The position numbers and the translations under genes are program-made. From the NCBI GenBank assembly GCA_017935325.1, contig JAGBHV010000047.1, positions 1 through 56,265 on the forward strand: a stretch of DNA of 56,265 bases. The letters run 5' to 3'. Positions within the stretch are counted from its first letter, which is position 1. Every line of letters starts with the position of its first letter. This document shows positions 1-56,265 of this stretch, one piece after another. The notes under the pieces are model-generated. The model did no database searches. It was not told where the DNA came from and worked only from the letters and a program-made list of their open reading frames with translations. This DNA is from Clostridia bacterium (GTDB lineage Bacteria; Bacillota; Clostridia; Oscillospirales; Acutalibacteraceae).

Positions 1-1
1 T

Positions 2-3000
2 CAGATTACAAACTGTACTGTTGAAAATACAGAAATAACATCCACAAAGAATGTTAAAGAGCACGCTTACATCGGCGGTATCATCGGCGGTACATCAATG
101 AACAGTACTGAAGGATGCTACGCTGAGATTACAGGTTGTAAGGTAACAGGCTGTACACTTTCAGCAAAAGCTTACGGTATCGGTGGTGTTGTAGGTTACG
201 CTCCTGACACTCACAACAAAATTTCTTCTTGTGAAGTTACAGGCACAACACTTACTTCAACAGCCTCAAACGGATTTACTTATGCATCTCTCGGTGCTGT
301 AGCAGGTGCTTTCGGCGGCTCAACAGTTGAAAACTGTACTGTAACAGATTGTAAAGTAGACGGTGAGTGTGCTTCAGGTGTTGTAAGCCGTCTTATCAAT
401 GAAGCGGGTACAACATCAACAATTTCAGGATGTACAGTAACAAATTCAGAGATTGTTGCTCCTGATATTGCAGGCGGCATCCTTGCTCAGGTAAGTGCTT
501 ATGCTACTTCTTCCTGCTATGGCGATAAGGTTGTAACAGGGTGTAAGGTTTTACCGCTTAAAGATTCAAACGATAAAGAAATAAGTGCTGTCAAAGCTGC
601 CGTTGCAGGCGGTATCGTAGGTAACGTTCAGCAGTTCTCAAACAGAAACCTTACAGTTTCAGGATGTACTAACCTTGCAACAATTGAAACAACAGGTAAA
701 AAAGGTTCAATTTCTGATGCAGCAGGCGGAATCGTCGGCAGACTTCAGTCAGGTCAGGGGACATCCGGTATTCTTATTACAGGCTGTCTTTCACAGGGTA
801 CTGTAAAAGGTAATTCTAACCTTGGCGGTATCATTGGTATGAACAATGGTAATGCTCACACAGGCGTAAACAAACTTGTAAAAGACTGTTATGTAACAAC
901 TAAGTTTACAAGCGGTAACCTTGCAGTTGTAAAAGGTCTTATAATCGGTAATGTAGGTTATCAGGCTAAGAACAATTCGTCTGTTCTGGCAGAAAACGTT
1001 GTTTACTCATCACTCAATACCCGTGAAGCTCTCTTCGGTAATATCGAAGAAACTTCAGGCGGCTATGATATGAACAAAGGTGCCGACCAGACAAGAGGTA
1101 TTACAGTTGACTTTACAACTTCTGCTCCCAATACCACAACAGCAGGTAAGCGTTTCCTTGCTCACTTTGCAAACGGTGTTGTAGGCTACTATGACGGTAT
1201 GATGGGCACATCAAATACTGTTCAGTTGCATACAAACCTGTATGTAGGTAGTAGTTCATACGAAAATGCAGGTACAACTGTTTCATACAAATATGGCGGT
1301 GTGACTTGTTCAACAAGAGTTGCAAACCTTGCTGCAACAACAGTTCCGCGTTTTGCAGTAGGCAATTTACCTGAACTTACAGGTACAGACGGTAATGCGT
1401 TTACCACACCTGCAACAAGTCCTTTCTCAACAACTGCAAACTCATCAAAAATCCTTGTTGGTTGTTCAACTGCTACAGGTACAGCAAACGCAACATATAA
1501 TAAACTTACAGACGTAAGTATCCAGACATTTGATAAAAAATGTAACGCAACTGTCAAAACAACTTACACAGGTATCATCAACGGTGAAACTGTTAAGTTT
1601 GATGTAGGCTTCAACGTTGTTGTAAACGGTGAACATGCATTTGACGGTGACGGTACAGAATATAACGCCTTCCTCATCTACACAGCTGAAGACCTTCTTG
1701 CTATCAAACAGCATCACGATAATCCCTCTTCTAAAGATGATTACAAGGATAATCCTGAGTTCTATTATGAAGCATATTACTGCATAATGAACGATATCGA
1801 TATGACAGAAGAACTTGCAACAGAAAACAAATCTTTTGCTCCTATCGGTACGGTGGATGAACCCTTCAAAGGTAAAATCACAACATATCATGATGAGCAG
1901 ATGAAAATCAGCAATCTGCTTATAAACGACCCGAAACAGAATGCTGACTATGCATATAACGATGCATATACGGTAACGGATGCTGATGGTAATCCAACAG
2001 TAGAATATTCAGACGCACTCGGTCTCTTTGGTTACACAGCAGCAGGTGCTGAAATTTATAATGTTGAACTTGAGAATGTAAATATTCTTTCAGTACCGGG
2101 CTCAACTAACGGCTTCCTCGGCACAAGATCAGGTGCATTGGTCGGTGTGGCTAATGATACTATTATCCAGAATGTTAAAGTTTCAGGTGCATCTTCAGTT
2201 GCAATCGAAGGTTCATTCGGTGGCAGGGCAGGTGCAGTAGGCGGTATTGTCGGTCAGGCAGGCAACAATGTTGTTATGACAGATGTTCAGGTTGTCGGCA
2301 CGGATAACGAAAACCGTGCAGTTGTCAAAGGTCAGTATTGCGTAGGCGGTATTGTCGGTTCATCAGCAGACACAACAGGCTGTTCAATCACTAACGCTGT
2401 TGTTGAAAATACTGACGTAACTAACCTTGCAACATCAGGCGTTTCTATCGCCGGTGGTATTGCCGGACAGTATTCAGGCGTTATCAAAGGTTCAGCTGAA
2501 GTCAAGGATGACGAGGGTAACGTTGCTACTCCCGCAACACGCGTAAAAGTCAATAACGTATCAGTTCTTGGTACAGTTGTTGGCGGTGTTGTAGGTTCAG
2601 GTAATGTTACTAACCTTGCATTAGGCGGATGCGACCTTACTATTGAAGATGCTGACGTAACAAGCACAATCATCGAAGTTACGGATACAGTAAGAGCTGA
2701 TGCTAACGCAGGCCCCAACGGTATTGCAGGCGGTATTCTCGGTCAGTCATGTGACAGTTACCACTATTACATCACAGATTGTACAACAGATGGCAATACA
2801 ACAGTAACATCAGGCTATTGTGCAGGCGGTATTGTCGGCCGTGCATCAAACAGAGGTAAAGGTCAGCTTCAGACAGAAACATGCCTTATAATTTCTGATT
2901 GTTCTACACTTGCCAAAGTAAATCAGCTTAATGCTCCCACAACCAATACACTTACTATTCATCCCTCAACTAAGAATAAAACAGGTGCAGGTGCAGTAAT

Positions 3001-6000
3001 CGGTGTTATTGATTCAAATGCACTTGCTATGAATGAGGATACAAATGCTCCTCAGATACAGATTAAAAACACAACTGCAGGCGGTGAAATTTCAGGTACA
3101 TTCAACGTTGGTGGTATAGTCGGCGAATTTGCTGTATATCAGGGCAAACTCAACGAGCTTACAGAGTCTATCATATCTGATTGTATCGTATCTGCAAGAA
3201 TTACTCCTCTTTCAGCAGCAACTGAGCGTTTCGGTGTTATTATCGGTTCAATCGAAGGTAATACCGATAGTAGTGATTCTGTTACAGAAACAGAAACGAA
3301 TAAGAAATCTCCGTTCCCTGAACAGGATTCAAACGGTAACGTTGTTGAATACGCAGTTAAACCATTCGATAAGATTTTCTATTCATCTTATACTGCAGGT
3401 ACTTATGATCTTTACGGTCTTTCAGTAATTAAAGCATATCAGGAACCCGTTCACGGTGTATTCTTTGATACAATTTACGACGTAAACAAGGTAGTTTATA
3501 ACTTTGAAACTGACGATGGTGTAGTGGAACTTCCTGTCAGCGTCGTGACAGACGGTTTCGTAGCAACTGATCCGACTGCATCATACCAGTGGTTCGGTGA
3601 TACAGTTTACAGTTTCTCTGCAGAATTCAAAGAGCTTCTTGCTGCAAACGAAGGCTCAGGTACACCTTTCGGATTCTCAATTGCAGGTAAAGACTTTACT
3701 CTTGTTGAAGACGGTGTTCAGTCATCGAATCAAGAAATTTTCTATGTAGGTCCTCCATCACAGTCTGATATAGATATAGGACTTAATACAGAAAAATATC
3801 CTTATCGAATTTATGTTCAACAGTTCAATACTGCAGACCTTGTATTTACTTATACAAACGGACTTCAGATTGGTATTCCCGTAATCTGCGGTGTTAACTT
3901 TGAAGGTGAGGGTACAGCAGAAAACCCGATTCAGGTTTCAAATGAGGATATCTTCTATCATATCGTTAAGGTTCTTCCCTCATATTCATTTATTCAGACA
4001 GCAGACCTTGACTTATCAGATAAGACAAAATATCCTGCAACAAGTCTTGCACAGCTTATTCCCAACTTTACAGGTACTTATGACGGTGGTAATCATTCAA
4101 TCACAGGCTTCGATGTAACAATCGAAAGTGCCGAATCTCCCGTTGGTATCTTCAGCAAAGTTTCAGGCGCAAAAACCGATGTAGATGGCAATGTAATTCC
4201 TAACATCAAAGACCTTACATTTGTTAACTGCTCAGTAAACAGCGGTGAATGTGATAAGGGTACAGGTGTTGCAATCGGTGAACTCGCAGACGGTGCAACA
4301 GTTTCTAATGTTAAGGTTGAAAATTCGGTTGCAACTTCCAAGCTTGGCAACGTAGGCGGTGCAATCGGTACAGTAACAGGTGCATCAGTTGCTGATAAAA
4401 TTACAGTAATCGGTGGCACTGTTGAGGCTGAAAAAGGCTCAGCAGGCGGTGCAATCGGCACAGTTATTGAAGATACTGCGCAAGTAACTTCACCCGTAGT
4501 TAAAAACACAACTGTAACTTCAGGCTCAGTTGATGCAGAAGGTAACTATGAGGGTAGCGACAGTTACGAAGACATCGCAGGCGGTATCGTTGCTCAGGCA
4601 CATGGCACTATTACAGGCCCTGAATCAACTGAAACAGATGCAGACGGCAACCCGATTTATCTTAACGCAGTTGAAAATGTTACAGTACGTGCTCTTGTAG
4701 CAGGTGGCGCAGTCGGTGCAGTTTACAAAACAAACATTGCAGAAGACGTGAACATTACTCATGAACTTACTCTCAAAGATATAAGAGTTTCAGGTGCTGA
4801 TGTAACTGCAATATCTAAAGACGGCACAAGAACAGCTCGCGGTGCAGGTCTCTTAGGCTTCGCAAGAGCAAAAACAGATGTTGAACTTAACAACTGTTAT
4901 GTAAATAACACAACAAAGCTTTCATCAGTAGCTGCATCGGGTGGTATTTCACATAGTGCCGGGGCAGTGGCTGACGTTGATGAAAATGTTCTTTCACTCG
5001 AATTTATCGATGTTGAATCTTACGCAACAGTAAATGCACATGAAGCAGGCAATGACGGTACAGTCCGTGCAGCTTCGCTTGTGGCTTACATCAATAACGC
5101 TCCCGCAATTCTTACATTTGACGGTTGCGTTGCAGGCGGTAAGATTACAGGTAAAGCAATGACGACATTCGTCGGCGGCGTAATCGGCGGATTTGGTGAA
5201 AACTTTGCTTCAAACGAAATCACCCACGAACTCTTCAAAAACGGTGTTATCAGTGCTGAACTTGAATGTATTGACGGTCATTCAAACAACGTTACACTCA
5301 AGTCAGTTCACAGAAGAGGTAAGTTTATTGCAGGATATGCTGAAGGAATGTTCCAAGAAAAAAACTTCTCAACAATGTTCCAGAATAACTACTATTCAAC
5401 ATATCCAGATAACATCCCGTTCTTCGCAACAGAAACATGGGACACTAAAGGTCCTCTTGACAGTTATCTTGCACAGGTTGAGAACGGATTTACAGATATC
5501 AATGTTAACAACCTTGAAATCGCTGATGAATTCAAGTCAGGTTGGAACAAAGTTGCGATTACAAAATCTAAGGGTTCTGAAACAATACTTTATGCAAGAC
5601 TTAACGAAGAATTTGCTTCACTTCCTTACGGCAGTGAAAATAACAGGCGTAATGCAGTTGCAGCAGGTGGCTTCAGCCTTATGGAAACTGCAAAAGATGC
5701 AGATGGCAACCCAATAAGCTGTATTGAACTTGTAGGTACACCTTCACAGACAGAAAATATCGGCGAGTTTGAACTTGTAGTTAAACCTACAGATTACGGT
5801 GCAGAAATGCTCGTTGCGGAATATAACTGTGGTCTTAAAACAACTGCACAGATTATTTCTGTTGAAATTGAAGGTGACGGTTCTGAAGAAAATCCCTTCC
5901 TTATCAGCACACCTACACAGCTTCGTGTTGTAGCTTACCTTACAGTAGGTAACTACCATTTCAGACAGATTAACGATATCGACCTTTCAAATTCTTATGC

Positions 6001-9000
6001 TGAAACAGGTACAGATACAGACAAGTTTATCCATAACAACGGTAAAAAATTCTATGCTCCTATCGGTACTGATACAGCACCTTTCGACGGTGTATATGAC
6101 GGTCAGGGTTATAAGATTAAAGGTGTTAAATCAGACCGTGGTAACGAAAACGACATCGGCGTATTTGGTGTTATCAAACGTAACGGCGAACTTATTCCTA
6201 AAATCAAAAACCTCCACGTTGAGCTTATGGCTCCCGACCAGAAGGTGAATGGTATTCTCGGTGGCGAGAATGTAGGCGGTATCGCAGGTAGAATCGAAAA
6301 TGGTATTATTGAAAACTGTTCAGTAACAGTAGGTACTGTAACAGGTAAACAGAATGTAGGCGGTATTGCAGGTCACTTCACAAGTTCAAGAATCATCAAC
6401 TGCTTTACTCAGTCTGATGTAAACGCAGTTAATAGTGAAGTTGAACCATACGCAGGCGGTATCGTAGGTTATGTAAATGATGCAGTAAACTTTAATTCAA
6501 CAATTTCAGGTTGCTTCGCATCAGGCAGTATCTACGCGTCAGCAAGTTCTGCAACAGTTGACCGCTCAAATGCAGCAGGTATTGTAGCTTTCCTTGAAAA
6601 CTCAACAGACCTTGTGATTGACAACTGTCTCTTCACAGGTACAACCTCAAGTGGTAACGGTATCGTAGGCGGTAATAACTATCTTAAATTTATCATGACA
6701 ATGTCTGACTGTATCGATGCAGGTCAGAATGTTGCGATGGAAAACGATAAATTTGTGAAGATTCCTACTGCAGTTGCTTCTTCAACAACTCTTGGTACAG
6801 GTACAATTACAATGTCAAACCTTTACTACGATAGTGCACTTCTTAAAGTGAATACAGACGTGGACGAAGCAGGTCAGGCGAACTTGGCAAAAATCACAGG
6901 TAAGCCTACATCAGAACTTATCAATGTTTCAATGGGTGAGGGATGGACATCAATTGCAGGACATTATCCTGTGCCCGCAGTTTCAGAAATTACTGTTACA
7001 ACTTATGATGAAAATTATAACGTAACAAATACTGAAACAAAGGTTGACCCCTATTCAGATGCTTACGCTAAATTCTTGTCAGCTCCCATCCAGACAAGTG
7101 AAACTGAAGAAGAAAACGACATCACTAAAGTTGCTTACGGTCAGGGACTTGTATATCCCGTAACACTTCTTACAAATGTTGACGGAAATAAGGTAACTTA
7201 TTCTTCATCAATCTTTGATACAACAGATACAGTTGCATATCCCGAAGGCTTCGACACAGCTCTTTACGGTAACCGTACATCACAGGAGGTAGAAGTTGAA
7301 GGCGAAGACGGTACAAAGACAACAGAAACAATTGTAACAGACAATAAAAATGTTGACCTTCTCTTCGGTGACGATGCAGAAACAGGCAAAACAACAGTTT
7401 ACAGAAACATCTTTGATACAACAAAAGGCATTGCAGAAAGAGGAGGCTTTGACACTACACCCACAAAGAATACATTTGTCAATGCAGGTGCTGCTTCAGG
7501 CGGTGTATTCTCAAACAAAGAAGCATATTATAATGCACAGACTCCTATAATCTTTGCAACTGCAAAAATCAACGGTGTGGATGTACAGAGAGATATTAAG
7601 CTTGCTCTCAGCCAGGGAACAACTTACTGTATCGCAACACAGCGTCAGCTCTACGCTCTCGGTAAAGCAGAATATGAGCTTGAAGAGGGTACTAAGTTCT
7701 CCAAATATTATGGCTCTACTTTCAACTACAAGCTTATTACTGATATCGATTGTGGCGACAACGAAACATTGTTCACTCCTATCGGCCTTGATGCAATAGC
7801 TAACGGCGGTTATACAGGTCAGTTTGATGGTTCAGGTCACACAATCAAAAACCTTAAGATTGCACAGAACGGCGAAGATTATGTTGGTATGTTTGCAATG
7901 GTTTCTAAAAACTGGAACAGCCCCTATGACCCCTGCGTGAAGAACCTTACTCTTGAAACCCCCACAGTTGTGGCAACAGGCACAACTTCAGGCGGTCAGC
8001 AGACAGGCGGTAACTACGTAGGTGCACTTGTCGGTCACGTTATGGGCAGTGAAGATATTGTTATTGAAAACTGTCACGTAATCGGTTATGCCGAATATGA
8101 CGAAAAGGGTAACATTCTTCCCGATACAGTCAAAGGCTCAGTAACAGGTAACGGCTCTTATGTGGGCGGTCTTATCGGTAAAGTTGATTATCCCACAACT
8201 GTAATCAGGAGTTGTAGTTCATCAGTGCTTGTTTCAGGCTCTAAAGATGCTGTAGGCGGTCTTATAGGTGATTCAGCAGCAACAGTAGAATCTTGTTACG
8301 CAACAGGTAATGTTGTTTGTGATAATATTTATAACACCCAGAATAATGAGAGAGTATTCGGTGTTGGCGGTCTTATAGGTATCATGTCAAACGGTACTGT
8401 AAACCAGTCTTTCGCATCAGGTAACGTTGAAGTTAAGAAATTCACTTCAGGCAATAACGCATTCATTAACGGTGACCTGGGTATCGGCGGTTTTGTCGGT
8501 GTTGTGAAAGAAATGAAAGACCCCGTTTCACAGGCTGATATAACAGGCGACGTAATCACAGAATGCTTCAGCGGCGGTAACGTTAAATTCGGTACTGAAA
8601 ACAGCACTTCAGCAATCAGACCATATACATCAACTGCAATCGTTGGTGTTGGTGGTTTCAGCGGTATCAACCGTGAGGGAATTGCTCATGCATATTCTTC
8701 AGCTGCAGTTAATGCAACATTCGGTGATATTATCGCAAGAAACTCAGGTGCAAGCTACGGTGTAGGTATCGGCGGTGTTGCAGGTGTGGCACTCGGTAAT
8801 GTAGAAGACGTTTATTCTTCAGGTTCAGTAGCTCCTGCTTACGCATCAATTGATTCAACTAATAACCCGGATAACTGCTACTTCGGAAAAGGCGGTACAG
8901 TCGGTACTAAGATGAATTCAGGTGCAACAGTAAGATACTGTTACTACGATAGCTGGACCAATACTGACCCCACACTTACATCAATCGGCGGCCAGACAAA

Positions 9001-12000
9001 TAATCAGGAAGCAAGAGGTCTTACAACACTTGAACTCACAAGCGGTAAGAAACCTGCAAACACAACCTTCTCTGATTATTGGGGCTTCACACCAAATGCT
9101 TATCCTTATCTGAAAACACTTCTTGCAGAAGATTCAGATAACTATATTATGACTAACTCAATCCTTTCTGTTGTTTGCGTAAACGTTGCATATGATGACG
9201 TTTCAGCAAAAACAGGTGCAGGTATCACTCAGGCTCTTACAGTTCCGTCAGAGTTCAAGTATACAGATGAAAACCTTGAGGAACATGTATACCAGCTTGA
9301 CTGGGCAGGTGCAACACTTTCAGGTAACCATGCTGCTATCAGGAGAACACGTAACACTCGTGAATATGTTGACGTTGTGGCACAGGTTAAGGGTTATGAA
9401 CAGTATGCAACACGTGTTTACAGCCGTCTCTGCGCAGACATGAAGGGTACATCTGAACAGCCCTATCTTATCGGTAACGAAGCAGACCTTGATCATATGA
9501 ATATGACTGCTGACGAACTTGCAGCAGCAAAAGAAGCTTACACAGGCTTCTATGACCAGTGGGCAACACCGCTCGGCACCGGTAACGAGCAGATAGAAGG
9601 CAAAGTACACTATCAGCTTATGTCACATATCGAAGTTGACAATACTGTACGTCCCATTCCCATTGCTCCTGCTTCTTACACTTATGAAGTAACTGTTTCA
9701 GATGCAGAGGGTAACTCAACAACTGAGAATAAGACCTTCAATTATCAGGGCTTTATGCTCAAGGGTAATAGCTACTCAATCAAGAATGTAAGCACAACAG
9801 GTTATTACTTCGATACAATTGATGAAAATTCAATAATCAGTAACGTAATCTTTGAAAACTTTACATTCACAGGAAATAATTCAGCAATCGTCAAAGTTAA
9901 TAACGGTACTCTTCAGGATGTATACGTTAAAGCAACAATAGGCGATGGTACTGCAGATATTTCTAATGCAGCAGGTCTTGTAGCAACAAATACAGGCACA
10001 ATCGATGGTTGTATGGTAGATGCTACAATCAAGGGTGCTAAAGAAAATGTCGGTGTAATGGCAGTTACCAATAACGGTACAATCAAAAACTCAGGTACTG
10101 CAGGCACACTTGATACATCAGCAGGTGCGAATGTAGATAAAATCGGTGCATTTGTTGTAAGCAACAATAAAACAGTTGAAGATTCATTCTCAATGGCAGA
10201 CGTAAATGTTCTTGCCGCTGAAAATGCGGTTGTAAACCATGTTTCAGGTTTTGCAGCAATCAACAAAGGCACAATGGACGGTGTATACACAAGGTCAGCA
10301 ATTTCATTTGCTAACGCTCCTGCAGATACACTTACAGTCGGTTCACTTGTTGGTGAAATCACTAACACAACAGATGCAGAGCCCGTAACAAATTCTTATG
10401 CGGCAGGTCTTCTTGGATACTTTAACGGAGCACAGGATTCAATCCTCTTCGGTACAGTACCCGCAACTATGAACAAACTTTCAAGCGTTTATGTTGATAA
10501 ATCACTTGCAGGTGAAAAATCAGCAAACAGCTATAAGTATTCAGCATCACTTTCAAGCATTATGAGTATGCAGCATATGCCCGATGCTATGAAGTATGAT
10601 GCAACGAATAACCCTGAAGGCATTTTCGTTGCAGGTGATGCAGATAAACTTACACTTCCTCAGCTTACATCAATCCTGAATGCTGAAAATCATCAGGTTG
10701 TTGATTCAGACGGTAACCTTATCTATGTTGATACTTCTGTAACAGATAAAGTTGTTACTTACACAATCTTCACAGAAACAGTTGTTGAAGGTGAGGGTGA
10801 AGAAGCAGAAACAGTATCTGTAAGAAAATACAGATGTTCAGACGGTAACGTTTACTTCGCAGACGGAAGTGACAACGTAACTGATGAAAACGGAAATATT
10901 ATTGTTCCCGTTGAAAACCTTAAACTTCAGTATGCAATTTACCTTGAAGACAAGGTTGTTATCAGAAACTATGATGTAATCAAGGCTTACTCACAGATTT
11001 CATCAATGACAATCAAAACCGGTCAGAGCCAGTATGCAGACAGACTTGCACCTAACTCATCAGATTCTTCACTTCACGGTGCGGTGCTCAATTCAACTGT
11101 AAGTAAAGTTGACGGTATTCAGTTTGAGCCTGTATCAGGTCAGAATATTGTTGGTATCAACAACGCAACTGATGTATTGACAACTAATAATACTGCAGGT
11201 GCGGAAACAATCAGAGTAAGAAATAATAACGTGATTAAACTTTCACGTGGTATGGAAATTCAGCCCACACTTTACATCGATGTTGCGGTAAGCAATGCGG
11301 CATTACGTCAGCTTAACCCCAACTTCTCAGACGGTGCAGGTACAAAAGATAAGCCTTACGTAATCAGTAACGCAGATTCTCTTACATCACTCCATTACTA
11401 CGGTACAGAAAGCGATCTCTACTTCGTACTCGGTAATGACATTGATATGAGTGAAGTTAAGGACTTCCAGATTCACCACTTCACAGCACATCTCAATGAC
11501 CTTCCTGAAAATGCAGAAGATACTCACCAGTACGCAATCCAGAACTTCAATTCAACAGAAGGTCATGGCGGTCTCTTCGGTACAATCGAAGACGGTGCAG
11601 TAGTCAATAACGTTGCTCTTACTGCAACAATTGAAGGTAGTGAGGAGTACACAGGTGCTCTTGCAAACATTATCAAGAATGCAACTGTTACAAACTGTGT
11701 AGTTTCTGCAAACGTAACTTCAACTGCAACAGCTGATGAATACAGTGCTCCCGCAACAGGTATCCTGGCAGGTATTGTTCACGAAAACGCAACAATCAGC
11801 GGTATCGTTACAACAGGTAACGTAACTGCTTCTGCAGGTGTAGCAGGTGGCGTAATCGGTTCAGCTCAGTCTGCCACAATCAGTGAAGTTCTTTCAACTG
11901 CAAACGTAGGCGAAGGTAACACAGCAGGTATCGTAGGCGAAATGCTTGAAGGCGCAACACTTGCAAACGCTCTTTACGGCGGCGTTGCACAGAGCAAGAA

Positions 12001-12955
12001 ACCCATAGTTGGTACTTGCGTTGACGAAACAGCAATTACTGAAACTTACTACGATAAGCAGACTAATAAGAACATTGGTGAAGAAGATGAAGTAATCGGC
12101 ACAGGTAAATCAACAAAAGAATGTGAAAACCTTACATTCGATGATATGTTTATGTATGTTGATGAAAACGGCGGTTACTATCCCGTACCTGTAACAATTG
12201 TAGATACAATCGGCATAGGTGTTGAAACATCTCACGAAGGTTATGGTTCAACTGCAGCTCTTGCCGCAGCAACAATGAACTTCTACTTGGGTTCAACCTA
12301 CGGTCAGATTGGTTACTACACATCAATGCAGTTTATAAACATGGCTTCAGGTTCAGCAGTTACTGCAACTGAAGAAGGAAACGGCGGATACTTCTCAATC
12401 GTTTCAGGCGACAAAGTTTATACAATCAAAACTGCTAAGTTTAACGAAGAAATGGATCCCGGAATCAGCTTCAGCCTTGAAAATGGCGCAGTGAGAACAG
12501 TTTATCCCGGTCTTGTAAGAAATGCTAACATCTCTTACACAATCGTAAATCCGTCGAACTTTGATGTAACAGATAAACTTCTCGGCGTACTCTTCAAGAG
12601 TGTGGCGGTTAAGGGAAGTTCAGACAACGTTCAGGTTCTTAACGATTTCACAAACGAAATCGACGTTAAACAGACAAATATCGATGCTCTTGCAATTGCA
12701 AAAGAAGTTGATGGCTTCTATGTAGGCGAAATGTTACCTGACGGTTATGAATACGAGATTTCTGCAACCCTTGGCGGTCAGGAAATCTCAAGCGATAACA
12801 TTCAGGTTGAAGAAAACATTTACGGCACATACATCAAACTTCCCGATGTAAAAGATGCAGATGGCAACACAGCAACAGATGTTGAACTTACACTCACAAT
12901 TGTCGAATCAGACAGACCCTGGGGTGTAAACTCAGTTAAAAACATTCTCTGGTAA
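2..12955 (+). CDS. Giant GLUG-repeat surface protein (5' end outside window)
   Basis: The frame is open from the window edge, so the true start and signal peptide lie upstream; more than 4,300 residues are visible. It is filled with short GLUG-type repeats (GGIVG/GGIIG/GGAIG followed by SGCTV-like strands), the pattern of right-handed beta-helix adhesins. At least six longer modules recur, entering near bases 1640, 3905, 5870, 7610, 9445 and 11330. Each opens with a G-x-GT-x-x-x-P-(Y/F)-x-I motif, then an NDIDMS-like strand and an F-x-G-x-YDG-x-G-x-x-I element, then GLUG strings. Ig-like linkers appear between modules. The last ~250 residues lack GLUG repeats and end in SVKNILW with no LPXTG motif or membrane segment, so attachment is unexplained. 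It sits directly upstream of the signal-peptidase/TasA-like genes, which may anchor or export it. Adhesin or surface-fibre role is inferred; the repeat family call is firm. Confidence 0.85.
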   Translation, partial: QITNCTVENTEITSTKNVKEHAYIGGIIGGTSMNSTEGCYAEITGCKVTGCTLSAKAYGIGGVVGYAPDTHNKISSCEVTGTTLTSTASNGFTYASLGAVAGAFGGSTVENCTVTDCKVDGECASGVVSRLINEAGTTSTISGCTVTNSEIVAPDIAGGILAQVSAYATSSCYGDKVVTGCKVLPLKDSNDKEISAVKAAVAGGIVGNVQQFSNRNLTVSGCTNLATIETTGKKGSISDAAGGIVGRLQSGQGTSGILITGCLSQGTVKGNSNLGGIIGMNNGNAHTGVNKLVKDCYVTTKFTSGNLAVVKGLIIGNVGYQAKNNSSVLAENVVYSSLNTREALFGNIEETSGGYDMNKGADQTRGITVDFTTSAPNTTTAGKRFLAHFANGVVGYYDGMMGTSNTVQLHTNLYVGSSSYENAGTTVSYKYGGVTCSTRVANLAATTVPRFAVGNLPELTGTDGNAFTTPATSPFSTTANSSKILVGCSTATGTANATYNKLTDVSIQTFDKKCNATVKTTYTGIINGETVKFDVGFNVVVNGEHAFDGDGTEYNAFLIYTAEDLLAIKQHHDNPSSKDDYKDNPEFYYEAYYCIMNDIDMTEELATENKSFAPIGTVDEPFKGKITTYHDEQMKISNLLINDPKQNADYAYNDAYTVTDADGNPTVEYSDALGLFGYTAAGAEIYNVELENVNILSVPGSTNGFLGTRSGALVGVANDTIIQNVKVSGASSVAIEGSFGGRAGAVGGIVGQAGNNVVMTDVQVVGTDNENRAVVKGQYCVGGIVGSSADTTGCSITNAVVENTDVTNLATSGVSIAGGIAGQYSGVIKGSAEVKDDEGNVATPATRVKVNNVSVLGTVVGGVVGSGNVTNLALGGCDLTIEDADVTSTIIEVTDTVRADANAGPNGIAGGILGQSCDSYHYYITDCTTDGNTTVTSGYCAGGIVGRASNRGKGQLQTETCLIISDCSTLAKVNQLNAPTTNTLTIHPSTKNKTGAGAVIGVIDSNALAMNEDTNAPQIQIKNTTAGGEISGTFNVGGIVGEFAVYQGKLNELTESIISDCIVSARITPLSAATERFGVIIGSIEGNTDSSDSVTETETNKKSPFPEQDSNGNVVEYAVKPFDKIFYSSYTAGTYDLYGLSVIKAYQEPVHGVFFDTIYDVNKVVYNFETDDGVVELPVSVVTDGFVATDPTASYQWFGDTVYSFSAEFKELLAANEGSGTPFGFSIAGKDFTLVEDGVQSSNQEIFYVGPPSQSDIDIGLNTEKYPYRIYVQQFNTADLVFTYTNGLQIGIPVICGVNFEGEGTAENPIQVSNEDIFYHIVKVLPSYSFIQTADLDLSDKTKYPATSLAQLIPNFTGTYDGGNHSITGFDVTIESAESPVGIFSKVSGAKTDVDGNVIPNIKDLTFVNCSVNSGECDKGTGVAIGELADGATVSNVKVENSVATSKLGNVGGAIGTVTGASVADKITVIGGTVEAEKGSAGGAIGTVIEDTAQVTSPVVKNTTVTSGSVDAEGNYEGSDSYEDIAGGIVAQAHGTITGPESTETDADGNPIYLNAVENVTVRALVAGGAVGAVYKTNIAEDVNITHELTLKDIRVSGADVTAISKDGTRTARGAGLLGFARAKTDVELNNCYVNNTTKLSSVAASGGISHSAGAVADVDENVLSLEFIDVESYATVNAHEAGNDGTVRAASLVAYINNAPAILTFDGCVAGGKITGKAMTTFVGGVIGGFGENFASNEITHELFKNGVISAELECIDGHSNNVTLKSVHRRGKFIAGYAEGMFQEKNFSTMFQNNYYSTYPDNIPFFATETWDTKGPLDSYLAQVENGFTDINVNNLEIADEFKSGWNKVAITKSKGSETILYARLNEEFASLPYGSENNRRNAVAAGGFSLMETAKDADGNPISCIELVGTPSQTENIGEFELVVKPTDYGAEMLVAEYNCGLKTTAQIISVEIEGDGSEENPFLISTPTQLRVVAYLTVGNYHFRQINDIDLSNSYAETGTDTDKFIHNNGKKFYAPIGTDTAPFDGVYDGQGYKIKGVKSDRGNENDIGVFGVIKRNGELIPKIKNLHVELMAPDQKVNGILGGENVGGIAGRIENGIIENCSVTVGTVTGKQNVGGIAGHFTSSRIINCFTQSDVNAVNSEVEPYAGGIVGYVNDAVNFNSTISGCFASGSIYASASSATVDRSNAAGIVAFLENSTDLVIDNCLFTGTTSSGNGIVGGNNYLKFIMTMSDCIDAGQNVAMENDKFVKIPTAVASSTTLGTGTITMSNLYYDSALLKVNTDVDEAGQANLAKITGKPTSELINVSMGEGWTSIAGHYPVPAVSEITVTTYDENYNVTNTETKVDPYSDAYAKFLSAPIQTSETEEENDITKVAYGQGLVYPVTLLTNVDGNKVTYSSSIFDTTDTVAYPEGFDTALYGNRTSQEVEVEGEDGTKTTETIVTDNKNVDLLFGDDAETGKTTVYRNIFDTTKGIAERGGFDTTPTKNTFVNAGAASGGVFSNKEAYYNAQTPIIFATAKINGVDVQRDIKLALSQGTTYCIATQRQLYALGKAEYELEEGTKFSKYYGSTFNYKLITDIDCGDNETLFTPIGLDAIANGGYTGQFDGSGHTIKNLKIAQNGEDYVGMFAMVSKNWNSPYDPCVKNLTLETPTVVATGTTSGGQQTGGNYVGALVGHVMGSEDIVIENCHVIGYAEYDEKGNILPDTVKGSVTGNGSYVGGLIGKVDYPTTVIRSCSSSVLVSGSKDAVGGLIGDSAATVESCYATGNVVCDNIYNTQNNERVFGVGGLIGIMSNGTVNQSFASGNVEVKKFTSGNNAFINGDLGIGGFVGVVKEMKDPVSQADITGDVITECFSGGNVKFGTENSTSAIRPYTSTAIVGVGGFSGINREGIAHAYSSAAVNATFGDIIARNSGASYGVGIGGVAGVALGNVEDVYSSGSVAPAYASIDSTNNPDNCYFGKGGTVGTKMNSGATVRYCYYDSWTNTDPTLTSIGGQTNNQEARGLTTLELTSGKKPANTTFSDYWGFTPNAYPYLKTLLAEDSDNYIMTNSILSVVCVNVAYDDVSAKTGAGITQALTVPSEFKYTDENLEEHVYQLDWAGATLSGNHAAIRRTRNTREYVDVVAQVKGYEQYATRVYSRLCADMKGTSEQPYLIGNEADLDHMNMTADELAAAKEAYTGFYDQWATPLGTGNEQIEGKVHYQLMSHIEVDNTVRPIPIAPASYTYEVTVSDAEGNSTTENKTFNYQGFMLKGNSYSIKNVSTTGYYFDTIDENSIISNVIFENFTFTGNNSAIVKVNNGTLQDVYVKATIGDGTADISNAAGLVATNTGTIDGCMVDATIKGAKENVGVMAVTNNGTIKNSGTAGTLDTSAGANVDKIGAFVVSNNKTVEDSFSMADVNVLAAENAVVNHVSGFAAINKGTMDGVYTRSAISFANAPADTLTVGSLVGEITNTTDAEPVTNSYAAGLLGYFNGAQDSILFGTVPATMNKLSSVYVDKSLAGEKSANSYKYSASLSSIMSMQHMPDAMKYDATNNPEGIFVAGDADKLTLPQLTSILNAENHQVVDSDGNLIYVDTSVTDKVVTYTIFTETVVEGEGEEAETVSVRKYRCSDGNVYFADGSDNVTDENGNIIVPVENLKLQYAIYLEDKVVIRNYDVIKAYSQISSMTIKTGQSQYADRLAPNSSDSSLHGAVLNSTVSKVDGIQFEPVSGQNIVGINNATDVLTTNNTAGAETIRVRNNNVIKLSRGMEIQPTLYIDVAVSNAALRQLNPNFSDGAGTKDKPYVISNADSLTSLHYYGTESDLYFVLGNDIDMSEVKDFQIHHFTAHLNDLPENAEDTHQYAIQNFNSTEGHGGLFGTIEDGAVVNNVALTATIEGSEEYTGALANIIKNATVTNCVVSANVTSTATADEYSAPATGILAGIVHENATISGIVTTGNVTASAGVAGGVIGSAQSATISEVLSTANVGEGNTAGIVGEMLEGATLANALYGGVAQSKKPIVGTCVDETAITETYYDKQTNKNIGEEDEVIGTGKSTKECENLTFDDMFMYVDENGGYYPVPVTIVDTIGIGVETSHEGYGSTAALAAATMNFYLGSTYGQIGYYTSMQFINMASGSAVTATEEGNGGYFSIVSGDKVYTIKTAKFNEEMDPGISFSLENGAVRTVYPGLVRNANISYTIVNPSNFDVTDKLLGVLFKSVAVKGSSDNVQVLNDFTNEIDVKQTNIDALAIAKEVDGFYVGEMLPDGYEYEISATLGGQEISSDNIQVEENIYGTYIKLPDVKDADGNTATDVELTLTIVESDRPWGVNSVKNILW

Positions 12956-12975
12956 AGAGAAACGCAAAACTTAAA

Positions 12976-13005
12976 GCAGGGGAGAAGATAAAAATTCTCC
13001 CCTGC
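12976..13005 (+). other. Strong intercistronic hairpin after the giant gene
   Basis: Perfect 11-bp arms GCAGGGGAGAA and TTCTCCCCTGC enclose an 8-nt loop. No U-tract follows on the plus strand, so it is a poor terminator. It is more likely an mRNA 3'-end stabiliser or partial attenuator that separates the level of the giant gene from that of the small fibre genes 36 bp downstream. Confidence 0.6.
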
Positions 13006-13040
13006 AGGAAAACAAAATTCAGCAAAGAGAGGTAAGTAAA

Positions 13041-13670
13041 ATGGCTAAGAAAAAAGAAAAAAACTCTGCCAAAAGTCTTGCGATGGTTCTCATCACAGGA
13101 ATAACATTGGTAGCGGCTACTCTTTGCTGGTTTGCAATTATGGACAGAAGTTCAGTAGAAGAGCTTAAGAGAATTGATGTTAAAAACGAATCATCAACAT
13201 TCGCAAATATCTATTTCGGCGCAGACGCAACCGGCGAAATAGCAATAACTCCTGAAAGCATAAAACAATATGTCAAGATTGACACCAGAGAGATTAGTCT
13301 TGAAAACATGTTCCCGGCTGCGGAATATACATACATGGCAGAATTTAAAGATGCAAATGTAGGAAATAAAATCACACTCGATTTAAACGACATCGCAAAT
13401 GTAACAGGTAATCTTACATCAAAAGTAAAATTAAACCGCAGAATTTCTCTGATGACGTCAACCGGAAAAGAAACTACAGATACAAGCTGCAGATATGCAG
13501 CAGACGAGACAACTCTCGACCAAGAAAGTACTTTTGAATATACAGTAACCCGAGCAGGCACATACAGAGTTTATTTCTCTTTTAAAATAGATGAAAACGT
13601 AACAGTTGAAAACGGAAGAAATATGTCTGTAAATATTGAAAATGTAGACGCAGTAATAAGTAGTTCATAA
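13041..13670 (+). CDS. Small membrane-tethered protein with SipW-type signal (TasA/camelysin-like)
   Basis: 209 residues. The N-terminus is basic (KKKEK), followed by a hydrophobic segment (~residues 13-32) ending in a CWFAIMDRS stretch. This resembles the AWFTD-type sequence after the signal in SipW-dependent proteins such as TasA, camelysin and their many clostridial relatives. The rest is predicted beta-rich (alternating polar/hydrophobic strands) with no recognised catalytic motif. RBS AGAGAGG lies 9 bp before ATG. It follows the giant gene across a hairpin and precedes the first signal peptidase by 30 bp, as expected for a substrate-peptidase pair. Role as a fibre subunit is inference. 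Confidence 0.65.
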   Translation: MAKKKEKNSAKSLAMVLITGITLVAATLCWFAIMDRSSVEELKRIDVKNESSTFANIYFGADATGEIAITPESIKQYVKIDTREISLENMFPAAEYTYMAEFKDANVGNKITLDLNDIANVTGNLTSKVKLNRRISLMTSTGKETTDTSCRYAADETTLDQESTFEYTVTRAGTYRVYFSFKIDENVTVENGRNMSVNIENVDAVISSS

Positions 13671-13700
13671 ATAATTAGTTAAGAATAAAGTGATTAAACA

Positions 13701-14276
13701 ATGAAAATATTTAAGAAAATAACATCAGCTTTAGCAACAATAATATTTATAATCTGTCTTGTGCTTCTTGCTCTCGTAATGGTAACTCCGAAAGATGCAG
13801 CAGGTAATAAAAGAGTAAATATTGCGGGCTACAGTATTATGACCGTAATGACAGGCAGTATGGAGCCTGCTTATCAGGTTGGTGACATAATAGTAATTAA
13901 GAAAACAAATGAAAACGAATTGCAAGTAAAAGATGTAATTACATTCATTTCAACAGATGAAGAGTTAAACGGTCAGCCGATAACTCATCGAATTATAGAT
14001 ATAACAGAAGAAAACGGACAGAAAAAGTTCGAAACAAAAGGCGATAATAACCGGATAGCTGACGAAACACCTGTCACAAGCGACAGAATTCTCGGTAAAG
14101 TTCAGCTGAGAATTCCTTTTGTGGGCAGAGCTGTTAATTTTATGCAGACAAACAGAATTGCATTTTTCCTGATTGTCATTCTTCCTATGCTTGTAATTAT
14201 GGCGTTGGAAGTGAAAGATATAATTATGATTGCACGTAGTGGTGACGAAGATGAAGGCGAAGAAGACAATAAGTAA
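13701..14276 (+). CDS. Signal peptidase I, SipW/ER type (first of three)
   Basis: 191 residues with an N-terminal membrane segment (~6-27) and a C-terminal one (~150-175). The nucleophile motif is TGSMEP. The residue that is Lys in ordinary bacterial signal peptidase I is His here (PITHRI), the Ser/His arrangement of SipW and eukaryotic/archaeal ER-type enzymes. A KGDNN motif supplies the conserved Gly-Asp. These enzymes cleave TasA/camelysin-type preproteins on the outer face of the membrane. The context of four such substrate-like genes agrees. Weak RBS (AAAGTGA), suggesting coupling with the upstream gene. Confidence 0.9.
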   Translation: MKIFKKITSALATIIFIICLVLLALVMVTPKDAAGNKRVNIAGYSIMTVMTGSMEPAYQVGDIIVIKKTNENELQVKDVITFISTDEELNGQPITHRIIDITEENGQKKFETKGDNNRIADETPVTSDRILGKVQLRIPFVGRAVNFMQTNRIAFFLIVILPMLVIMALEVKDIIMIARSGDEDEGEEDNK

Positions 14277-14748
14277 TATCTTTACAACGGTAATAATTCT
14301 TTTGTCTTTAGTTCTTCTCACAATCGGTCTTTTGCCGAAAGTTACTTCTTACGACGGTTATTATGTAACGTCGGACAGTATGTACCCCGCAATCAGAAAA
14401 GGTGATCTTGTTTTTACTAAAGAGGTTGCTTTTGAAGACGTTGAAGTAGGCGATGTGCTTACTTTCACAAGAGAAGGCAGTGAAAAATGGTTTTCGCACC
14501 GTGTTGTCAGAATCAAAGAGTCTGAAAAAGCATTCAGAACAAAAGGTGATAACAATAATGTTGAAGACCCGGGATACACTCCTTACGATGCAGTTGTAGG
14601 CAGAGTGGAAAAGAAAATGCCTTTAATTGGCTTTCTGCCAATGATGTTGGCAACAACATGGGGTAAAGTAGTTTTAGTATTAGTTTATGTTTTGTATATA
14701 GCAGTTGAGGTTGAAAATGCTGCCTCTAAAAAACGAAAGAAGGGATAA
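14251..14748 (+). CDS. Signal peptidase I, SipW/ER type (second of three)
   Basis: About 165 residues from the ATG at 14251 (MKAKKTISN), which lies inside the 3' end of the preceding peptidase gene (26-bp overlap); an upstream in-frame GTG at 14230 is less likely because it would sit before the hydrophobic leader. An N-terminal membrane anchor is followed by TSDSMYP (catalytic Ser), WFSHRV (catalytic His) and KGDNNN. A C-terminal membrane segment (VVLVLVYVLYIAVE) completes the usual two-helix topology. Not a duplicate fragment of the first enzyme: both are full length with intact catalytic motifs but are clearly diverged. The overlap suggests translational coupling. Confidence 0.88.
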   Translation: MKAKKTISNIFTTVIILLSLVLLTIGLLPKVTSYDGYYVTSDSMYPAIRKGDLVFTKEVAFEDVEVGDVLTFTREGSEKWFSHRVVRIKESEKAFRTKGDNNNVEDPGYTPYDAVVGRVEKKMPLIGFLPMMLATTWGKVVLVLVYVLYIAVEVENAASKKRKKG

Positions 14749-14750
14749 CT

Positions 14751-15434
14751 ATGAAAAAGAGAATACTTTGTGTAATACTTTCCCTTGCGGCAGTATTCAG
14801 TCTTGTAGGCTTTCACGCAACAGAAACCTGGTTTGGCAGCGGTGAAAACAAGAGTATGAAATTAAGCTCAGGTGACCTTGACTTTTCTGTTGAGGGTGAC
14901 CTTAAGCTTAAAAATGAAGATGCTCTTGTTCTTCCCGGCCAAGAGCTTGAGCTTGCAAAGGCGGTTGTAATTACCAACTATTCAACAATCGATACAGAGC
15001 TTCGTGTAAGCGTTGAATGTACATACGACGGCTCAACAGAGGTTTTCAAATGGATTGAGTTTGTAAACGCAGAAAATAGCAACTGGGAAGTAGGCGATGA
15101 TGGTTACATTTACTATGCCCCGGGTGGTAACAGACGAATTCCTGCAACTGAAGGAAAGCCAACTGAAACCACAACTGTTGCCGAAACTACAACAGAAGCA
15201 GGCACAGAGGTCGGCGAAACAACAGAAACAACAACAGACGGTGTTGCAGCAGTTGATTATGAAAATCCTGCTGAAAATGAAATTCCTTTAGATGGCAAAA
15301 TCAAAATCAGCGGTGATGTTCCTATTGACTTGCAGGGTAAAGAACTGAACCTTGAATTTGTCATTGAAGCAAAACAGGCAGATTTAGTAGAATGGGAACA
15401 TTTTACACCCGCAGAAGAAGTAGCTAATGGATAA
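14751..15434 (+). CDS. SipW-dependent-type secreted protein with Thr-rich stretch
   Basis: 227 residues. A signal segment (~4-21) is followed by ETWFGSGENKSMKLSSGDLD, which matches the camelysin/TasA plan of an aromatic residue then Ser/Asn-rich then a G-(D/T)-LD strand. The mature part contains an NYSTIDTELRVSV strand typical of TasA-type Ig folds. A Thr/Glu-rich low-complexity stretch (ETTTVAETTTEAG-like) lies at ~residues 138-163, looking like a flexible spacer. It begins 2 bp after signal peptidase 2 and overlaps the next peptidase gene by 8 bp. Likely a substrate of the locus peptidases; polymerisation is inferred, not shown. Confidence 0.7.
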   Translation: MKKRILCVILSLAAVFSLVGFHATETWFGSGENKSMKLSSGDLDFSVEGDLKLKNEDALVLPGQELELAKAVVITNYSTIDTELRVSVECTYDGSTEVFKWIEFVNAENSNWEVGDDGYIYYAPGGNRRIPATEGKPTETTTVAETTTEAGTEVGETTETTTDGVAAVDYENPAENEIPLDGKIKISGDVPIDLQGKELNLEFVIEAKQADLVEWEHFTPAEEVANG

Positions 15435-15954
15435 GATTTTAAGAATATTAAGAAATGCATTCTGTGTTTTAGTGGCAGGATTGTTGCTGCTTATAGCAGT
15501 GGTTTCAATCTGCGGTGCAAGAGGTTATTCTGTTGCGTCAAACAGTATGAACCCTGAGCTCAGCAAAGGTGATGTTGTTTTTGTAAAAGAAACACCCTTT
15601 GAAAAGCTCCAAAAAGGTGATATTGTTACAGTTGAATTCAAAGTAAAAGACGGCACAACATACACTCACAGAATCGTTTCAATTGATTATGATAAAAAAG
15701 AAATAAAAACAGCAGGCGATAAAACAGGCCTTGTTGATACAGAAAGTGCAACTGCCGACCAGATTAAAGGTAAAGTGTGGTTTTCAATACCGCTTTTAGG
15801 TTATCTTTCATTATGGCTTACAAATACTGACTATGCTGCAGCTATTGCAATTTCAGTGTTGGCAGTTATGGTAATCGGTTTTGTGGCAGGCAAAGTTTAT
15901 AAAAATAAGACGAGAGGTGATAAAAATGAGCACAGCGAAGAAAAGAACAATTAA
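15427..15954 (+). CDS. Signal peptidase I, SipW/ER type (third of three)
   Basis: 175 residues. N-terminal helix (~11-30), catalytic Ser in ASNSMNP, catalytic His in YTHRIV, conserved Gly-Asp in AGDKTG, and a C-terminal helix (AAIAISVLAVMVIGFVAG). The start overlaps the end of the upstream substrate-like gene by 8 bp, and its own end overlaps the next substrate-like gene by 29 bp, so the order substrate-peptidase-substrate is very tight. Same Ser/His class as its two neighbours; three such enzymes in one operon is uncommon. Confidence 0.88.
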   Translation: MDKILRILRNAFCVLVAGLLLLIAVVSICGARGYSVASNSMNPELSKGDVVFVKETPFEKLQKGDIVTVEFKVKDGTTYTHRIVSIDYDKKEIKTAGDKTGLVDTESATADQIKGKVWFSIPLLGYLSLWLTNTDYAAAIAISVLAVMVIGFVAGKVYKNKTRGDKNEHSEEKNN

Positions 15955-16762
15955 ATATGTATCTTTAATCGCATCGTTGATTCTTGTATTTTCATATTTC
16001 AGCCTTCTTTCACCTACAAGTGCATATTTTTATAAAAAACAGAGTTCAAACACAACACTCGAATTTGCAATGTTCGATGTCGATGCAGAACAGACTCTTT
16101 TTGAAAATGATGATATTATTAAATTCAAAGGTGCAACAAAGCTTTGCGATACAGAAGAGCTTCTCTTTGATGAAGTTGCTATTGTAAAGGAAGTTACTCT
16201 CATAAATAAAGGTCAAGCACCTGCCCGAATCCTTGTAAATATAACACCAGATGAAGAATCAGTTACAAACGGACTTCGTTATGTTGCATTTGCTGAAAAA
16301 GTTGAAAATGCTCCCGAAACTGCAGAAGAAGGCGAGGTAACCTCCACCACAGTTACAAAAGGTGCATTAAAGCAAGAACTTGAAACACTTTTCGGAATAA
16401 CTGCTGATTCTGAGCCGTCAGCTATTGAGTCTGCAATTAATGATCATAATGAATCATTGAGAAACACTAACGGAAATGTTAATAAAACAATTATTGCTCC
16501 CGGTGAGAGAGCAAAAGTAAGAATTGTTTTCTGGGTTGAATATGATAAAGTGCAGACTGCAGCAGGCGGAGAAGCTAATTGGCAGAATGCAGGAGAAATA
16601 AAAAATATCACATTCCCCTGTAATATCAGAATTATGGCAGTGCAGGATGATGACGAAGCAGTGGAAGATGCTTTGACAGAAAAAACAACTGTTGAAGAAA
16701 CAACCACAGAAGCAACGTCAGCAGAAGAAACTACAGTGGAAGTAACCACAGAACAACAGTAA
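15926..16762 (+). CDS. SipW-dependent-type secreted protein with C-terminal Thr/Glu-rich tail
   Basis: 278 residues from the ATG at 15926, preceded by GAGGTGA; an in-frame upstream ATG at 15881 lies deep in the peptidase gene and lacks the leader position. Signal segment ~9-28, then SAYFYKKQSSNTTLEFAMFD, the AYF-type sequence of SipW substrates. The body carries an INKGQAPARILVNI strand, a common feature of TasA-like Ig domains. It ends in ~25 residues of Thr/Glu/Val repeats (ETTTEATSAEETTVEV), similar in style to the internal spacer of the earlier substrate gene. No sorting motif. Likely a fibre or adaptor subunit (inference). Confidence 0.68.
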   Translation: MSTAKKRTIKYVSLIASLILVFSYFSLLSPTSAYFYKKQSSNTTLEFAMFDVDAEQTLFENDDIIKFKGATKLCDTEELLFDEVAIVKEVTLINKGQAPARILVNITPDEESVTNGLRYVAFAEKVENAPETAEEGEVTSTTVTKGALKQELETLFGITADSEPSAIESAINDHNESLRNTNGNVNKTIIAPGERAKVRIVFWVEYDKVQTAAGGEANWQNAGEIKNITFPCNIRIMAVQDDDEAVEDALTEKTTVEETTTEATSAEETTVEVTTEQQ

Positions 16763-16780
16763 TTTTGGCAGGTGACAGAA

Positions 16781-17392
16781 TTGAAAAAGAAATTTATTGA
16801 AAATAAAAAATTCAGATTAACAGTAATTTTGTCAGTTGTTCTTACAATTGTTATAGGCTCAACCCTTGCGTGGTTTATTCAGGATATAATTGAAGAAAAC
16901 AAGCAGAAAAAAGATTTTCTGGCTTCAAACTTCCGGGCAGAGCCTGTATGTTATTTCGATGGCACAGAAGAAACTTTTGTCGGCGAAGACGGATTAATCA
17001 CTCTCAGCACAAACCCTGAAGACGACAACTACATCGGCAAATTCCGTGTTGATGTAAAATACAAGGGTGACGGTGCAGGTTACTTAAGAGTTAAAATGGT
17101 GCATGAATATTCAATTGGCGGCAATTCAACTCAGCACCCTGCAAATGTACCTTATACTGTGTCAGACGATTGGTACGATAACCGCGGTAATGACTATTGT
17201 TATTATTACAAAAATGAGCTTGATGCAGACGGCGATGCAGAAAAGACACTCGGATTTATCACAGCGAACAATGCGATAGATTTAGGTGAACTTGCAGACG
17301 GCATTGTAATCAAAGTTGCAGTTGAATCCGACATGGTACAGGTTAACAGATACCCGCAGGTATGGGGTATAGACAAACTTCCTTGGAAATAA
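16781..17392 (+). CDS. SipW-dependent-type membrane-leader protein (TTG start)
   Basis: About 203 residues. I chose TTG at 16781 because GCAGGTGA is the ribosome binding site and overlaps the alternative GTG at 16772, which would have no binding site. Leader ~10-30 (LTVILSVVLTIVIG) ends in STLAWFIQD, the AWFxxD-type motif of SipW substrates. The mature part is beta-rich with several Tyr/Asp-rich loops (DDWYDNRGNDYCYYY) and no catalytic motif. It ends 8 bp before a terminator-like hairpin. Role within a surface assembly is inferred from neighbours. Confidence 0.65.
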   Translation: MKKKFIENKKFRLTVILSVVLTIVIGSTLAWFIQDIIEENKQKKDFLASNFRAEPVCYFDGTEETFVGEDGLITLSTNPEDDNYIGKFRVDVKYKGDGAGYLRVKMVHEYSIGGNSTQHPANVPYTVSDDWYDNRGNDYCYYYKNELDADGDAEKTLGFITANNAIDLGELADGIVIKVAVESDMVQVNRYPQVWGIDKLPWK

Positions 17393-17397
17393 AACTT

Positions 17398-17425
17398 AAT
17401 GGACCGAGCAATTCGGTCCATTTTC
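17398..17425 (+). terminator. Terminator-like hairpin
   Basis: Arms AATGGACCGA and TCGGTCCATT with a 5-nt loop, then TTCC. The U-tract is short, so read-through into the following repeat protein gene is likely. Confidence 0.5.
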
Positions 17426-17450
17426 CTAATATTGAAAGCAGGTGACTCTT

Positions 17451-19061
17451 TTGGCAAAGTCAAAGAAAAACAACAAGAAAAAAGCAAAGAAAAACAGTAA
17501 CTATAAAAACGAGGTAGTTGAAAAGAAAGTTCCTAAAAAGTCAGAGAAAAATCAAAAAGAAATTGAACGCAAAGCAAAGCTTAAAGAAAAAGAAAATAAA
17601 AAAGAAGAAAAAGCTCTTGCAAAAAAACGAAAGCTTGAAGAAAAGCTTAAGAAAAAAGAAGAGAAAGCCTTAAAGAGTGACAAGGCGAAAAAAGAAAAGC
17701 CCGAAAAAGAGGAAAAACCCTTAAAGAAGGAAAAAATCAAGGTTGAAGAAAAATCAGTTGCTTCAAAAAGAAACGAAAGAACAGAAACAAAAACTCTTGC
17801 TGATGAAATAGCAGAAAGTCAGAAGAATGAAGCGGTAAATACTGTTGAAGAAACTGCAGAAGAAATTCTGCCTGAAGAAGTAAGTGTTGAACCCGAGGAA
17901 GCAACAGCTGAACCCGAAGAAGAAACAGCTGAACCCGAGGAAGCAACAGCTGAACCTGAAGAAGCAACAGCTGAACCTGAGGAAGCAACAGCTGAACCTG
18001 AGGAAGAAACTGCAGAACCTGAAGAAGAAACAGCTGAACCCGAAGAAGCAACAGCTGAACCCGAGGAAGCAACAGCTGAACCTGAGGAAGCAACAGCTGA
18101 ACCTGAAGAAGAAACAGCTGAAACTGAGGAGGCAATAGCTGAACCTGAGGAAGAAACAGCTGAACCTGAGGAAGAAACAGCTGAACCTGAAGAAGAAACA
18201 GTTGAACCTGAAGAAGAAACAGTAGAACCTGAGGAAGAAAAAGCTGAACCTGAGGAAGAAACAGCTGAACCTGAAGAAGAAACTGCAGAACCTGAAGAAG
18301 CAACAGCTGAACCTGAAAACGATAATGCTGAAGAAACGAAAGGTAAACTGATTCTTGAAGAGGTTGTAGTAGAAAAAGAAGAATCAAAACCGGAAGAAAA
18401 AACTGAAAAGCAGAAAAAGGAAAAAATTAAAAAACTGCCTGCTAAAATTAATCTTCCTGAAATTAACTTTAAAAATATTGATTTGCAGAAACTCAAATCA
18501 ATAAAAATCACAAAAACTCATATAATTATTGCAATTGTAGCTGTTGTTACTCTTGCGGCACTGATTGCAGTGCTTTCTGTTGTGGGAATAGGTAAGCCTG
18601 AATACGCTCCTGCAATTTACAGCGGAAGAAAATTTGCAAGTGATGAAGTGAGCCTTATTGCAATTTCAGATGAACAGCAGCATAAGCTCATAGAAGAAAC
18701 AAATGCAAAAGGAAACACAAGAAAATTCTCATTCTATGCAAATACTGCAGTAACGGTTGAAAAGCAGGATTCACTTCTGCCTCTGGCAATTTCCAACCCT
18801 ACAACAGGAAAACATATTCTTCTTTGTTCTATTGTTGATGAAGACGGCGTAGTGGTATATCGTTCTCTTGGTATTGAACCGGGAAGATATGTAAGTAATG
18901 TAAGACTTTCGCAGTATCTTGATTTTGGTACAAATGAGTTTACTTTATATGTATCTGCGTTCGAACCCTCAACCGAAAATGATGAAATTGTTTATGAGAG
19001 AGTGGGAACACAGAGAGTAAAACTTAATGTTGTCTGCGGCGTTGATTACGAGTCAGAATAA
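17451..19061 (+). CDS. Lys-rich, Glu-heptad-repeat membrane protein (TTG start)
   Basis: About 536 residues. The start is TTG at 17451 behind GCAGGTGAC, the same arrangement as the preceding gene. Parts in order: an extremely Lys/Glu-rich segment (~1-120), an acidic repeat block of twenty 7-residue units of EPEEATA/EPEEETA type (~147-286), a second Lys/Glu-rich segment, one membrane helix (~356-380, IIIAIVAVVTLAALIAV), and a ~155-residue C-terminal beta-type domain. Positive residues just before the helix predict N-in/C-out, which would put the charged repeats in the cytoplasm and the C-terminal domain outside. The domain is unrecognised. Last gene of the fibre locus; it could be a membrane platform or anchor for the secreted parts (inference). 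Confidence 0.7.
   Translation: MAKSKKNNKKKAKKNSNYKNEVVEKKVPKKSEKNQKEIERKAKLKEKENKKEEKALAKKRKLEEKLKKKEEKALKSDKAKKEKPEKEEKPLKKEKIKVEEKSVASKRNERTETKTLADEIAESQKNEAVNTVEETAEEILPEEVSVEPEEATAEPEEETAEPEEATAEPEEATAEPEEATAEPEEETAEPEEETAEPEEATAEPEEATAEPEEATAEPEEETAETEEAIAEPEEETAEPEEETAEPEEETVEPEEETVEPEEEKAEPEEETAEPEEETAEPEEATAEPENDNAEETKGKLILEEVVVEKEESKPEEKTEKQKKEKIKKLPAKINLPEINFKNIDLQKLKSIKITKTHIIIAIVAVVTLAALIAVLSVVGIGKPEYAPAIYSGRKFASDEVSLIAISDEQQHKLIEETNAKGNTRKFSFYANTAVTVEKQDSLLPLAISNPTTGKHILLCSIVDEDGVVVYRSLGIEPGRYVSNVRLSQYLDFGTNEFTLYVSAFEPSTENDEIVYERVGTQRVKLNVVCGVDYESE
17889..18308 (+). repeat. 20 tandem 21-bp repeats encoding EPEE(A/E)TA heptads
   Basis: Twenty consecutive in-frame units from 17889. 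Most read EPEEATA or EPEEETA; unit 12 is ETEEAIA and units 15-17 end in TV, TV and KA. Codon choices differ between units (GAA/GAG, CCC/CCT), so the array is old enough to have drifted but is still length-variable in principle without frameshift. Confidence 0.9.
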
Positions 19062-19201
19062 CTCTGAAGCCGTTCAAGTTGATTTTTATAATACCGAAGA
19101 GCCATTTGCTGGTTTCTTCGGTGTTTTTCCGATATCAGCAATTTATTGACATTTTTTTCAAGCTCGCTTATGCGTGCTTTTAAATATTCTTCTTCACTCA
19201 T
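19046..19201 (-). CDS. Possible 51-residue coiled-coil protein
   Basis: A small reading frame starting with MSEEEYLKARISELEKN and ending YSDS, behind a very good ribosome binding site (GAGGTGA, 6 nt from ATG). It is charged and helical in character with heptad-like Leu/Ile spacing. Its 3' end overlaps the convergent repeat-protein gene by 16 bp, and a hairpin that serves as that gene's terminator lies within it. Not recognised. The binding site argues for translation; the double use of the DNA argues for caution. Confidence 0.45.
   Translation of the reverse strand: MSEEEYLKARISELEKNVNKLLISEKHRRNQQMALRYYKNQLERLQSYSDS
19094..19133 (+). terminator. Terminator of the surface-protein operon
   Basis: Arms ACCGAAGA and TCTTCGGT, with further CCA/TGG pairing inside, followed by GTTTTTCC. 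It lies 33 bp after the stop of the Lys-rich membrane protein. Confidence 0.7.
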
Positions 19202-19212
19202 TTCTTTCACCT

Positions 19213-19226
19213 CGAAAATATTTTCG
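19213..19226. promoter_or_regulatory. 14-bp perfect palindrome between divergent genes
   Basis: CGAAAATATTTTCG lies between the minus-strand small gene and the plus-strand QueG-like gene, a natural operator position. The regulator is unknown. Confidence 0.35.
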
Positions 19227-19280
19227 TCTTTTTCAGGTAAGATATTAGTGTAAGTAATTTGAATTTATGCGGGTGTAAAA

Positions 19281-19946
19281 ATGGATTTTCAGAAAAATTT
19301 GGAAAATTATATTTTGTCTTTGGGAGTCAGCGATGTTGGCTTTGCAAAATTAAATGAACCTGTAAGCGGAATGGAATATGCCGTAAGCTTTGTTGTCCGT
19401 TTGTCAGAAGCTGTGATTGACGAAATCAGCACAGAGCCGACTCATACATATTTTCACCATTACAGAACAGTTAATGCATTTCTTGACAGAGCGATTCTTC
19501 AGGCAGGAATGTTTTTGCAGAATGCGGGATATAAGTATATTCCCGTCGGAGCATCACAAAGTATAAACAAAGACGGTTGGAATTATAAAGGTCTTATTTC
19601 ATCAAGAATGGTTGCTTGTATGTCGGGGCTCGGTACAATCGGCAAAAGCAATATGTTTATACATAAAGATTTCGGTCCTGCCGTAAGGCTCGGCACGCTT
19701 CTTACAAATTGTCCTTTTGAAAATATGGGAGAAGCAATAAAAGAAAATCTTTGCGGCAGCTGCACAAAATGCGTTGATGCCTGCCCTGCAAAAGCGTTGA
19801 CGGGCAAGATTTATACGGAAGGCACATCTCGCGAAGAAATCATAAATCCCGAAAAATGCAGTGAATTTATGAAAAGGGAATTCAAGCATATCGGCAGAGG
19901 TGCAGTATGCGGAATCTGCATGAAAGTCTGCCCGAAAAGAAAATAA
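19281..19946 (+). CDS. QueG-like double [4Fe-4S] cluster protein
   Basis: 221 residues, much shorter than epoxyqueuosine reductase QueG (~380). The central region (YHHYRTVNAFLDRA-like, then SSRMVACMSGLGTIGKSNM and GPAVRLGTLLTN) matches the QueG/corrinoid-protein reductase family. It is followed by two iron-sulfur motifs, CGSCTKCVDACP (~154-165) and CGICMKVCP near the C-terminus. It may be one of the short stand-alone relatives common in anaerobes rather than QueG itself; the substrate is unknown. RBS is weak (GGGTG). Ends at a bidirectional terminator shared with the convergent trmK. Confidence 0.7.
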   Translation: MDFQKNLENYILSLGVSDVGFAKLNEPVSGMEYAVSFVVRLSEAVIDEISTEPTHTYFHHYRTVNAFLDRAILQAGMFLQNAGYKYIPVGASQSINKDGWNYKGLISSRMVACMSGLGTIGKSNMFIHKDFGPAVRLGTLLTNCPFENMGEAIKENLCGSCTKCVDACPAKALTGKIYTEGTSREEIINPEKCSEFMKREFKHIGRGAVCGICMKVCPKRK

Positions 19947-19956
19947 AAAAAGAAAA

Positions 19957-19992
19957 GCCTGAAACATTCATTGAGTGTTTCAGGCATTATTT
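19957..19992. terminator. Bidirectional terminator between convergent genes
   Basis: Arms GCCTGAAACA and TGTTTCAGGC with a 9-nt loop; ATTATTTTT follows on the plus strand and a T-rich run follows on the minus strand. Confidence 0.8.
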
Positions 19993-20649
19993 TTATCCGT
20001 TTATTATTTTTTCAATTTCTGTAACGTCGTGACCTGCAGTTTTAAGTGCATCGCGTTTTTTTATAAGGCTTGTCATTCTGGAATTGTGATATTTTTTTGC
20101 TTCTTCTGATTCATCATATTGAATAAGCCCTTTGTAATAAAACGCTTCGTCTTTATCGTTCTTTTTATTTCTGAATTCAGCAACAATCAATATATAATTA
20201 TGCTTGCCGTCTGTGCAGGCTTTTTCTTTTATAATTTCAAAACCGTTTTCGCAGAGATATTGCCTTACGTCCTCTGCGTGTGACATCGGCTGAAGAATCA
20301 GTCTTTTTGATTCGTTCTTGACCCAGGGTGCAGCGGTAAGAATTTCGGAAATTAAAATTCCGCCCATTCCTGCAATTACGATATCATCAGCTTCCTCTTC
20401 CTTTATTTCTTTAAGTCCGTCAGACAAACGCAGTTCAATTTTATCACTTAAATCTTTTGAAGTTGAAGTGACTTTTCTTGCATTTTCAAGGGGACCTTTT
20501 CCGATATCAGCGGCGATTGCACGCGGACAAATTCCGTTTTCTATAAGATAAGCGGGCAGATATGCGTGGTCAGTTCCTATATCGGCAACCTTTTTGCCGT
20601 GACGCACTTCTTCAGCCGCCATTTTAAGTCTTGTATCAAGTTTAATCAT
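19993..20649 (-). CDS. trmK: tRNA (adenine(22)-N(1))-methyltransferase
   Basis: 218 residues from the ATG at 20649, behind AGGAG; an in-frame extension to 20856 only reads through the anSME gene. Starts with DTRLKMAAEEV and the SAM-binding VADIGTDHAYLPAYL motif, then the IVIAGMGGILI catalytic-region motif and LQPMSHAEDVRQYL, the standard TrmK/YqfN pattern. It methylates N1 of A22 in some tRNAs. It is the last gene of the sulfatase run, 4 bp after anSME, with no obvious functional link. Confidence 0.88.
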   Translation of the reverse strand: MIKLDTRLKMAAEEVRHGKKVADIGTDHAYLPAYLIENGICPRAIAADIGKGPLENARKVTSTSKDLSDKIELRLSDGLKEIKEEEADDIVIAGMGGILISEILTAAPWVKNESKRLILQPMSHAEDVRQYLCENGFEIIKEKACTDGKHNYILIVAEFRNKKNDKDEAFYYKGLIQYDESEEAKKYHNSRMTSLIKKRDALKTAGHDVTEIEKIING

Positions 20650-20653
20650 TGTT

Positions 20654-21733
20654 TTATCTCCTGAACATTCTGAATAAGGGCAGACAAGCCTTGAAAAAGC
20701 CTTTATAAGAAGCGCAGTAGTTTCTGTCTTCACGGCTTCGCTTGCATCCGCCTGCACGGCAAATAGGGAAATACCGGCATTTTTTGCACTCTTCAGGCAC
20801 ATTAAGACTTTCCATAATAAAATCTTTTGCTTTTTCTGAATGTGCCATAACTTCAAGACTTACATTATTAATGTTGCCGAGCAGCCACTTGTCTGTGCAG
20901 TAAAAATCGCAGGGATAAATGTTACCGTTGCCTTCGCACACAAACTGATGGGTGCAATGGCCGCACATTCCGCATTGCTCAGCTTTATCGCCGAGATAAA
21001 GTCTTACGTAATTATCAAACTGCCTGATGCTTACATATTCTCCTCTTACAAAATCCTTGACATATGCATTGAAAGCGTGAATCAGAAAATATTCGTATTC
21101 TTCTTCCGTCATGTAAAGAGGTGATTCTTCCTGACTTCCGAAAGGTCGCAGACACGGGATAAACTGCAGATATCTGAACCCTTTTGATTTTAAGTAAGAA
21201 TAAATCGTGTCAATTCTTTTAGCGTTTTCGCCTGTAAGCACAGAGAGAATGTTGAATTCGGTTTTTGCTTTTTCAAGTGTTTTTGCTGCAGTCAGGGTCT
21301 GGAAAAATCTGCTCTGACCGGATAAGTCAACTCTGTATTTGTTGGCTTCTCTGTCGCCGTCAAGGCTTAATCCTACGAGAAATTTATTCTCGGTGAAGAA
21401 TTCAGCCCACTCCTCATTTACAAGAAGTCCGTTTGTCTGTACGGAATAGAAAATCTCAGAATTTTTTGTGTTGTATTTATTAACAAGCAAAACAAAATTT
21501 TCAAAATATTCTTTGCCTGCAATCAAAGGCTCACCACCCTGAAAAGCAAAAGCTATAGTTTCTCCGTCAGCAAATTGAAGTGCAGATTTTATTAAATTTT
21601 CAGCAGTGTCATTTTTCATGATACCGAGATTTTTTTCTTCACGGTTTTCTGCAACATCGTGATAAAAGCAATATCTGCAGTCAAGGTTGCAAAGGCTTGA
21701 TGCAGGCTTTATCATAATTGAAAGCGGAGGCAT
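20654..21733 (-). CDS. Anaerobic sulfatase-maturating enzyme (radical SAM/SPASM)
   Basis: 359 residues. The radical-SAM motif CNLDCRYC (Cys15, 19, 22) near the N-terminus and GGEPL define the SAM domain. C-terminal SPASM-type cysteines follow (CGMCGHC, CEGNGNIYPCDFYC, CKKCRYFPIC) and hold auxiliary [4Fe-4S] clusters. This is the anSME layout: it converts a sulfatase active-site Cys (or Ser) to C-alpha-formylglycine without oxygen. The start codon shares one base with the stop of the sulfatase gene, so the two are co-translated, and that sulfatase carries a Cys-type target motif. Substrate assignment therefore rests on both motif and neighbour. Confidence 0.92.
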   Translation of the reverse strand: MPPLSIMIKPASSLCNLDCRYCFYHDVAENREEKNLGIMKNDTAENLIKSALQFADGETIAFAFQGGEPLIAGKEYFENFVLLVNKYNTKNSEIFYSVQTNGLLVNEEWAEFFTENKFLVGLSLDGDREANKYRVDLSGQSRFFQTLTAAKTLEKAKTEFNILSVLTGENAKRIDTIYSYLKSKGFRYLQFIPCLRPFGSQEESPLYMTEEEYEYFLIHAFNAYVKDFVRGEYVSIRQFDNYVRLYLGDKAEQCGMCGHCTHQFVCEGNGNIYPCDFYCTDKWLLGNINNVSLEVMAHSEKAKDFIMESLNVPEECKKCRYFPICRAGGCKRSREDRNYCASYKGFFKACLPLFRMFRR

Positions 21734-23718
21734 TATCTGATACCTCGTCTGTTTGATTTGAAACCTTCCATGATTTCATCCATGCGTGTGTTCATTTCGT
21801 CTGCTATTTCAGGGTAAGTTTCTGCTCTGTTATAGTTTTCGCCGCTGTCGTCCGTAAGAATGTGAAGCCAGTTTTTGCGGAATTTATCAAAGAAAGCGGA
21901 GTTGTCATTCTGAATATTCCGGAAATATTTAAACTGTACATAGCTGTTGTCTTTAAGCACGTCAAAGTCATAATCAGGATGCTCTTTTAAAACAGAATCA
22001 GTATCAACTGCATACTGGATTGACTTTAATTTTTCGCGTTTCATGTGAAGAATGGGGTTATCGATTGTGTGAATGGGAGTACCGTTTTTAAATATCGGCA
22101 TCATGGAAGTGCCGTCGATTACGCGGTCAGAGGGAAGATAATTTTCTTTGCCGTCTGAAGTAATACCGCACATTTCAATAAGAGTGGGGAATAAGTCAAC
22201 TACAGTTGCAGGCTCATCAAAGCTTGACCCCTTTTCAAATATTGTTGAGTTATCCCAACGCATGAGGAATGGCACTTTCTGTCCGCCTTCATAAGCTAAA
22301 TATTTACCTCCGCGAAGTTCATTTGTTGAACCCTGCAGAGCAGGACCGTTGTCGCTTGTGAAGATAATGAGCGTATCATCAAGCACACCTAAATCTTCAA
22401 GCGTTGTGAAAAGCTCGCCCAGATAGTAGTCAAACTCTGCCACACAGTCAGCGTATGTACCAAGTCCTGTTTTGCCGTTGAATTCATCGCCGACAAATAA
22501 AGGTGCGTGAGGCCATGGAGTTGCATAATACGCAAAGAAAGGCTCGTCAGAAGTTGTCACTTTGTCTGTAATCCATTCCGTAATTTCTTCGTGGATATAT
22601 TTTGTAGCATTTTTCTGGTCCTTCATTTCATCTGTGCCGTGTACGATTTCCCATTCACCGTTTTCTTCCGTAACGTGGTAGAAAGGTGTCATATCGTTTA
22701 CATGGTGGCTTCCGTAGAAATAATCAAAGCCCTGATTTGTGGGCAGATATTCGCCGTAGTCGCCGAGATGCCATTTACCGAAAGCACCTGTTGTGTAGCC
22801 TGATGCTTTGAATGTTTCGGCAATAGTGATTTCATCGCCCAGCATACCGTCAACGTTTGCGCCCATTTCAACTGAATTGAATAGCCTTGTTGCAGCAAAG
22901 GGAGAAATTGTGTTAACGGTGGGGTAAATTACGTTATCTGCATGACCTCTGTAAGGATATCTGCCGGTAAGTGCCGCAAAACGTGCAGGCGAGCATACAG
23001 AATAACTTGAGTAGAAGTTTGAAAGTTCAACACCATTTTTGCCGATTGAATCGATGTTGGGTGTGTCAATAAGTGAGCCGTTGAGTGAAATATCGCCGTA
23101 ACCCAGGTCGTCCATCATAATAAAAAGAACGTTGGGTGAATTTTTCTTTGTTTTGTTCTTGTCAATACCTTTTAAGTAGTCGTTGTGACCTTCCCACAAA
23201 CGTTCAGTGTTGGGCTTTGAACGGAGATTCATTGTAAGAAGAAAAGCAACAGAAAAAATTACAAGCACAAACCCTGAAAGTACAGATAAAAACGTCTTTG
23301 ACTTTTTAGCGCAAAGAATAACTAAAACTGAAATAAGTATCAACGGCAACGCAAGAAGAAGGTTACCTGCAAAGCGTGTTAAGAAGTTACCGTCGCCCGT
23401 AAGCAAAGGATGCGTCTGTGAAATAAATCCTTTGAGTCCTGATGTGAAAGCACCGAAACCTGCGTCTGCACCACAGAAAACAAAGTATGCAATAATACCG
23501 AGTAAGCTTATGCCGCCTCCTGCGAGAAACGGAACATAAAGCTTTTTCTTTGAAACGAGTCCTATGAAAATCAAAGCGGCTGTTATCATTATGTATGCTG
23601 CATTGATTATGGCAACTAAATTAAGCCTTAATATTAAAAGTGAAAGAGCAAGCACGATTCCGATAACTCCGATGAAAACGGGGAATTTTTTTAAACTTTT
23701 GTCAATCTGCATTTTCAT
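21733..23718 (-). CDS. Membrane-anchored sulfatase, Cys type
   Basis: 661 residues. The N-terminal ~165 residues hold about five membrane helices; then a complete sulfatase domain begins at NVLFIMMDDLGYGD (metal-binding Asp pair). The formylglycine site is SVCSPARFAALTGR with Cys242 as the residue to be converted. GKWHLGDYG and FTSDNGP supply further conserved active-site residues. The catalytic domain should face outside. Most sulfatases have a cleaved signal peptide, so the multi-helix anchor is unusual; overall shape recalls LTA-synthase-like membrane phosphotransferases, but the CSPAR motif and the coupled anSME fix it as a true sulfatase. Natural substrate (mucin, glycosaminoglycan or other sulfate ester) unknown. 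Overlaps the AlkD-like gene by 4 bp (ATGA). Confidence 0.9.
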   Translation of the reverse strand: MKMQIDKSLKKFPVFIGVIGIVLALSLLILRLNLVAIINAAYIMITAALIFIGLVSKKKLYVPFLAGGGISLLGIIAYFVFCGADAGFGAFTSGLKGFISQTHPLLTGDGNFLTRFAGNLLLALPLILISVLVILCAKKSKTFLSVLSGFVLVIFSVAFLLTMNLRSKPNTERLWEGHNDYLKGIDKNKTKKNSPNVLFIMMDDLGYGDISLNGSLIDTPNIDSIGKNGVELSNFYSSYSVCSPARFAALTGRYPYRGHADNVIYPTVNTISPFAATRLFNSVEMGANVDGMLGDEITIAETFKASGYTTGAFGKWHLGDYGEYLPTNQGFDYFYGSHHVNDMTPFYHVTEENGEWEIVHGTDEMKDQKNATKYIHEEITEWITDKVTTSDEPFFAYYATPWPHAPLFVGDEFNGKTGLGTYADCVAEFDYYLGELFTTLEDLGVLDDTLIIFTSDNGPALQGSTNELRGGKYLAYEGGQKVPFLMRWDNSTIFEKGSSFDEPATVVDLFPTLIEMCGITSDGKENYLPSDRVIDGTSMMPIFKNGTPIHTIDNPILHMKREKLKSIQYAVDTDSVLKEHPDYDFDVLKDNSYVQFKYFRNIQNDNSAFFDKFRKNWLHILTDDSGENYNRAETYPEIADEMNTRMDEIMEGFKSNRRGIR

Positions 23719-24392
23719 AATTTCATCTCCTTGAGAATTTTTTTGTCTTCGTTTGTTATTCTGAAGCTTTCAACACATTTCTGTATTGTTTTGTTATGTG
23801 TCCATTTATCAAGCTTTTTTCCTTTTATGTAGGGAAGAGTTTTTTCTCTCTGTTTTGCCATTGCCGTTGCAAAGAACCATGCCCGTACCATGTTGACGTA
23901 GTATTCGTTGCTTTCAATTTCTGCTACAAGCAAAAGCACTTCGTCTGTGAAATTTTCATCAAGAAAAAACTTCATCAGCATGTTAACTGCAAAACGGATT
24001 GTGTAAGTGCTGTCTGACTTTAACCACGCTTTGATTTTTTCATACAAAGCGGGGATGTTTTTTCTGAAAATTACAGGGCTTATGGTATCGCACGTTGCCC
24101 AGTTATCAATGTACGGTAAAAACTTTTCTGTAAGAATTATCGCTTCATCAAAATCTTTTACCGTTTCAATCAGATATCCGTGAAGATTATTTTCTTCAAA
24201 ATATTCATGGGGCAAATCATTGAGAAATTCTTTTGCTTCTTCAGTACCCTTTATTTCTTTTGTCAACCGCCTGATATCGGGAATTCTTACGCCGATTTGT
24301 GTATCAGGGGAGATATTCGGAATAAGCTTTGAATTGAATTGCTTATATTTCTCATCTTTCATTTCGAAAAGTTTTGCCTGAATATGAGTCAT
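23715..24392 (-). CDS. AlkD-like DNA alkylation repair protein
   Basis: 225 residues of HEAT-like helical repeats with the family hallmarks GVRIPDIRRLTKEI, LHGYLIETVKDFDEA, FLPYIDNWATCDT and a C-terminal TIQKCVESFRI helix. AlkD-type glycosylases remove bulky or cationic alkylated bases (3mA, 7mG) without base flipping. The Trp-Asp region (NWATCD) contains the conserved catalytic Asp. RBS AGGAGATGA before ATG. Together with the sulfatase by 4-bp overlap; no evident shared function. Confidence 0.88.
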   Translation of the reverse strand: MTHIQAKLFEMKDEKYKQFNSKLIPNISPDTQIGVRIPDIRRLTKEIKGTEEAKEFLNDLPHEYFEENNLHGYLIETVKDFDEAIILTEKFLPYIDNWATCDTISPVIFRKNIPALYEKIKAWLKSDSTYTIRFAVNMLMKFFLDENFTDEVLLLVAEIESNEYYVNMVRAWFFATAMAKQREKTLPYIKGKKLDKWTHNKTIQKCVESFRITNEDKKILKEMKL

Positions 24393-24423
24393 TATTTCTC
24401 ATCTCCTGCAAAAAATGTTTTAC

Positions 24424-24452
24424 TTGATATTTGCGTATATATTTGTTATAAT
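24424..24452 (+). promoter_or_regulatory. Consensus sigma-A promoter pointing antisense into the amidohydrolase gene
   Basis: TTGATA, 17-bp spacer, TATAAT on the plus strand in the 78-bp gap. Downstream plus-strand DNA is the 3' end of the minus-strand amidohydrolase gene, so a transcript would be antisense. AT-rich DNA could give this by chance. Confidence 0.35.
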
Positions 24453-24470
24453 ATTTCATGTTTCAAAGCT

Positions 24471-25292
24471 TTAAAGGTTTAAAGCGAGTAAACGGTTTGC
24501 ATTTTCATGGAAAATTTTGTTTCTGTTTTCTTCTGAAATGTCAAGCTTCTTAAGCGTTTCAACAAATGCTTTCTGTTCACCCCAAGGTGAATCGCTTGCA
24601 AAAAGTATTTTGTCAAAGCCGTGTTTTTCAAAAATCTTCTTAAGCAGTTCAGGCTCGGTTTTGTTTAAAACGTAGCTTACATCAAGATATACATTTTGCC
24701 CTGCAAGTTTTTCTAAGCACTCTTCTCCTGCGCGTAAACCGCCGAGATGAGCCAAAACGATTTTTGTGTTTTCACCATTGCCGACTTTTTCAAGCATTTC
24801 AAGAGCCATGTCAATGGGGCAATGCAGATTATCAGGGGACAGAACATCGTAACCTGCGTGGATAACCGTAATGAGTCCGATTTTCTGAGCATAGCGGATA
24901 ATTCTTATATATTTTTCGTCATTTATATATGTGTTCTGATAATCAGGATGAAGCTTTATACCTTTGAGTCCCAATGATTTGATATAATCAAGTTTTTCTT
25001 CAGGGTTTTCGTTATCGGGATGAATTCCTCCGAAAGCAATAATTCCGTTTTGTGAATCAGTTTCTTTTGAAAAACGGTTGATGCTGTCAAACTGTTTCGG
25101 ATTAGTCACAACAGGCAGAATCACGCTTTTTGAAATACCTGCTTCTTTCATTGAAGAAAGAAGTGAACTGAGCGTTCCGTCTGTGTATGCAGCACATTCT
25201 TCTCCTGCATCGCAAAGATAAGATTTCAGTTTTTCCACTGTAGGTTTTGCAATTTTGTCAGGGAAGATATGTGTGTGAAAATCAATTATCAT
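24471..25292 (-). CDS. Amidohydrolase-family metal-dependent hydrolase
   Basis: 273 residues, TIM-barrel amidohydrolase (PF04909 type). HTHIFPD at residues 5-11 gives the two metal-binding His, GIKLHPDYQ the barrel-strand Lys/His region, VIHAGYD and VLAHLGG further His ligands, and ILFASDSPWG the C-terminal Asp. Relatives include ACMSD-like decarboxylases and many uncharacterised hydrolases; the substrate cannot be told. Preceded by its own minus-strand promoter and a 178-bp gap from the divergent aryl-CoA operon. Confidence 0.85.
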   Translation of the reverse strand: MIIDFHTHIFPDKIAKPTVEKLKSYLCDAGEECAAYTDGTLSSLLSSMKEAGISKSVILPVVTNPKQFDSINRFSKETDSQNGIIAFGGIHPDNENPEEKLDYIKSLGLKGIKLHPDYQNTYINDEKYIRIIRYAQKIGLITVIHAGYDVLSPDNLHCPIDMALEMLEKVGNGENTKIVLAHLGGLRAGEECLEKLAGQNVYLDVSYVLNKTEPELLKKIFEKHGFDKILFASDSPWGEQKAFVETLKKLDISEENRNKIFHENANRLLALNL

Positions 25293-25326
25293 AATTATCA
25301 GGTCCTTCAGTATATTTCCGATGTTA

Positions 25327-25355
25327 ATTTTACATCGTTTTTAGCAATAAGTCAA
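25327..25355 (-). promoter_or_regulatory. Promoter of the amidohydrolase gene
   Basis: On the minus strand TTGACT, 17-bp spacer, TAAAAT, about 35 bp before the start codon. Confidence 0.65.
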
Positions 25356-25382
25356 ATATATTGCATCTTATTTTAAAAAAGC

Positions 25383-25411
25383 TTGCAAGAAAAGCAAAAA
25401 CTGTCTATAAT
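25383..25411 (+). promoter_or_regulatory. Promoter of the paaK-ior operon
   Basis: TTGCAA, 17-bp spacer, perfect TATAAT; a second TATAAT lies just downstream (near 25420). Leader of about 60 bp to the first start codon. Confidence 0.65.
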
Positions 25412-25478
25412 TAGATTGTTTATAATATTCTTCGTAATTTTTTCAGTATTTATTAAACGAAAATAAAGGGAGTTTGAG

Positions 25479-26792
25479 ATGAAAGAGAACTTTTTTCAGA
25501 AAGACATTGAAACAATGTCAAGAAAGCAGCTTGATGAGTTGCAGCTTGAAAGGCTTAAATGGATTGTTGATTACAGCATGAGAAATGTACCTTTTTATGC
25601 TGAAAGATTAACAAAAGCAGGTGTTACTGCAGAAAAAATCAAAAGCCTTTCAGATATTCAGTACATACCATTTACAACAAAGGACGATATCAGAGATAAC
25701 TACCCCTATGGCCTTTTCGGTGCAAAGATGAAAGATATTGTACGTATCCACGCATCAAGCGGTACAACAGGTAAACCCACAGTTGTAGGATATACAAAAA
25801 ACGATATCAACAACTGGAGCGACTGTGTGGCACGTCTTTCTGCAGCAGTTGGTGTTACAGATGAGGACGTAGCGCAGATTTCATTCGGCTACGGACTTTT
25901 TACCGGTGCTCTGGGGCTTCACTACGGCCTTGAAAAATTAGGTTGTGCAGTTATTCCCGTTTCAAGCGGTAACACAGAAAAGCAGGCAATGCTTCTTAAG
26001 GATTTCGGCACAACAGTTTTAATCAGCACACCGTCATATGCAATGTACATGAGCGAGGTTGCTCACGATATGGGCATTACAAATGATGAACTGAAGCTTC
26101 GTATAGGTCTTTTCGGCTCAGAAGGATGTACAATGGAGCTTCGTGACAAAATCGAAAAAGGCTTTGGCCTTTTCTCAACTGATAACTATGGTATGAGCGA
26201 GCTTATGGGACCGGGCGTTTCAGGTGAATGTGTTGAAAGAAACGGACTTCACTTTGCAGAGGACCACTTCCTGCCTGAAATTATCAACTCACAGACAGGT
26301 GAAAAACTTGCAGCAGGTGAAGAAGGCGAGCTTGTTGTTACAACACTTACAAAAGAGGGTATCCCTATGCTTCGTTACAGAACAAAGGATATCACAAAGC
26401 TTAATTACGACGTTTGTAAATGCGGCAGAACACATTGCCGTATGGAAAAAGTCGGCGGCAGAGCAGACGATATGCTCAAAATCCGTGGCGTAAATGTTTT
26501 CCCGTCACAGATTGAATCAGTTCTTGCACAGATTGAGGGTATTTCACCTCATTATGAGCTTGTGCTGACAAGGAAAAATTATACTGACTACCTTGAAGTC
26601 AGAATTGAACTTATGAATGCTAATCTTCTTGAGAATTACGGACAGCTTGAAGAATTGAGAAATCTTGCTGTTGCAAAGCTTAAAACAGTTCTCGGCATCA
26701 GTGCAAAGGTTACACTTGTTGCACCCCGTTCACTCAAGAGATACGAGGGTAAAGCAAGAAGAATAGTTGACAGAAGAAATGAGGGACAGTAA
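25479..26792 (+). CDS. paaK: Phenylacetate-CoA ligase (first paralogue)
   Basis: 437 residues of the ANL superfamily. P-loop-like HASSGTTGKPTVVGYTK (~91-107), NYGMSELMGPGVS adenylate motif, YRTKDITKL hinge motif, a Cys-rich CKCGRTHCRMEKVGGRADDM segment and a C-terminal RGVNVFPSQIE domain: the complete PaaK pattern. It forms aryl-acetyl-CoA from acid, ATP and CoA, or may run in reverse to conserve ATP from aryl-CoA made by the adjacent oxidoreductase. RBS AAAGGGAG. The next gene starts immediately after the stop. Confidence 0.92.
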   Translation: MKENFFQKDIETMSRKQLDELQLERLKWIVDYSMRNVPFYAERLTKAGVTAEKIKSLSDIQYIPFTTKDDIRDNYPYGLFGAKMKDIVRIHASSGTTGKPTVVGYTKNDINNWSDCVARLSAAVGVTDEDVAQISFGYGLFTGALGLHYGLEKLGCAVIPVSSGNTEKQAMLLKDFGTTVLISTPSYAMYMSEVAHDMGITNDELKLRIGLFGSEGCTMELRDKIEKGFGLFSTDNYGMSELMGPGVSGECVERNGLHFAEDHFLPEIINSQTGEKLAAGEEGELVVTTLTKEGIPMLRYRTKDITKLNYDVCKCGRTHCRMEKVGGRADDMLKIRGVNVFPSQIESVLAQIEGISPHYELVLTRKNYTDYLEVRIELMNANLLENYGQLEELRNLAVAKLKTVLGISAKVTLVAPRSLKRYEGKARRIVDRRNEGQ

Positions 26793-28529
26793 TTGAAAGA
26801 GATTATGATAGGCAACGCTGCTGTTGCCAGAGGTATGTATGAAGCAGGCTGCGGCGTAGTTTCAAGTTATCCGGGTACACCAAGTACTGAAATTACGGAA
26901 TTCGCAAGCCTTTATAACGAAATTTACTGCGAATGGGCACCTAATGAAAAAGTTGCAATGGAAGTGGCTTTCGGTGCATCATTGGGCGGTAAAAGAAGCG
27001 CTTGTGCAATGAAGCACGTTGGTCTTAATGTTGCGGCAGACCCGCTTTTCACAATGTCTTACACAGGCGTAAACGGCGGTCTTGTTATCTGCGTTGCAGA
27101 CGACCCCGGAATGCATTCATCGCAGAATGAGCAGGATTCACGTCACTATGCTATTGCTGCAAAAGTGCCGATGCTTGAGCCTGCAGATTCAAAGGAAAGC
27201 CTTGAATTTACAAAAAGAGCTTTTGAAATTTCAGAAAAATACGACACTCCCGTAATTCTCCGTATGTGCACAAGAATTGCTCATTCACAGAGCCTTGTTG
27301 AAACATCAGACAGAGTGGAAGTTGCTCAGAAAGAATATGAAAAAAATATCGGCAAATATGTTATGATGCCCGGTAATGCAAAAAAACGCCATCCCTTTGT
27401 TGAAGAAAGAACAGAGCTTCTCCGCAAGGAAATTTCTGAATCTGATGAATTCAATAAGGTTGAAATGGGCGGTACTGAAATCGGTATTATCACTTCAGGT
27501 GCATCATATCAGTATGTTAAAGAAATTTTCGGCGACAAAGTAAGCGTTCTTAAAATCGGTATGGTTCATCCGCTTCCCGTTGACAAAATCAAAGATTTTG
27601 CAAGCAAAGTTCAGAGACTTATCGTTATTGAAGAACTTGACGGTGTTATTGAAAGCCATTGCAGAAACAACGGCATTTCAGTTGAAGGTAAAGAGCTTTT
27701 CACAAACATCGGCGAATATTCACAGAAAACTATTGCTGAAGTTTTAGGCCTTGAAAAGAAGGAAAGCATTGCTCCCGATACAGCACTTCCCATCCGTCCT
27801 CCCGTAATGTGTGCAGGTTGTCCTCACAGAGGTATGTTCTACACTCTTTCGCAGAACAAAGTTACTGTAAGCGGTGATATCGGCTGTTACACTCTTGGTG
27901 CACAGCTTCCTCTTGGTGCAATTGATACAACTCTTTGTATGGGTGCATCAATTTCAGGACTTCACGGCTTCAATAAAGCAATGGGCGAAAAAGGCGAAAA
28001 GAAATCTGTTGCAGTTATCGGCGACTCAACATTTATGCATTCAGGTATGACAGGCCTTGTAAATATCGCTTATAACGCTTCAAACTCAACCGTTATTATT
28101 CTTGATAACTCAATCACAGGTATGACGGGCCATCAGCAGAATCCCACAACAGGCTACACAATCAAGGGTGACCCTGCTTCAAAAATTGACCTTGAATCCT
28201 TCTGCCGTGCAATCGGCATCAACAGAGTAAGAGTTGTAGACCCCTATAATCTTCTTGAATGTGACAAGGCAGTCAAAGAAGAGCTTGCAGCAGAAGAGCC
28301 GTCAGTTATTATTTCAAGAAGACCTTGCGTGCTTCTTAAATACGTAAAACCGAAGAAACCCGTTACGGTTGATATTGATAAATGTAAGGGTTGCAAAAAG
28401 TGTATGAAGCTTGGTTGCCCCGCAATCAGCATACATAATAAAAAAGCAGATATCGATGCAACACTCTGCGTAGGTTGCGGAGTCTGCGAACAGCTTTGTG
28501 CATTCGACGCAATAGAAGGGGAGGAATAA
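26793..28529 (+). CDS. iorA: Indolepyruvate ferredoxin oxidoreductase, alpha subunit (TTG start)
   Basis: 578 residues, the usual IorA length. Starts at TTG, abutting the paaK stop, with GAGGG upstream; the resulting MKEIMIGNAAVARG N-terminus is the family's normal one. Pyrimidine-binding and TPP domains (GDIGCYTLG; IGDSTF...NSITGMTGHQ) are followed by two C-terminal [4Fe-4S] motifs, CKGCKKCMKLGCP and CVGCGVCEQLC. With IorB it oxidatively decarboxylates aryl-2-oxo acids from Trp, Phe and Tyr transamination to aryl-acetyl-CoA while reducing ferredoxin. Confidence 0.95.
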   Translation: MKEIMIGNAAVARGMYEAGCGVVSSYPGTPSTEITEFASLYNEIYCEWAPNEKVAMEVAFGASLGGKRSACAMKHVGLNVAADPLFTMSYTGVNGGLVICVADDPGMHSSQNEQDSRHYAIAAKVPMLEPADSKESLEFTKRAFEISEKYDTPVILRMCTRIAHSQSLVETSDRVEVAQKEYEKNIGKYVMMPGNAKKRHPFVEERTELLRKEISESDEFNKVEMGGTEIGIITSGASYQYVKEIFGDKVSVLKIGMVHPLPVDKIKDFASKVQRLIVIEELDGVIESHCRNNGISVEGKELFTNIGEYSQKTIAEVLGLEKKESIAPDTALPIRPPVMCAGCPHRGMFYTLSQNKVTVSGDIGCYTLGAQLPLGAIDTTLCMGASISGLHGFNKAMGEKGEKKSVAVIGDSTFMHSGMTGLVNIAYNASNSTVIILDNSITGMTGHQQNPTTGYTIKGDPASKIDLESFCRAIGINRVRVVDPYNLLECDKAVKEELAAEEPSVIISRRPCVLLKYVKPKKPVTVDIDKCKGCKKCMKLGCPAISIHNKKADIDATLCVGCGVCEQLCAFDAIEGEE

Positions 28530-28533
28530 GATT

Positions 28534-29106
28534 ATGGAAACAAAAAGCATAATGATTGTCGGCGTTGGCGGACAGGGTTCTCTCCTTGCAAGTAAATTGC
28601 TCGGCAGAGTGCTTATGAACGAAGGCTACGATGTAAAAGTATCAGAAGTTCACGGTATGAGTCAGAGAGGCGGCTCAGTTGTAACTTATGTAAGATATGG
28701 CGAAAAAGTTTATTCACCCATCATTGAAGAGGGCGAAGCAGATTTCGTTATTTCCTTTGAAAAGCTTGAAGGTGCAAGATGGGCACATTGCCTTAAAAAA
28801 GGCGGAAAGCTTATTGTGAATACACAGCAGATTGACCCTATGCCTGTTATTACAGGTGCTGCTGTTTATCCCGAAAATATTCTTGATGAACTGACTGAAA
28901 AAGGTCTTGATGTGGATGCAATTGATGCTCTTTCTCTTGCAGAAGAAGCAGGTTCATCAAAGGCAGTTAATGTGGTTCTTATGGGAAGACTTGCAAAATA
29001 TTTCCATATTGACTATAATAAGTGGGAAGAGGCTCTCCGACAGTCAGTCAAGCCTCAGTTTATTGAACTCAATAAAAAGGCATTAAGCCTTGGTTATAAT
29101 TATTAA
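28534..29106 (+). CDS. iorB: Indolepyruvate ferredoxin oxidoreductase, beta subunit
   Basis: 190 residues, the gamma-type (POR/KOR family) subunit. IVGVGGQGSLLASKLL at the N-terminus and EVHGMSQRGGSVVTYVRYG are the family motifs. 4 bp after iorA with a GGGAGG binding site; the two form the functional heterodimer. Confidence 0.95.
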   Translation: METKSIMIVGVGGQGSLLASKLLGRVLMNEGYDVKVSEVHGMSQRGGSVVTYVRYGEKVYSPIIEEGEADFVISFEKLEGARWAHCLKKGGKLIVNTQQIDPMPVITGAAVYPENILDELTEKGLDVDAIDALSLAEEAGSSKAVNVVLMGRLAKYFHIDYNKWEEALRQSVKPQFIELNKKALSLGYNY

Positions 29107-29139
29107 TTTTTAAATCCAAAGAAAAGAGATGACACCAAA

Positions 29140-30438
29140 ATGAAATTCTGGCAGGAAGAAATTGAAACTGCCTCCCGTGAGCAGATTGCTCAGTGGCAGA
29201 GCGAAAGGCTTGTAAACACAGTTAAGAGAGTTTACGAGAAAGTACCTTATTACAGACAGAAAATGGAAGAAGCAGGTGTTACACCTGATGATATCAAGTC
29301 AGTTGATGATATCAGCAAGCTTCCTTTTACATGTAAGCAGGACTTGAGAGATACATATCCTTACGGCCTTTTTGCCTGCGATATGGACGAAGTTGTAAGA
29401 GTCCACGCTTCAAGCGGTACAACAGGTAAACAGATTGTTGTTGGTTACACTAAAAACGACCTTGACATCTGGGATGATATCTGTGCACGTCAGCTTGCAG
29501 CGGTAGGTGCAGATAAATCTTCAAAAATACACGTTTCATACGGTTACGGACTCTTTACAGGCGGTTTTGGCTTCCACGGCGGTGCTACTAAAATGGGTGC
29601 TATGGCAATTCCCGTTTCAAGCGGTAACACAGCAAGACAGATTACAATTCTTCAGGATTTCGGCTCAGAAGTTCTTTGCTGTACTCCTTCTTATGCAATG
29701 TATATTGCAGAAACAATGGAAAAAATGGGTGTTGACACATCAAAACTTCCTCTCAAAGCAGGTATTTTCGGTGCAGAGCCCTGGACACAGGAAATGCGTC
29801 TTCAGCTTGAAGAAAAACTGGGTATCAAAGCATATGACGTTTACGGTCTTACAGAAATTATGGGACCGGGTGTTGCATATGAATGTTCTGAACAGACAGG
29901 TATGCACGTCAACGAAGACCACTTTATCATTGAAGCACTCGACCCCGATACAGGTTTACCAGTCCCTGACGGTCAGCCCGGTGAAATTGTTTTCAGCTGT
30001 ATTACAAAGGAAGCTTTCCCCATCCTTCGTTACAGAACAAGAGATATTGCAGTTCTTTCTCACGAAAAATGTTCTTGCGGCAGAACTTTTGTTAAAATGT
30101 CAAAACCCATGGGCAGAACAGACGATATGCTCATTATCAGAGGTGTTAACGTATTCCCGTCACAGATTGAAACAGTTCTTCTCAATATGGGTTATTCTCC
30201 CAACTATCAGATTCTTGTTGACAGAGTAAACAACCTTGACACAATTCAGGTTCAGGTTGAAATGTCAGATAAGATGTTCTCTGATACAGTTACTGAAATT
30301 TCAAAAGCAGAACATGCTATTGAAGAAGGTCTTAAATCACTTCTCGGTGTTGCAGCAGATGTTAAGCTTGTAGCACCCAACACAATCGCACGTTCAGAAG
30401 GTAAAGCAAAACGTGTTGTTGACAACAGAAAGAAATAA
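29140..30438 (+). CDS. paaK: Phenylacetate-CoA ligase (second paralogue)
   Basis: 432 residues with the same motif set as the first copy (HASSGTTGKQIVVGYTK, VYGLTEIMGPGVAYE, YRTRDIAVL, CSCGRTFVKM, RGVNVFPSQIE). The copies are paralogues rather than a recent duplication, judging from many substitutions throughout. Different aryl acids (phenylacetate, indoleacetate, hydroxyphenylacetate) may be handled by each; this is inference. 33 bp after iorB. Confidence 0.92.
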   Translation: MKFWQEEIETASREQIAQWQSERLVNTVKRVYEKVPYYRQKMEEAGVTPDDIKSVDDISKLPFTCKQDLRDTYPYGLFACDMDEVVRVHASSGTTGKQIVVGYTKNDLDIWDDICARQLAAVGADKSSKIHVSYGYGLFTGGFGFHGGATKMGAMAIPVSSGNTARQITILQDFGSEVLCCTPSYAMYIAETMEKMGVDTSKLPLKAGIFGAEPWTQEMRLQLEEKLGIKAYDVYGLTEIMGPGVAYECSEQTGMHVNEDHFIIEALDPDTGLPVPDGQPGEIVFSCITKEAFPILRYRTRDIAVLSHEKCSCGRTFVKMSKPMGRTDDMLIIRGVNVFPSQIETVLLNMGYSPNYQILVDRVNNLDTIQVQVEMSDKMFSDTVTEISKAEHAIEEGLKSLLGVAADVKLVAPNTIARSEGKAKRVVDNRKK

Positions 30439-30453
30439 GGGAGGAAATAAGTA

Positions 30454-30885
30454 ATGACCATTAATCAGTTATCAATTTTCGTTGAAAACAAAGCAGGTGC
30501 ACTCGGCGAAATCACTCACATTTTAGCACAGGAAAAGGTTGACATCCGTGCAATGTCAATTGCAGACACAAAGGATTTCGGCATTCTCCGTCTTATCGTA
30601 AGCGATGAAGAAAAGGCTAAAAAAGCACTTCAGCAGAACGATTGCATTGTGTCAATCACAGAGGTTGTAGGCATAGCAATTCCTGATGAGCCCGGCAGTC
30701 TTTCAAAAGTTATGGAGCTTCTTTACACAAACGGCATCAACGTTGAATATATGTACGCTTTCATCACAATTTCAAAGCAGTACGCTTACGTTGTGGTACG
30801 TGTTGAAGATAATAACAAGGCAATGAAAGTGCTTGAAACAAACGGCGTAAAGCTCGTTAACAAAGAAGATATCAGAAACCTTTGA
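30454..30885 (+). CDS. Tandem ACT-domain protein
   Basis: 143 residues containing two ACT domains: NQLSIFVENKAGALGEITHIL at the N-terminus and IAIPDEPGSLSKVMELL from ~residue 70. ACT domains bind amino acids; in this aromatic keto-acid operon the ligand may be an aromatic amino acid, so the protein may sense the substrate. No DNA-binding or catalytic domain. RBS GGGAGG. Last gene before a strong terminator. Confidence 0.88.
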   Translation: MTINQLSIFVENKAGALGEITHILAQEKVDIRAMSIADTKDFGILRLIVSDEEKAKKALQQNDCIVSITEVVGIAIPDEPGSLSKVMELLYTNGINVEYMYAFITISKQYAYVVVRVEDNNKAMKVLETNGVKLVNKEDIRNL

Positions 30886-30904
30886 TTTTTCCCTGAAAAG
30901 ATTT

Positions 30905-30940
30905 CAACTCCTCTTGTATTCCAAGAGGAGTTGTTTTTTA
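30905..30940 (+). terminator. Terminator of the paaK-ior operon
   Basis: Perfect 12-bp arms CAACTCCTCTTG and CAAGAGGAGTTG, 5-nt loop, then TTTTTTA. Confidence 0.92.
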
Positions 30941-30957
30941 CTGTTTATGCAAGTTTT

Positions 30958-32085
30958 TTATTTTATATCAATATTTACTCCGTTTACTTCTACCCCTGTG
31001 TTTGCGCGTATCATGATATATCTTACACCGTCAATTACCTGGGTTGAAACAAGGTCTGTTCTGTCGGGGTTTACTTTTATCTGCACATCGGGTGTTACAA
31101 GCTCAAATTTCTTCACATCAATTATGCTTTTCGGTGCAATTGATGCGCCTTCGCCGAATTCTTCATCAAATCTGTTTGAGAATCTTTCAACCTTTTCTTC
31201 ATCAACACCGCAATCTTCAAGAACTTCTCTGAATGTGTTTTTTGACAAACGCAAAGGTTCTTCCTGCTTTGTGTCCTTGTGTTCCTGCACCATTACAGAC
31301 ACGTGGTCGTGAACAGAACGCATTACTTTAAAATCACATTCTTCTTCCAACGTTTCTTTCAGGCATGAGTTAAGGCTGTCCTTCTGCTCAGATGCAGAAA
31401 CGGGGATTTCCACACCGAAAATGTTATCAACGAATTCAGGATGAACGTCTGAAATATCCCGTGTGTAATAAAGAACATTGTAAATATTTGCTGCCCTGTT
31501 GTCAAAAGAGGGGAACATAAAACCGATATCAGGGTTTGAAAGCATTGAATACTTGTCAAAAGTTCTGAAAGTGCCGTCATATTCGCGGAAATAGAGACCT
31601 GTGTTAAGTTCTTTTACAGGGCAGATGCTGCACACGATATATGAAAACTGCGAAGAAGAGTCGCTTTCTTTTTCTCCGTCATCTGAATATTCAAACACGT
31701 CGTATGTATCGTGAATAAGCAGAATTGCAAAGTTGCCCTCAAAAGAAACGCTTTCAATTACAGTTTCGTAAAAACGTGTGAGAAGCTCATCATCTTTAAG
31801 ATGGGAATCGCGAAGAGCCATAAGCATTTTATGTTTTTCGCTTGTTGAAACTTCCATAGCACCGTATTCAAGGTCCAAAAGATTTGTGCCCATAGAGCCT
31901 GAAAGTGATTTTTTCATTACTGCCAGAATTTTTTCGCTTTCATCTGTTGAACACTGTGCAACAGATTGGCTGAATTGGGAAATAATAGTTTTTTCAGAGT
32001 TTACCATACAACCCTTAAGGCTTATTATATTGTTTTTATCAGGGCGGAAACGCCTTCTGATTTCTCTTAATTCTTTATCTGTCAT
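30958..32085 (-). CDS. DUF4317 family protein
   Basis: 375 residues beginning MTDKELREIRRRFRPDKNN and continuing with KGCMVNSEKTIISQF, the conserved opening of the DUF4317 family of clostridial cytosolic proteins. No known function, no signal or membrane segment, mixed alpha/beta composition. Own promoter (TTGATT-18-TATAAT) and good RBS (AAGGAG). Often a single-copy gene in gut Clostridia, as far as I recall. Confidence 0.8.
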   Translation of the reverse strand: MTDKELREIRRRFRPDKNNIISLKGCMVNSEKTIISQFSQSVAQCSTDESEKILAVMKKSLSGSMGTNLLDLEYGAMEVSTSEKHKMLMALRDSHLKDDELLTRFYETVIESVSFEGNFAILLIHDTYDVFEYSDDGEKESDSSSQFSYIVCSICPVKELNTGLYFREYDGTFRTFDKYSMLSNPDIGFMFPSFDNRAANIYNVLYYTRDISDVHPEFVDNIFGVEIPVSASEQKDSLNSCLKETLEEECDFKVMRSVHDHVSVMVQEHKDTKQEEPLRLSKNTFREVLEDCGVDEEKVERFSNRFDEEFGEGASIAPKSIIDVKKFELVTPDVQIKVNPDRTDLVSTQVIDGVRYIMIRANTGVEVNGVNIDIK

Positions 32086-32114
32086 TGTATTCGCTCCTTG
32101 TGCTTAATGAAAGA

Positions 32115-32144
32115 ATTATACCACTTCCGGTAATAAAAAATCAA
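32115..32144 (-). promoter_or_regulatory. Promoter of the DUF4317 gene
   Basis: Minus strand TTGATT, 18-bp spacer, TATAAT. Its -35 abuts the terminator hairpin of the upstream gene. Confidence 0.6.
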
Positions 32145-32172
32145 CACCGAAGATATTAATTTCTTCGGTGTT
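32143..32172 (-). terminator. Terminator after the DMP19-like gene
   Basis: Arms AACACCGAAGA and TCTTCGGTGTT; on the minus strand the hairpin is followed by GATTTTTTA. Confidence 0.75.
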
Positions 32173-32181
32173 TTTTGTGTA

Positions 32182-33093
32182 TTATCTGAAATGTGCTTCG
32201 TTTTTTCTGATGAAGGACAGAAGCTTTTCTTCAATTTCTTCCTGACAGGTTTCGTAGAATTTATTATCTTCTTCGTCGAAATCAGGCTCATTATCATCAA
32301 GAAATTCCTGTAATGCAGCAAGCCCTGCGGATACTTTGCAGTCGGGGAATTTATTTCTGATATCTGTAAGAATCTCAAGAGTTTTCTCTGCCTTAATTCT
32401 TTTGAAGGCATCGCACATCTGATTCCAATTATATCCGTAAGAATAAAGATATCCGTAAATTCCGCCTGAGTTGACTTCCTGCCAGAATTCGTCTGCAAGG
32501 AAAACTGTTCTTTCCCATTTGTTCAAATCTTCAGGGAATTCGCCTTTTGAAGATAACTCGTAAAGGTGAGTTGAGATTTCTGTCAGAAGTCTGTCATCAG
32601 GAAGTGTTAAAATCTCTTTTATCTGCATACTGCAGCTGTCAGGTGTGGGGGAAGATGGAATATCACCGTTTACCACAACTGATTTTTCTACTTTTCCTTC
32701 AACCAGATGTTTATATTTATTCCATACATCCGTAAGCTCGCGTATCGCAACAGATTCCTCGTAGTTGCTTATTTCGTTGCACATATTAATAAGATACTGT
32801 GTACCTTTTTCAATGTAGTATTCAGCACATCTTAAGGAAAGTGTTGTTGTGTCAAAGCAATCATCGAAATATTTATCGACTGTCAGCATAAAAACCTGAC
32901 CTGCTTCAGTCTGACCTGATGAATAAAATTCTTCACCAAGGTTTATAAGCACATCTGCAATTCCAAGGTGATTTTTATATTTTTCGGAAAAAGAGGAAAG
33001 CTCTTTTTCCAACTGTTTCAAATCACCGTTACGGTCAAAGCTTTTCTTCATTTCCTTCAACTCTGATGTGATAGAATTTACAAGTTTATCCAT
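32182..33093 (-). CDS. Cytosolic protein with a DMP19/DUF4375-like domain
   Basis: 303 residues. The first ~150 are helical and TPR-like (SSFSEKYKNHLGIADVLINLG). The C-terminal ~140 contain LNKWERTVFLADEFWQEVNSGGIYGYLYSYG followed by CDAFKRIKAEKTLEIL, the shape of the DMP19/DUF4375 domain (NGGF-type motif, then an ALxxIGA-like helix). Function unknown; relatives have been proposed to bind nucleic acid or mimic DNA. The tail is very acidic (DDNEPDFDEEDN). RBS AGAGGT. 29 bp behind the sialate-esterase-like gene, perhaps the same transcript. Confidence 0.6.
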   Translation of the reverse strand: MDKLVNSITSELKEMKKSFDRNGDLKQLEKELSSFSEKYKNHLGIADVLINLGEEFYSSGQTEAGQVFMLTVDKYFDDCFDTTTLSLRCAEYYIEKGTQYLINMCNEISNYEESVAIRELTDVWNKYKHLVEGKVEKSVVVNGDIPSSPTPDSCSMQIKEILTLPDDRLLTEISTHLYELSSKGEFPEDLNKWERTVFLADEFWQEVNSGGIYGYLYSYGYNWNQMCDAFKRIKAEKTLEILTDIRNKFPDCKVSAGLAALQEFLDDNEPDFDEEDNKFYETCQEEIEEKLLSFIRKNEAHFR

Positions 33094-33122
33094 AAATACC
33101 TCTGATGAAAATTATTTGTGAT

Positions 33123-35342
33123 TCAATATTTGAAAAATACACCCAGCACAACAGAGAATATTGCTGAAATAAATTCCGGGAAAGTGTCTGCGTCTGCAAA
33201 TGTTGTTTCAAAGTAGAAAGAAGAATCCTTTTCTTCGGGAGCAAAGCGGAAATTGTCAATGTCAATATCTGCACTGCCGTTACTTGTGAAAACAAAATCC
33301 ATATCCAGCAGATACTTTATCATATTGTTGGGGCTTATGATTCCGCATTCATTTGCATAAAGGTAAAGGCTGTTAAGGTCAAGTGAAATTTCGTGCCATT
33401 CACCGTCGGCAGGGATAACAACCGAACTTTCGTGGCTTTCATTTACCTCGGGAGAATACCACATAAACGTTTCTCTGTAAAGCCTTAATGAATCGAAAAC
33501 AACCTCTGTTTCGCCATTATTACGTACTGAGAAAGTAAGCGTTCCGTAATCCGAAATATCTTTCAGAGCATTGCTGCATAATCTCATCTGACCATCGTGC
33601 AGATATGAAATTGTGGGACTTACAGAAAAATCACCGTCTCCTTTTACGTTGAGATAAGAGTTTGTATAAGAAAGAGTTGCGTTTTCTGTTGTCCATGAGT
33701 CATAATATCCGCTGTAGGGGTCAGATAAATTAAACCATGTTTTTTCAGTTTCACAGTCTGTCCAGGGAAGGTCAATCCATGTTTTTGTCATATAATTTTT
33801 GTCTGTTACAAAAGGACCTATAGGAAGAGCATAAAATCCTTTTTCTGTTGCGTAAAGGTTTGCACGCATATTTGAAGCGCAATAAGCATAGCTTGCAGAT
33901 TTCGGGTCTTTTACAAGGTCACTCCACACCTTAACTGTGTCTGCAGATACAATTTCTGCTTCTGCCTCAGTGTAGATTCCGTTTTCACCGCAAACTGCAA
34001 ATCCGCGGATTTTTTCACCGTATACTTTGATGCCGTCACCGATATTGTTAAAGGTAACATAAATTGCACCGTCTCTGATTTCGGTGCTTTTAATTGTAGA
34101 AACAGTATACGTGTTTCTGTCACCGTAAACAAGACCTTCTGCAGCAAAGAACATTCTGTGTCCTACCGATTCTTTTGAAGCGGGATGAATAACGCCTACC
34201 TCAGGGAAGTAAGTGAGGGGTATATCGTGAATAGAAATTACTGCACGTGAATCAGCATTTTTCTGCTGCATATCCGTGTAATAAAAGTTTCTTTCGGGGA
34301 GAATTGTGTCTGAACCGTAGTAGTAGGGTGCAAGCTGAGTGTAAATAATGGGGAATTGCTCACCGTTTTCGAAACCGAAAAGTTTACTGTAAGATGACTG
34401 CATCAGGTCAAATGCTCTGCCATACATTTCGTCTTTCCAGCTTATATCGGTTTCTCCCTGATACCATATCATACCTGTCGGTCTGAAGTTTTTAAGAGGG
34501 TGAATTTTCTGGTTGTAGTTTCCTGTAACGGAAGTATAAACATCCTGCTTGTCTTCTTTCCATTTTTCAGCAGTTACGTACTGACCTTTCTCTGCAAGAA
34601 AATCTGTAAGAACTTTATCACTTTCGCATGTTTCACGGCTGAGCCAGGATGCAATTGATGAACCGCCCAGAGAAGAATTGAGAATTCCTACGGGCATATT
34701 GAATTTTTTCATAAGTTGTTCTGCAAAGAAATATGCAACAGCACTCATGTTGTAAACATATTCGTCTTCGCCCGTAACCCATACAGCATCGGTTATATCG
34801 TCCTGAGCGTCACGGGGCAGGAGGGTAAGTGCGGTTTCGTCTTTGTATACAGGGTATCCCGGCACCATAAGAACGCGTAAATTCTTCGAAAGTTTAACTT
34901 TGTTTTCCCACATCTGAGTGCCTTTAAGAGACTGTGCAAGCGGATACATCATATTACTCTGACCTGAAGCCAGCCACAGTTCACCGAAAACAATATTTTT
35001 GAGAACTCTTATATCCTTGCCGTTTTCATAGAGAATGATAATATATTCATCGTATGAACCTTTTGGTGCCATAAAAGAAACTGTGAATTTTCCGTCAGCA
35101 CCTGTTGTGCTTTCGCCTGAAGCAATAAGCTTTTTGCCGAGATACAGCTCTGCTTTTATTTCGTTGCCGGGTTTGGCTGTGCCTGCAAGAATTGCTTCTT
35201 TACTGTGCTGAAACAGCATAGAATCGGCATAAACGGTGTAAAGCCCGGCAGTTGTTTCATCTGCTGCAAAGGCTGTTGATGAAACACCGACAACCATAAT
35301 AATTGCGAGCAAAAGTGAGATGATTTTTTTCATTATTTTCAC
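33123..35342 (-). CDS. Secreted sialate O-acetylesterase-like SGNH hydrolase
   Basis: 739 residues. Cleavable signal peptide (~1-27, ending STAFAA), a short Ig-like domain with GADGKFTVSFMAP, then an SGNH esterase domain starting at LWLASGQSNMMYPL (catalytic Ser in GQSNM) with WYQGETDIS (block III-type) and further conserved segments. The C-terminal third is beta-rich and probably carbohydrate-binding (YYDSWTTENATLSYTNSYLNV). The protein ends in a hydrophobic amphipathic tail, FPEFISAIFSVVLGVFFKY, similar to the tail of the neighbouring esterase. Likely removes O-acetyl groups from sialic acid or plant/mucin glycans outside the cell. Confidence 0.85.
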   Translation of the reverse strand: MKIMKKIISLLLAIIMVVGVSSTAFAADETTAGLYTVYADSMLFQHSKEAILAGTAKPGNEIKAELYLGKKLIASGESTTGADGKFTVSFMAPKGSYDEYIIILYENGKDIRVLKNIVFGELWLASGQSNMMYPLAQSLKGTQMWENKVKLSKNLRVLMVPGYPVYKDETALTLLPRDAQDDITDAVWVTGEDEYVYNMSAVAYFFAEQLMKKFNMPVGILNSSLGGSSIASWLSRETCESDKVLTDFLAEKGQYVTAEKWKEDKQDVYTSVTGNYNQKIHPLKNFRPTGMIWYQGETDISWKDEMYGRAFDLMQSSYSKLFGFENGEQFPIIYTQLAPYYYGSDTILPERNFYYTDMQQKNADSRAVISIHDIPLTYFPEVGVIHPASKESVGHRMFFAAEGLVYGDRNTYTVSTIKSTEIRDGAIYVTFNNIGDGIKVYGEKIRGFAVCGENGIYTEAEAEIVSADTVKVWSDLVKDPKSASYAYCASNMRANLYATEKGFYALPIGPFVTDKNYMTKTWIDLPWTDCETEKTWFNLSDPYSGYYDSWTTENATLSYTNSYLNVKGDGDFSVSPTISYLHDGQMRLCSNALKDISDYGTLTFSVRNNGETEVVFDSLRLYRETFMWYSPEVNESHESSVVIPADGEWHEISLDLNSLYLYANECGIISPNNMIKYLLDMDFVFTSNGSADIDIDNFRFAPEEKDSSFYFETTFADADTFPEFISAIFSVVLGVFFKY

Positions 35343-35348
35343 CGACCT

Positions 35349-36389
35349 TTATTTAAAAAGTGAAAGTACCATGTTAAAGAGAATTTTGAAAAATTCACAG
35401 ATTGTAAGGTGAGCTGCCATATTGTCTGTGCTTAAATCATCTGTGATGTTGCCTGTGCCTTCGATAACTTTTCCGTCATAGTCTGATGTGTGAGAAGAAA
35501 GCCATGAAATCATTCCGTCAGGATAAGTGAGAGTAACCTCTTCACCAAGAGCATTCTGCGTGGTCATATAATGGTATGGTCCGTTCTGAGTTGTGAACAA
35601 ATCGTAATTCACTGCAAACCAGGCATGATGGCTGCTCGGAGTTTTTGTGCCGTCAGCATAGCACACTTTTGTAAGAGTTGAAAATCTGCATTTCTCGGGA
35701 ATTGCAGTAATTTCTGAAAGCTTCTGCCATGTGGGGGTAACACCTACATAATAGCTTACAAGAGGGTCAAGGCTGCTTGATGTAATCCATACAGGCATAT
35801 CCTTGAGGTGCTCAATAGCTTCTTTGTCAGGTGACCATGCAGGACAAATGGGGAAAGCTGCCGCAAACATTTCAGGGTAGGCGATAGCCATTTTAAGCGT
35901 CATTTTGCCGCCCATTGAATAACCGCCTATGTAAATACGGCTTAAATCAATATTTTCTTTGTTCTGACTTATGAAATCATCAATGGCACTTCTTAAAGGC
36001 TCGATGGTTTTATTTGTCCAGCAAACACCTAATTCCTCTCTTGAACGGGCAACCATTATGAAAGCACCGCCTGCAGGAGAGAAACGTGACTGAAATTCGT
36101 CACTTGCCCAATAGCCTATCTGGCTTTTTTCAAGGGGTTTACCCTCGTATTCACCGTCACCTAAACCGTGAAGCCATACAACAAGAGGGTATTTTGCGGC
36201 ATCTGCTTCGTCTTTTACGGGAGAATAATAACGGTAGTCGATTGAAAAATCTCCTGCAACAGGGCCTTCGCCCTTCTCGAAACTGTTGTTGATTGCTTCA
36301 AGTCCGTCTTCAAGCGAAACTGCACTTGCACTTACGGGAATAACGAAAATACAAGCGAATACAAGAAGTAATGCGATAAATTTTTTCAT
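35349..36389 (-). CDS. Secreted alpha/beta-hydrolase esterase
   Basis: 346 residues with a signal peptide (~1-23, ending VSASA). Alpha/beta-hydrolase fold: PLVVWLHGLGDGEYEG (oxyanion region), IYIGGYSMGGKMTLKMA (nucleophile Ser in GYSMGG), a VWITSSSLDPLVSY Asp region and SSHHAWFAV with the catalytic His. Related to feruloyl/acetylxylan esterases and PHB-depolymerase-like enzymes; the substrate is not determined. Ends in ICEFFKILFNMVLSLFK, an amphipathic tail as in the next gene 6 bp downstream, so the pair appears to be co-expressed and co-localised. Confidence 0.82.
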   Translation of the reverse strand: MKKFIALLLVFACIFVIPVSASAVSLEDGLEAINNSFEKGEGPVAGDFSIDYRYYSPVKDEADAAKYPLVVWLHGLGDGEYEGKPLEKSQIGYWASDEFQSRFSPAGGAFIMVARSREELGVCWTNKTIEPLRSAIDDFISQNKENIDLSRIYIGGYSMGGKMTLKMAIAYPEMFAAAFPICPAWSPDKEAIEHLKDMPVWITSSSLDPLVSYYVGVTPTWQKLSEITAIPEKCRFSTLTKVCYADGTKTPSSHHAWFAVNYDLFTTQNGPYHYMTTQNALGEEVTLTYPDGMISWLSSHTSDYDGKVIEGTGNITDDLSTDNMAAHLTICEFFKILFNMVLSLFK

Positions 36390-36424
36390 TTAAAGTCACC
36401 TCGTTTAAAAATTTGTATTATAGA

Positions 36425-37753
36425 TTACAACGTAAAACTGTTGTTATATCTTTTTACCCATTTAAGAACGGCTTTTTTGTTGTACCTCTGCGGCATTGTT
36501 GAAGTTGCAGCAATAGCTTTTGCAAAATTGCCGATAAGGAAAGACGCTTTCCTGATGATTTTTCTGTTATGGATAAGTGCTACGGCTTTCTGCTTTAAAA
36601 CATCCATGGGAACATAACTGAAAATAGCCCACAAGCTGTTGGTGTCGGCGGTGATAGTCATATCATCTTCGTTAAGAACACCTGTTGAAAGGAGATAGTC
36701 GATATCATCGCCACTCATATGTGCCATCATCATTTTGATACATGCCATAGGAGCAAGACCGTTGCCGAGTTCTTTGTAGAAATTACGCTGATATGTCCAG
36801 AGCGTTTCTGCAGTATATGCCATATCAGTATCTTTCATAATAGCATCGGCAAGGATTTTTGATGCTTTGAGTGTATTTGCAATGCCTGAACCGATAATCG
36901 GAACTGTCATAAATGCACTGTCGCCGATTGCGGCATATCCGTCAGCAACGAGTATTCCCAGGGGCTGTCTTACAGGGATATTAACAAACTGTCCTCCGCG
37001 CAGCTTTTCTGTACCGAGAGACGGGTTATCTTTTCTCAGAACATTTATTGTCCTTTCAACTTCTTCCATATCCAATTTATGGAAACGTCCTATAAGCACA
37101 TCAGTCCATTCTTCTTCAGTTGCAACCCATGAAATGCCTTTTTTGTTTTCAGGTAAAAGGAGAACCTTGTATTTATTGACGTCATCAACTTCTGCAGTTT
37201 TGTTGAAGAAAGCTCTGTAAACATAAAACTGCTCATAAGGGCCTACTTCTCTCTGAATTCCGAGGCTTTCGGGAAGATTGCGTCTGACGGGGGAGTGAAT
37301 GCCGCAAGCATCAATAACAAGGTCGGCATATTCAATTCCGTTTTCGGTTTCTATACCTGTAACCCGGCTTCCTGCCATAACAGGACCAAGCACAGGGCAG
37401 TTATATACAAATTTTACACCTGCTTTTTCCGCGTAAGTAATAAGATGGTTATAAATATCTTTTCTTTCCATCTGAATTTCAAGCTGGTCTTCAGGTACAT
37501 GCTGTGTAACGGGAGTGCGCATAGACATGCCGTAGAAAGTCATATCGTGCTTGAATTTATAAAGACTTTCATCAGGAAGAGGAAGTCCGAGACAGGTGAA
37601 CCCTTTTTTGTCAAAAATATCGGTCCAGTCGTGCCCCATGTTTTCTCTTGCATTTTTTTCGAATACGGTAACATCGTATCCGCTTTTTGCAAGGAGCATT
37701 GCTGTGGCAATACCGCCGTGACCTCCGCCTGCAACAACGATTCTTTTGTTCAT
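36425..37753 (-). CDS. FAD-dependent oxidoreductase (geranylgeranyl-reductase-like)
   Basis: 442 residues from the ATG at 37753 (MNKRIVVAGGGHGGIATAM), behind AAAGGAC; the in-frame extension to 37792 has no binding site. The Rossmann motif VVAGGGHGGIATAMLLAKSGYDVTVFEKN is at the very N-terminus and YAAIGDSAFMTVPIIGSG is the second FAD motif near residue 275. This is the p-hydroxybenzoate-hydroxylase/geranylgeranyl-reductase superfamily; substrate unknown. C-terminal ~60 residues are basic. Divergent from thioredoxin across a palindrome-rich gap. Confidence 0.78.
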   Translation of the reverse strand: MNKRIVVAGGGHGGIATAMLLAKSGYDVTVFEKNARENMGHDWTDIFDKKGFTCLGLPLPDESLYKFKHDMTFYGMSMRTPVTQHVPEDQLEIQMERKDIYNHLITYAEKAGVKFVYNCPVLGPVMAGSRVTGIETENGIEYADLVIDACGIHSPVRRNLPESLGIQREVGPYEQFYVYRAFFNKTAEVDDVNKYKVLLLPENKKGISWVATEEEWTDVLIGRFHKLDMEEVERTINVLRKDNPSLGTEKLRGGQFVNIPVRQPLGILVADGYAAIGDSAFMTVPIIGSGIANTLKASKILADAIMKDTDMAYTAETLWTYQRNFYKELGNGLAPMACIKMMMAHMSGDDIDYLLSTGVLNEDDMTITADTNSLWAIFSYVPMDVLKQKAVALIHNRKIIRKASFLIGNFAKAIAATSTMPQRYNKKAVLKWVKRYNNSFTL

Positions 37754-37804
37754 AAAATCAGTCCTTTGAGATTGGTAAATTAATGGTATCATATAACGCT
37801 GCGT

Positions 37805-37835
37805 TTTTCAATATTGAAAATGTGACTTTGTCACA
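37805..37835. promoter_or_regulatory. Two adjacent perfect palindromes in the oxidoreductase/thioredoxin gap
   Basis: TTTTCAATATTGAAAA (37805-37820) abuts TGTGACTTTGTCACA (37821-37835, half-sites TGTGAC/GTCACA). The second has the TGTGA/TCACA half-sites typical of the Crp/Fnr superfamily (spacing 5 rather than 6), and a Crp/Fnr gene lies at 38194-38868. Confidence 0.6.
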
Positions 37836-37856
37836 GAAAAAAACGAAAAAACAGCA

Positions 37857-37862
37857 TATAAT
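37857..37862 (+). promoter_or_regulatory. -10 element of the thioredoxin promoter
   Basis: TATAAT with no good -35 (CAGAAA at 17 bp). The centre of the TGTGAC palindrome would fall about 41 bp upstream of the expected transcription start, the spacing of an activator-dependent (class II) Crp/Fnr promoter. Confidence 0.55.
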
Positions 37863-37896
37863 AAAATCACAAAGATAAAGAAAGGAAGTAATCACT

Positions 37897-38205
37897 ATGT
37901 CAGTAGTTAAAGTAAATAAAGATAATATAAACGAAGCTTTGAACAGCGAAAAGAAAGTTCTTCTTGATTTCTTCGCATCATGGTGCGGACCGTGCAGAAT
38001 GCTTTCGCCCGTGGTTGATAAAATAGCGGAAGAAAACCCCGATATATTTGTGGGCAAAGTAAACGTGGATGAAGAGCCTGAGCTTGCAATGCAATTCGGC
38101 GTTTCAAGCATCCCCGTACTTGTGGTAATGAAAGACGGCAAAGTTTTAAAACAGTCTCTGGGCGCAATTCCGAAACAGCAGGTTGAAGAATTGTTAGCCG
38201 ATTAA
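37897..38205 (+). CDS. trx: Thioredoxin
   Basis: 102 residues, normal length. Active site FFASWCGPCRML (~29-40), conserved cis-Pro in SSIPVLVV. Reduces protein disulfides using thioredoxin reductase, which is encoded 1.5 kb away in the same island together with a thioredoxin-dependent peroxiredoxin. RBS AAAGGAAG. The 3' end overlaps the convergent Crp/Fnr gene by 12 bp. Confidence 0.96.
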   Translation: MSVVKVNKDNINEALNSEKKVLLDFFASWCGPCRMLSPVVDKIAEENPDIFVGKVNVDEEPELAMQFGVSSIPVLVVMKDGKVLKQSLGAIPKQQVEELLAD

Positions 38206-38868
38206 AGCCCGCAGACGTTTTTTATCAAGTATTTTAACGCCCTTGCGTGAAACCTCAACAAGGTTTTCACTTGCAAAATATTTAAGCATTCTTGATACAA
38301 CCTCACGGGCAGAACCCATATATCTTGCAATCTGCTCGTGGGTAAGCTCAACAGTATCAGATTTTGTTCTTGCAGATTCGTCAAGCAGAAAAATTGCAAG
38401 GCGTTTGTCCATGCTCATGAAAAGAATCTGCTGCATAATCCACATAGCATCTGAAAAACGGCTGAGAGCTGTTTCAAGAGTATAGATTTTTATATTTGTG
38501 TTTTCTTCTGCAAGCGAAGCGAAAGCAGGGCCGCTGATAAGATAACATTCGCTCGTTTCTTCCGCATCAATAAATACGTCAAACGTAATAGTGTGAAGCA
38601 CGCACGAAGCAGAAAGAACACACAAATCACCCTCATACATTCTGAAAAGAGTGATGTCTTTTCCGTCATCAGACATCATGTAAAGACGCAGACATCCGCT
38701 TTTTACAAGAAAAACACCTGAACATTCGCTTGAATCGTGTATAGTTGTTCCCTTTGTATAAGTTCGGGCTGCGGAGTTGGAACAGATATATTCCTTGTCA
38801 TCTTCTGACAACTCATTCCAGAAAGGAAAAATATCTGCATAAATTTCTTCGCATACTTTTTTCTCCAT
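38194..38868 (-). CDS. Crp/Fnr-family transcriptional regulator
   Basis: 224 residues from the ATG at 38868 (MEKKVCEEIY), behind AGGAG. Cyclic-nucleotide-binding-like beta-barrel (SGVFLVKSGCLRLYMMSDDGKDITLFRMYEGDLCVLSASCVL) followed by a winged helix with LTHEQIARYMGSAREVVSRMLKYF as the recognition region. It lacks the N-terminal Cys cluster of Fnr; several Cys sit in the sensor barrel instead (LCVLSASC), so a thiol-redox signal is possible but unproven. It lies next to trx, an MBL-fold gene and trxB, so control of thiol redox genes is the natural hypothesis. Confidence 0.9.
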   Translation of the reverse strand: MEKKVCEEIYADIFPFWNELSEDDKEYICSNSAARTYTKGTTIHDSSECSGVFLVKSGCLRLYMMSDDGKDITLFRMYEGDLCVLSASCVLHTITFDVFIDAEETSECYLISGPAFASLAEENTNIKIYTLETALSRFSDAMWIMQQILFMSMDKRLAIFLLDESARTKSDTVELTHEQIARYMGSAREVVSRMLKYFASENLVEVSRKGVKILDKKRLRALIG

Positions 38869-38879
38869 AACTTTTTCTC

Positions 38880-39650
38880 CTAAATTGTTCTGCCGCAAGG
38901 CAGATAATGTAAACGGTCCATATATTTTTTCATGAATTCATATTGCTCCGTACCGGTGCAATGGCAGGTATAAAAAACAGTATTGAATCGGTTCAGATAT
39001 TCAGCGTATTGCATAAGTGTGTTGTCAGCAGGCAGTTTTGAAAAATGGAATCCGCCGACTAACACATCGGGGCAGAACCAATCGGCAATATCAAGTATAC
39101 CTTTATGTGAACAACCGCTGATAATAACATTTTTTTCGTCTTCTTTAATCAGCAGATATTGTTCGTGAAGAAATTTATCAGGAATGTATGCTCCGTTTCT
39201 GAACTCCGTCAGTCCGAAACTGCCGAGATTATGATTTCTTTTACGTTCGTTACATGAAAAAAGAAATAAATCATCATCAATCCTGAATTCGTCATCTGTA
39301 AAAATCAATCTTTCGTTATCCTTTAATGAAACGTCAAGACCAATGTATTTTTCGGTGCCGTTATAATATTTCCCGAAAGCGTGACGGCTTAAATATACGG
39401 GAGCTTTACTGTTGATTTCAAGGAATTTTTTCAGTCCTCCGCCGTGGTCATAATGTCCGTGGGAAAGAATTGCAATATCGATTTCGCTCAGCTCAATCCC
39501 GAGAGCTTTTGCGTTTTCGTAAAACAGCTCGCTCTGCCCCATGTCGAAAAGGATTTTATGTTTTTCGGTTTCAATATACAGAGAAAGACCGTGCTCGGCT
39601 CTGACTCTTTTGTCTGATGTTGTGTTTTCAACTAAAGATGTAATTTTCAT
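38880..39650 (-). CDS. Metallo-beta-lactamase-fold hydrolase
   Basis: 256 residues. ILSHGHYDHGGG is the HxHxDH metal motif; VIISGCSHKGILDI and FYTCHCTGTEQ supply later His ligands. The arrangement resembles MBL proteins of the 7,8-dihydropterin-6-methyl-4-aminobenzene synthase-like group (long, with late SGCSH and CHCTG motifs). Substrate unknown. 11 bp upstream of the Crp/Fnr gene in one transcript. Confidence 0.85.
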   Translation of the reverse strand: MKITSLVENTTSDKRVRAEHGLSLYIETEKHKILFDMGQSELFYENAKALGIELSEIDIAILSHGHYDHGGGLKKFLEINSKAPVYLSRHAFGKYYNGTEKYIGLDVSLKDNERLIFTDDEFRIDDDLFLFSCNERKRNHNLGSFGLTEFRNGAYIPDKFLHEQYLLIKEDEKNVIISGCSHKGILDIADWFCPDVLVGGFHFSKLPADNTLMQYAEYLNRFNTVFYTCHCTGTEQYEFMKKYMDRLHYLPCGRTI

Positions 39651-39705
39651 GCTTTCACAAACCTCTTAAATGTGTTATACTTATTTTACTCCAGGGAGGG
39701 ATTTT

Positions 39706-40614
39706 ATGCAACATATTTTTGATATGATTATCATCGGAGGCGGTCCGGCAGGATATTCGGCTGCGTTGTACGCGTCGCGTGCCGGCATGGACTGTGTGGT
39801 ACTTGAAAAAATGTCACCGGGCGGACAGATGGCGCTGACCGATGTTATAGATAATTATCCCGGCTTCGAAGCGGGAGTTGACGGCTTTGACCTGGGCATG
39901 AAAATGCAGACTCAGGCAGAGCGTTTCGGTGCAAAAACAGAGTATGCTGAAGTGACGGACGTTGATTTTACGGAAAAAATCAAGAAAGTCAGAACAACGG
40001 CAGGGGAGTATTTATCAAAAACCGTAGTTATTGCAACGGGTGCAAATGCCCGCGAGCTGGGGCTTGAAAACGAAAAAGAATTTGTCGGCAGGGGCGTTCA
40101 TTACTGCGCTCACTGTGACGGCAGATTTTATAAAGATAAAATTGTAGCAGTAGTCGGCGGAGGAAATTCTGCCGTGCAGGATGCTCTGTATTTATCGCGA
40201 TTGGCGAAGAAAGTTTATCTTATTCATCGCAGAGATACTTTCAGGGCAACAAAAATTTATTTATCACAGCTTGAAAAAACAAAGAATGTTGAAATCCTTT
40301 TTAACAGTACCGTTGCAGAGATCCTCACGGATGAGAGGGTGTCGGGCGTTAAAATAAAGGATGTAAATACAGAAAAAACTGAAAACATCGTCTGTGACGG
40401 CGTTTTTGTCAGTATCGGCAGAAAACCCGTAACAGAGTTTCTGAAAGGCTCGGTAAAGCTTGATAACGGTGGCTACGTTTTAGCTGACGAGACAACAAAA
40501 ACTGATGTTGCGGGAGTTTTTGCAGCAGGCGATGTGCGCACGAAAGCATTACGGCAGGTAGTAACTGCCGTTGCAGACGGCGCAACAGCAGTACATTTTG
40601 CGGAGGAGTTTTGA
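39706..40614 (+). CDS. trxB: Thioredoxin reductase
   Basis: 302 residues from the ATG at 39706, behind GGGAGGG; an upstream in-frame start at 39670 has no binding site. FAD motif MIIIGGGPAGYSAALYASRAG, redox-active CAHCD (~133-137), NAD(P)H motif VAVVGGGNSAVQDALYLSRLA, C-terminal GVFAAGDVRTKALRQVVTA. Standard low-molecular-weight type. Followed 3 bp later by a peroxiredoxin. Confidence 0.95.
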   Translation: MQHIFDMIIIGGGPAGYSAALYASRAGMDCVVLEKMSPGGQMALTDVIDNYPGFEAGVDGFDLGMKMQTQAERFGAKTEYAEVTDVDFTEKIKKVRTTAGEYLSKTVVIATGANARELGLENEKEFVGRGVHYCAHCDGRFYKDKIVAVVGGGNSAVQDALYLSRLAKKVYLIHRRDTFRATKIYLSQLEKTKNVEILFNSTVAEILTDERVSGVKIKDVNTEKTENIVCDGVFVSIGRKPVTEFLKGSVKLDNGGYVLADETTKTDVAGVFAAGDVRTKALRQVVTAVADGATAVHFAEEF

Positions 40615-40617
40615 GTT

Positions 40618-41070
40618 ATGTTGGAAACAGGCATGAAAGCACCGCAGTTTACTCTGCGTGATAAAAATAATAAGGAAGTATCACTTTCTGATTTTCTCGG
40701 TAAAAAGGTGGTTTTATATTTCTATCCCCGTGACAATACGCCGGGTTGCACGCGTCAGGCGTGTGCGTTTGCAGGGCTTTATAAAGAGTTTCAGGCAAAA
40801 GGCGTTGAAGTTATCGGTATCAGCAAGGACAGCGTTTCGTCACATGCAAAATTTGCTGAAAAACACAACCTCAGTTTTGTTTTGCTTTCTGACCCTGAGC
40901 TTCAGGCGATAGAGCCTTACGGAGTGTGGCAGGAAAAGAAATTATACGGTAAAGTCAGCATGGGTGTTGTGAGAACTACTTTCATTATTGATGAAGAAGG
41001 AAAGATTGAAAAAATTATGCCTAAAGTAAAGCCTGATACAAATGCAGCAGAAATCCTCGCAGAGCTTTAA
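40618..41070 (+). CDS. bcp: Peroxiredoxin, PrxQ/Bcp type
   Basis: 150 residues. FYPRDNTPGCTRQACAF contains the peroxidatic Cys (PGCT) and, five residues later, a second Cys for the Bcp-type intramolecular disulfide. Reduces hydroperoxides with thioredoxin as donor; overlapping function with the adjacent trxB. Ends at a strong terminator. Confidence 0.94.
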   Translation: MLETGMKAPQFTLRDKNNKEVSLSDFLGKKVVLYFYPRDNTPGCTRQACAFAGLYKEFQAKGVEVIGISKDSVSSHAKFAEKHNLSFVLLSDPELQAIEPYGVWQEKKLYGKVSMGVVRTTFIIDEEGKIEKIMPKVKPDTNAAEILAEL

Positions 41071-41106
41071 AAATATCCCCTGGAAAAATTTTTTCAGGGG
41101 ATATTT
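41071..41106. terminator. Terminator after bcp
   Basis: 12-bp arms AAATATCCCCTG and CAGGGGATATTT with an A/T-rich extension inside the loop that can also pair; it can serve the convergent DUF1349 gene too. Confidence 0.8.
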
Positions 41107-41117
41107 CATGTTTGTTA

Positions 41118-41717
41118 TTACTCTGTTTCTCCTTCGTGAGCAAGCCATTTGCATTCAGTGATTTCCATGTTTGTAAAAACAGCTTTGAAAGATGAATTTT
41201 CAGGACTGCAGGCATAAATTCCGAACTGAATTGTATTGCCGCCGTTGAACATGTGGCAGACTCTCATCTGCTTGTATTTTACTCCGTCTTCAGAACATTC
41301 AATGCAGTAGTCGTCTTCTCTGCGGCTGAATCTGTACCACATAGACTTTATGTCAGCAGCAATTTCGGTAGTTGCCCAGTCAGAATATCCGTTGTTAGTC
41401 ACAACACTTCCGAGATGCTGGAAATTTTCGTTTTCAAATTCTATTGAGCCTTTAATCCAGTTTTCGCTGTCAAGGTACATCACAATACCGCACTGGTCAA
41501 ATCTGTGTTTTGTATCAAATTCTGTTTTTACAACAAAAGAAAAATATTTTTCATCAGTTGTCATCTGCAACACGGGTGCATTGTCGTTTCTGAAATGATA
41601 GTATGTTCTCTGCCACAAATCAGTATGGGCAGCAGTTGTGATTTCGATTTTTTCGTCAGATATAATGAAATCTGCAGGCTCTCTTGTCCATTTCAGTTCT
41701 TTTGAATCAAATTTCAT
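41118..41717 (-). CDS. DUF1349 family protein
   Basis: 199 residues from the ATG at 41717 (MKFDSKELKW); the earlier ATGs at 41738 and 41726 lie on top of the AAAGGAG binding site. Pattern typical of DUF1349/concanavalin-like sheet proteins: TDLWQRTYYHFRND, FSFVVKTEFDTKHRFDQCGIVMYLDSENWIKGSIEFE, LGSVVTNNGYSDWATTE. Cytosolic. Probably a beta-sandwich carbohydrate-related protein of unknown role. Own promoter, convergent with bcp. Confidence 0.82.
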   Translation of the reverse strand: MKFDSKELKWTREPADFIISDEKIEITTAAHTDLWQRTYYHFRNDNAPVLQMTTDEKYFSFVVKTEFDTKHRFDQCGIVMYLDSENWIKGSIEFENENFQHLGSVVTNNGYSDWATTEIAADIKSMWYRFSRREDDYCIECSEDGVKYKQMRVCHMFNGGNTIQFGIYACSPENSSFKAVFTNMEITECKWLAHEGETE

Positions 41718-41738
41718 TTTCTTCATCTCCTTTACCAC

Positions 41739-41767
41739 ACTATAACATAAAATAATTTTGTTTTCAA
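41739..41767 (-). promoter_or_regulatory. Promoter of the DUF1349 gene
   Basis: Minus strand TTGAAA, 17-bp spacer, TATAGT; about 20 bp upstream of the start codon. Confidence 0.6.
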
Positions 41768-41807
41768 CATAATGAAACTATTCTTTTAAACGATGAATTC
41801 CTCAACT

Positions 41808-41890
41808 TCTTAACTATTCACTGTTACTTATTACCTGATGGGCAAGTTTCGAAAGAGAAGAGTGAAAAGTGAAGAGTTAATAGTGAAAAA
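41808..41890. repeat. Imperfect inverted repeat of CTTCWTWACTATTCACT type
   Basis: The left side reads CTTCTTAACTATTCACT and the right side GAAGAGTTAATAGTGAAAAAG, imperfect inverses around a ~35-bp centre. Degenerate GTGAAGA-like repeats also occur near 55365. Looks like a decayed small non-coding repeat element. Confidence 0.4.
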
Positions 41891-41892
41891 GT

Positions 41893-41930
41893 AAAATCGA
41901 CAAGTCTCACGTGGAACTTGTCGATTTTTG
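41893..41930. terminator. Hairpin related to the tRNA-Ser terminator
   Basis: 13-bp arms AAAATCGACAAGT and ACTTGTCGATTTT followed by TTGGC. The same core and the same TTTTTGGC flank occur at the tRNA-Ser terminator 270 bp away, suggesting duplication of a terminator or loss of a second tRNA gene. Confidence 0.6.
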
Positions 41931-41995
41931 GCTATGGGCTACAAAAAAGATATTTTCGGCAGTTTTGCGTATGAATTCGAACCCTCGTATAAATC

Positions 41996-42164
41996 AAGGC
42001 GAAGCCTTGTATATCATCAATTTCGCAGAAATTGCATATCATCAAGATGAAGTCTTGTATATCATCATTGCGAAAACAAAATACAGCCTGTGGCTGATGA
42101 TATACGCCTACGGCGATGATATACACGCGTACCGCGTGATGATATGCCATTGCTTTCGCAATGG
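41996..42164. repeat. Array of seven mini-hairpins separated by inverted 10-mers
   Basis: Short hairpins with different stems (arms AAGGC/GCCTT, AATTTC/GAAATT, AAGA/TCTT, CAGCC/GGCTG, CGCC/GGCG, CACGCG/CGCGTG, CCATTGC/GCAATGG) are separated by 10-mers. On the left these are GTATATCATC, GCATATCATC, GTATATCATC; on the right their reverse complements GATGATATAC, GATGATATAC, GATGATATGC. Orientation flips at about 42067-42095. An open frame crosses it but is only a by-product of the repeats. The stretch 41740-42198 holds no gene. Confidence 0.8.
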
Positions 42165-42168
42165 ATAA

Positions 42169-42198
42169 AAAATCGACAGGTCAAAACCTGTCGATTTT
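42169..42198 (-). terminator. Terminator of tRNA-Ser
   Basis: 12-bp arms AAAATCGACAGG and CCTGTCGATTTT with a 6-nt loop; on the minus strand it starts directly after the CCA end and is followed by TTTTTTA-like sequence. Confidence 0.85.
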
Positions 42199-42287
42199 TG
42201 GCGGAAGCGGCGAGATTCGAACTCGCGGGGGATTGCTCCCTAACTGATTTCGAGTCAGCCCCGTTATGACCACTTCGATACGCTTCC
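42199..42287 (-). tRNA. tRNA-Ser (anticodon CGA)
   Basis: Minus-strand, 89 nt including encoded CCA. Acceptor arms GGAAGCG and CGCTTCC with discriminator G, anticodon arm CTGA-CTCGAAA-TCAG giving CGA, a long variable arm as expected for tRNA-Ser, and T-arm GAGTTCGAATCTC. It decodes UCG. Confidence 0.95.
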
Positions 42288-42301
42288 GTGTAAGCTTCAA
42301 T

Positions 42302-42330
42302 ATTGTACCAAAAAACATTTTTTCTGTCAA
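42302..42330 (-). promoter_or_regulatory. Promoter of tRNA-Ser
   Basis: Minus strand TTGACA, 17-bp spacer, TACAAT, near-consensus, 15 bp before the tRNA 5' end. Confidence 0.85.
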
Positions 42331-42342
42331 GGCTTAAAAGTA

Positions 42343-42370
42343 TTGCAAAAGTGTGCTTTTGTGATATAAT
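42343..42370 (+). promoter_or_regulatory. Promoter of the EamA transporter gene
   Basis: TTGCAA, 16-bp spacer, TATAAT; start codon 23 bp downstream. Confidence 0.55.
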
Positions 42371-42393
42371 AGCAGAAGATTGGATGTGGTTTA

Positions 42394-43245
42394 ATGTATT
42401 ATGTAATGATTCTGGCTGCCGTTGTGATGTTCGGATTTCAGTTTTTCCTGAATGATGACTATGAGAAGAAAAACGGAAATAATCTTACTTCTTCAATGAT
42501 GTTTATTTTCGGTTCAAGTCTGGTGGGGTTTGTAATTCTTCTCGGGATAAACAAATTCAGGTTTGAGTTTACGTATTATACTCTTTTCATGGCAGTCGTA
42601 ACTGCGCTTAATATGATGGCGTGCCTTTTCTGCAGCATGAAAGCGTTGGCAAGGATAAATCTGTCGTTATATTCGATTTTTTCAATGCTCGGCGGAATGC
42701 TGCTTCCGTTTTTTGCGGGAATTCTGTTCTATGAGGAGAAGCTGACGCTCGGCAAAATTCTCTGTTTCATAATTGTAACACTTGCGTTGTTTGTTACTTT
42801 TCAGAAAGGCAAAAGTGCAAAAGGGTTTATCTATTATGCAGGGATTTTTGTTTTCAACGGAATGTCAGGTGTGTTGTCAAAAATCTTTCAGGAAAGCACA
42901 TTTGAAAAAACAAGTGCCGCAGGATATTCGGTTCTGAGTGCGTTGATGACTGTGGTGATAGCAGGCATTATTCTTCTCTTCAATATCAAAAAGGTATCTC
43001 TTCCGAAGAGAAATTCTTTTTTAAGCCTTGCAGGATACGGTTTTTTAAATAAAGTTGCAAATTATCTTCTGCTTATCGCTCTTGCTCATGTGCCTGCATC
43101 AACACAGTATCCGATGGTAACGGGCGGTGTAATGATTGTTTCTACTGTTCTCGGCTTCTTTACGCCGAACAAACCCGGCAAAAGAGAAATTATTTCACTT
43201 GTTCTTGCTTTTGTCGGAATAATGATGCTTGTAATTGTGCCGTAA
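42394..43245 (+). CDS. EamA/DMT-family transporter
   Basis: 283 residues made of about ten hydrophobic helices in two halves (for example FAGILFYEEKLTLGKILCFIIVTLALFV and the later TQYPMVTGGVMIVSTVLGFF), with the short basic segment KRN between them: the drug/metabolite transporter layout. The first half carries YSIFSMLGGMLLPFFAGILF and the second YPMVTGGVMIVS, the repeated EamA signature. Substrate unknown. RBS poor (GGATG). Confidence 0.82.
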   Translation: MYYVMILAAVVMFGFQFFLNDDYEKKNGNNLTSSMMFIFGSSLVGFVILLGINKFRFEFTYYTLFMAVVTALNMMACLFCSMKALARINLSLYSIFSMLGGMLLPFFAGILFYEEKLTLGKILCFIIVTLALFVTFQKGKSAKGFIYYAGIFVFNGMSGVLSKIFQESTFEKTSAAGYSVLSALMTVVIAGIILLFNIKKVSLPKRNSFLSLAGYGFLNKVANYLLLIALAHVPASTQYPMVTGGVMIVSTVLGFFTPNKPGKREIISLVLAFVGIMMLVIVP

Positions 43246-43296
43246 ATATGTACAGGATAATCCGGTTAAGATTTTTGTTTTACAGACGATACATTT

Positions 43297-43962
43297 TTAA
43301 CCCGGCTGCCGCACATAGGATTCGGGAATCTGACCGACAATGATTGTTTCACCGATTACTATTGTGTTTTCAACCGAGGTTCTCATGCTTCTGCCTGAAA
43401 GAATTATGCTGATATCAGCTTCGACTCTTATCTGTATCTGATGGCGCGATTGATTTATGCCCGTGCTTTCAAAAAGGTTTTCAATTCCGCTTCGTGCATT
43501 TCCTGAAAGGCTGATGAAAAACGTGATTGCAGGACCGCGTCCGACAAGCAGGTCGCTTCCGATTAAAGTGCCGACAGGTATTGAAACGGGGCATCGTGAT
43601 GCGCTGTTGATTCTTTTTACAACCCCGTCTAAAATGGCACCTTCAATGGCGTTTGTCAGGTTTATGTTTGTGTTTACGGAAATTATATTTCCCTCACCGT
43701 CATATCTGTAGTCGACAAGCTCTTTGTAGCTTTCTTCGTCTGAATCAATAACTTCGCTTACGGAGTCGTTTATAGCCTGCATGGCAACATTCTTCGCTTT
43801 GTCTGCAGCCATTGCACCAAGCACACCTGATGCTTTTGCATCTATGAGAACAGCAAAAACAACACACATCACAAGAAATAACAAAAGCATAAATATTATT
43901 TTCTTTTCAATATGTGACCGACGGCGTTTCATTTTTCTGAAACGCTTTTTTGTTTTTTTCAT
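43297..43962 (-). CDS. yunB: Sporulation protein YunB
   Basis: 221 residues. Very basic N-terminus, one membrane helix (~20-42), then the YunB body with INSASRCPVSIPVGTLIGSDLLVGRGP and VEADISIILSGRSMRTSVENTIVIGETIIVGQIPESY. In Bacillus YunB is made in the mother cell under sigma-E; here a CATATAATA sequence just upstream resembles a sigma-E/K -10, but TATAAT overlaps it and the distance to ATG is short. Indicates the organism sporulates or descends from a spore-former. Confidence 0.88.
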   Translation of the reverse strand: MKKTKKRFRKMKRRRSHIEKKIIFMLLLFLVMCVVFAVLIDAKASGVLGAMAADKAKNVAMQAINDSVSEVIDSDEESYKELVDYRYDGEGNIISVNTNINLTNAIEGAILDGVVKRINSASRCPVSIPVGTLIGSDLLVGRGPAITFFISLSGNARSGIENLFESTGINQSRHQIQIRVEADISIILSGRSMRTSVENTIVIGETIIVGQIPESYVRQPG

Positions 43963-44001
43963 ATAACCACCAGGATTATTATATGTATTTTTTTCTTTCG
44001 G

Positions 44002-44030
44002 TTGAATTTTTATATGCGATGTGTTAAAAT
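44002..44030 (+). promoter_or_regulatory. Promoter of the hydrogenase sensory genes
   Basis: TTGAAT, 17-bp spacer, TAAAAT, about 50 bp upstream of the first DRTGG gene. Confidence 0.55.
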
Positions 44031-44081
44031 TTAATCAGCGAGTTTACCACTAAAATTTATGTGTTGAAAGGAAATCACATA

Positions 44082-44432
44082 ATGAAAGTTAAAGAATTGA
44101 CAGAAATACTGGAAGGCAATGTAATTTACGGCGAAGATTTTCTTGACAGAGAGGTTTTTACGGCTTGCGGAAGCGATATGATGAGCGACGTGCTTGCATT
44201 TGTAAAAGAGCAGGCTGTTATGCTCACAGGTCTTGTTAACCCTCAGGTTGTAAGAACAGCAGAAATGATGGATATGAAATGCATCGTTTTTGTAAGAGGA
44301 AAAAAGCCTGATATGGCAATGATTGAACTGGCTGAAGAACGTGAAATCCCTCTTGTTGCAACAGACCTTGAAATGTTCACAGCCTGCGGCAAGCTTTATG
44401 AAGCAGGCTTACGCGGAGGCAGCGGAAGATAA
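44082..44432 (+). CDS. DRTGG-domain protein (first, hydrogenase locus)
   Basis: 116 residues from the ATG at 44082, behind AAAGGAA. A single small alpha/beta domain: MKVKELTEILEGNVIYGEDFLDREV at the N-terminus, then LTGLVNPQVVRTAEMMDMKCIVFVRGKKP. This is the DRTGG-type domain found in phosphotransacetylase-like and HPr-kinase-like proteins and as stand-alone copies beside clostridial [FeFe] hydrogenases. Thought to bind a small ligand; role unknown. Overlaps the next start by one base (TAATG). Confidence 0.75.
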   Translation: MKVKELTEILEGNVIYGEDFLDREVFTACGSDMMSDVLAFVKEQAVMLTGLVNPQVVRTAEMMDMKCIVFVRGKKPDMAMIELAEEREIPLVATDLEMFTACGKLYEAGLRGGSGR

Positions 44433-44854
44433 TGGGAGAATTGAATTTCAAGTACGATGTTCTCAAAAATGATTTTACCTGCGCAGGCGAAGCTTCAGGC
44501 AAAATCAAACGTACACTTAAAGATTTAGGCTTCGATTCAAACTTAATAAGAAATGTTGCAATAGCAGTATATGAAGGCGAAATCAATATGGTAATTCACG
44601 CTGACGGCGGTGTTATTACCTGCGATATTTCACCTGAAGCAATTACGGTTGTTCTTGACGACAAAGGCCCCGGTATACCTGACGTTGACCTTGCAATGCA
44701 GGAAGGCTTCTCAACTGCACCTGATAATGTAAGACAGCTTGGCTTCGGTGCAGGTATGGGTCTTCCCAATATCAAAAAATATGCCGACGATATGCTTATT
44801 GAAACTCAGGTGGGTGTGGGCACAAAAATCACACTTAAATTCCTTGTGAAATAA
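44432..44854 (+). CDS. RsbW-like histidine-kinase-type ATPase (anti-sigma/partner-switch type)
   Basis: 140 residues, a lone HATPase_c domain. N-box with RNVAIAVYEGEINMVIHA, G1 box DDKGPGIPD, G2 region GFGAGMGLPNIKKYAD and GVGTKITLKF. It has no dimerisation/phosphoacceptor domain, so it fits an RsbW/SpoIIAB-like Ser kinase or binding switch. Its position between a DRTGG protein and a sensory hydrogenase suggests it relays a redox signal; no cognate STAS or sigma gene is in view. Confidence 0.85.
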   Translation: MGELNFKYDVLKNDFTCAGEASGKIKRTLKDLGFDSNLIRNVAIAVYEGEINMVIHADGGVITCDISPEAITVVLDDKGPGIPDVDLAMQEGFSTAPDNVRQLGFGAGMGLPNIKKYADDMLIETQVGVGTKITLKFLVK

Positions 44855-44865
44855 TTTTTGAAAAT

Positions 44866-44961
44866 GCAGAACGCAGAATGCAAAATGCAGAATTTCGGGT
44901 CTGCGACGCTTATTCTTTTGGGTGTGGGCTTTGCCCACCATAAACTTTGCACTATGCATTA
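44866..44961. repeat. Small MITE-like element with imperfect terminal inverted repeats
   Basis: AATGCAAAATGCAGAAT-type sequence on the left and the inverse of AATGCATAGTGCAAAGT on the right, enclosing a hairpin GTGGGC/GCCCAC. No coding potential. Typical of non-autonomous dispersed repeats. Confidence 0.5.
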
Positions 44962-44970
44962 AAAAATAAA

Positions 44971-44994
44971 GGACGCCCGATGGGCGCCCCTACG
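44971..44994 (-). repeat. CGTAGGG hairpin repeat, copy 1 (minus orientation)
   Basis: Read on the minus strand it begins CGTAGGG and continues into a G/C-rich hairpin ending GGGCGTCC. Two relatives, each beginning CGTAGGG, lie at 55624 and 55685. Confidence 0.55.
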
Positions 44995-45073
44995 AGCACT
45001 TTGCATTAAAATGGGGTATGGAAACCGGAGATCCTTCCCTACACAATATATTTTAAATCATGGAGGTGGCTCT

Positions 45074-46366
45074 ATGGATAAATATTTTCATTCAGTACGC
45101 CTTGACACATCAAAATGTGTGGGCTGTATGAACTGTATAAAAAGATGCCCTACCGAAGCAATACGCGTGCGTAAAGGTAAGGCAAAAATGATTCACGAAA
45201 GATGCATTGACTGCGGTGAATGTATCAGAGTATGTCCCCATCACGCAAAATATGCAGAACGCGAATCTTTAACGAGTATTGTAAATTATAAATACAGAAT
45301 TGCACTTCCTGCACCTGCTCTTTACGGTCAGTTTGCAAATCTTGACGATATAAATATTATCCTGAATGTTCTTAAAAGAATGGGATTTGATGAGGTTGCT
45401 GAGGTTTCAAAGGGTGCAGAGCTTGTGTCCCACGCAACAAGAAAACTGATGGCAGCAGGCGCTTTCAGAAAACCTGTTATTTCATCGGCTTGCCCCGTTG
45501 TGTGCAGACTTATCAGAATTTCTTTCCCTGAACTTATTCCGAATGTTGTAAACTTAAACGCTCCTTTTGAAGAAGCTGCAAGGCTTGCACGGGAAAAAGC
45601 AATGAAAGAGCATAACCTTAAAGCAGAAGACATCGGCGTTTTCTTCATTACACCTTGTCCTGCAAAAATTACAGCAATCAAGCAACCGCTTTTCGGTGAA
45701 AAATCAAACCTTGACGGAGCTGTTGCAATCAGCGATATTTATCCCGTTATGCTCCAGCAGATGAAAAAGGTTACCGAAATTGAAAATATTCAGCATTCAG
45801 GCAGAATCGGTGTAGGCTGGGCTGTAAGCGGCGGCGAAGCATCTGCACTTCTTCTGGATAACAGCCTTCACGTTGATGGTATCGAAAATGTTATTAAAAT
45901 CCTTGAAGAAATTGAGGATAACAAACTTAATAATGTTGATTTTATTGAACTTAATGCATGTACAGAGGGTTGCGTAGGCGGTTGCCTTACTGCGGAAAAT
46001 CCATATATTGCAAAGAATCGTCTGCAGACTCTGAAAAAATATCTGCCTGTTGCCTGCAACAGAATAGGCGATGACAATGTACCTCACGAAATGTTCTGGC
46101 AGAAGCCTCTTGAAGAGCTTCCCGTAATGCGTCTTTCAGGTAATATTGTTGATGCAATGCGTATGATGACTGATATTAAAGAAATTCAGAAAATGCTTCC
46201 TAACCTTGACTGCGGCACTTGCGGTGCACCGTCTTGTAAAGCACTTGCAGAAGATGTTGTGAAAGGTTATGCAAGCATAAACGACTGCATCTTCATGCTT
46301 CGCAAACAACTTGACGACAGCGAGATGGAAAGCCTTATCCCTGCACCCTACAGAAAAGAAGAATAA
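45074..46366 (+). CDS. Sensory-type [FeFe]-hydrogenase homologue
   Basis: 430 residues from the ATG at 45074, behind GGAGG. Two N-terminal [4Fe-4S] motifs (CVGCMNCIKRCP, CIDCGECIRVCP), an H-cluster domain, and a C-terminal FeS domain (CGTCGAPSCKALAEDV). The H-cluster loops are SSACPVV (normal TSCCPxW), FITPCPAK (normal MPCxxK) and ELNACTEGCVGGC (normal ExMxCxxGCxxGGG). The four cluster-binding Cys are kept but the proton-relay Cys is Ala, as described for sensory (group C) enzymes such as TmHydS. Unlike those there is no PAS domain. Probably senses hydrogen or redox state rather than producing hydrogen (inference). Confidence 0.85.
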   Translation: MDKYFHSVRLDTSKCVGCMNCIKRCPTEAIRVRKGKAKMIHERCIDCGECIRVCPHHAKYAERESLTSIVNYKYRIALPAPALYGQFANLDDINIILNVLKRMGFDEVAEVSKGAELVSHATRKLMAAGAFRKPVISSACPVVCRLIRISFPELIPNVVNLNAPFEEAARLAREKAMKEHNLKAEDIGVFFITPCPAKITAIKQPLFGEKSNLDGAVAISDIYPVMLQQMKKVTEIENIQHSGRIGVGWAVSGGEASALLLDNSLHVDGIENVIKILEEIEDNKLNNVDFIELNACTEGCVGGCLTAENPYIAKNRLQTLKKYLPVACNRIGDDNVPHEMFWQKPLEELPVMRLSGNIVDAMRMMTDIKEIQKMLPNLDCGTCGAPSCKALAEDVVKGYASINDCIFMLRKQLDDSEMESLIPAPYRKEE

Positions 46367-46368
46367 TT

Positions 46369-48036
46369 ATGAATGACTTAAGCAGATTGTTTGAAAATGC
46401 CCGGGATAACAGTGTGATAGAACTTGAAAAAGACAGAGTTTATCACGTGAAACCCGAGGATTCTTTCGTGAAAACAGGTTACTTCTGTTCAAACACAGCC
46501 AAAAGGCACGAAAATCCCGGGGGCACGCGTTATTGTGCCATATTTCTTGAAGATAAAAAGAATATCACAATCCGCGGAAACGGTGCGGAAATATGTGTGC
46601 ACGGGAAAATGACACCTTTGCTTTTCAGCAGATGTGATAATATCACCGTTGAAAACCTTGCGGTAGATTATTTCTGCCCTACGATGACGGAATTTAAAAT
46701 TCTTTCAAATAACAACGGAATCTGTGAGTTTAAAGTAAACCGGGAATGCCTTTTTGATATCGACGGAAAAGACCTTATCCTTAAAGGCGAAACTGCTGAA
46801 AACGGTAAACCCTACTGGCAGGGAAAAACATATGGTCAGGGCAGATTTATAAAAATTTTCAACCCTGAAACAAGGCTTACACGTGATTTCAGACGTGAAA
46901 CACTTGAGTTTAAAAAAGCAGAAAGAATAAGCGAAGATACTTTCCGTGCCGAGCTTATTTACAAAGATGCCGATTTTCCCGTAGGTCATATTATTCAGTC
47001 GAGAAATATTGTCCGCGACCAGACAGGCAGTTTCTTTGAAAGATGTAAAAATCTTCAATTCAGAAATATCCGTATGAAATTTATGCACGGGCTCGGCATT
47101 GTTTCACAATTCTGCGAAAACGTAAAATTTGAAAACTGCGATTTCACCCCGGGAGAGGGAAGGACGGTTGCAAGTACTGCTGATTTTTTTCAGTTTTCAG
47201 GCTGTAAAGGCAAACTTTATCTTGACAATATCAAAGCGTGGGGTGCACACGATGACTACGTGAATGTCCACGGCACCCACCTGAGGATTATCAGAAAAAA
47301 TAAACGCAAAAAAACTATAACCGTCCGTTTTATGCATCCCGAAAGCTGGGGCTTTCAGGCTTTTGAAAAAGGTGACACTCTTGAATTTATCAAGTGGAAT
47401 ACCCTTGCACCTTTCGGCAAAACGGAAGTTTTATCTTACGAAAAATTAAACGACACAGATATCAGACTTTATCTTACGAATCTGAATGATAACATAGAAG
47501 TCGGCAAAGACGTTGTGGAAAACGCAACGTGGACGCCTGATTTGTATGTCAGAAACTGCAATTTCGGCACAACATCGGGCAGGGGAATTTTATGCACAAC
47601 CCGTGGCGAAGTTGTAATAGAAAATAATGTTTTCGACAGCTTGTGGGGACCTGCACTTCTTCTGGAAGATGATTGCAATTTCTGGTTTGAATCAGGCTAC
47701 ACGAAAAAGGTTGTTTTCAGAAACAACATTGTAAAACAGTGTGAACACGCTGCTATGTGGAAGGGTGCACCCGTAATCAGGTATTCTCCGAAAGTGATGG
47801 ATGAGAATTCCGCACATTTTGTCCACGGTGAGCTTGTTGTAACAGGTAACACATTCCAAAAACCCAAAGAAGATAAACATCTGTTTTATCTTACATACCT
47901 TGCAAAAGCAGAAATCACCGACAATATTTTCGATTCGCCTTATGAGATAAAAACCCACCACACAGGCGAGATAACCGAAAAAAATAACAAGATAAAAGAG
48001 GCTCCCTTGTGTAAAGGGAGCTGTCAGCGAAGCTGA
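46369..48036 (+). CDS. GH110-like alpha-1,3-galactosidase (parallel beta-helix)
   Basis: 555 residues, no signal peptide, so cytosolic. Right-handed beta-helix strings (ITIRGNGAEI, ITVENLAVDYF, FRNIRMKFM, VIENNVFDSL). The motif ADFFQFSGCKGKLYLDNIKAWGAHDDYVNVHGTH resembles the Asp-pair/NVHG core I recall from GH110 alpha-galactosidases acting on blood-group B-type linkages. The start is 2 bp after the sensory-hydrogenase stop with only a weak binding site, yet the product has no relation to hydrogenase. The last 12 residues (EAPLCKGSCQRS) are encoded by the GGCTCCC repeat, so the original C-terminus has probably been replaced by repeat insertion. Confidence 0.75.
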   Translation: MNDLSRLFENARDNSVIELEKDRVYHVKPEDSFVKTGYFCSNTAKRHENPGGTRYCAIFLEDKKNITIRGNGAEICVHGKMTPLLFSRCDNITVENLAVDYFCPTMTEFKILSNNNGICEFKVNRECLFDIDGKDLILKGETAENGKPYWQGKTYGQGRFIKIFNPETRLTRDFRRETLEFKKAERISEDTFRAELIYKDADFPVGHIIQSRNIVRDQTGSFFERCKNLQFRNIRMKFMHGLGIVSQFCENVKFENCDFTPGEGRTVASTADFFQFSGCKGKLYLDNIKAWGAHDDYVNVHGTHLRIIRKNKRKKTITVRFMHPESWGFQAFEKGDTLEFIKWNTLAPFGKTEVLSYEKLNDTDIRLYLTNLNDNIEVGKDVVENATWTPDLYVRNCNFGTTSGRGILCTTRGEVVIENNVFDSLWGPALLLEDDCNFWFESGYTKKVVFRNNIVKQCEHAAMWKGAPVIRYSPKVMDENSAHFVHGELVVTGNTFQKPKEDKHLFYLTYLAKAEITDNIFDSPYEIKTHHTGEITEKNNKIKEAPLCKGSCQRS

Positions 48037-48048
48037 CTGAGGGATTGT
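48000..48048 (+). repeat. GGCTCCC double-hairpin repeat, copy A
   Basis: Parts: GGCTCCC hairpin (arms GCTCCCTT/AAGGGAGC, loop GTGTA), a second hairpin with arms GTCAGC/GCTGAC, then GAGGGATTGT. It forms the 3' end of the GH110-like gene and ends 2 nt before the ribosome binding site of the DUF559 gene. Confidence 0.9.
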
Positions 48049-48063
48049 AAAAGGAGAAAATTT

Positions 48064-48438
48064 GTGGACAGAAAACACAATAAGAATTTAGTGTCAAACG
48101 CAAGAACACTTCGTAAAAATATGACCAAAGAAGAAAGACATTTGTGGTATGACTTTTTGAGAAATCATTCTGCACGTTTTACACGACAAAAAATACTTGG
48201 TAAATATATAGCCGATTTTTACTCTCCTTCAGCAAAAATAGTAATTGAACTCGATGGCTCTCAACATTATGATGAAGTTCAAAAGCAGAAAGATGCTGAA
48301 AGAACAAAATATCTTGAAGGATATGGCTTGAGAATTATACGAATTCCAAATAATGAAGTTAATCAGAATTTTCTAGGGATATGTGAGTATATAGATGAAA
48401 TAGTCAAACAATCCCTCAGTCAAAATCACAGATTTTGA
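48064..48438 (+). CDS. DUF559 endonuclease-like protein
   Basis: 124 residues starting at GTG behind AAAGGAG. Vsr-like/PD-(D/E)XK fold of the DUF559 family: N-terminal NARTLRKNMTKEERHLWYDFLRNH, then RQKILGKYIADFYSPSAKIVIELDGSQHYD with the conserved Asp (ADFY) and Glu/Asp (IELDG) plus QHY, and a C-terminal LRIIRIPNNEV strand. The gene is enclosed by inverted copies of the GGCTCCC repeat; its last nine codons (QSLSQNHRF) lie inside the right copy. Likely a nuclease; relation to repair or to repeat mobility is open. Confidence 0.85.
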   Translation: MDRKHNKNLVSNARTLRKNMTKEERHLWYDFLRNHSARFTRQKILGKYIADFYSPSAKIVIELDGSQHYDEVQKQKDAERTKYLEGYGLRIIRIPNNEVNQNFLGICEYIDEIVKQSLSQNHRF

Positions 48439-48462
48439 CAGCTCCCTTTACACAAGGGAGCC
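48408..48462 (-). repeat. GGCTCCC double-hairpin repeat, copy B (inverted)
   Basis: Inverse orientation to copy A: same GGCTCCC hairpin and same GAGGGATTGT end, but the middle hairpin has arms GTCAAAATC/GATTTTGAC instead of GTCAGC/GCTGAC. It contains the last codons and the stop of the DUF559 gene. Confidence 0.9.
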
Positions 48463-48529
48463 AAGTCTTTTCGCAGAATTATATAAAATTTATGGTTGCG
48501 GAAAATCACTGTCAATGGGGGTGATACAG

Positions 48530-48943
48530 ATGATATTTACAAAAAATAAAAGAAAGATTATTTCGTTCTACATAATTTTTTATTTGTTTTTATCGCTTGT
48601 TATTGCCTTGTTTTCTCTTATTTCAGTTGCAATAATGCTTACAGGCGAATTGCTTCTTGCTGGAGTGATTCTGGCATTTCTCAGACTTCATATTGCTGAA
48701 GTAAAACAGACTGTACAAGTCGGCGAAGAAACTCTTGTCTGCAAAAGCTTTGTTATAAACGGTGCGGTAGCTGATGCTGAAATTCCCTATGAAAAGATAG
48801 AGAAAATAGAAGTAAGAAGAAAATATCTTTTTGTTTATGTGCACGGCGAAAAACCTTTTGCAATAAGAGATAATTACATCAATTATCCTGCTTTGTGCAA
48901 AGCGCTTTGTGAGAAATGCAAAGATGCACAAATTATAAAATAA
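48530..48943 (+). CDS. Small membrane protein with a PH-like domain
   Basis: 137 residues from the ATG at 48530, behind GGGGGTG; an earlier in-frame start overlaps the binding site. Two N-terminal membrane helices (~8-49), then a ~80-residue soluble part with ADAEIPYEKIEKIEVRRKYLFVYVHGEKPFAIRDN, which has the pattern of small bacterial PH-like (YcxB/bPH2-type) domains. Function unknown. It lies between repeat copies B and C, inside the segment that splits the hydrogenase locus. Confidence 0.65.
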   Translation: MIFTKNKRKIISFYIIFYLFLSLVIALFSLISVAIMLTGELLLAGVILAFLRLHIAEVKQTVQVGEETLVCKSFVINGAVADAEIPYEKIEKIEVRRKYLFVYVHGEKPFAIRDNYINYPALCKALCEKCKDAQIIK

Positions 48944-48960
48944 AACCGATAGTAACCCTT

Positions 48961-49007
48961 GGCTCCCTTGTGTAAAGGGAGCTCCGCCGTAGGCGGTGAG
49001 GGATTGT
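48961..49007 (+). repeat. GGCTCCC double-hairpin repeat, copy C
   Basis: Same first hairpin and GAGGGATTGT end as copies A and B; middle hairpin arms CCGCC/GGCGG. Lies between the small membrane protein and the second DRTGG gene, at the right edge of the inserted segment. Confidence 0.88.
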
Positions 49008-49050
49008 TATATGAAGGTTACAGTTAAACATAAAAGAAAGGATTTTCAAT

Positions 49051-49383
49051 ATGAAAGTCAAAGATTTAGCAGAAAAATATTCAATGAAAATTTTAAATGC
49101 AGCAGACATTGAAACACGCGAAGCAACCGGCTGTTATTGCGGCGACCTTTTAAGCTGGGTTATGTCGAGGGCGAATGCTGACGATATCTGGCTTACGGTT
49201 ATGGGTAACGTGAATTCCATAGGTGTTGCGGTGCTTTCTGATGTTGCCTGCATTGTGCTTACGGAAAATGCGGCATTTGACGCAGATGCACTTAAACGTG
49301 CGCAGGAAAACAGCGTAATTGTTCTGCAGACAGAAATGAATACTTACGAAACTGCAGTAAAAGTTTACGAAGAGCTTAAATGA
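49051..49383 (+). CDS. DRTGG-domain protein (second, hydrogenase locus)
   Basis: 110 residues, MKVKDLAEKYSMKILNAADIETREATGCYCGDLLSWVMSRANADDIWLTVMGNVNSIGVAVLSDVACIVLTE: the same small domain as the gene at 44082, diverged. The conserved CYCGDLLSWVM and VMGNVNSIGVA segments are found in stand-alone copies next to hydrogenase genes. RBS AAAGGA. 13 bp before the PHP gene. Confidence 0.72.
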   Translation: MKVKDLAEKYSMKILNAADIETREATGCYCGDLLSWVMSRANADDIWLTVMGNVNSIGVAVLSDVACIVLTENAAFDADALKRAQENSVIVLQTEMNTYETAVKVYEELK

Positions 49384-49396
49384 GAGGGTGAGTGAA

Positions 49397-50101
49397 ATGG
49401 AACTGAATTACGATTTCCATTTGCATTCATGTCTCTCGCCCTGCGGAGACAACGACATGACGCCCTATAATCTTGTCAACATGGCAAAGATTATGGGGCT
49501 TGATGCTATTGCTCTTACAGACCACAACACCTGCCTTAATTGTGAGGCAGCAATGAAAGTCGGCGAAGAAGCGGGTATACTTGTAATTCCGGGAATGGAG
49601 CTCTGCACAGATGAGGAGGTTCATGTTGTGTGTCTTTTCCCCGCTCTGGATAATGCAATGGCTTTTTCAGAATACGTGAGGGAGAGAATACCACCCGTTG
49701 AAAACAGACCTTCAATTTTCGGTGACCAGTTCATTATGGACGAAAAGGACAATATTCTCGGCAAAGAAAATCTGTTGCTTACAACTGCAGCGAATGTGTC
49801 CCTTGACAAAGTGCCTGACCTTATAAAAGATTTCGGCGGAGTGGCATTTCCCGCACACATTGACCGCTCGTCTTACAGCGTGATTTCAAACCTCGGTATG
49901 ATTGATGAATATATGGGCTTCACTACAGCGGAAATCACAAAGGAAGCCGACCTGAACGATTATATAAAAAGGTTTTCTGTTCTGGAAAAAATGAACATTT
50001 TAACAAGCTCAGATGCCCATTATTTAGAGAATATCGGCTCTGCCGGTGGCAAAATTAATGTAGTTGAACGAGAAATTGACAAAATTTTGTCAATATTGTA
50101 A
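49397..50101 (+). CDS. PHP-domain phosphoesterase
   Basis: 234 residues from the ATG at 49397; GAGGGTGAG is the binding site, which excludes the GTG at 49388. Metal motifs DFHLHSCLSPCGD (HxH), ALTDHNTC, PGMELCT (Glu), FPAHIDRSSY, and TSSDAHYL at the C-terminus: a complete PHP active site. Substrate unknown; it may act on a phosphorylated signalling molecule or nucleotide. Location in hydrogenase loci of anaerobes is common, as far as I recall. Confidence 0.85.
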   Translation: MELNYDFHLHSCLSPCGDNDMTPYNLVNMAKIMGLDAIALTDHNTCLNCEAAMKVGEEAGILVIPGMELCTDEEVHVVCLFPALDNAMAFSEYVRERIPPVENRPSIFGDQFIMDEKDNILGKENLLLTTAANVSLDKVPDLIKDFGGVAFPAHIDRSSYSVISNLGMIDEYMGFTTAEITKEADLNDYIKRFSVLEKMNILTSSDAHYLENIGSAGGKINVVEREIDKILSIL

Positions 50102-50129
50102 AAATCGTGCTGAAATCACAGTTTTAATA

Positions 50130-50158
50130 TTGATTTTTTGTAGTGTATGTGCTACAAT
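50130..50158 (+). promoter_or_regulatory. Promoter of the hydCBA operon
   Basis: TTGATT, 17-bp spacer, TACAAT. The hydC start is ~74 bp downstream, leaving a leader that contains an inverted repeat. Confidence 0.65.
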
Positions 50159-50175
50159 AACAACGTATGTTTTAG

Positions 50176-50213
50176 CAAATTGTAATCGATTTTGCTTTGA
50201 TTTATACAATTTG
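50176..50213 (+). promoter_or_regulatory. Inverted repeat in the hydC leader
   Basis: 9-bp arms CAAATTGTA and TACAATTTG separated by 20 nt, ending 9 nt before the AAGGAGG binding site. Could be an operator pair or an mRNA hairpin. Confidence 0.45.
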
Positions 50214-50231
50214 TGAAAAGGAGGAACAGTA

Positions 50232-50729
50232 ATGGTTAAAAAAATCAGCAGCAATCCTTTCAACGGCACACCTGAACAGGCTGCAAAGCTTCAGGCCGTT
50301 ATTGAGGAAAGCAAACATGACAAAAGTCTTCTTATGCACGTAATGCAGGAAGCACAAGGCATTTATGGTTATCTTCCGATCGAGGTGCAGAAAATGATTG
50401 CAGACGGAATGGGTGTACCCGTAGAAAAAGTTTACGGCGTTTCAACATTCTATGCACAGTTCTCGCTTTCCCCCAAGGGCGAATATAACTTCTCAGTTTG
50501 CCTTGGTACAGCATGTTACGTTAAGGGTGCACAGGAACTTATCGACAAACTTGAAGAAGTTCTCGGTATCGGTGCAAAAGAATGTACACCTGACGGTAAA
50601 TTCTCACTTGAAGATTGTCGTTGTATCGGCGCTTGCGGTCTTGCTCCCGTTATTACAGTCAATGACGAAGTTTACGGCAAACTCGAAGCTAAAGATATTC
50701 CCGGCATTGTAGCTAAATATCAGTCATAA
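50232..50729 (+). CDS. hydC: Bifurcating hydrogenase HydC subunit (NuoE-like)
   Basis: 165 residues of thioredoxin-like [2Fe-2S] ferredoxin. Cys ligands in SVCLGTACYVKG and DCRCIGACGLAP. It starts with an AAGGAGG binding site 8 nt before ATG. With HydB and HydA it forms the NADH/ferredoxin-dependent hydrogenase; the order hydC-(ATPase)-(2Fe-2S)-hydB-hydA is standard for clostridial loci. Confidence 0.93.
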   Translation: MVKKISSNPFNGTPEQAAKLQAVIEESKHDKSLLMHVMQEAQGIYGYLPIEVQKMIADGMGVPVEKVYGVSTFYAQFSLSPKGEYNFSVCLGTACYVKGAQELIDKLEEVLGIGAKECTPDGKFSLEDCRCIGACGLAPVITVNDEVYGKLEAKDIPGIVAKYQS

Positions 50730-50732
50730 ATT

Positions 50733-51284
50733 ATGCGTGAATTATCACTTAACGTTCTCGATATTACCGAAAATTCAGTTTCTGCAGGTGCAAGTCTTAT
50801 AGAAATTGATGTTCTTGAAGATACAAAGTCAAAAACTCTTTCGATAATAATCAGGGATAACGGCAGGGGAATGAGCGAGGAAACCTTAAAAAGCGTTAAA
50901 GACCCGTTCTACACAACCCGCACTACAAGAAAAGTAGGAATGGGAATTCCCTTGTTTAAAATGGCAGCAGAAATGACAGGCGGCAGCCTTGAACTTCAGT
51001 CAGAGTTAGGCGTCGGCACTGTAATTTCGGCTCATTTCAGAACAGACAGCATTGATTTCACCCCGTTGGGCGATATTGATGCTACGATATTGATGCTGAT
51101 AACCATGCATGAGGAAATCGATTTTGTTTACCGCTTTAAAATTGACGAAAATGAATTTGTACTTAAAACTGCAGATTTGAAAGCAATTCTCGGCGGTGTG
51201 AGTTTTAACGAAACAGAAGTCAGAGCATGGCTTAAAGATTATATCAGCGAACAGACACAAATTATTCGTGGAGGTGTAACATAA
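50733..51284 (+). CDS. Histidine-kinase-type ATPase (HATPase_c) in the hydrogenase operon
   Basis: 183 residues. Lone HATPase_c domain: N-box LDITENSVSAGA, G1 DNGRGMSEETL, F-box DPFYTTRTTRKVG, G2 GMGIPLFKMAAEMTGG. A C-terminal ~65-residue tail lacks known motifs. No phosphoacceptor domain. It starts 3 bp after hydC without a clear binding site, so it depends on coupling. Second such ATPase of the locus; a regulatory role is probable but the partner is unknown. Confidence 0.85.
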   Translation: MRELSLNVLDITENSVSAGASLIEIDVLEDTKSKTLSIIIRDNGRGMSEETLKSVKDPFYTTRTTRKVGMGIPLFKMAAEMTGGSLELQSELGVGTVISAHFRTDSIDFTPLGDIDATILMLITMHEEIDFVYRFKIDENEFVLKTADLKAILGGVSFNETEVRAWLKDYISEQTQIIRGGVT

Positions 51285-51665
51285 ATGAAAACTCTTGAAG
51301 AATTACTTGCTATAAAAGCAAAAGCACAGGCAAACATCACAACAAGAGAATCAGCAGACGGAAGCGCGGATGTTACAAGAATTGTTGTAGGTATGGCAAC
51401 TTGCGGTATCGCAGCAGGTGCACGCCCCGTTCTTAACGGCTTTGTTGACGAAGTAGCAAAAAGAAATCTTAAAAACGTTACTGTTTCTCAGACAGGTTGT
51501 ATCGGTATGTGCCAGTATGAACCCATTGTTGAGGTTTTTGCACCCGGTAAAGAAAAAGTAACTTATATCAAAATGACTCCCGATAAAATCGCAAGAGTCG
51601 TTGCTGACCACATTGTAAACGGAAATCCTGTTACTGAATACACAGTAGCATCACTTACAGAATAA
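51285..51665 (+). CDS. Thioredoxin-like [2Fe-2S] ferredoxin
   Basis: 126 residues. VVGMATCGIAAGARPVLNGF and VSQTGCIGMCQYEPIVEV hold the four cluster Cys, matching the N-terminal domain of NuoF/HydB and HoxE-like proteins. It begins directly at the end of the ATPase gene with GGAGGTG upstream. Electron-transfer helper of the HydABC complex (inferred). Confidence 0.88.
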   Translation: MKTLEELLAIKAKAQANITTRESADGSADVTRIVVGMATCGIAAGARPVLNGFVDEVAKRNLKNVTVSQTGCIGMCQYEPIVEVFAPGKEKVTYIKMTPDKIARVVADHIVNGNPVTEYTVASLTE

Positions 51666-51678
51666 GGAGGAAAAAAGC

Positions 51679-53469
51679 ATGTATCGTTCACATGTCCTTG
51701 TTTGCGGCGGTACCGGTTGTACTTCCTCAAACAGCGGTGCAATTATCGAAGCTCTTGAAAAAGAAATTGCTGATAAAGGCCTCGATAAAGAAATCAAAGT
51801 TATCAAAACAGGTTGTTTTGGTCTTTGTGCATTAGGCCCCATTATGATTGTTTATCCGGAAGGCTGCTTCTACAGTGAAGTTAAAGTTGAAGACGTTCCG
51901 GAAATCGTTGAAGAACACCTTCTCAAAGGTCGTATCGTTACACGTCTTCTCTATGATGAAACAGTTGTAAGCGAAAAAGAAATCAAATCTCTCAACGAAA
52001 CAAACTTCTACAAAAAACAGAAGAGAATCGCTCTTCGTAACTGCGGTGTTATCGACCCTGAAAACATCGAAGAATATATCGCATACGACGGCTACCAGGC
52101 TCTTGCAAAATGTCTTACTGAGATGACACCTGAAGATGTTATCAAGGTTGTTAAAGATTCAGGACTTCGCGGCCGTGGCGGCGGCGGATTCCCCACAGGT
52201 ATGAAATGGGAATTCACATCAAAGAACGCTGCAGACCAGAAATACGTTGTATGTAACGCTGACGAAGGTGACCCGGGTGCATTCATGGACCGTTCAGTTC
52301 TTGAAGGTGACCCCCACTGTATCATCGAAGCTATGGCAATCTGCGGTTATGCAACAGGCGCAACAGAAGGTTACGTTTATGTTCGTGCAGAATATCCCAT
52401 CGCTGTTCAGCGTCTCCAGATTGCTATCGACCAGGCAAGAGAACACGGCCTTCTCGGTAAGAATATCTTCGGTTCAGGCTTTGACTTTGATCTGTTTATC
52501 CGTCTCGGTGCAGGTGCATTCGTTTGCGGTGAAGAAACAGCTCTTATGACTTCAATCGAAGGTAACAGAGGCGAACCCAGACCCAGACCTCCCTATCCGG
52601 CAGTTAAAGGTCTTTTTGCTAAACCCACAACAGAAAACAACGTTGAAACATTTGCTAACATTCCCCAGATTATCCTTCACGGAGCAGACTTCTTCAAGTC
52701 AATGGGTACAGAACGTTCAGCAGGTACAAAAGTATTTGCTCTCGGCGGTAAAATCAAGAACACAGGTCTTGTTGAAATCCCCATGGGTACTACACTTCGC
52801 GAAATCATCGAAGATATCGGTGGCGGTGTTCCCAACGGCAAAAAGTTCAAAGCAGCACAGACAGGTGGTCCTTCAGGCGGATGTATCCCTGCTTCACTTA
52901 TGGATACAGAAATTGACTATGATAACCTTACAGCAATCGGCTGTATGATGGGTTCAGGCGGACTTATCGTTATGGACGAAGATAACTGTATGGTTGATAT
53001 CGCTAAGTTCTTCCTCGACTTCACAGTTGATGAATCCTGCGGTAAATGTGCTCCCTGCCGTATCGGTACAAAGCGTCTGAGAGAGCTTCTCGAAAAAGTT
53101 ACAGACGGTAAAGCAACAATGGAAACTCTTGATGAAATTGAGAAACTTGCTCATTACATCAAAGAAAACTCACTCTGCGGTCTCGGACAGACAGCTCCCA
53201 ACCCCGTTCTTGCAACTCTTAAATTCTTCAAAGATGAATACATTGCTCACGTTGTAGATAAGAAATGTCCTGCAGGTGTATGTAAGGCTCTCCTTAACTA
53301 CTCAATCGTAGCTGATAAATGTAAGGGCTGTACTCTTTGTGCAAGAAAATGCCCCGTTGGTGCAATTTCAGGCTCAGTTAAAGAAGTACACACAATTGAC
53401 ACAACTAAATGTATCAAGTGCGGCGTTTGCGAATCTAACTGTAAGTTCGGCGCTATTATCAAAGGTTAA
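51679..53469 (+). CDS. hydB: Bifurcating hydrogenase HydB subunit (NuoF-like)
   Basis: 596 residues. N-terminal [2Fe-2S] domain (VCGGTGCTSS; KTGCFGLCALGP), NuoF core with GLRGRGGGGFPTGMKWEF (FMN/NADH), CNADEGDPGAFMDR and GAGAFVCGEETALM, SCGKCAPCRIGTKRL ([4Fe-4S]), then two C-terminal ferredoxin clusters CKGCTLCARKCP and CIKCGVCESNC. This is the flavin subunit where NADH and ferredoxin electrons are combined. RBS AAGGAGG. Confidence 0.95.
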   Translation: MYRSHVLVCGGTGCTSSNSGAIIEALEKEIADKGLDKEIKVIKTGCFGLCALGPIMIVYPEGCFYSEVKVEDVPEIVEEHLLKGRIVTRLLYDETVVSEKEIKSLNETNFYKKQKRIALRNCGVIDPENIEEYIAYDGYQALAKCLTEMTPEDVIKVVKDSGLRGRGGGGFPTGMKWEFTSKNAADQKYVVCNADEGDPGAFMDRSVLEGDPHCIIEAMAICGYATGATEGYVYVRAEYPIAVQRLQIAIDQAREHGLLGKNIFGSGFDFDLFIRLGAGAFVCGEETALMTSIEGNRGEPRPRPPYPAVKGLFAKPTTENNVETFANIPQIILHGADFFKSMGTERSAGTKVFALGGKIKNTGLVEIPMGTTLREIIEDIGGGVPNGKKFKAAQTGGPSGGCIPASLMDTEIDYDNLTAIGCMMGSGGLIVMDEDNCMVDIAKFFLDFTVDESCGKCAPCRIGTKRLRELLEKVTDGKATMETLDEIEKLAHYIKENSLCGLGQTAPNPVLATLKFFKDEYIAHVVDKKCPAGVCKALLNYSIVADKCKGCTLCARKCPVGAISGSVKEVHTIDTTKCIKCGVCESNCKFGAIIKG

Positions 53470-53489
53470 TTGAAAGGAGTGTGCCAACA

Positions 53490-55241
53490 ATGGAAATGGT
53501 AAATATTAAAATCAACGGCATGCCCTTAAGCGTGCCCGCAGGTACAACAATTCTCGAAGCTGCAAGATATGCAGGCATCGAAATTCCCACACTTTGCTAC
53601 CTTAAAGAAATCAACGAAATCGGCGCTTGCCGTATTTGTATGGTAGAAGTAGGCGGCCCCAGAGGTAACCGTCTCGTTTCAGCTTGCGTATTCCCCGTAA
53701 ACGAGGGTATGGAAGTTTTCACAAACACACCCAGAGTTCATGAATCACGTAAAACTACACTCGAACTCCTTCTTTCAACTCACGAAAGAAAATGTCTCTC
53801 TTGTGTAAGAAGCGGTTCTTGCGAACTTCAGAAGCTCTGCCTTGAATATGGCGTTGATGATGAAAGCCGTTTCGATGGCGAAAAACCCGTTTGGGAAATC
53901 GACACAACAGCAACTCATATGGTAAGAGATAACAATAAATGTATCCTTTGCCGTCGTTGCGTTGCAGCTTGTGATAATCAGTATGTTGGTGTTATCGGTG
54001 CAAATGCACGTGGTTTTGATACACACATCGGTTCTGCATTTGAAAAAGGTCTTGCATCTTTCGGTTGCGTAGAATGCGGTCAGTGTATTGTTAACTGCCC
54101 CACAGGTGCTCTTTATGAAAAAGACGATACAAAAGCTGTTTTCGAAGCAATCAATGACCCCGACAAATTTGTTATTGTTAACACTGCTCCCTCTATCCGT
54201 GTTACACTCGGTGAATGCTTCGGTTACAAAGTAGGCACAAACGTAACAGGCAAAATGGCAGCAGCTCTTCACAGACTCGGCTTTAACAAAGTATTCGATA
54301 CAGACTTCTCAGCTGACCTTACAATCATGGAAGAAGGCACAGAACTTCTCCACAGAATCAAAGAAGGCGGCAAACTTCCTCTTATCACATCATGTTCACC
54401 CGGTTGGGTTAACTTCTGTGAACATTACTATCCTGAACAGATTGATAACCTTTCAAGCTGTAAATCACCTCAGCAGATGTTCGGTGCAGTTATGAAAACA
54501 TGGTATGCTCAGAAAATGAACATCGATCCCGCAAAGATCGTTGTTGTTGCAGTTATGCCTTGTACAGCTAAAAAAGGCGAAAATAAACGTGATGACCAGT
54601 CAGCTTCAGGATTTGCAGATGTTGACTACTCAATCACAACACGTGAACTTGCAAGCATGATTAAAACTGCAGGTATCAACTTCGACCTTCTTCCCGACGA
54701 ACAGTTTGATAATCCTCTCGGTGAAGGTACAGGTGCAGGTGTTATCTTCGGTGCAACAGGCGGCGTTATGGAAGCAGCTCTTCGTTATGCTGCAGAAGTT
54801 CTTACAGGCAAAGAACTCGATAACATCGAATTCACAGAAGTAAGAGGCACAGAAGGCATCAAGGAAGCAACTTATACAGTTGGCGGACTTGAGCTTAAAG
54901 TTGCAGCTGTAAGCGGTATTAAGAACGCACAGGCAGTTATGGAAAAAGTTAAAGCAGGTACTTGTGATTATCAGTTTATCGAAATCATGGCTTGTCCCGG
55001 CGGTTGTGTAAACGGCGGCGGTCAGCCTATTCAGCCTGCATCAGTTCGTAACTTTGTTGACCTTAAGGGTCTTCGCGCTCAGGCTATCTATGAAGCAGAT
55101 AAGAACCTTCCTCTCAGAAAGAGCCAGGATAACCCTGCTATCAAGATGATTTATGATGAATTCTTCGGCGAACCCGGAAGCCACAAGGCTCACGATATTC
55201 TTCACACATCTTATGTTAAAAAGTCAATTTATAACGACTGA
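53490..55241 (+). CDS. hydA: Bifurcating [FeFe]-hydrogenase catalytic subunit HydA
   Basis: About 583 residues; I chose ATG at 53490, 10 nt after AAAGGAG, over the GTG at 53481. N-terminal [2Fe-2S] (CYLKEINEIGACRICMVEVGG), His-Cys3 cluster (HERKCLSCVRSGSCELQKLC), two [4Fe-4S] (CILCRRCVAAC; CVECGQCIVNCP), then H-cluster loops TSCSPGW, MPCTAKK and EIMACPGGCVNGGG, and a C-terminal small-subunit-like SSU region (REIMDYE-like helices). Loop 1 has Ser where other enzymes have a second Cys; this variant is usual in multimeric NAD(P)-linked enzymes. Reversible hydrogen formation using NADH plus reduced ferredoxin. Confidence 0.95.
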   Translation: MEMVNIKINGMPLSVPAGTTILEAARYAGIEIPTLCYLKEINEIGACRICMVEVGGPRGNRLVSACVFPVNEGMEVFTNTPRVHESRKTTLELLLSTHERKCLSCVRSGSCELQKLCLEYGVDDESRFDGEKPVWEIDTTATHMVRDNNKCILCRRCVAACDNQYVGVIGANARGFDTHIGSAFEKGLASFGCVECGQCIVNCPTGALYEKDDTKAVFEAINDPDKFVIVNTAPSIRVTLGECFGYKVGTNVTGKMAAALHRLGFNKVFDTDFSADLTIMEEGTELLHRIKEGGKLPLITSCSPGWVNFCEHYYPEQIDNLSSCKSPQQMFGAVMKTWYAQKMNIDPAKIVVVAVMPCTAKKGENKRDDQSASGFADVDYSITTRELASMIKTAGINFDLLPDEQFDNPLGEGTGAGVIFGATGGVMEAALRYAAEVLTGKELDNIEFTEVRGTEGIKEATYTVGGLELKVAAVSGIKNAQAVMEKVKAGTCDYQFIEIMACPGGCVNGGGQPIQPASVRNFVDLKGLRAQAIYEADKNLPLRKSQDNPAIKMIYDEFFGEPGSHKAHDILHTSYVKKSIYND

Positions 55242-55254
55242 TAACTAATTTTTG

Positions 55255-55290
55255 CCCCATCTGTTCACGCAGATGGGGTATATTTTTTAT
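55255..55290 (+). terminator. Terminator of the hydrogenase operon
   Basis: 9-bp arms CCCCATCTG and CAGATGGGG, 6-nt loop, then TATATTTTTTAT. Confidence 0.88.
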
Positions 55291-55467
55291 CCGAAAAACC
55301 AATAATTAATATGTAATAAATAATAAATATATATTGATAAGCAAATTATAATTGAGGTAATAAGTAAGAAGTAATAGTGAAGAAGTGTTGGTGGACTCCG
55401 TCCACACCTGATTATATTAATGAAAACGTTAATGGATAGACAAATTATAATTTAACTGTGACTAACC

Positions 55468-55519
55468 TTGCCATTTTGCTGTCATCCTTGAGCGCAAGCG
55501 AAGGATCTCAAAATGGCAA
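55468..55519 (+). repeat. TGTCATYCTTGAGCG hairpin element, copy 1
   Basis: 11-bp arms TTGCCATTTTG and CAAAATGGCAA enclose a ~30-nt core TGTCATCCTTGAGCGCAAGC...GGATCT, itself able to pair (ATCCTT/AAGGAT). Confidence 0.85.
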
Positions 55520-55529
55520 CACATAAATC

Positions 55530-55579
55530 AATTCCAAACGAGATTCTTCGCTTCGCTCAAGAATGACACGTTTGGAATT
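55530..55579 (-). repeat. TGTCATYCTTGAGCG hairpin element, copy 2 (inverted)
   Basis: 11-bp arms AATTCCAAACG and CGTTTGGAATT enclose the inverse of the same core (TGTCATTCTTGAGCGAAGCG...AATCT on the minus strand). Core conserved, arms entirely different from copy 1 yet perfectly paired. Confidence 0.85.
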
Positions 55580-55623
55580 GTTAACGACAAATTATAATTA
55601 TATGTGAAGGTAAATTGCGATTT

Positions 55624-55720
55624 CGTAGGGCACGGCGTCCACGACGAGCCGTTCTGAAATTCTATATAAACCAACGGCCACATCGTAGGGATGCCCCTCG
55701 CGGGCATCCGCAAATTTTTA
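55624..55720 (+). repeat. CGTAGGG hairpin repeats, copies 2 and 3
   Basis: Two CGTAGGG-led segments (55624 and 55685); the second forms a hairpin GGATGCCC/GGGCATCC. Related to the copy at 44971. The remainder of 55291-55998 is AT-rich with short palindromes such as ACACTATAGTGT (55854) and an imperfect TTTTCACA/TGTGGAAAA pair (55942-55962); no gene is visible. Confidence 0.6.
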
Positions 55721-55998
55721 AAGAATTATAAATTATGCGTATGTTTCCGCTTCAGTCTTCCCTTGCATTTTCAAAGAGAGATGTCGTTTTTACAAGGAAA
55801 TGACAGAGGGGATTTTTCGTTGAAAATTATAATTTATCAAAAAATGTATTAAACACTATAGTGTATAGAAAGCATAAAACTATAAATTTTTGGTACAAAA
55901 TCAAAAAAATAAATGCATAATAAACCCAGCAGAATCAAGGATTTTCACACGTTTGTGGAAAACTTTTAAAAAAAATCAAAAAAATTTTAAAAAAATGC

Positions 55999-56027
55999 TT
56001 GACATTTCATTTTGATTGTGTTAATAT
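55999..56027 (+). promoter_or_regulatory. rRNA operon promoter
   Basis: TTGACA, 17-bp spacer, TAATAT, with A/T tracts just upstream (UP-element-like runs of A and T at ~55966-55996). About 205 bp before mature 16S. Confidence 0.85.
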
Positions 56028-56033
56028 AACAGA

Positions 56034-56232
56034 GTTCCGCGAGGGAACAGTGCTACGAACCTTGAAAATTAAACAACGAAAGAAAAGGAACCTTGATAAG
56101 AATTTGAGTACTGAAAGTACGAACCAAATCCAGATTTCGGAAACGAAACAAGGAAAAGATAACGATAGCTAGTATCGTAAATGAGCGATTGAGCTCTAAG
56201 AATGATTTTAACGCTAAAGCGTAAAAATACAA
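56034..56232 (+). other. rRNA leader region
   Basis: A small hairpin (GTTCC/GGAAC), then CCTTGAAAATTAAACAAC (56060-56077), similar to the boxA-containing CTTTGAAAACT-type sequence of Firmicutes rRNA leaders, then several short hairpins (GTACT/AGTAC, ACGATA/TATCGT, ACGCT/AGCGT) that probably form the processing stalk with sequence beyond the window. Confidence 0.65.
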
Positions 56233-56265
56233 TTTTTAGAGAGTTTGATCCTGGCTCAGGACGAA
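56233..56265 (+). rRNA. rrs: 16S ribosomal RNA, 5' end only
   Basis: AGAGTTTGATCCTGGCTCAG, the universal 16S 5' sequence, begins at 56240; the mature end is estimated ~7 nt earlier. The gene continues past the window. Confidence 0.97.

Follow-up and report, generated by a model that had tools for sequence, protein, structure and literature searches.

Why should a gut bacterium of the Clostridia interleave three SipW-type signal peptidases with four putative exported substrates, when the TasA system of Bacillus has one SipW? The question is raised by positions 13041-19061 of the window (the whole stretch of DNA analysed, 56,265 nucleotides), where substrate A, peptidases P1 and P2, substrate B, peptidase P3, substrates C and D, and the membrane protein KE follow one another directly downstream of the gene of a giant GLUG-repeat protein, on the same strand. 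With three SipW relatives between four substrates and such a giant neighbour, the locus looks like an expanded surface-building machine. The reading we prefer, with a probability slightly above one half, is that it would be a specialised SipW-type export and assembly cassette for a giant-centred surface structure, the peptidases mainly serving the substrates adjoining them.

Table 1. Coordinates of the block and its surroundings in the window
Feature	Position	Strand	Remarks
Giant surface protein, GLUG-repeat type	98..12955	+	5' part on contig C81; tail RPWGVNSVKNILW
Perfect 11-bp hairpin between giant gene and A	12976..13005	+	no T run after it on + strand
Substrate A	13041..13670	+	SipW-type signal, ATLCWF
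Peptidase P1	13701..14276	+	TIGR02228 115.9 bits; Ser53, His96, Asp115, Asp121
Peptidase P2	14251 (ATG)..14748	+	TIGR02228 114.9 bits
Substrate B	14751..15434	+	SipW-type signal, ATETWF
Peptidase P3	15427..15954	+	TIGR02228 76.1 bits; Ser40, His81, Asp98, Asp104
Substrate C	15926 (ATG)..16762	+	signal of own class, SPTSAYFY
Substrate D	16772..17392	+	weakly BsaA-like; tail PQVWGIDKLPWK
Hairpin between D and KE	17398..17422	+	followed by TTTTCC; weak, terminator-like (window)
KE, Lys/Glu-repeat membrane protein	17442..19061	+	one hydrophobic (membrane) segment

Gene order, coordinates and strand agree with the sequence-only reading from which this work started, and so does the linkage to the giant surface protein, whose gene ends 85 bases upstream of A on the same strand. 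The overlaps of 8-29 bp given there for several junctions were measured at three of them, P1/P2 (26 bp), B/P3 (8 bp) and P3/C (29 bp); the remaining junctions of the block are gaps of 2-49 bp. The hairpin preceding A was considered as a part of the system and rejected, its fold being strong only in genus g1 (four loci examined); of the remaining loci, all but G332 were assessable and gave -6.5 kcal/mol or weaker.

All three peptidases exceed the curated cut-off (51.85 bits) of TIGR02228, the model of signal peptidases of the SipW, archaeal and ER type, and none reaches that of NF046067, the Bacillus SipW equivalog (127, 58.5 and 53.5 bits; cut-off 190). In the window, the active sites of P1, P2 and P3 each comprise Ser, His and two Asp, with no catalytic Lys, in accord with the Ser and His without Lys noted earlier. 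Bacterial type I signal peptidases have Lys at the position of this His. Active-site residues are intact in P1 of 24/24 loci and P3 of 25/25. The same is true of P2 in 19 of 21 loci; in the other two (G093 and G327) His is lost, once together with Ser, and both proteins, 36% identical to one another, remain full length and keep the C-terminal hydrophobic segment. The P2 gene is missing in all four genomes of genus g103.

P2 and P3 form separate clades across genera, with support of 100/97 and 100/96, and on this tree they are old paralogues. A recent duplication of the two is ruled out by the trees. The sequence-only reading's three diverged enzymes, as opposed to near-identical duplicates, are thereby supported, and all three are conserved. 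P1 as a single lineage is less firmly resolved: it makes one clade in a quick tree (81), while the careful tree needs three changes and recovers it as single in 40% of bootstraps. The alignments used as tool input comprise 8 of 24 rows for P1 (A1) and 15 of 21 for P2 (A11), the two P2 without an active site being excluded.

The survey of gene neighbourhoods for operons with several SipW-type peptidases, proposed together with that reading, covered 398 genomes of the family and found the block, with unchanged order, in 25 of them, from seven genera. Eighteen loci are complete, three are complete except for P2, and four are broken by contig ends. The genes found keep their order and a single strand in 25/25 loci checked, throughout the seven genera, and the arrangement is therefore not due to chance. 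In another family there is a compact relative whose only peptidase occupies the place of P1 and which is devoid of the P2-B and P3-C units; this suggests that these two joined the block as pairs.

Each of the substrates A-D has a hydrophobic segment at its N-terminus, closed by a W/Y-F motif (CWF, TWF, AYF and AWF). These signals can be sorted into four classes that remain recognisable from one genus to another: 91 of 96, among them all 25 of C, were placed in the right class when their entire genus was withheld. Between genera, similarity in A is 0.39 for the signal versus 0.16 for the mature part; the corresponding comparison for C was restricted to sequences whose mature part has 100 residues or more, which dropped the short G149 and G332. 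Alignments of substrates include 21/22 sequences of A (A6), 23/25 of B (A4), 22/25 of C (A5) and 18/24 of D (A3). B aligns with D over 166 columns including the signal (hhalign, 97.6%).

Known models recover these proteins sparsely. TIGR04088 (signal of SipW-cognate proteins, cut-off 19) had no match at E 0.1 among the four substrates of the window; among alignment members it matched one of 18 D (E 0.077), and it gave 14.6 bits with the substrate encoded upstream. In the window, the sole match of A-D to a SipW-substrate model was that of D to TIGR04090 (BsaA family), at 26.9 bits, under the cut-off of 60; at E up to 1 this model matched 4/18 D and 2/23 B members. A known fold was sought for A-D by searching their profiles against solved structures, and no credible relative was found. 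The C-terminal EAKQ strand of B presumably recalls TasA; a comparison of the B profile with two Fredinandcohnia proteins encoded downstream of a SipW gene gave a 26-column match with a probability of 8%.

Pairing of peptidases and substrates was addressed by partial mirror-tree analysis of the 18 of 25 loci with all seven genes. Correlations were 0.60 for P2-B and 0.37 for P3-C (0/2000 shuffles each) and 0.38 for P1-A (p 0.0045), nearly equaled by P1-B (0.31, p 0.0075). P1-D, although needed by the model proposed below, is unsupported (-0.09). In seven data sets (all genomes, five omitting one genus each, and one omitting the two non-catalytic P2) the best partner was stable for P2-B in 7/7 and for P1-A and P3-C in 5/7 each. 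Thus the test of co-evolution foreseen by the sequence-only reading places each peptidase best with its adjoining substrate in the full set, but partners shift without g1 (P1 best with B, P3 with D) or without g64 (both best with B). The pairs are at the same time gene neighbours.

In the genus without P2, class scores of the B signal are 9.7, 6.9, -5.7 and -14.5, compared with an average of 16.9 where P2 is intact (19 loci), a drift that amounts to a single evolutionary event in four genomes. Where P2 is present but inactive, the score stays typical (21.5 and 18.7, two loci), and the six loci with absent or inactive P2 do not differ significantly from the 19 with intact P2 (p 0.11). Four substrates stand against three peptidases here and two in g103, so strict one-to-one pairing is impossible. 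The suggestion of one peptidase per substrate consequently loses its strict form; signal classes, partial mirror-tree and the compact relative lend it moderate support as a tendency.

The same observations bear on other explanations. Overlapping specificities, with the extra enzymes kept for dosage or by chance and a gene order reflecting duplication history only, are rather unlikely. Genus g103 manages four substrates with P1 and P3, P2 occurs without catalytic residues as described, and in B. subtilis one SipW alone handles both TapA and TasA, according to the accessible part of PMC7395162. Against such redundancy, P2 and P3 are maintained as distinct clades across genera, the signals split into distinct classes, and mere redundancy leaves unexplained why two P2 as dissimilar as those without an active site are still full length. 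The latter, with their retained hydrophobic segment, would fit a hetero-oligomeric complex of cooperating P1, P2 and P3 in which P2 is a structural or recognition subunit with dispensable catalysis, and overlapping frames would allow coupled translation. We regard this as quite unlikely, given that the P2 active site is intact in most loci and that g103 has lost the gene altogether.

The proposal that the peptidases act like sortases, as joining enzymes that assemble a polymer, is highly improbable. They are more numerous than export alone seems to require, and the operon itself has no sortase gene (the two sortase matches of the genome are on contigs C34 and C44). However, we found no positive evidence for this role, and it is disfavoured for P2 by the absence of P2 in g103 and by full-length copies without the active site in 2/21 loci. 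In addition, BsaA polymerises without the neighbouring sortase, and also when made in E. coli (PMC7395162, in the part available).

The giant protein is cut at its 5' end by the contig; the opening 141 bp of the window are identical to the last 141 bp of contig C81. PF07581 scores 20.6 in the window part, just reaching the cut-off of 20.5, and 29.4 in the N-terminal piece. Its C-terminal tail has a W-G invariant in 19/19 aligned giants (A10, comprising 19 of 21 giant ends), and a short W-G tail is common to the giant and D. A D-like domain at the giant C-terminus was rejected, as hhalign covered the 10-residue tail only (probability 1%); profile comparison of this C-terminus with B and A gave no match. 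The N-terminal part of KE is rich in Lys and Glu, with 16 AEPEE units, and its outer domain is conserved (aligned, 22 loci); no relative of KE was found on viral contigs.

Upstream, contig C81 encodes a fourth SipW, two more membrane or exported proteins, a membrane AAA+ protein and a DUF2357-type protein. The AAA+ gene is present in 23/25 block genomes. A SipW match lies within 2.1 kb upstream of it on the same strand in 17 of 19 AAA+-bearing genomes; in G080 the nearest listed SipW is 13 kb away, and in G128 the contig is cut. By reading, the AAA+ motifs GISGTGKT, DEMN and TINNDDS are McrB-like, of the NxD type; model scores are under curated cut-offs (McrB 22.1 bits, E 5e-5, cut-off 637; AAA_5 18.9, cut-off 22), and PADLOC PDC-M26A matches at E 2.7e-36. 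The protein has an N-terminal hydrophobic segment, with weak FtsL matches only. Three of five homologues of the DUF2357-type protein pass the PF09823 cut-off; the copy in the genome of the window has no Pfam match, so this assignment rests on homology.

In the preferred reading of a cassette with substrate-serving peptidases, substrates would be exported by Sec, and SipW-type Ser-His-Asp peptidases anchored in the membrane would take off their signals. P1, probably the block's ancestral peptidase, would serve A and D, P2 would serve B, and P3 would serve C. Once freed, the substrates probably assemble into a fibre, or into a base holding the giant beta-repeat protein; KE is probably a membrane partner, and the upstream module would drive or control assembly. 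We infer the cleavage, pairing and fibre formation, as well as the roles of KE and the AAA+ pair. A bolder and unlikely variant is that P2 is turning into a non-cutting escort of the B signal, that the locus performs CoCoPALM-powered ordered loading, and that the W-G tail is an attachment mark. Here P2 would recognise the B signal and deliver B to the complex with no need of catalysis, dedicated peptidase-substrate pairs would load different subunits, and the tail would mark the giant and D.

Three paralogues interleaved with four class-distinct signals make substrate-dedicated signal peptidases testable in a single operon. Naturally occurring loci offer ready controls, with P2 intact, lacking its active site or missing altogether, and with one peptidase in the compact relative.

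Comparison with known systems delimits what is new. The upstream module appears to fit CoCoPALM, a named class associated with signal peptidase family proteins (PMC11090510), sharing with it the signal peptidase, the McrB-like AAA+ protein with its N-terminal hydrophobic segment and NxD motif, and a DUF2357-type coiled-coil partner. The three-peptidase block, its substrates and the giant GLUG protein are unmentioned in the accessible part of that paper, and our literature search found no published description of the block. Because the module fits a published class, novelty is limited to the block: the earlier idea of an undescribed system holds for it, as far as searches reach, and fails for the module. 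CoCoPALM, an uncharacterised class, gains a concrete set of exported clients.

The block differs from sortase-assembled pili in having no sortase gene and, by eye, no LPXTG-type C-termini in A-D, KE or the giant. In the C. perfringens sipW-bsaABCRSD operon, one SipW-type peptidase adjoins its exported substrate, and D is weakly BsaA-like; in the available part of its description (PMC7395162), that operon has one SipW rather than three, lacks a giant GLUG protein and an AAA+ module, and includes a two-component pair; no such pair was seen at 13041-19061. Bacillus TasA/TapA/SipW has one SipW versus three here. It shares with the block a SipW-type peptidase and short hydrophobic signals, as does B. 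cereus TasA/CalY/CapP, as far as the accessible text goes (PMC9674648, PMC10151520, PMC13082335). SipW operons described in the sources available thus have one such peptidase each, whereas in this block three paralogues, of which two are clearly old, stand amid four substrates.

All eight genes of the block lie on a single strand, where the sequence-only reading had put them: SipW-type substrates A-D, SipW-type peptidases P1-P3 and the Lys/Glu-repeat membrane protein KE. Overlaps proposed at the junctions were found at three of them (26, 8 and 29 bp). Ser and His are kept in P1-P3, as had been claimed, Asp is also present at active-site positions, and all three score above the TIGR02228 cut-off. 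The description of A-D as SipW-type substrates holds for their SipW-like signals, although their scores fall under the curated cut-offs of SipW-substrate models. Directly before A lies a giant surface protein with GLUG motifs (PF07581). The window is contig C71, in full, of a genome of 1.97 Mb in 96 contigs (81% complete), which has four TIGR02228 matches above the cut-off, P1-P3 plus a fourth on contig C81; two more fall short of it.

Coordinates of the block and of features in related loci
Sequence	Position	Feature
Window (C71)	13041-19061	Block: A, P1, P2, B, P3, C, D, KE
Window (C71)	14251	Start of P2, read from frames
Window (C71)	15926	Start of C, read from frames
Window (C71)	19281-19946	Protein with cysteine-rich motifs after the block, iron-sulphur type by eye
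L015 (C81)	1696-2442	EAL-domain protein heading the upstream module (PF00563, 151 bits)
L023 (genome G153)	14940-17927	Upstream module: second P4-type peptidase, SipW-like substrate between both P4-type peptidases
L091 (genome G043)	4085-10243	Compact locus with one P1-like SipW
L095 (genome G1109, another family of the class)	8140-8694	D-like SipW substrate beside a single SipW

Of 398 family genomes, 121 had a match to the P1 profile at E ≤ 1e-24. Among fetched loci, the block was annotated in at least 25 genomes from 7 genera out of the 135 sampled (g1, 5; g15, 2; g19, 4; g64, 5; g88, 4; g103, 4; g123, 1), a lower bound obtained by inspecting the best and some weaker of the 121 matches. Gene order and strand agree in 25/25 loci, and the complete eight-gene block is present in 18. 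G108, G332 and G208 have all of it except P2, while contig ends interrupt it in G003, G149, G277 and G128, G277 also being without P2. Searches with the D profile found matches in 3 of 394 genomes in the order-level sample (G000, G153 and G534, the last from another family) and 3 of 391 in the class-level sample (G000, G1070, G1109). Proteins resembling the cysteine-rich product also follow the block in G001, G002, G005, G069 and G108. In loci L020, L073-L078 and L080-L086, from other genera, KE is followed by a further, small KE-like membrane protein; the g1 loci showed none.

Co-evolution in 18 genomes, computed with the mean of the remaining genes removed, gave P1-A, P2-B and P3-C as best partners. 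P2-B was best in 7/7 data sets, P1-A and P3-C in five of seven each, and the latter two pairings break down once g1 or g64 is omitted. Co-evolving pairs are also DNA neighbours, which confounds the comparison; B adjoins P3 too, yet this link is weaker (0.24 vs 0.60 for P2-B). The slightly favoured reading overall is an export cassette in which each peptidase would mainly serve its adjoining substrate (P1 serving A and D, P2 B, and P3 C), with a probability of about 0.52. This was lowered from 0.55 because the P1-D link that it requires is unsupported by co-evolution in the 18 genomes (-0.09), and because the D-like protein of a compact relative is without a class D signal.

P2 (n = 21) and P3 (n = 25) each form one clade in the tree built from 110 SipW-type proteins, with support of 100/97 and 100/96, which indicates that at least these two are older than the genera. 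P1 (n = 24) is one clade in the quick tree (support 81); in the careful tree this needs three changes, and P1 is single in 40% of bootstraps. Active-site residues are complete in P1 (24/24), P3 (25/25) and 19 of the 21 P2. The exceptions, G093 (His and one Asp lost) and G327 (Ser and His lost), are full-length sisters with 36% identity. P2 is absent from all four g103 loci, and a P2 profile search of these four genomes returned no P2, its matches being P1 and P3 places, at least one P4-type place and a weak general one. A joint hetero-oligomeric signal peptidase complex of P1, P2 and P3 appears improbable, its probability having been raised slightly on re-examination.

Regarding service of adjoining substrates by separate peptidases, signals were compared over a 25-residue stretch at the W/Y site. 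When all members of a substrate's own genus were withheld, class was correct for 91 of 96 substrates (A 21/22; B 22/25; C 25/25; D 23/24); since orthologues have common descent, such class recognition is not in itself proof that separate enzymes read the signals. Between genera, signals are more similar than mature parts in A (0.39 vs 0.16; 15/15 genus pairs) and C (0.41 vs 0.25; 21/21), near equal in B (0.28 vs 0.26; higher in 12/21) and less similar in D (0.27 vs 0.35; higher in just 2/21). Scored against their own class, B signals reach 9.7, 6.9, -5.7 and -14.5 in g103, and 16.9 on average in 19 loci with intact P2, including a slightly negative one in G231 (-0.3). They are typical in the two inactive-P2 loci (21.5, 18.7), and absent and inactive P2 pooled did not differ significantly from intact P2 (p 0.11). 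By profile comparison, B and D align across 166 columns (97.6%). The B-C match covers the first 92 columns (94.0%) and the A-D match the first 82 (95.7%), the signal being included in all three; D-C alignment is confined to the signal region (92.7%).

A compact locus in G534, from another family of the same order, consists of consecutive genes for an AAA+ protein (68% identity to that of C81), a relative of the Lys/Ala/Glu-rich protein of C81 (46%), a single peptidase nearest P1 (34%), a secreted, giant-related protein of 980 residues (E 1.8e-10; end VLPWGIYNIDCN), a small exported protein and a D-like protein. The small protein carries a class A signal (12.3 vs 3.6 for the next best), but its similarity to A is not significant (E 0.035). 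The D-like protein shows a weak match to D (E 3e-5) and has a signal that suits none of the classes well. A further signal peptidase match lies directly upstream. This one genome, with its one P1-like peptidase, suggests that P2-B and P3-C may have joined the block as peptidase-substrate pairs. In the compact locus of G043, a 1160-residue protein ends in TWGVHRVIV and a D-like protein in LWGINEIPTS. The G153 arrangement is another peptidase-substrate pair.

All 19 aligned giants end in W-G-[VIL], and the D tail has the consensus W-G-I-x-x-L-P-W (first W 18/18, G 14/18). Profile comparison found no wider homology between giant and D beyond this tail. Among 886 ORFs of at least 150 residues in the scanned loci, 40 have W-G-[VILF] within the final 25 residues; 39 are D-type proteins or giants, whole or as end pieces (one locus counted twice), and one is unrelated. 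With WGIDVLPF near the end of the D-like protein of G1109, the tail may predate the block.

The final 141 bp of C81 are identical to the first 141 bp of C71. C81 carries the giant start and, before it, an upstream module with genes for an EAL-domain protein, one membrane protein, another SipW-like substrate, P4 as the fourth peptidase, an AAA+ protein whose N-terminal part has a hydrophobic segment, and a long protein rich in Lys, Ala and Glu. In G005, C81-type and block genes share one contig. The E-x-L motif of EAL domains is seemingly missing from the C81 protein (DFYTRV), which may therefore be a sensor of cyclic di-GMP and not an enzyme that breaks it down. Of 150 family genomes, 19 have the AAA+ gene, 17 of these with a SipW match at most 2.1 kb upstream. 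The AAA+ gene is present in 23/25 block genomes (absent from G108 and G277), lying about 9-22 kb upstream of P1 on the same contig and strand in 17 and on a different contig in six.

The three-peptidase block was not found described in the largely open-access SipW, TasA/BsaA, McrB, GLUG or CoCoPALM literature covered. CoCoPALM systems are described as McrB-like GTPases that carry a fused FtsB-like part and show associations with signal peptidases and with coiled coils (PMC11090510). The upstream module fits the class as described there, its FtsB-like part being uncertain. Within the literature covered, we rate the system as one of a known kind and the three-peptidase block as its new variant.
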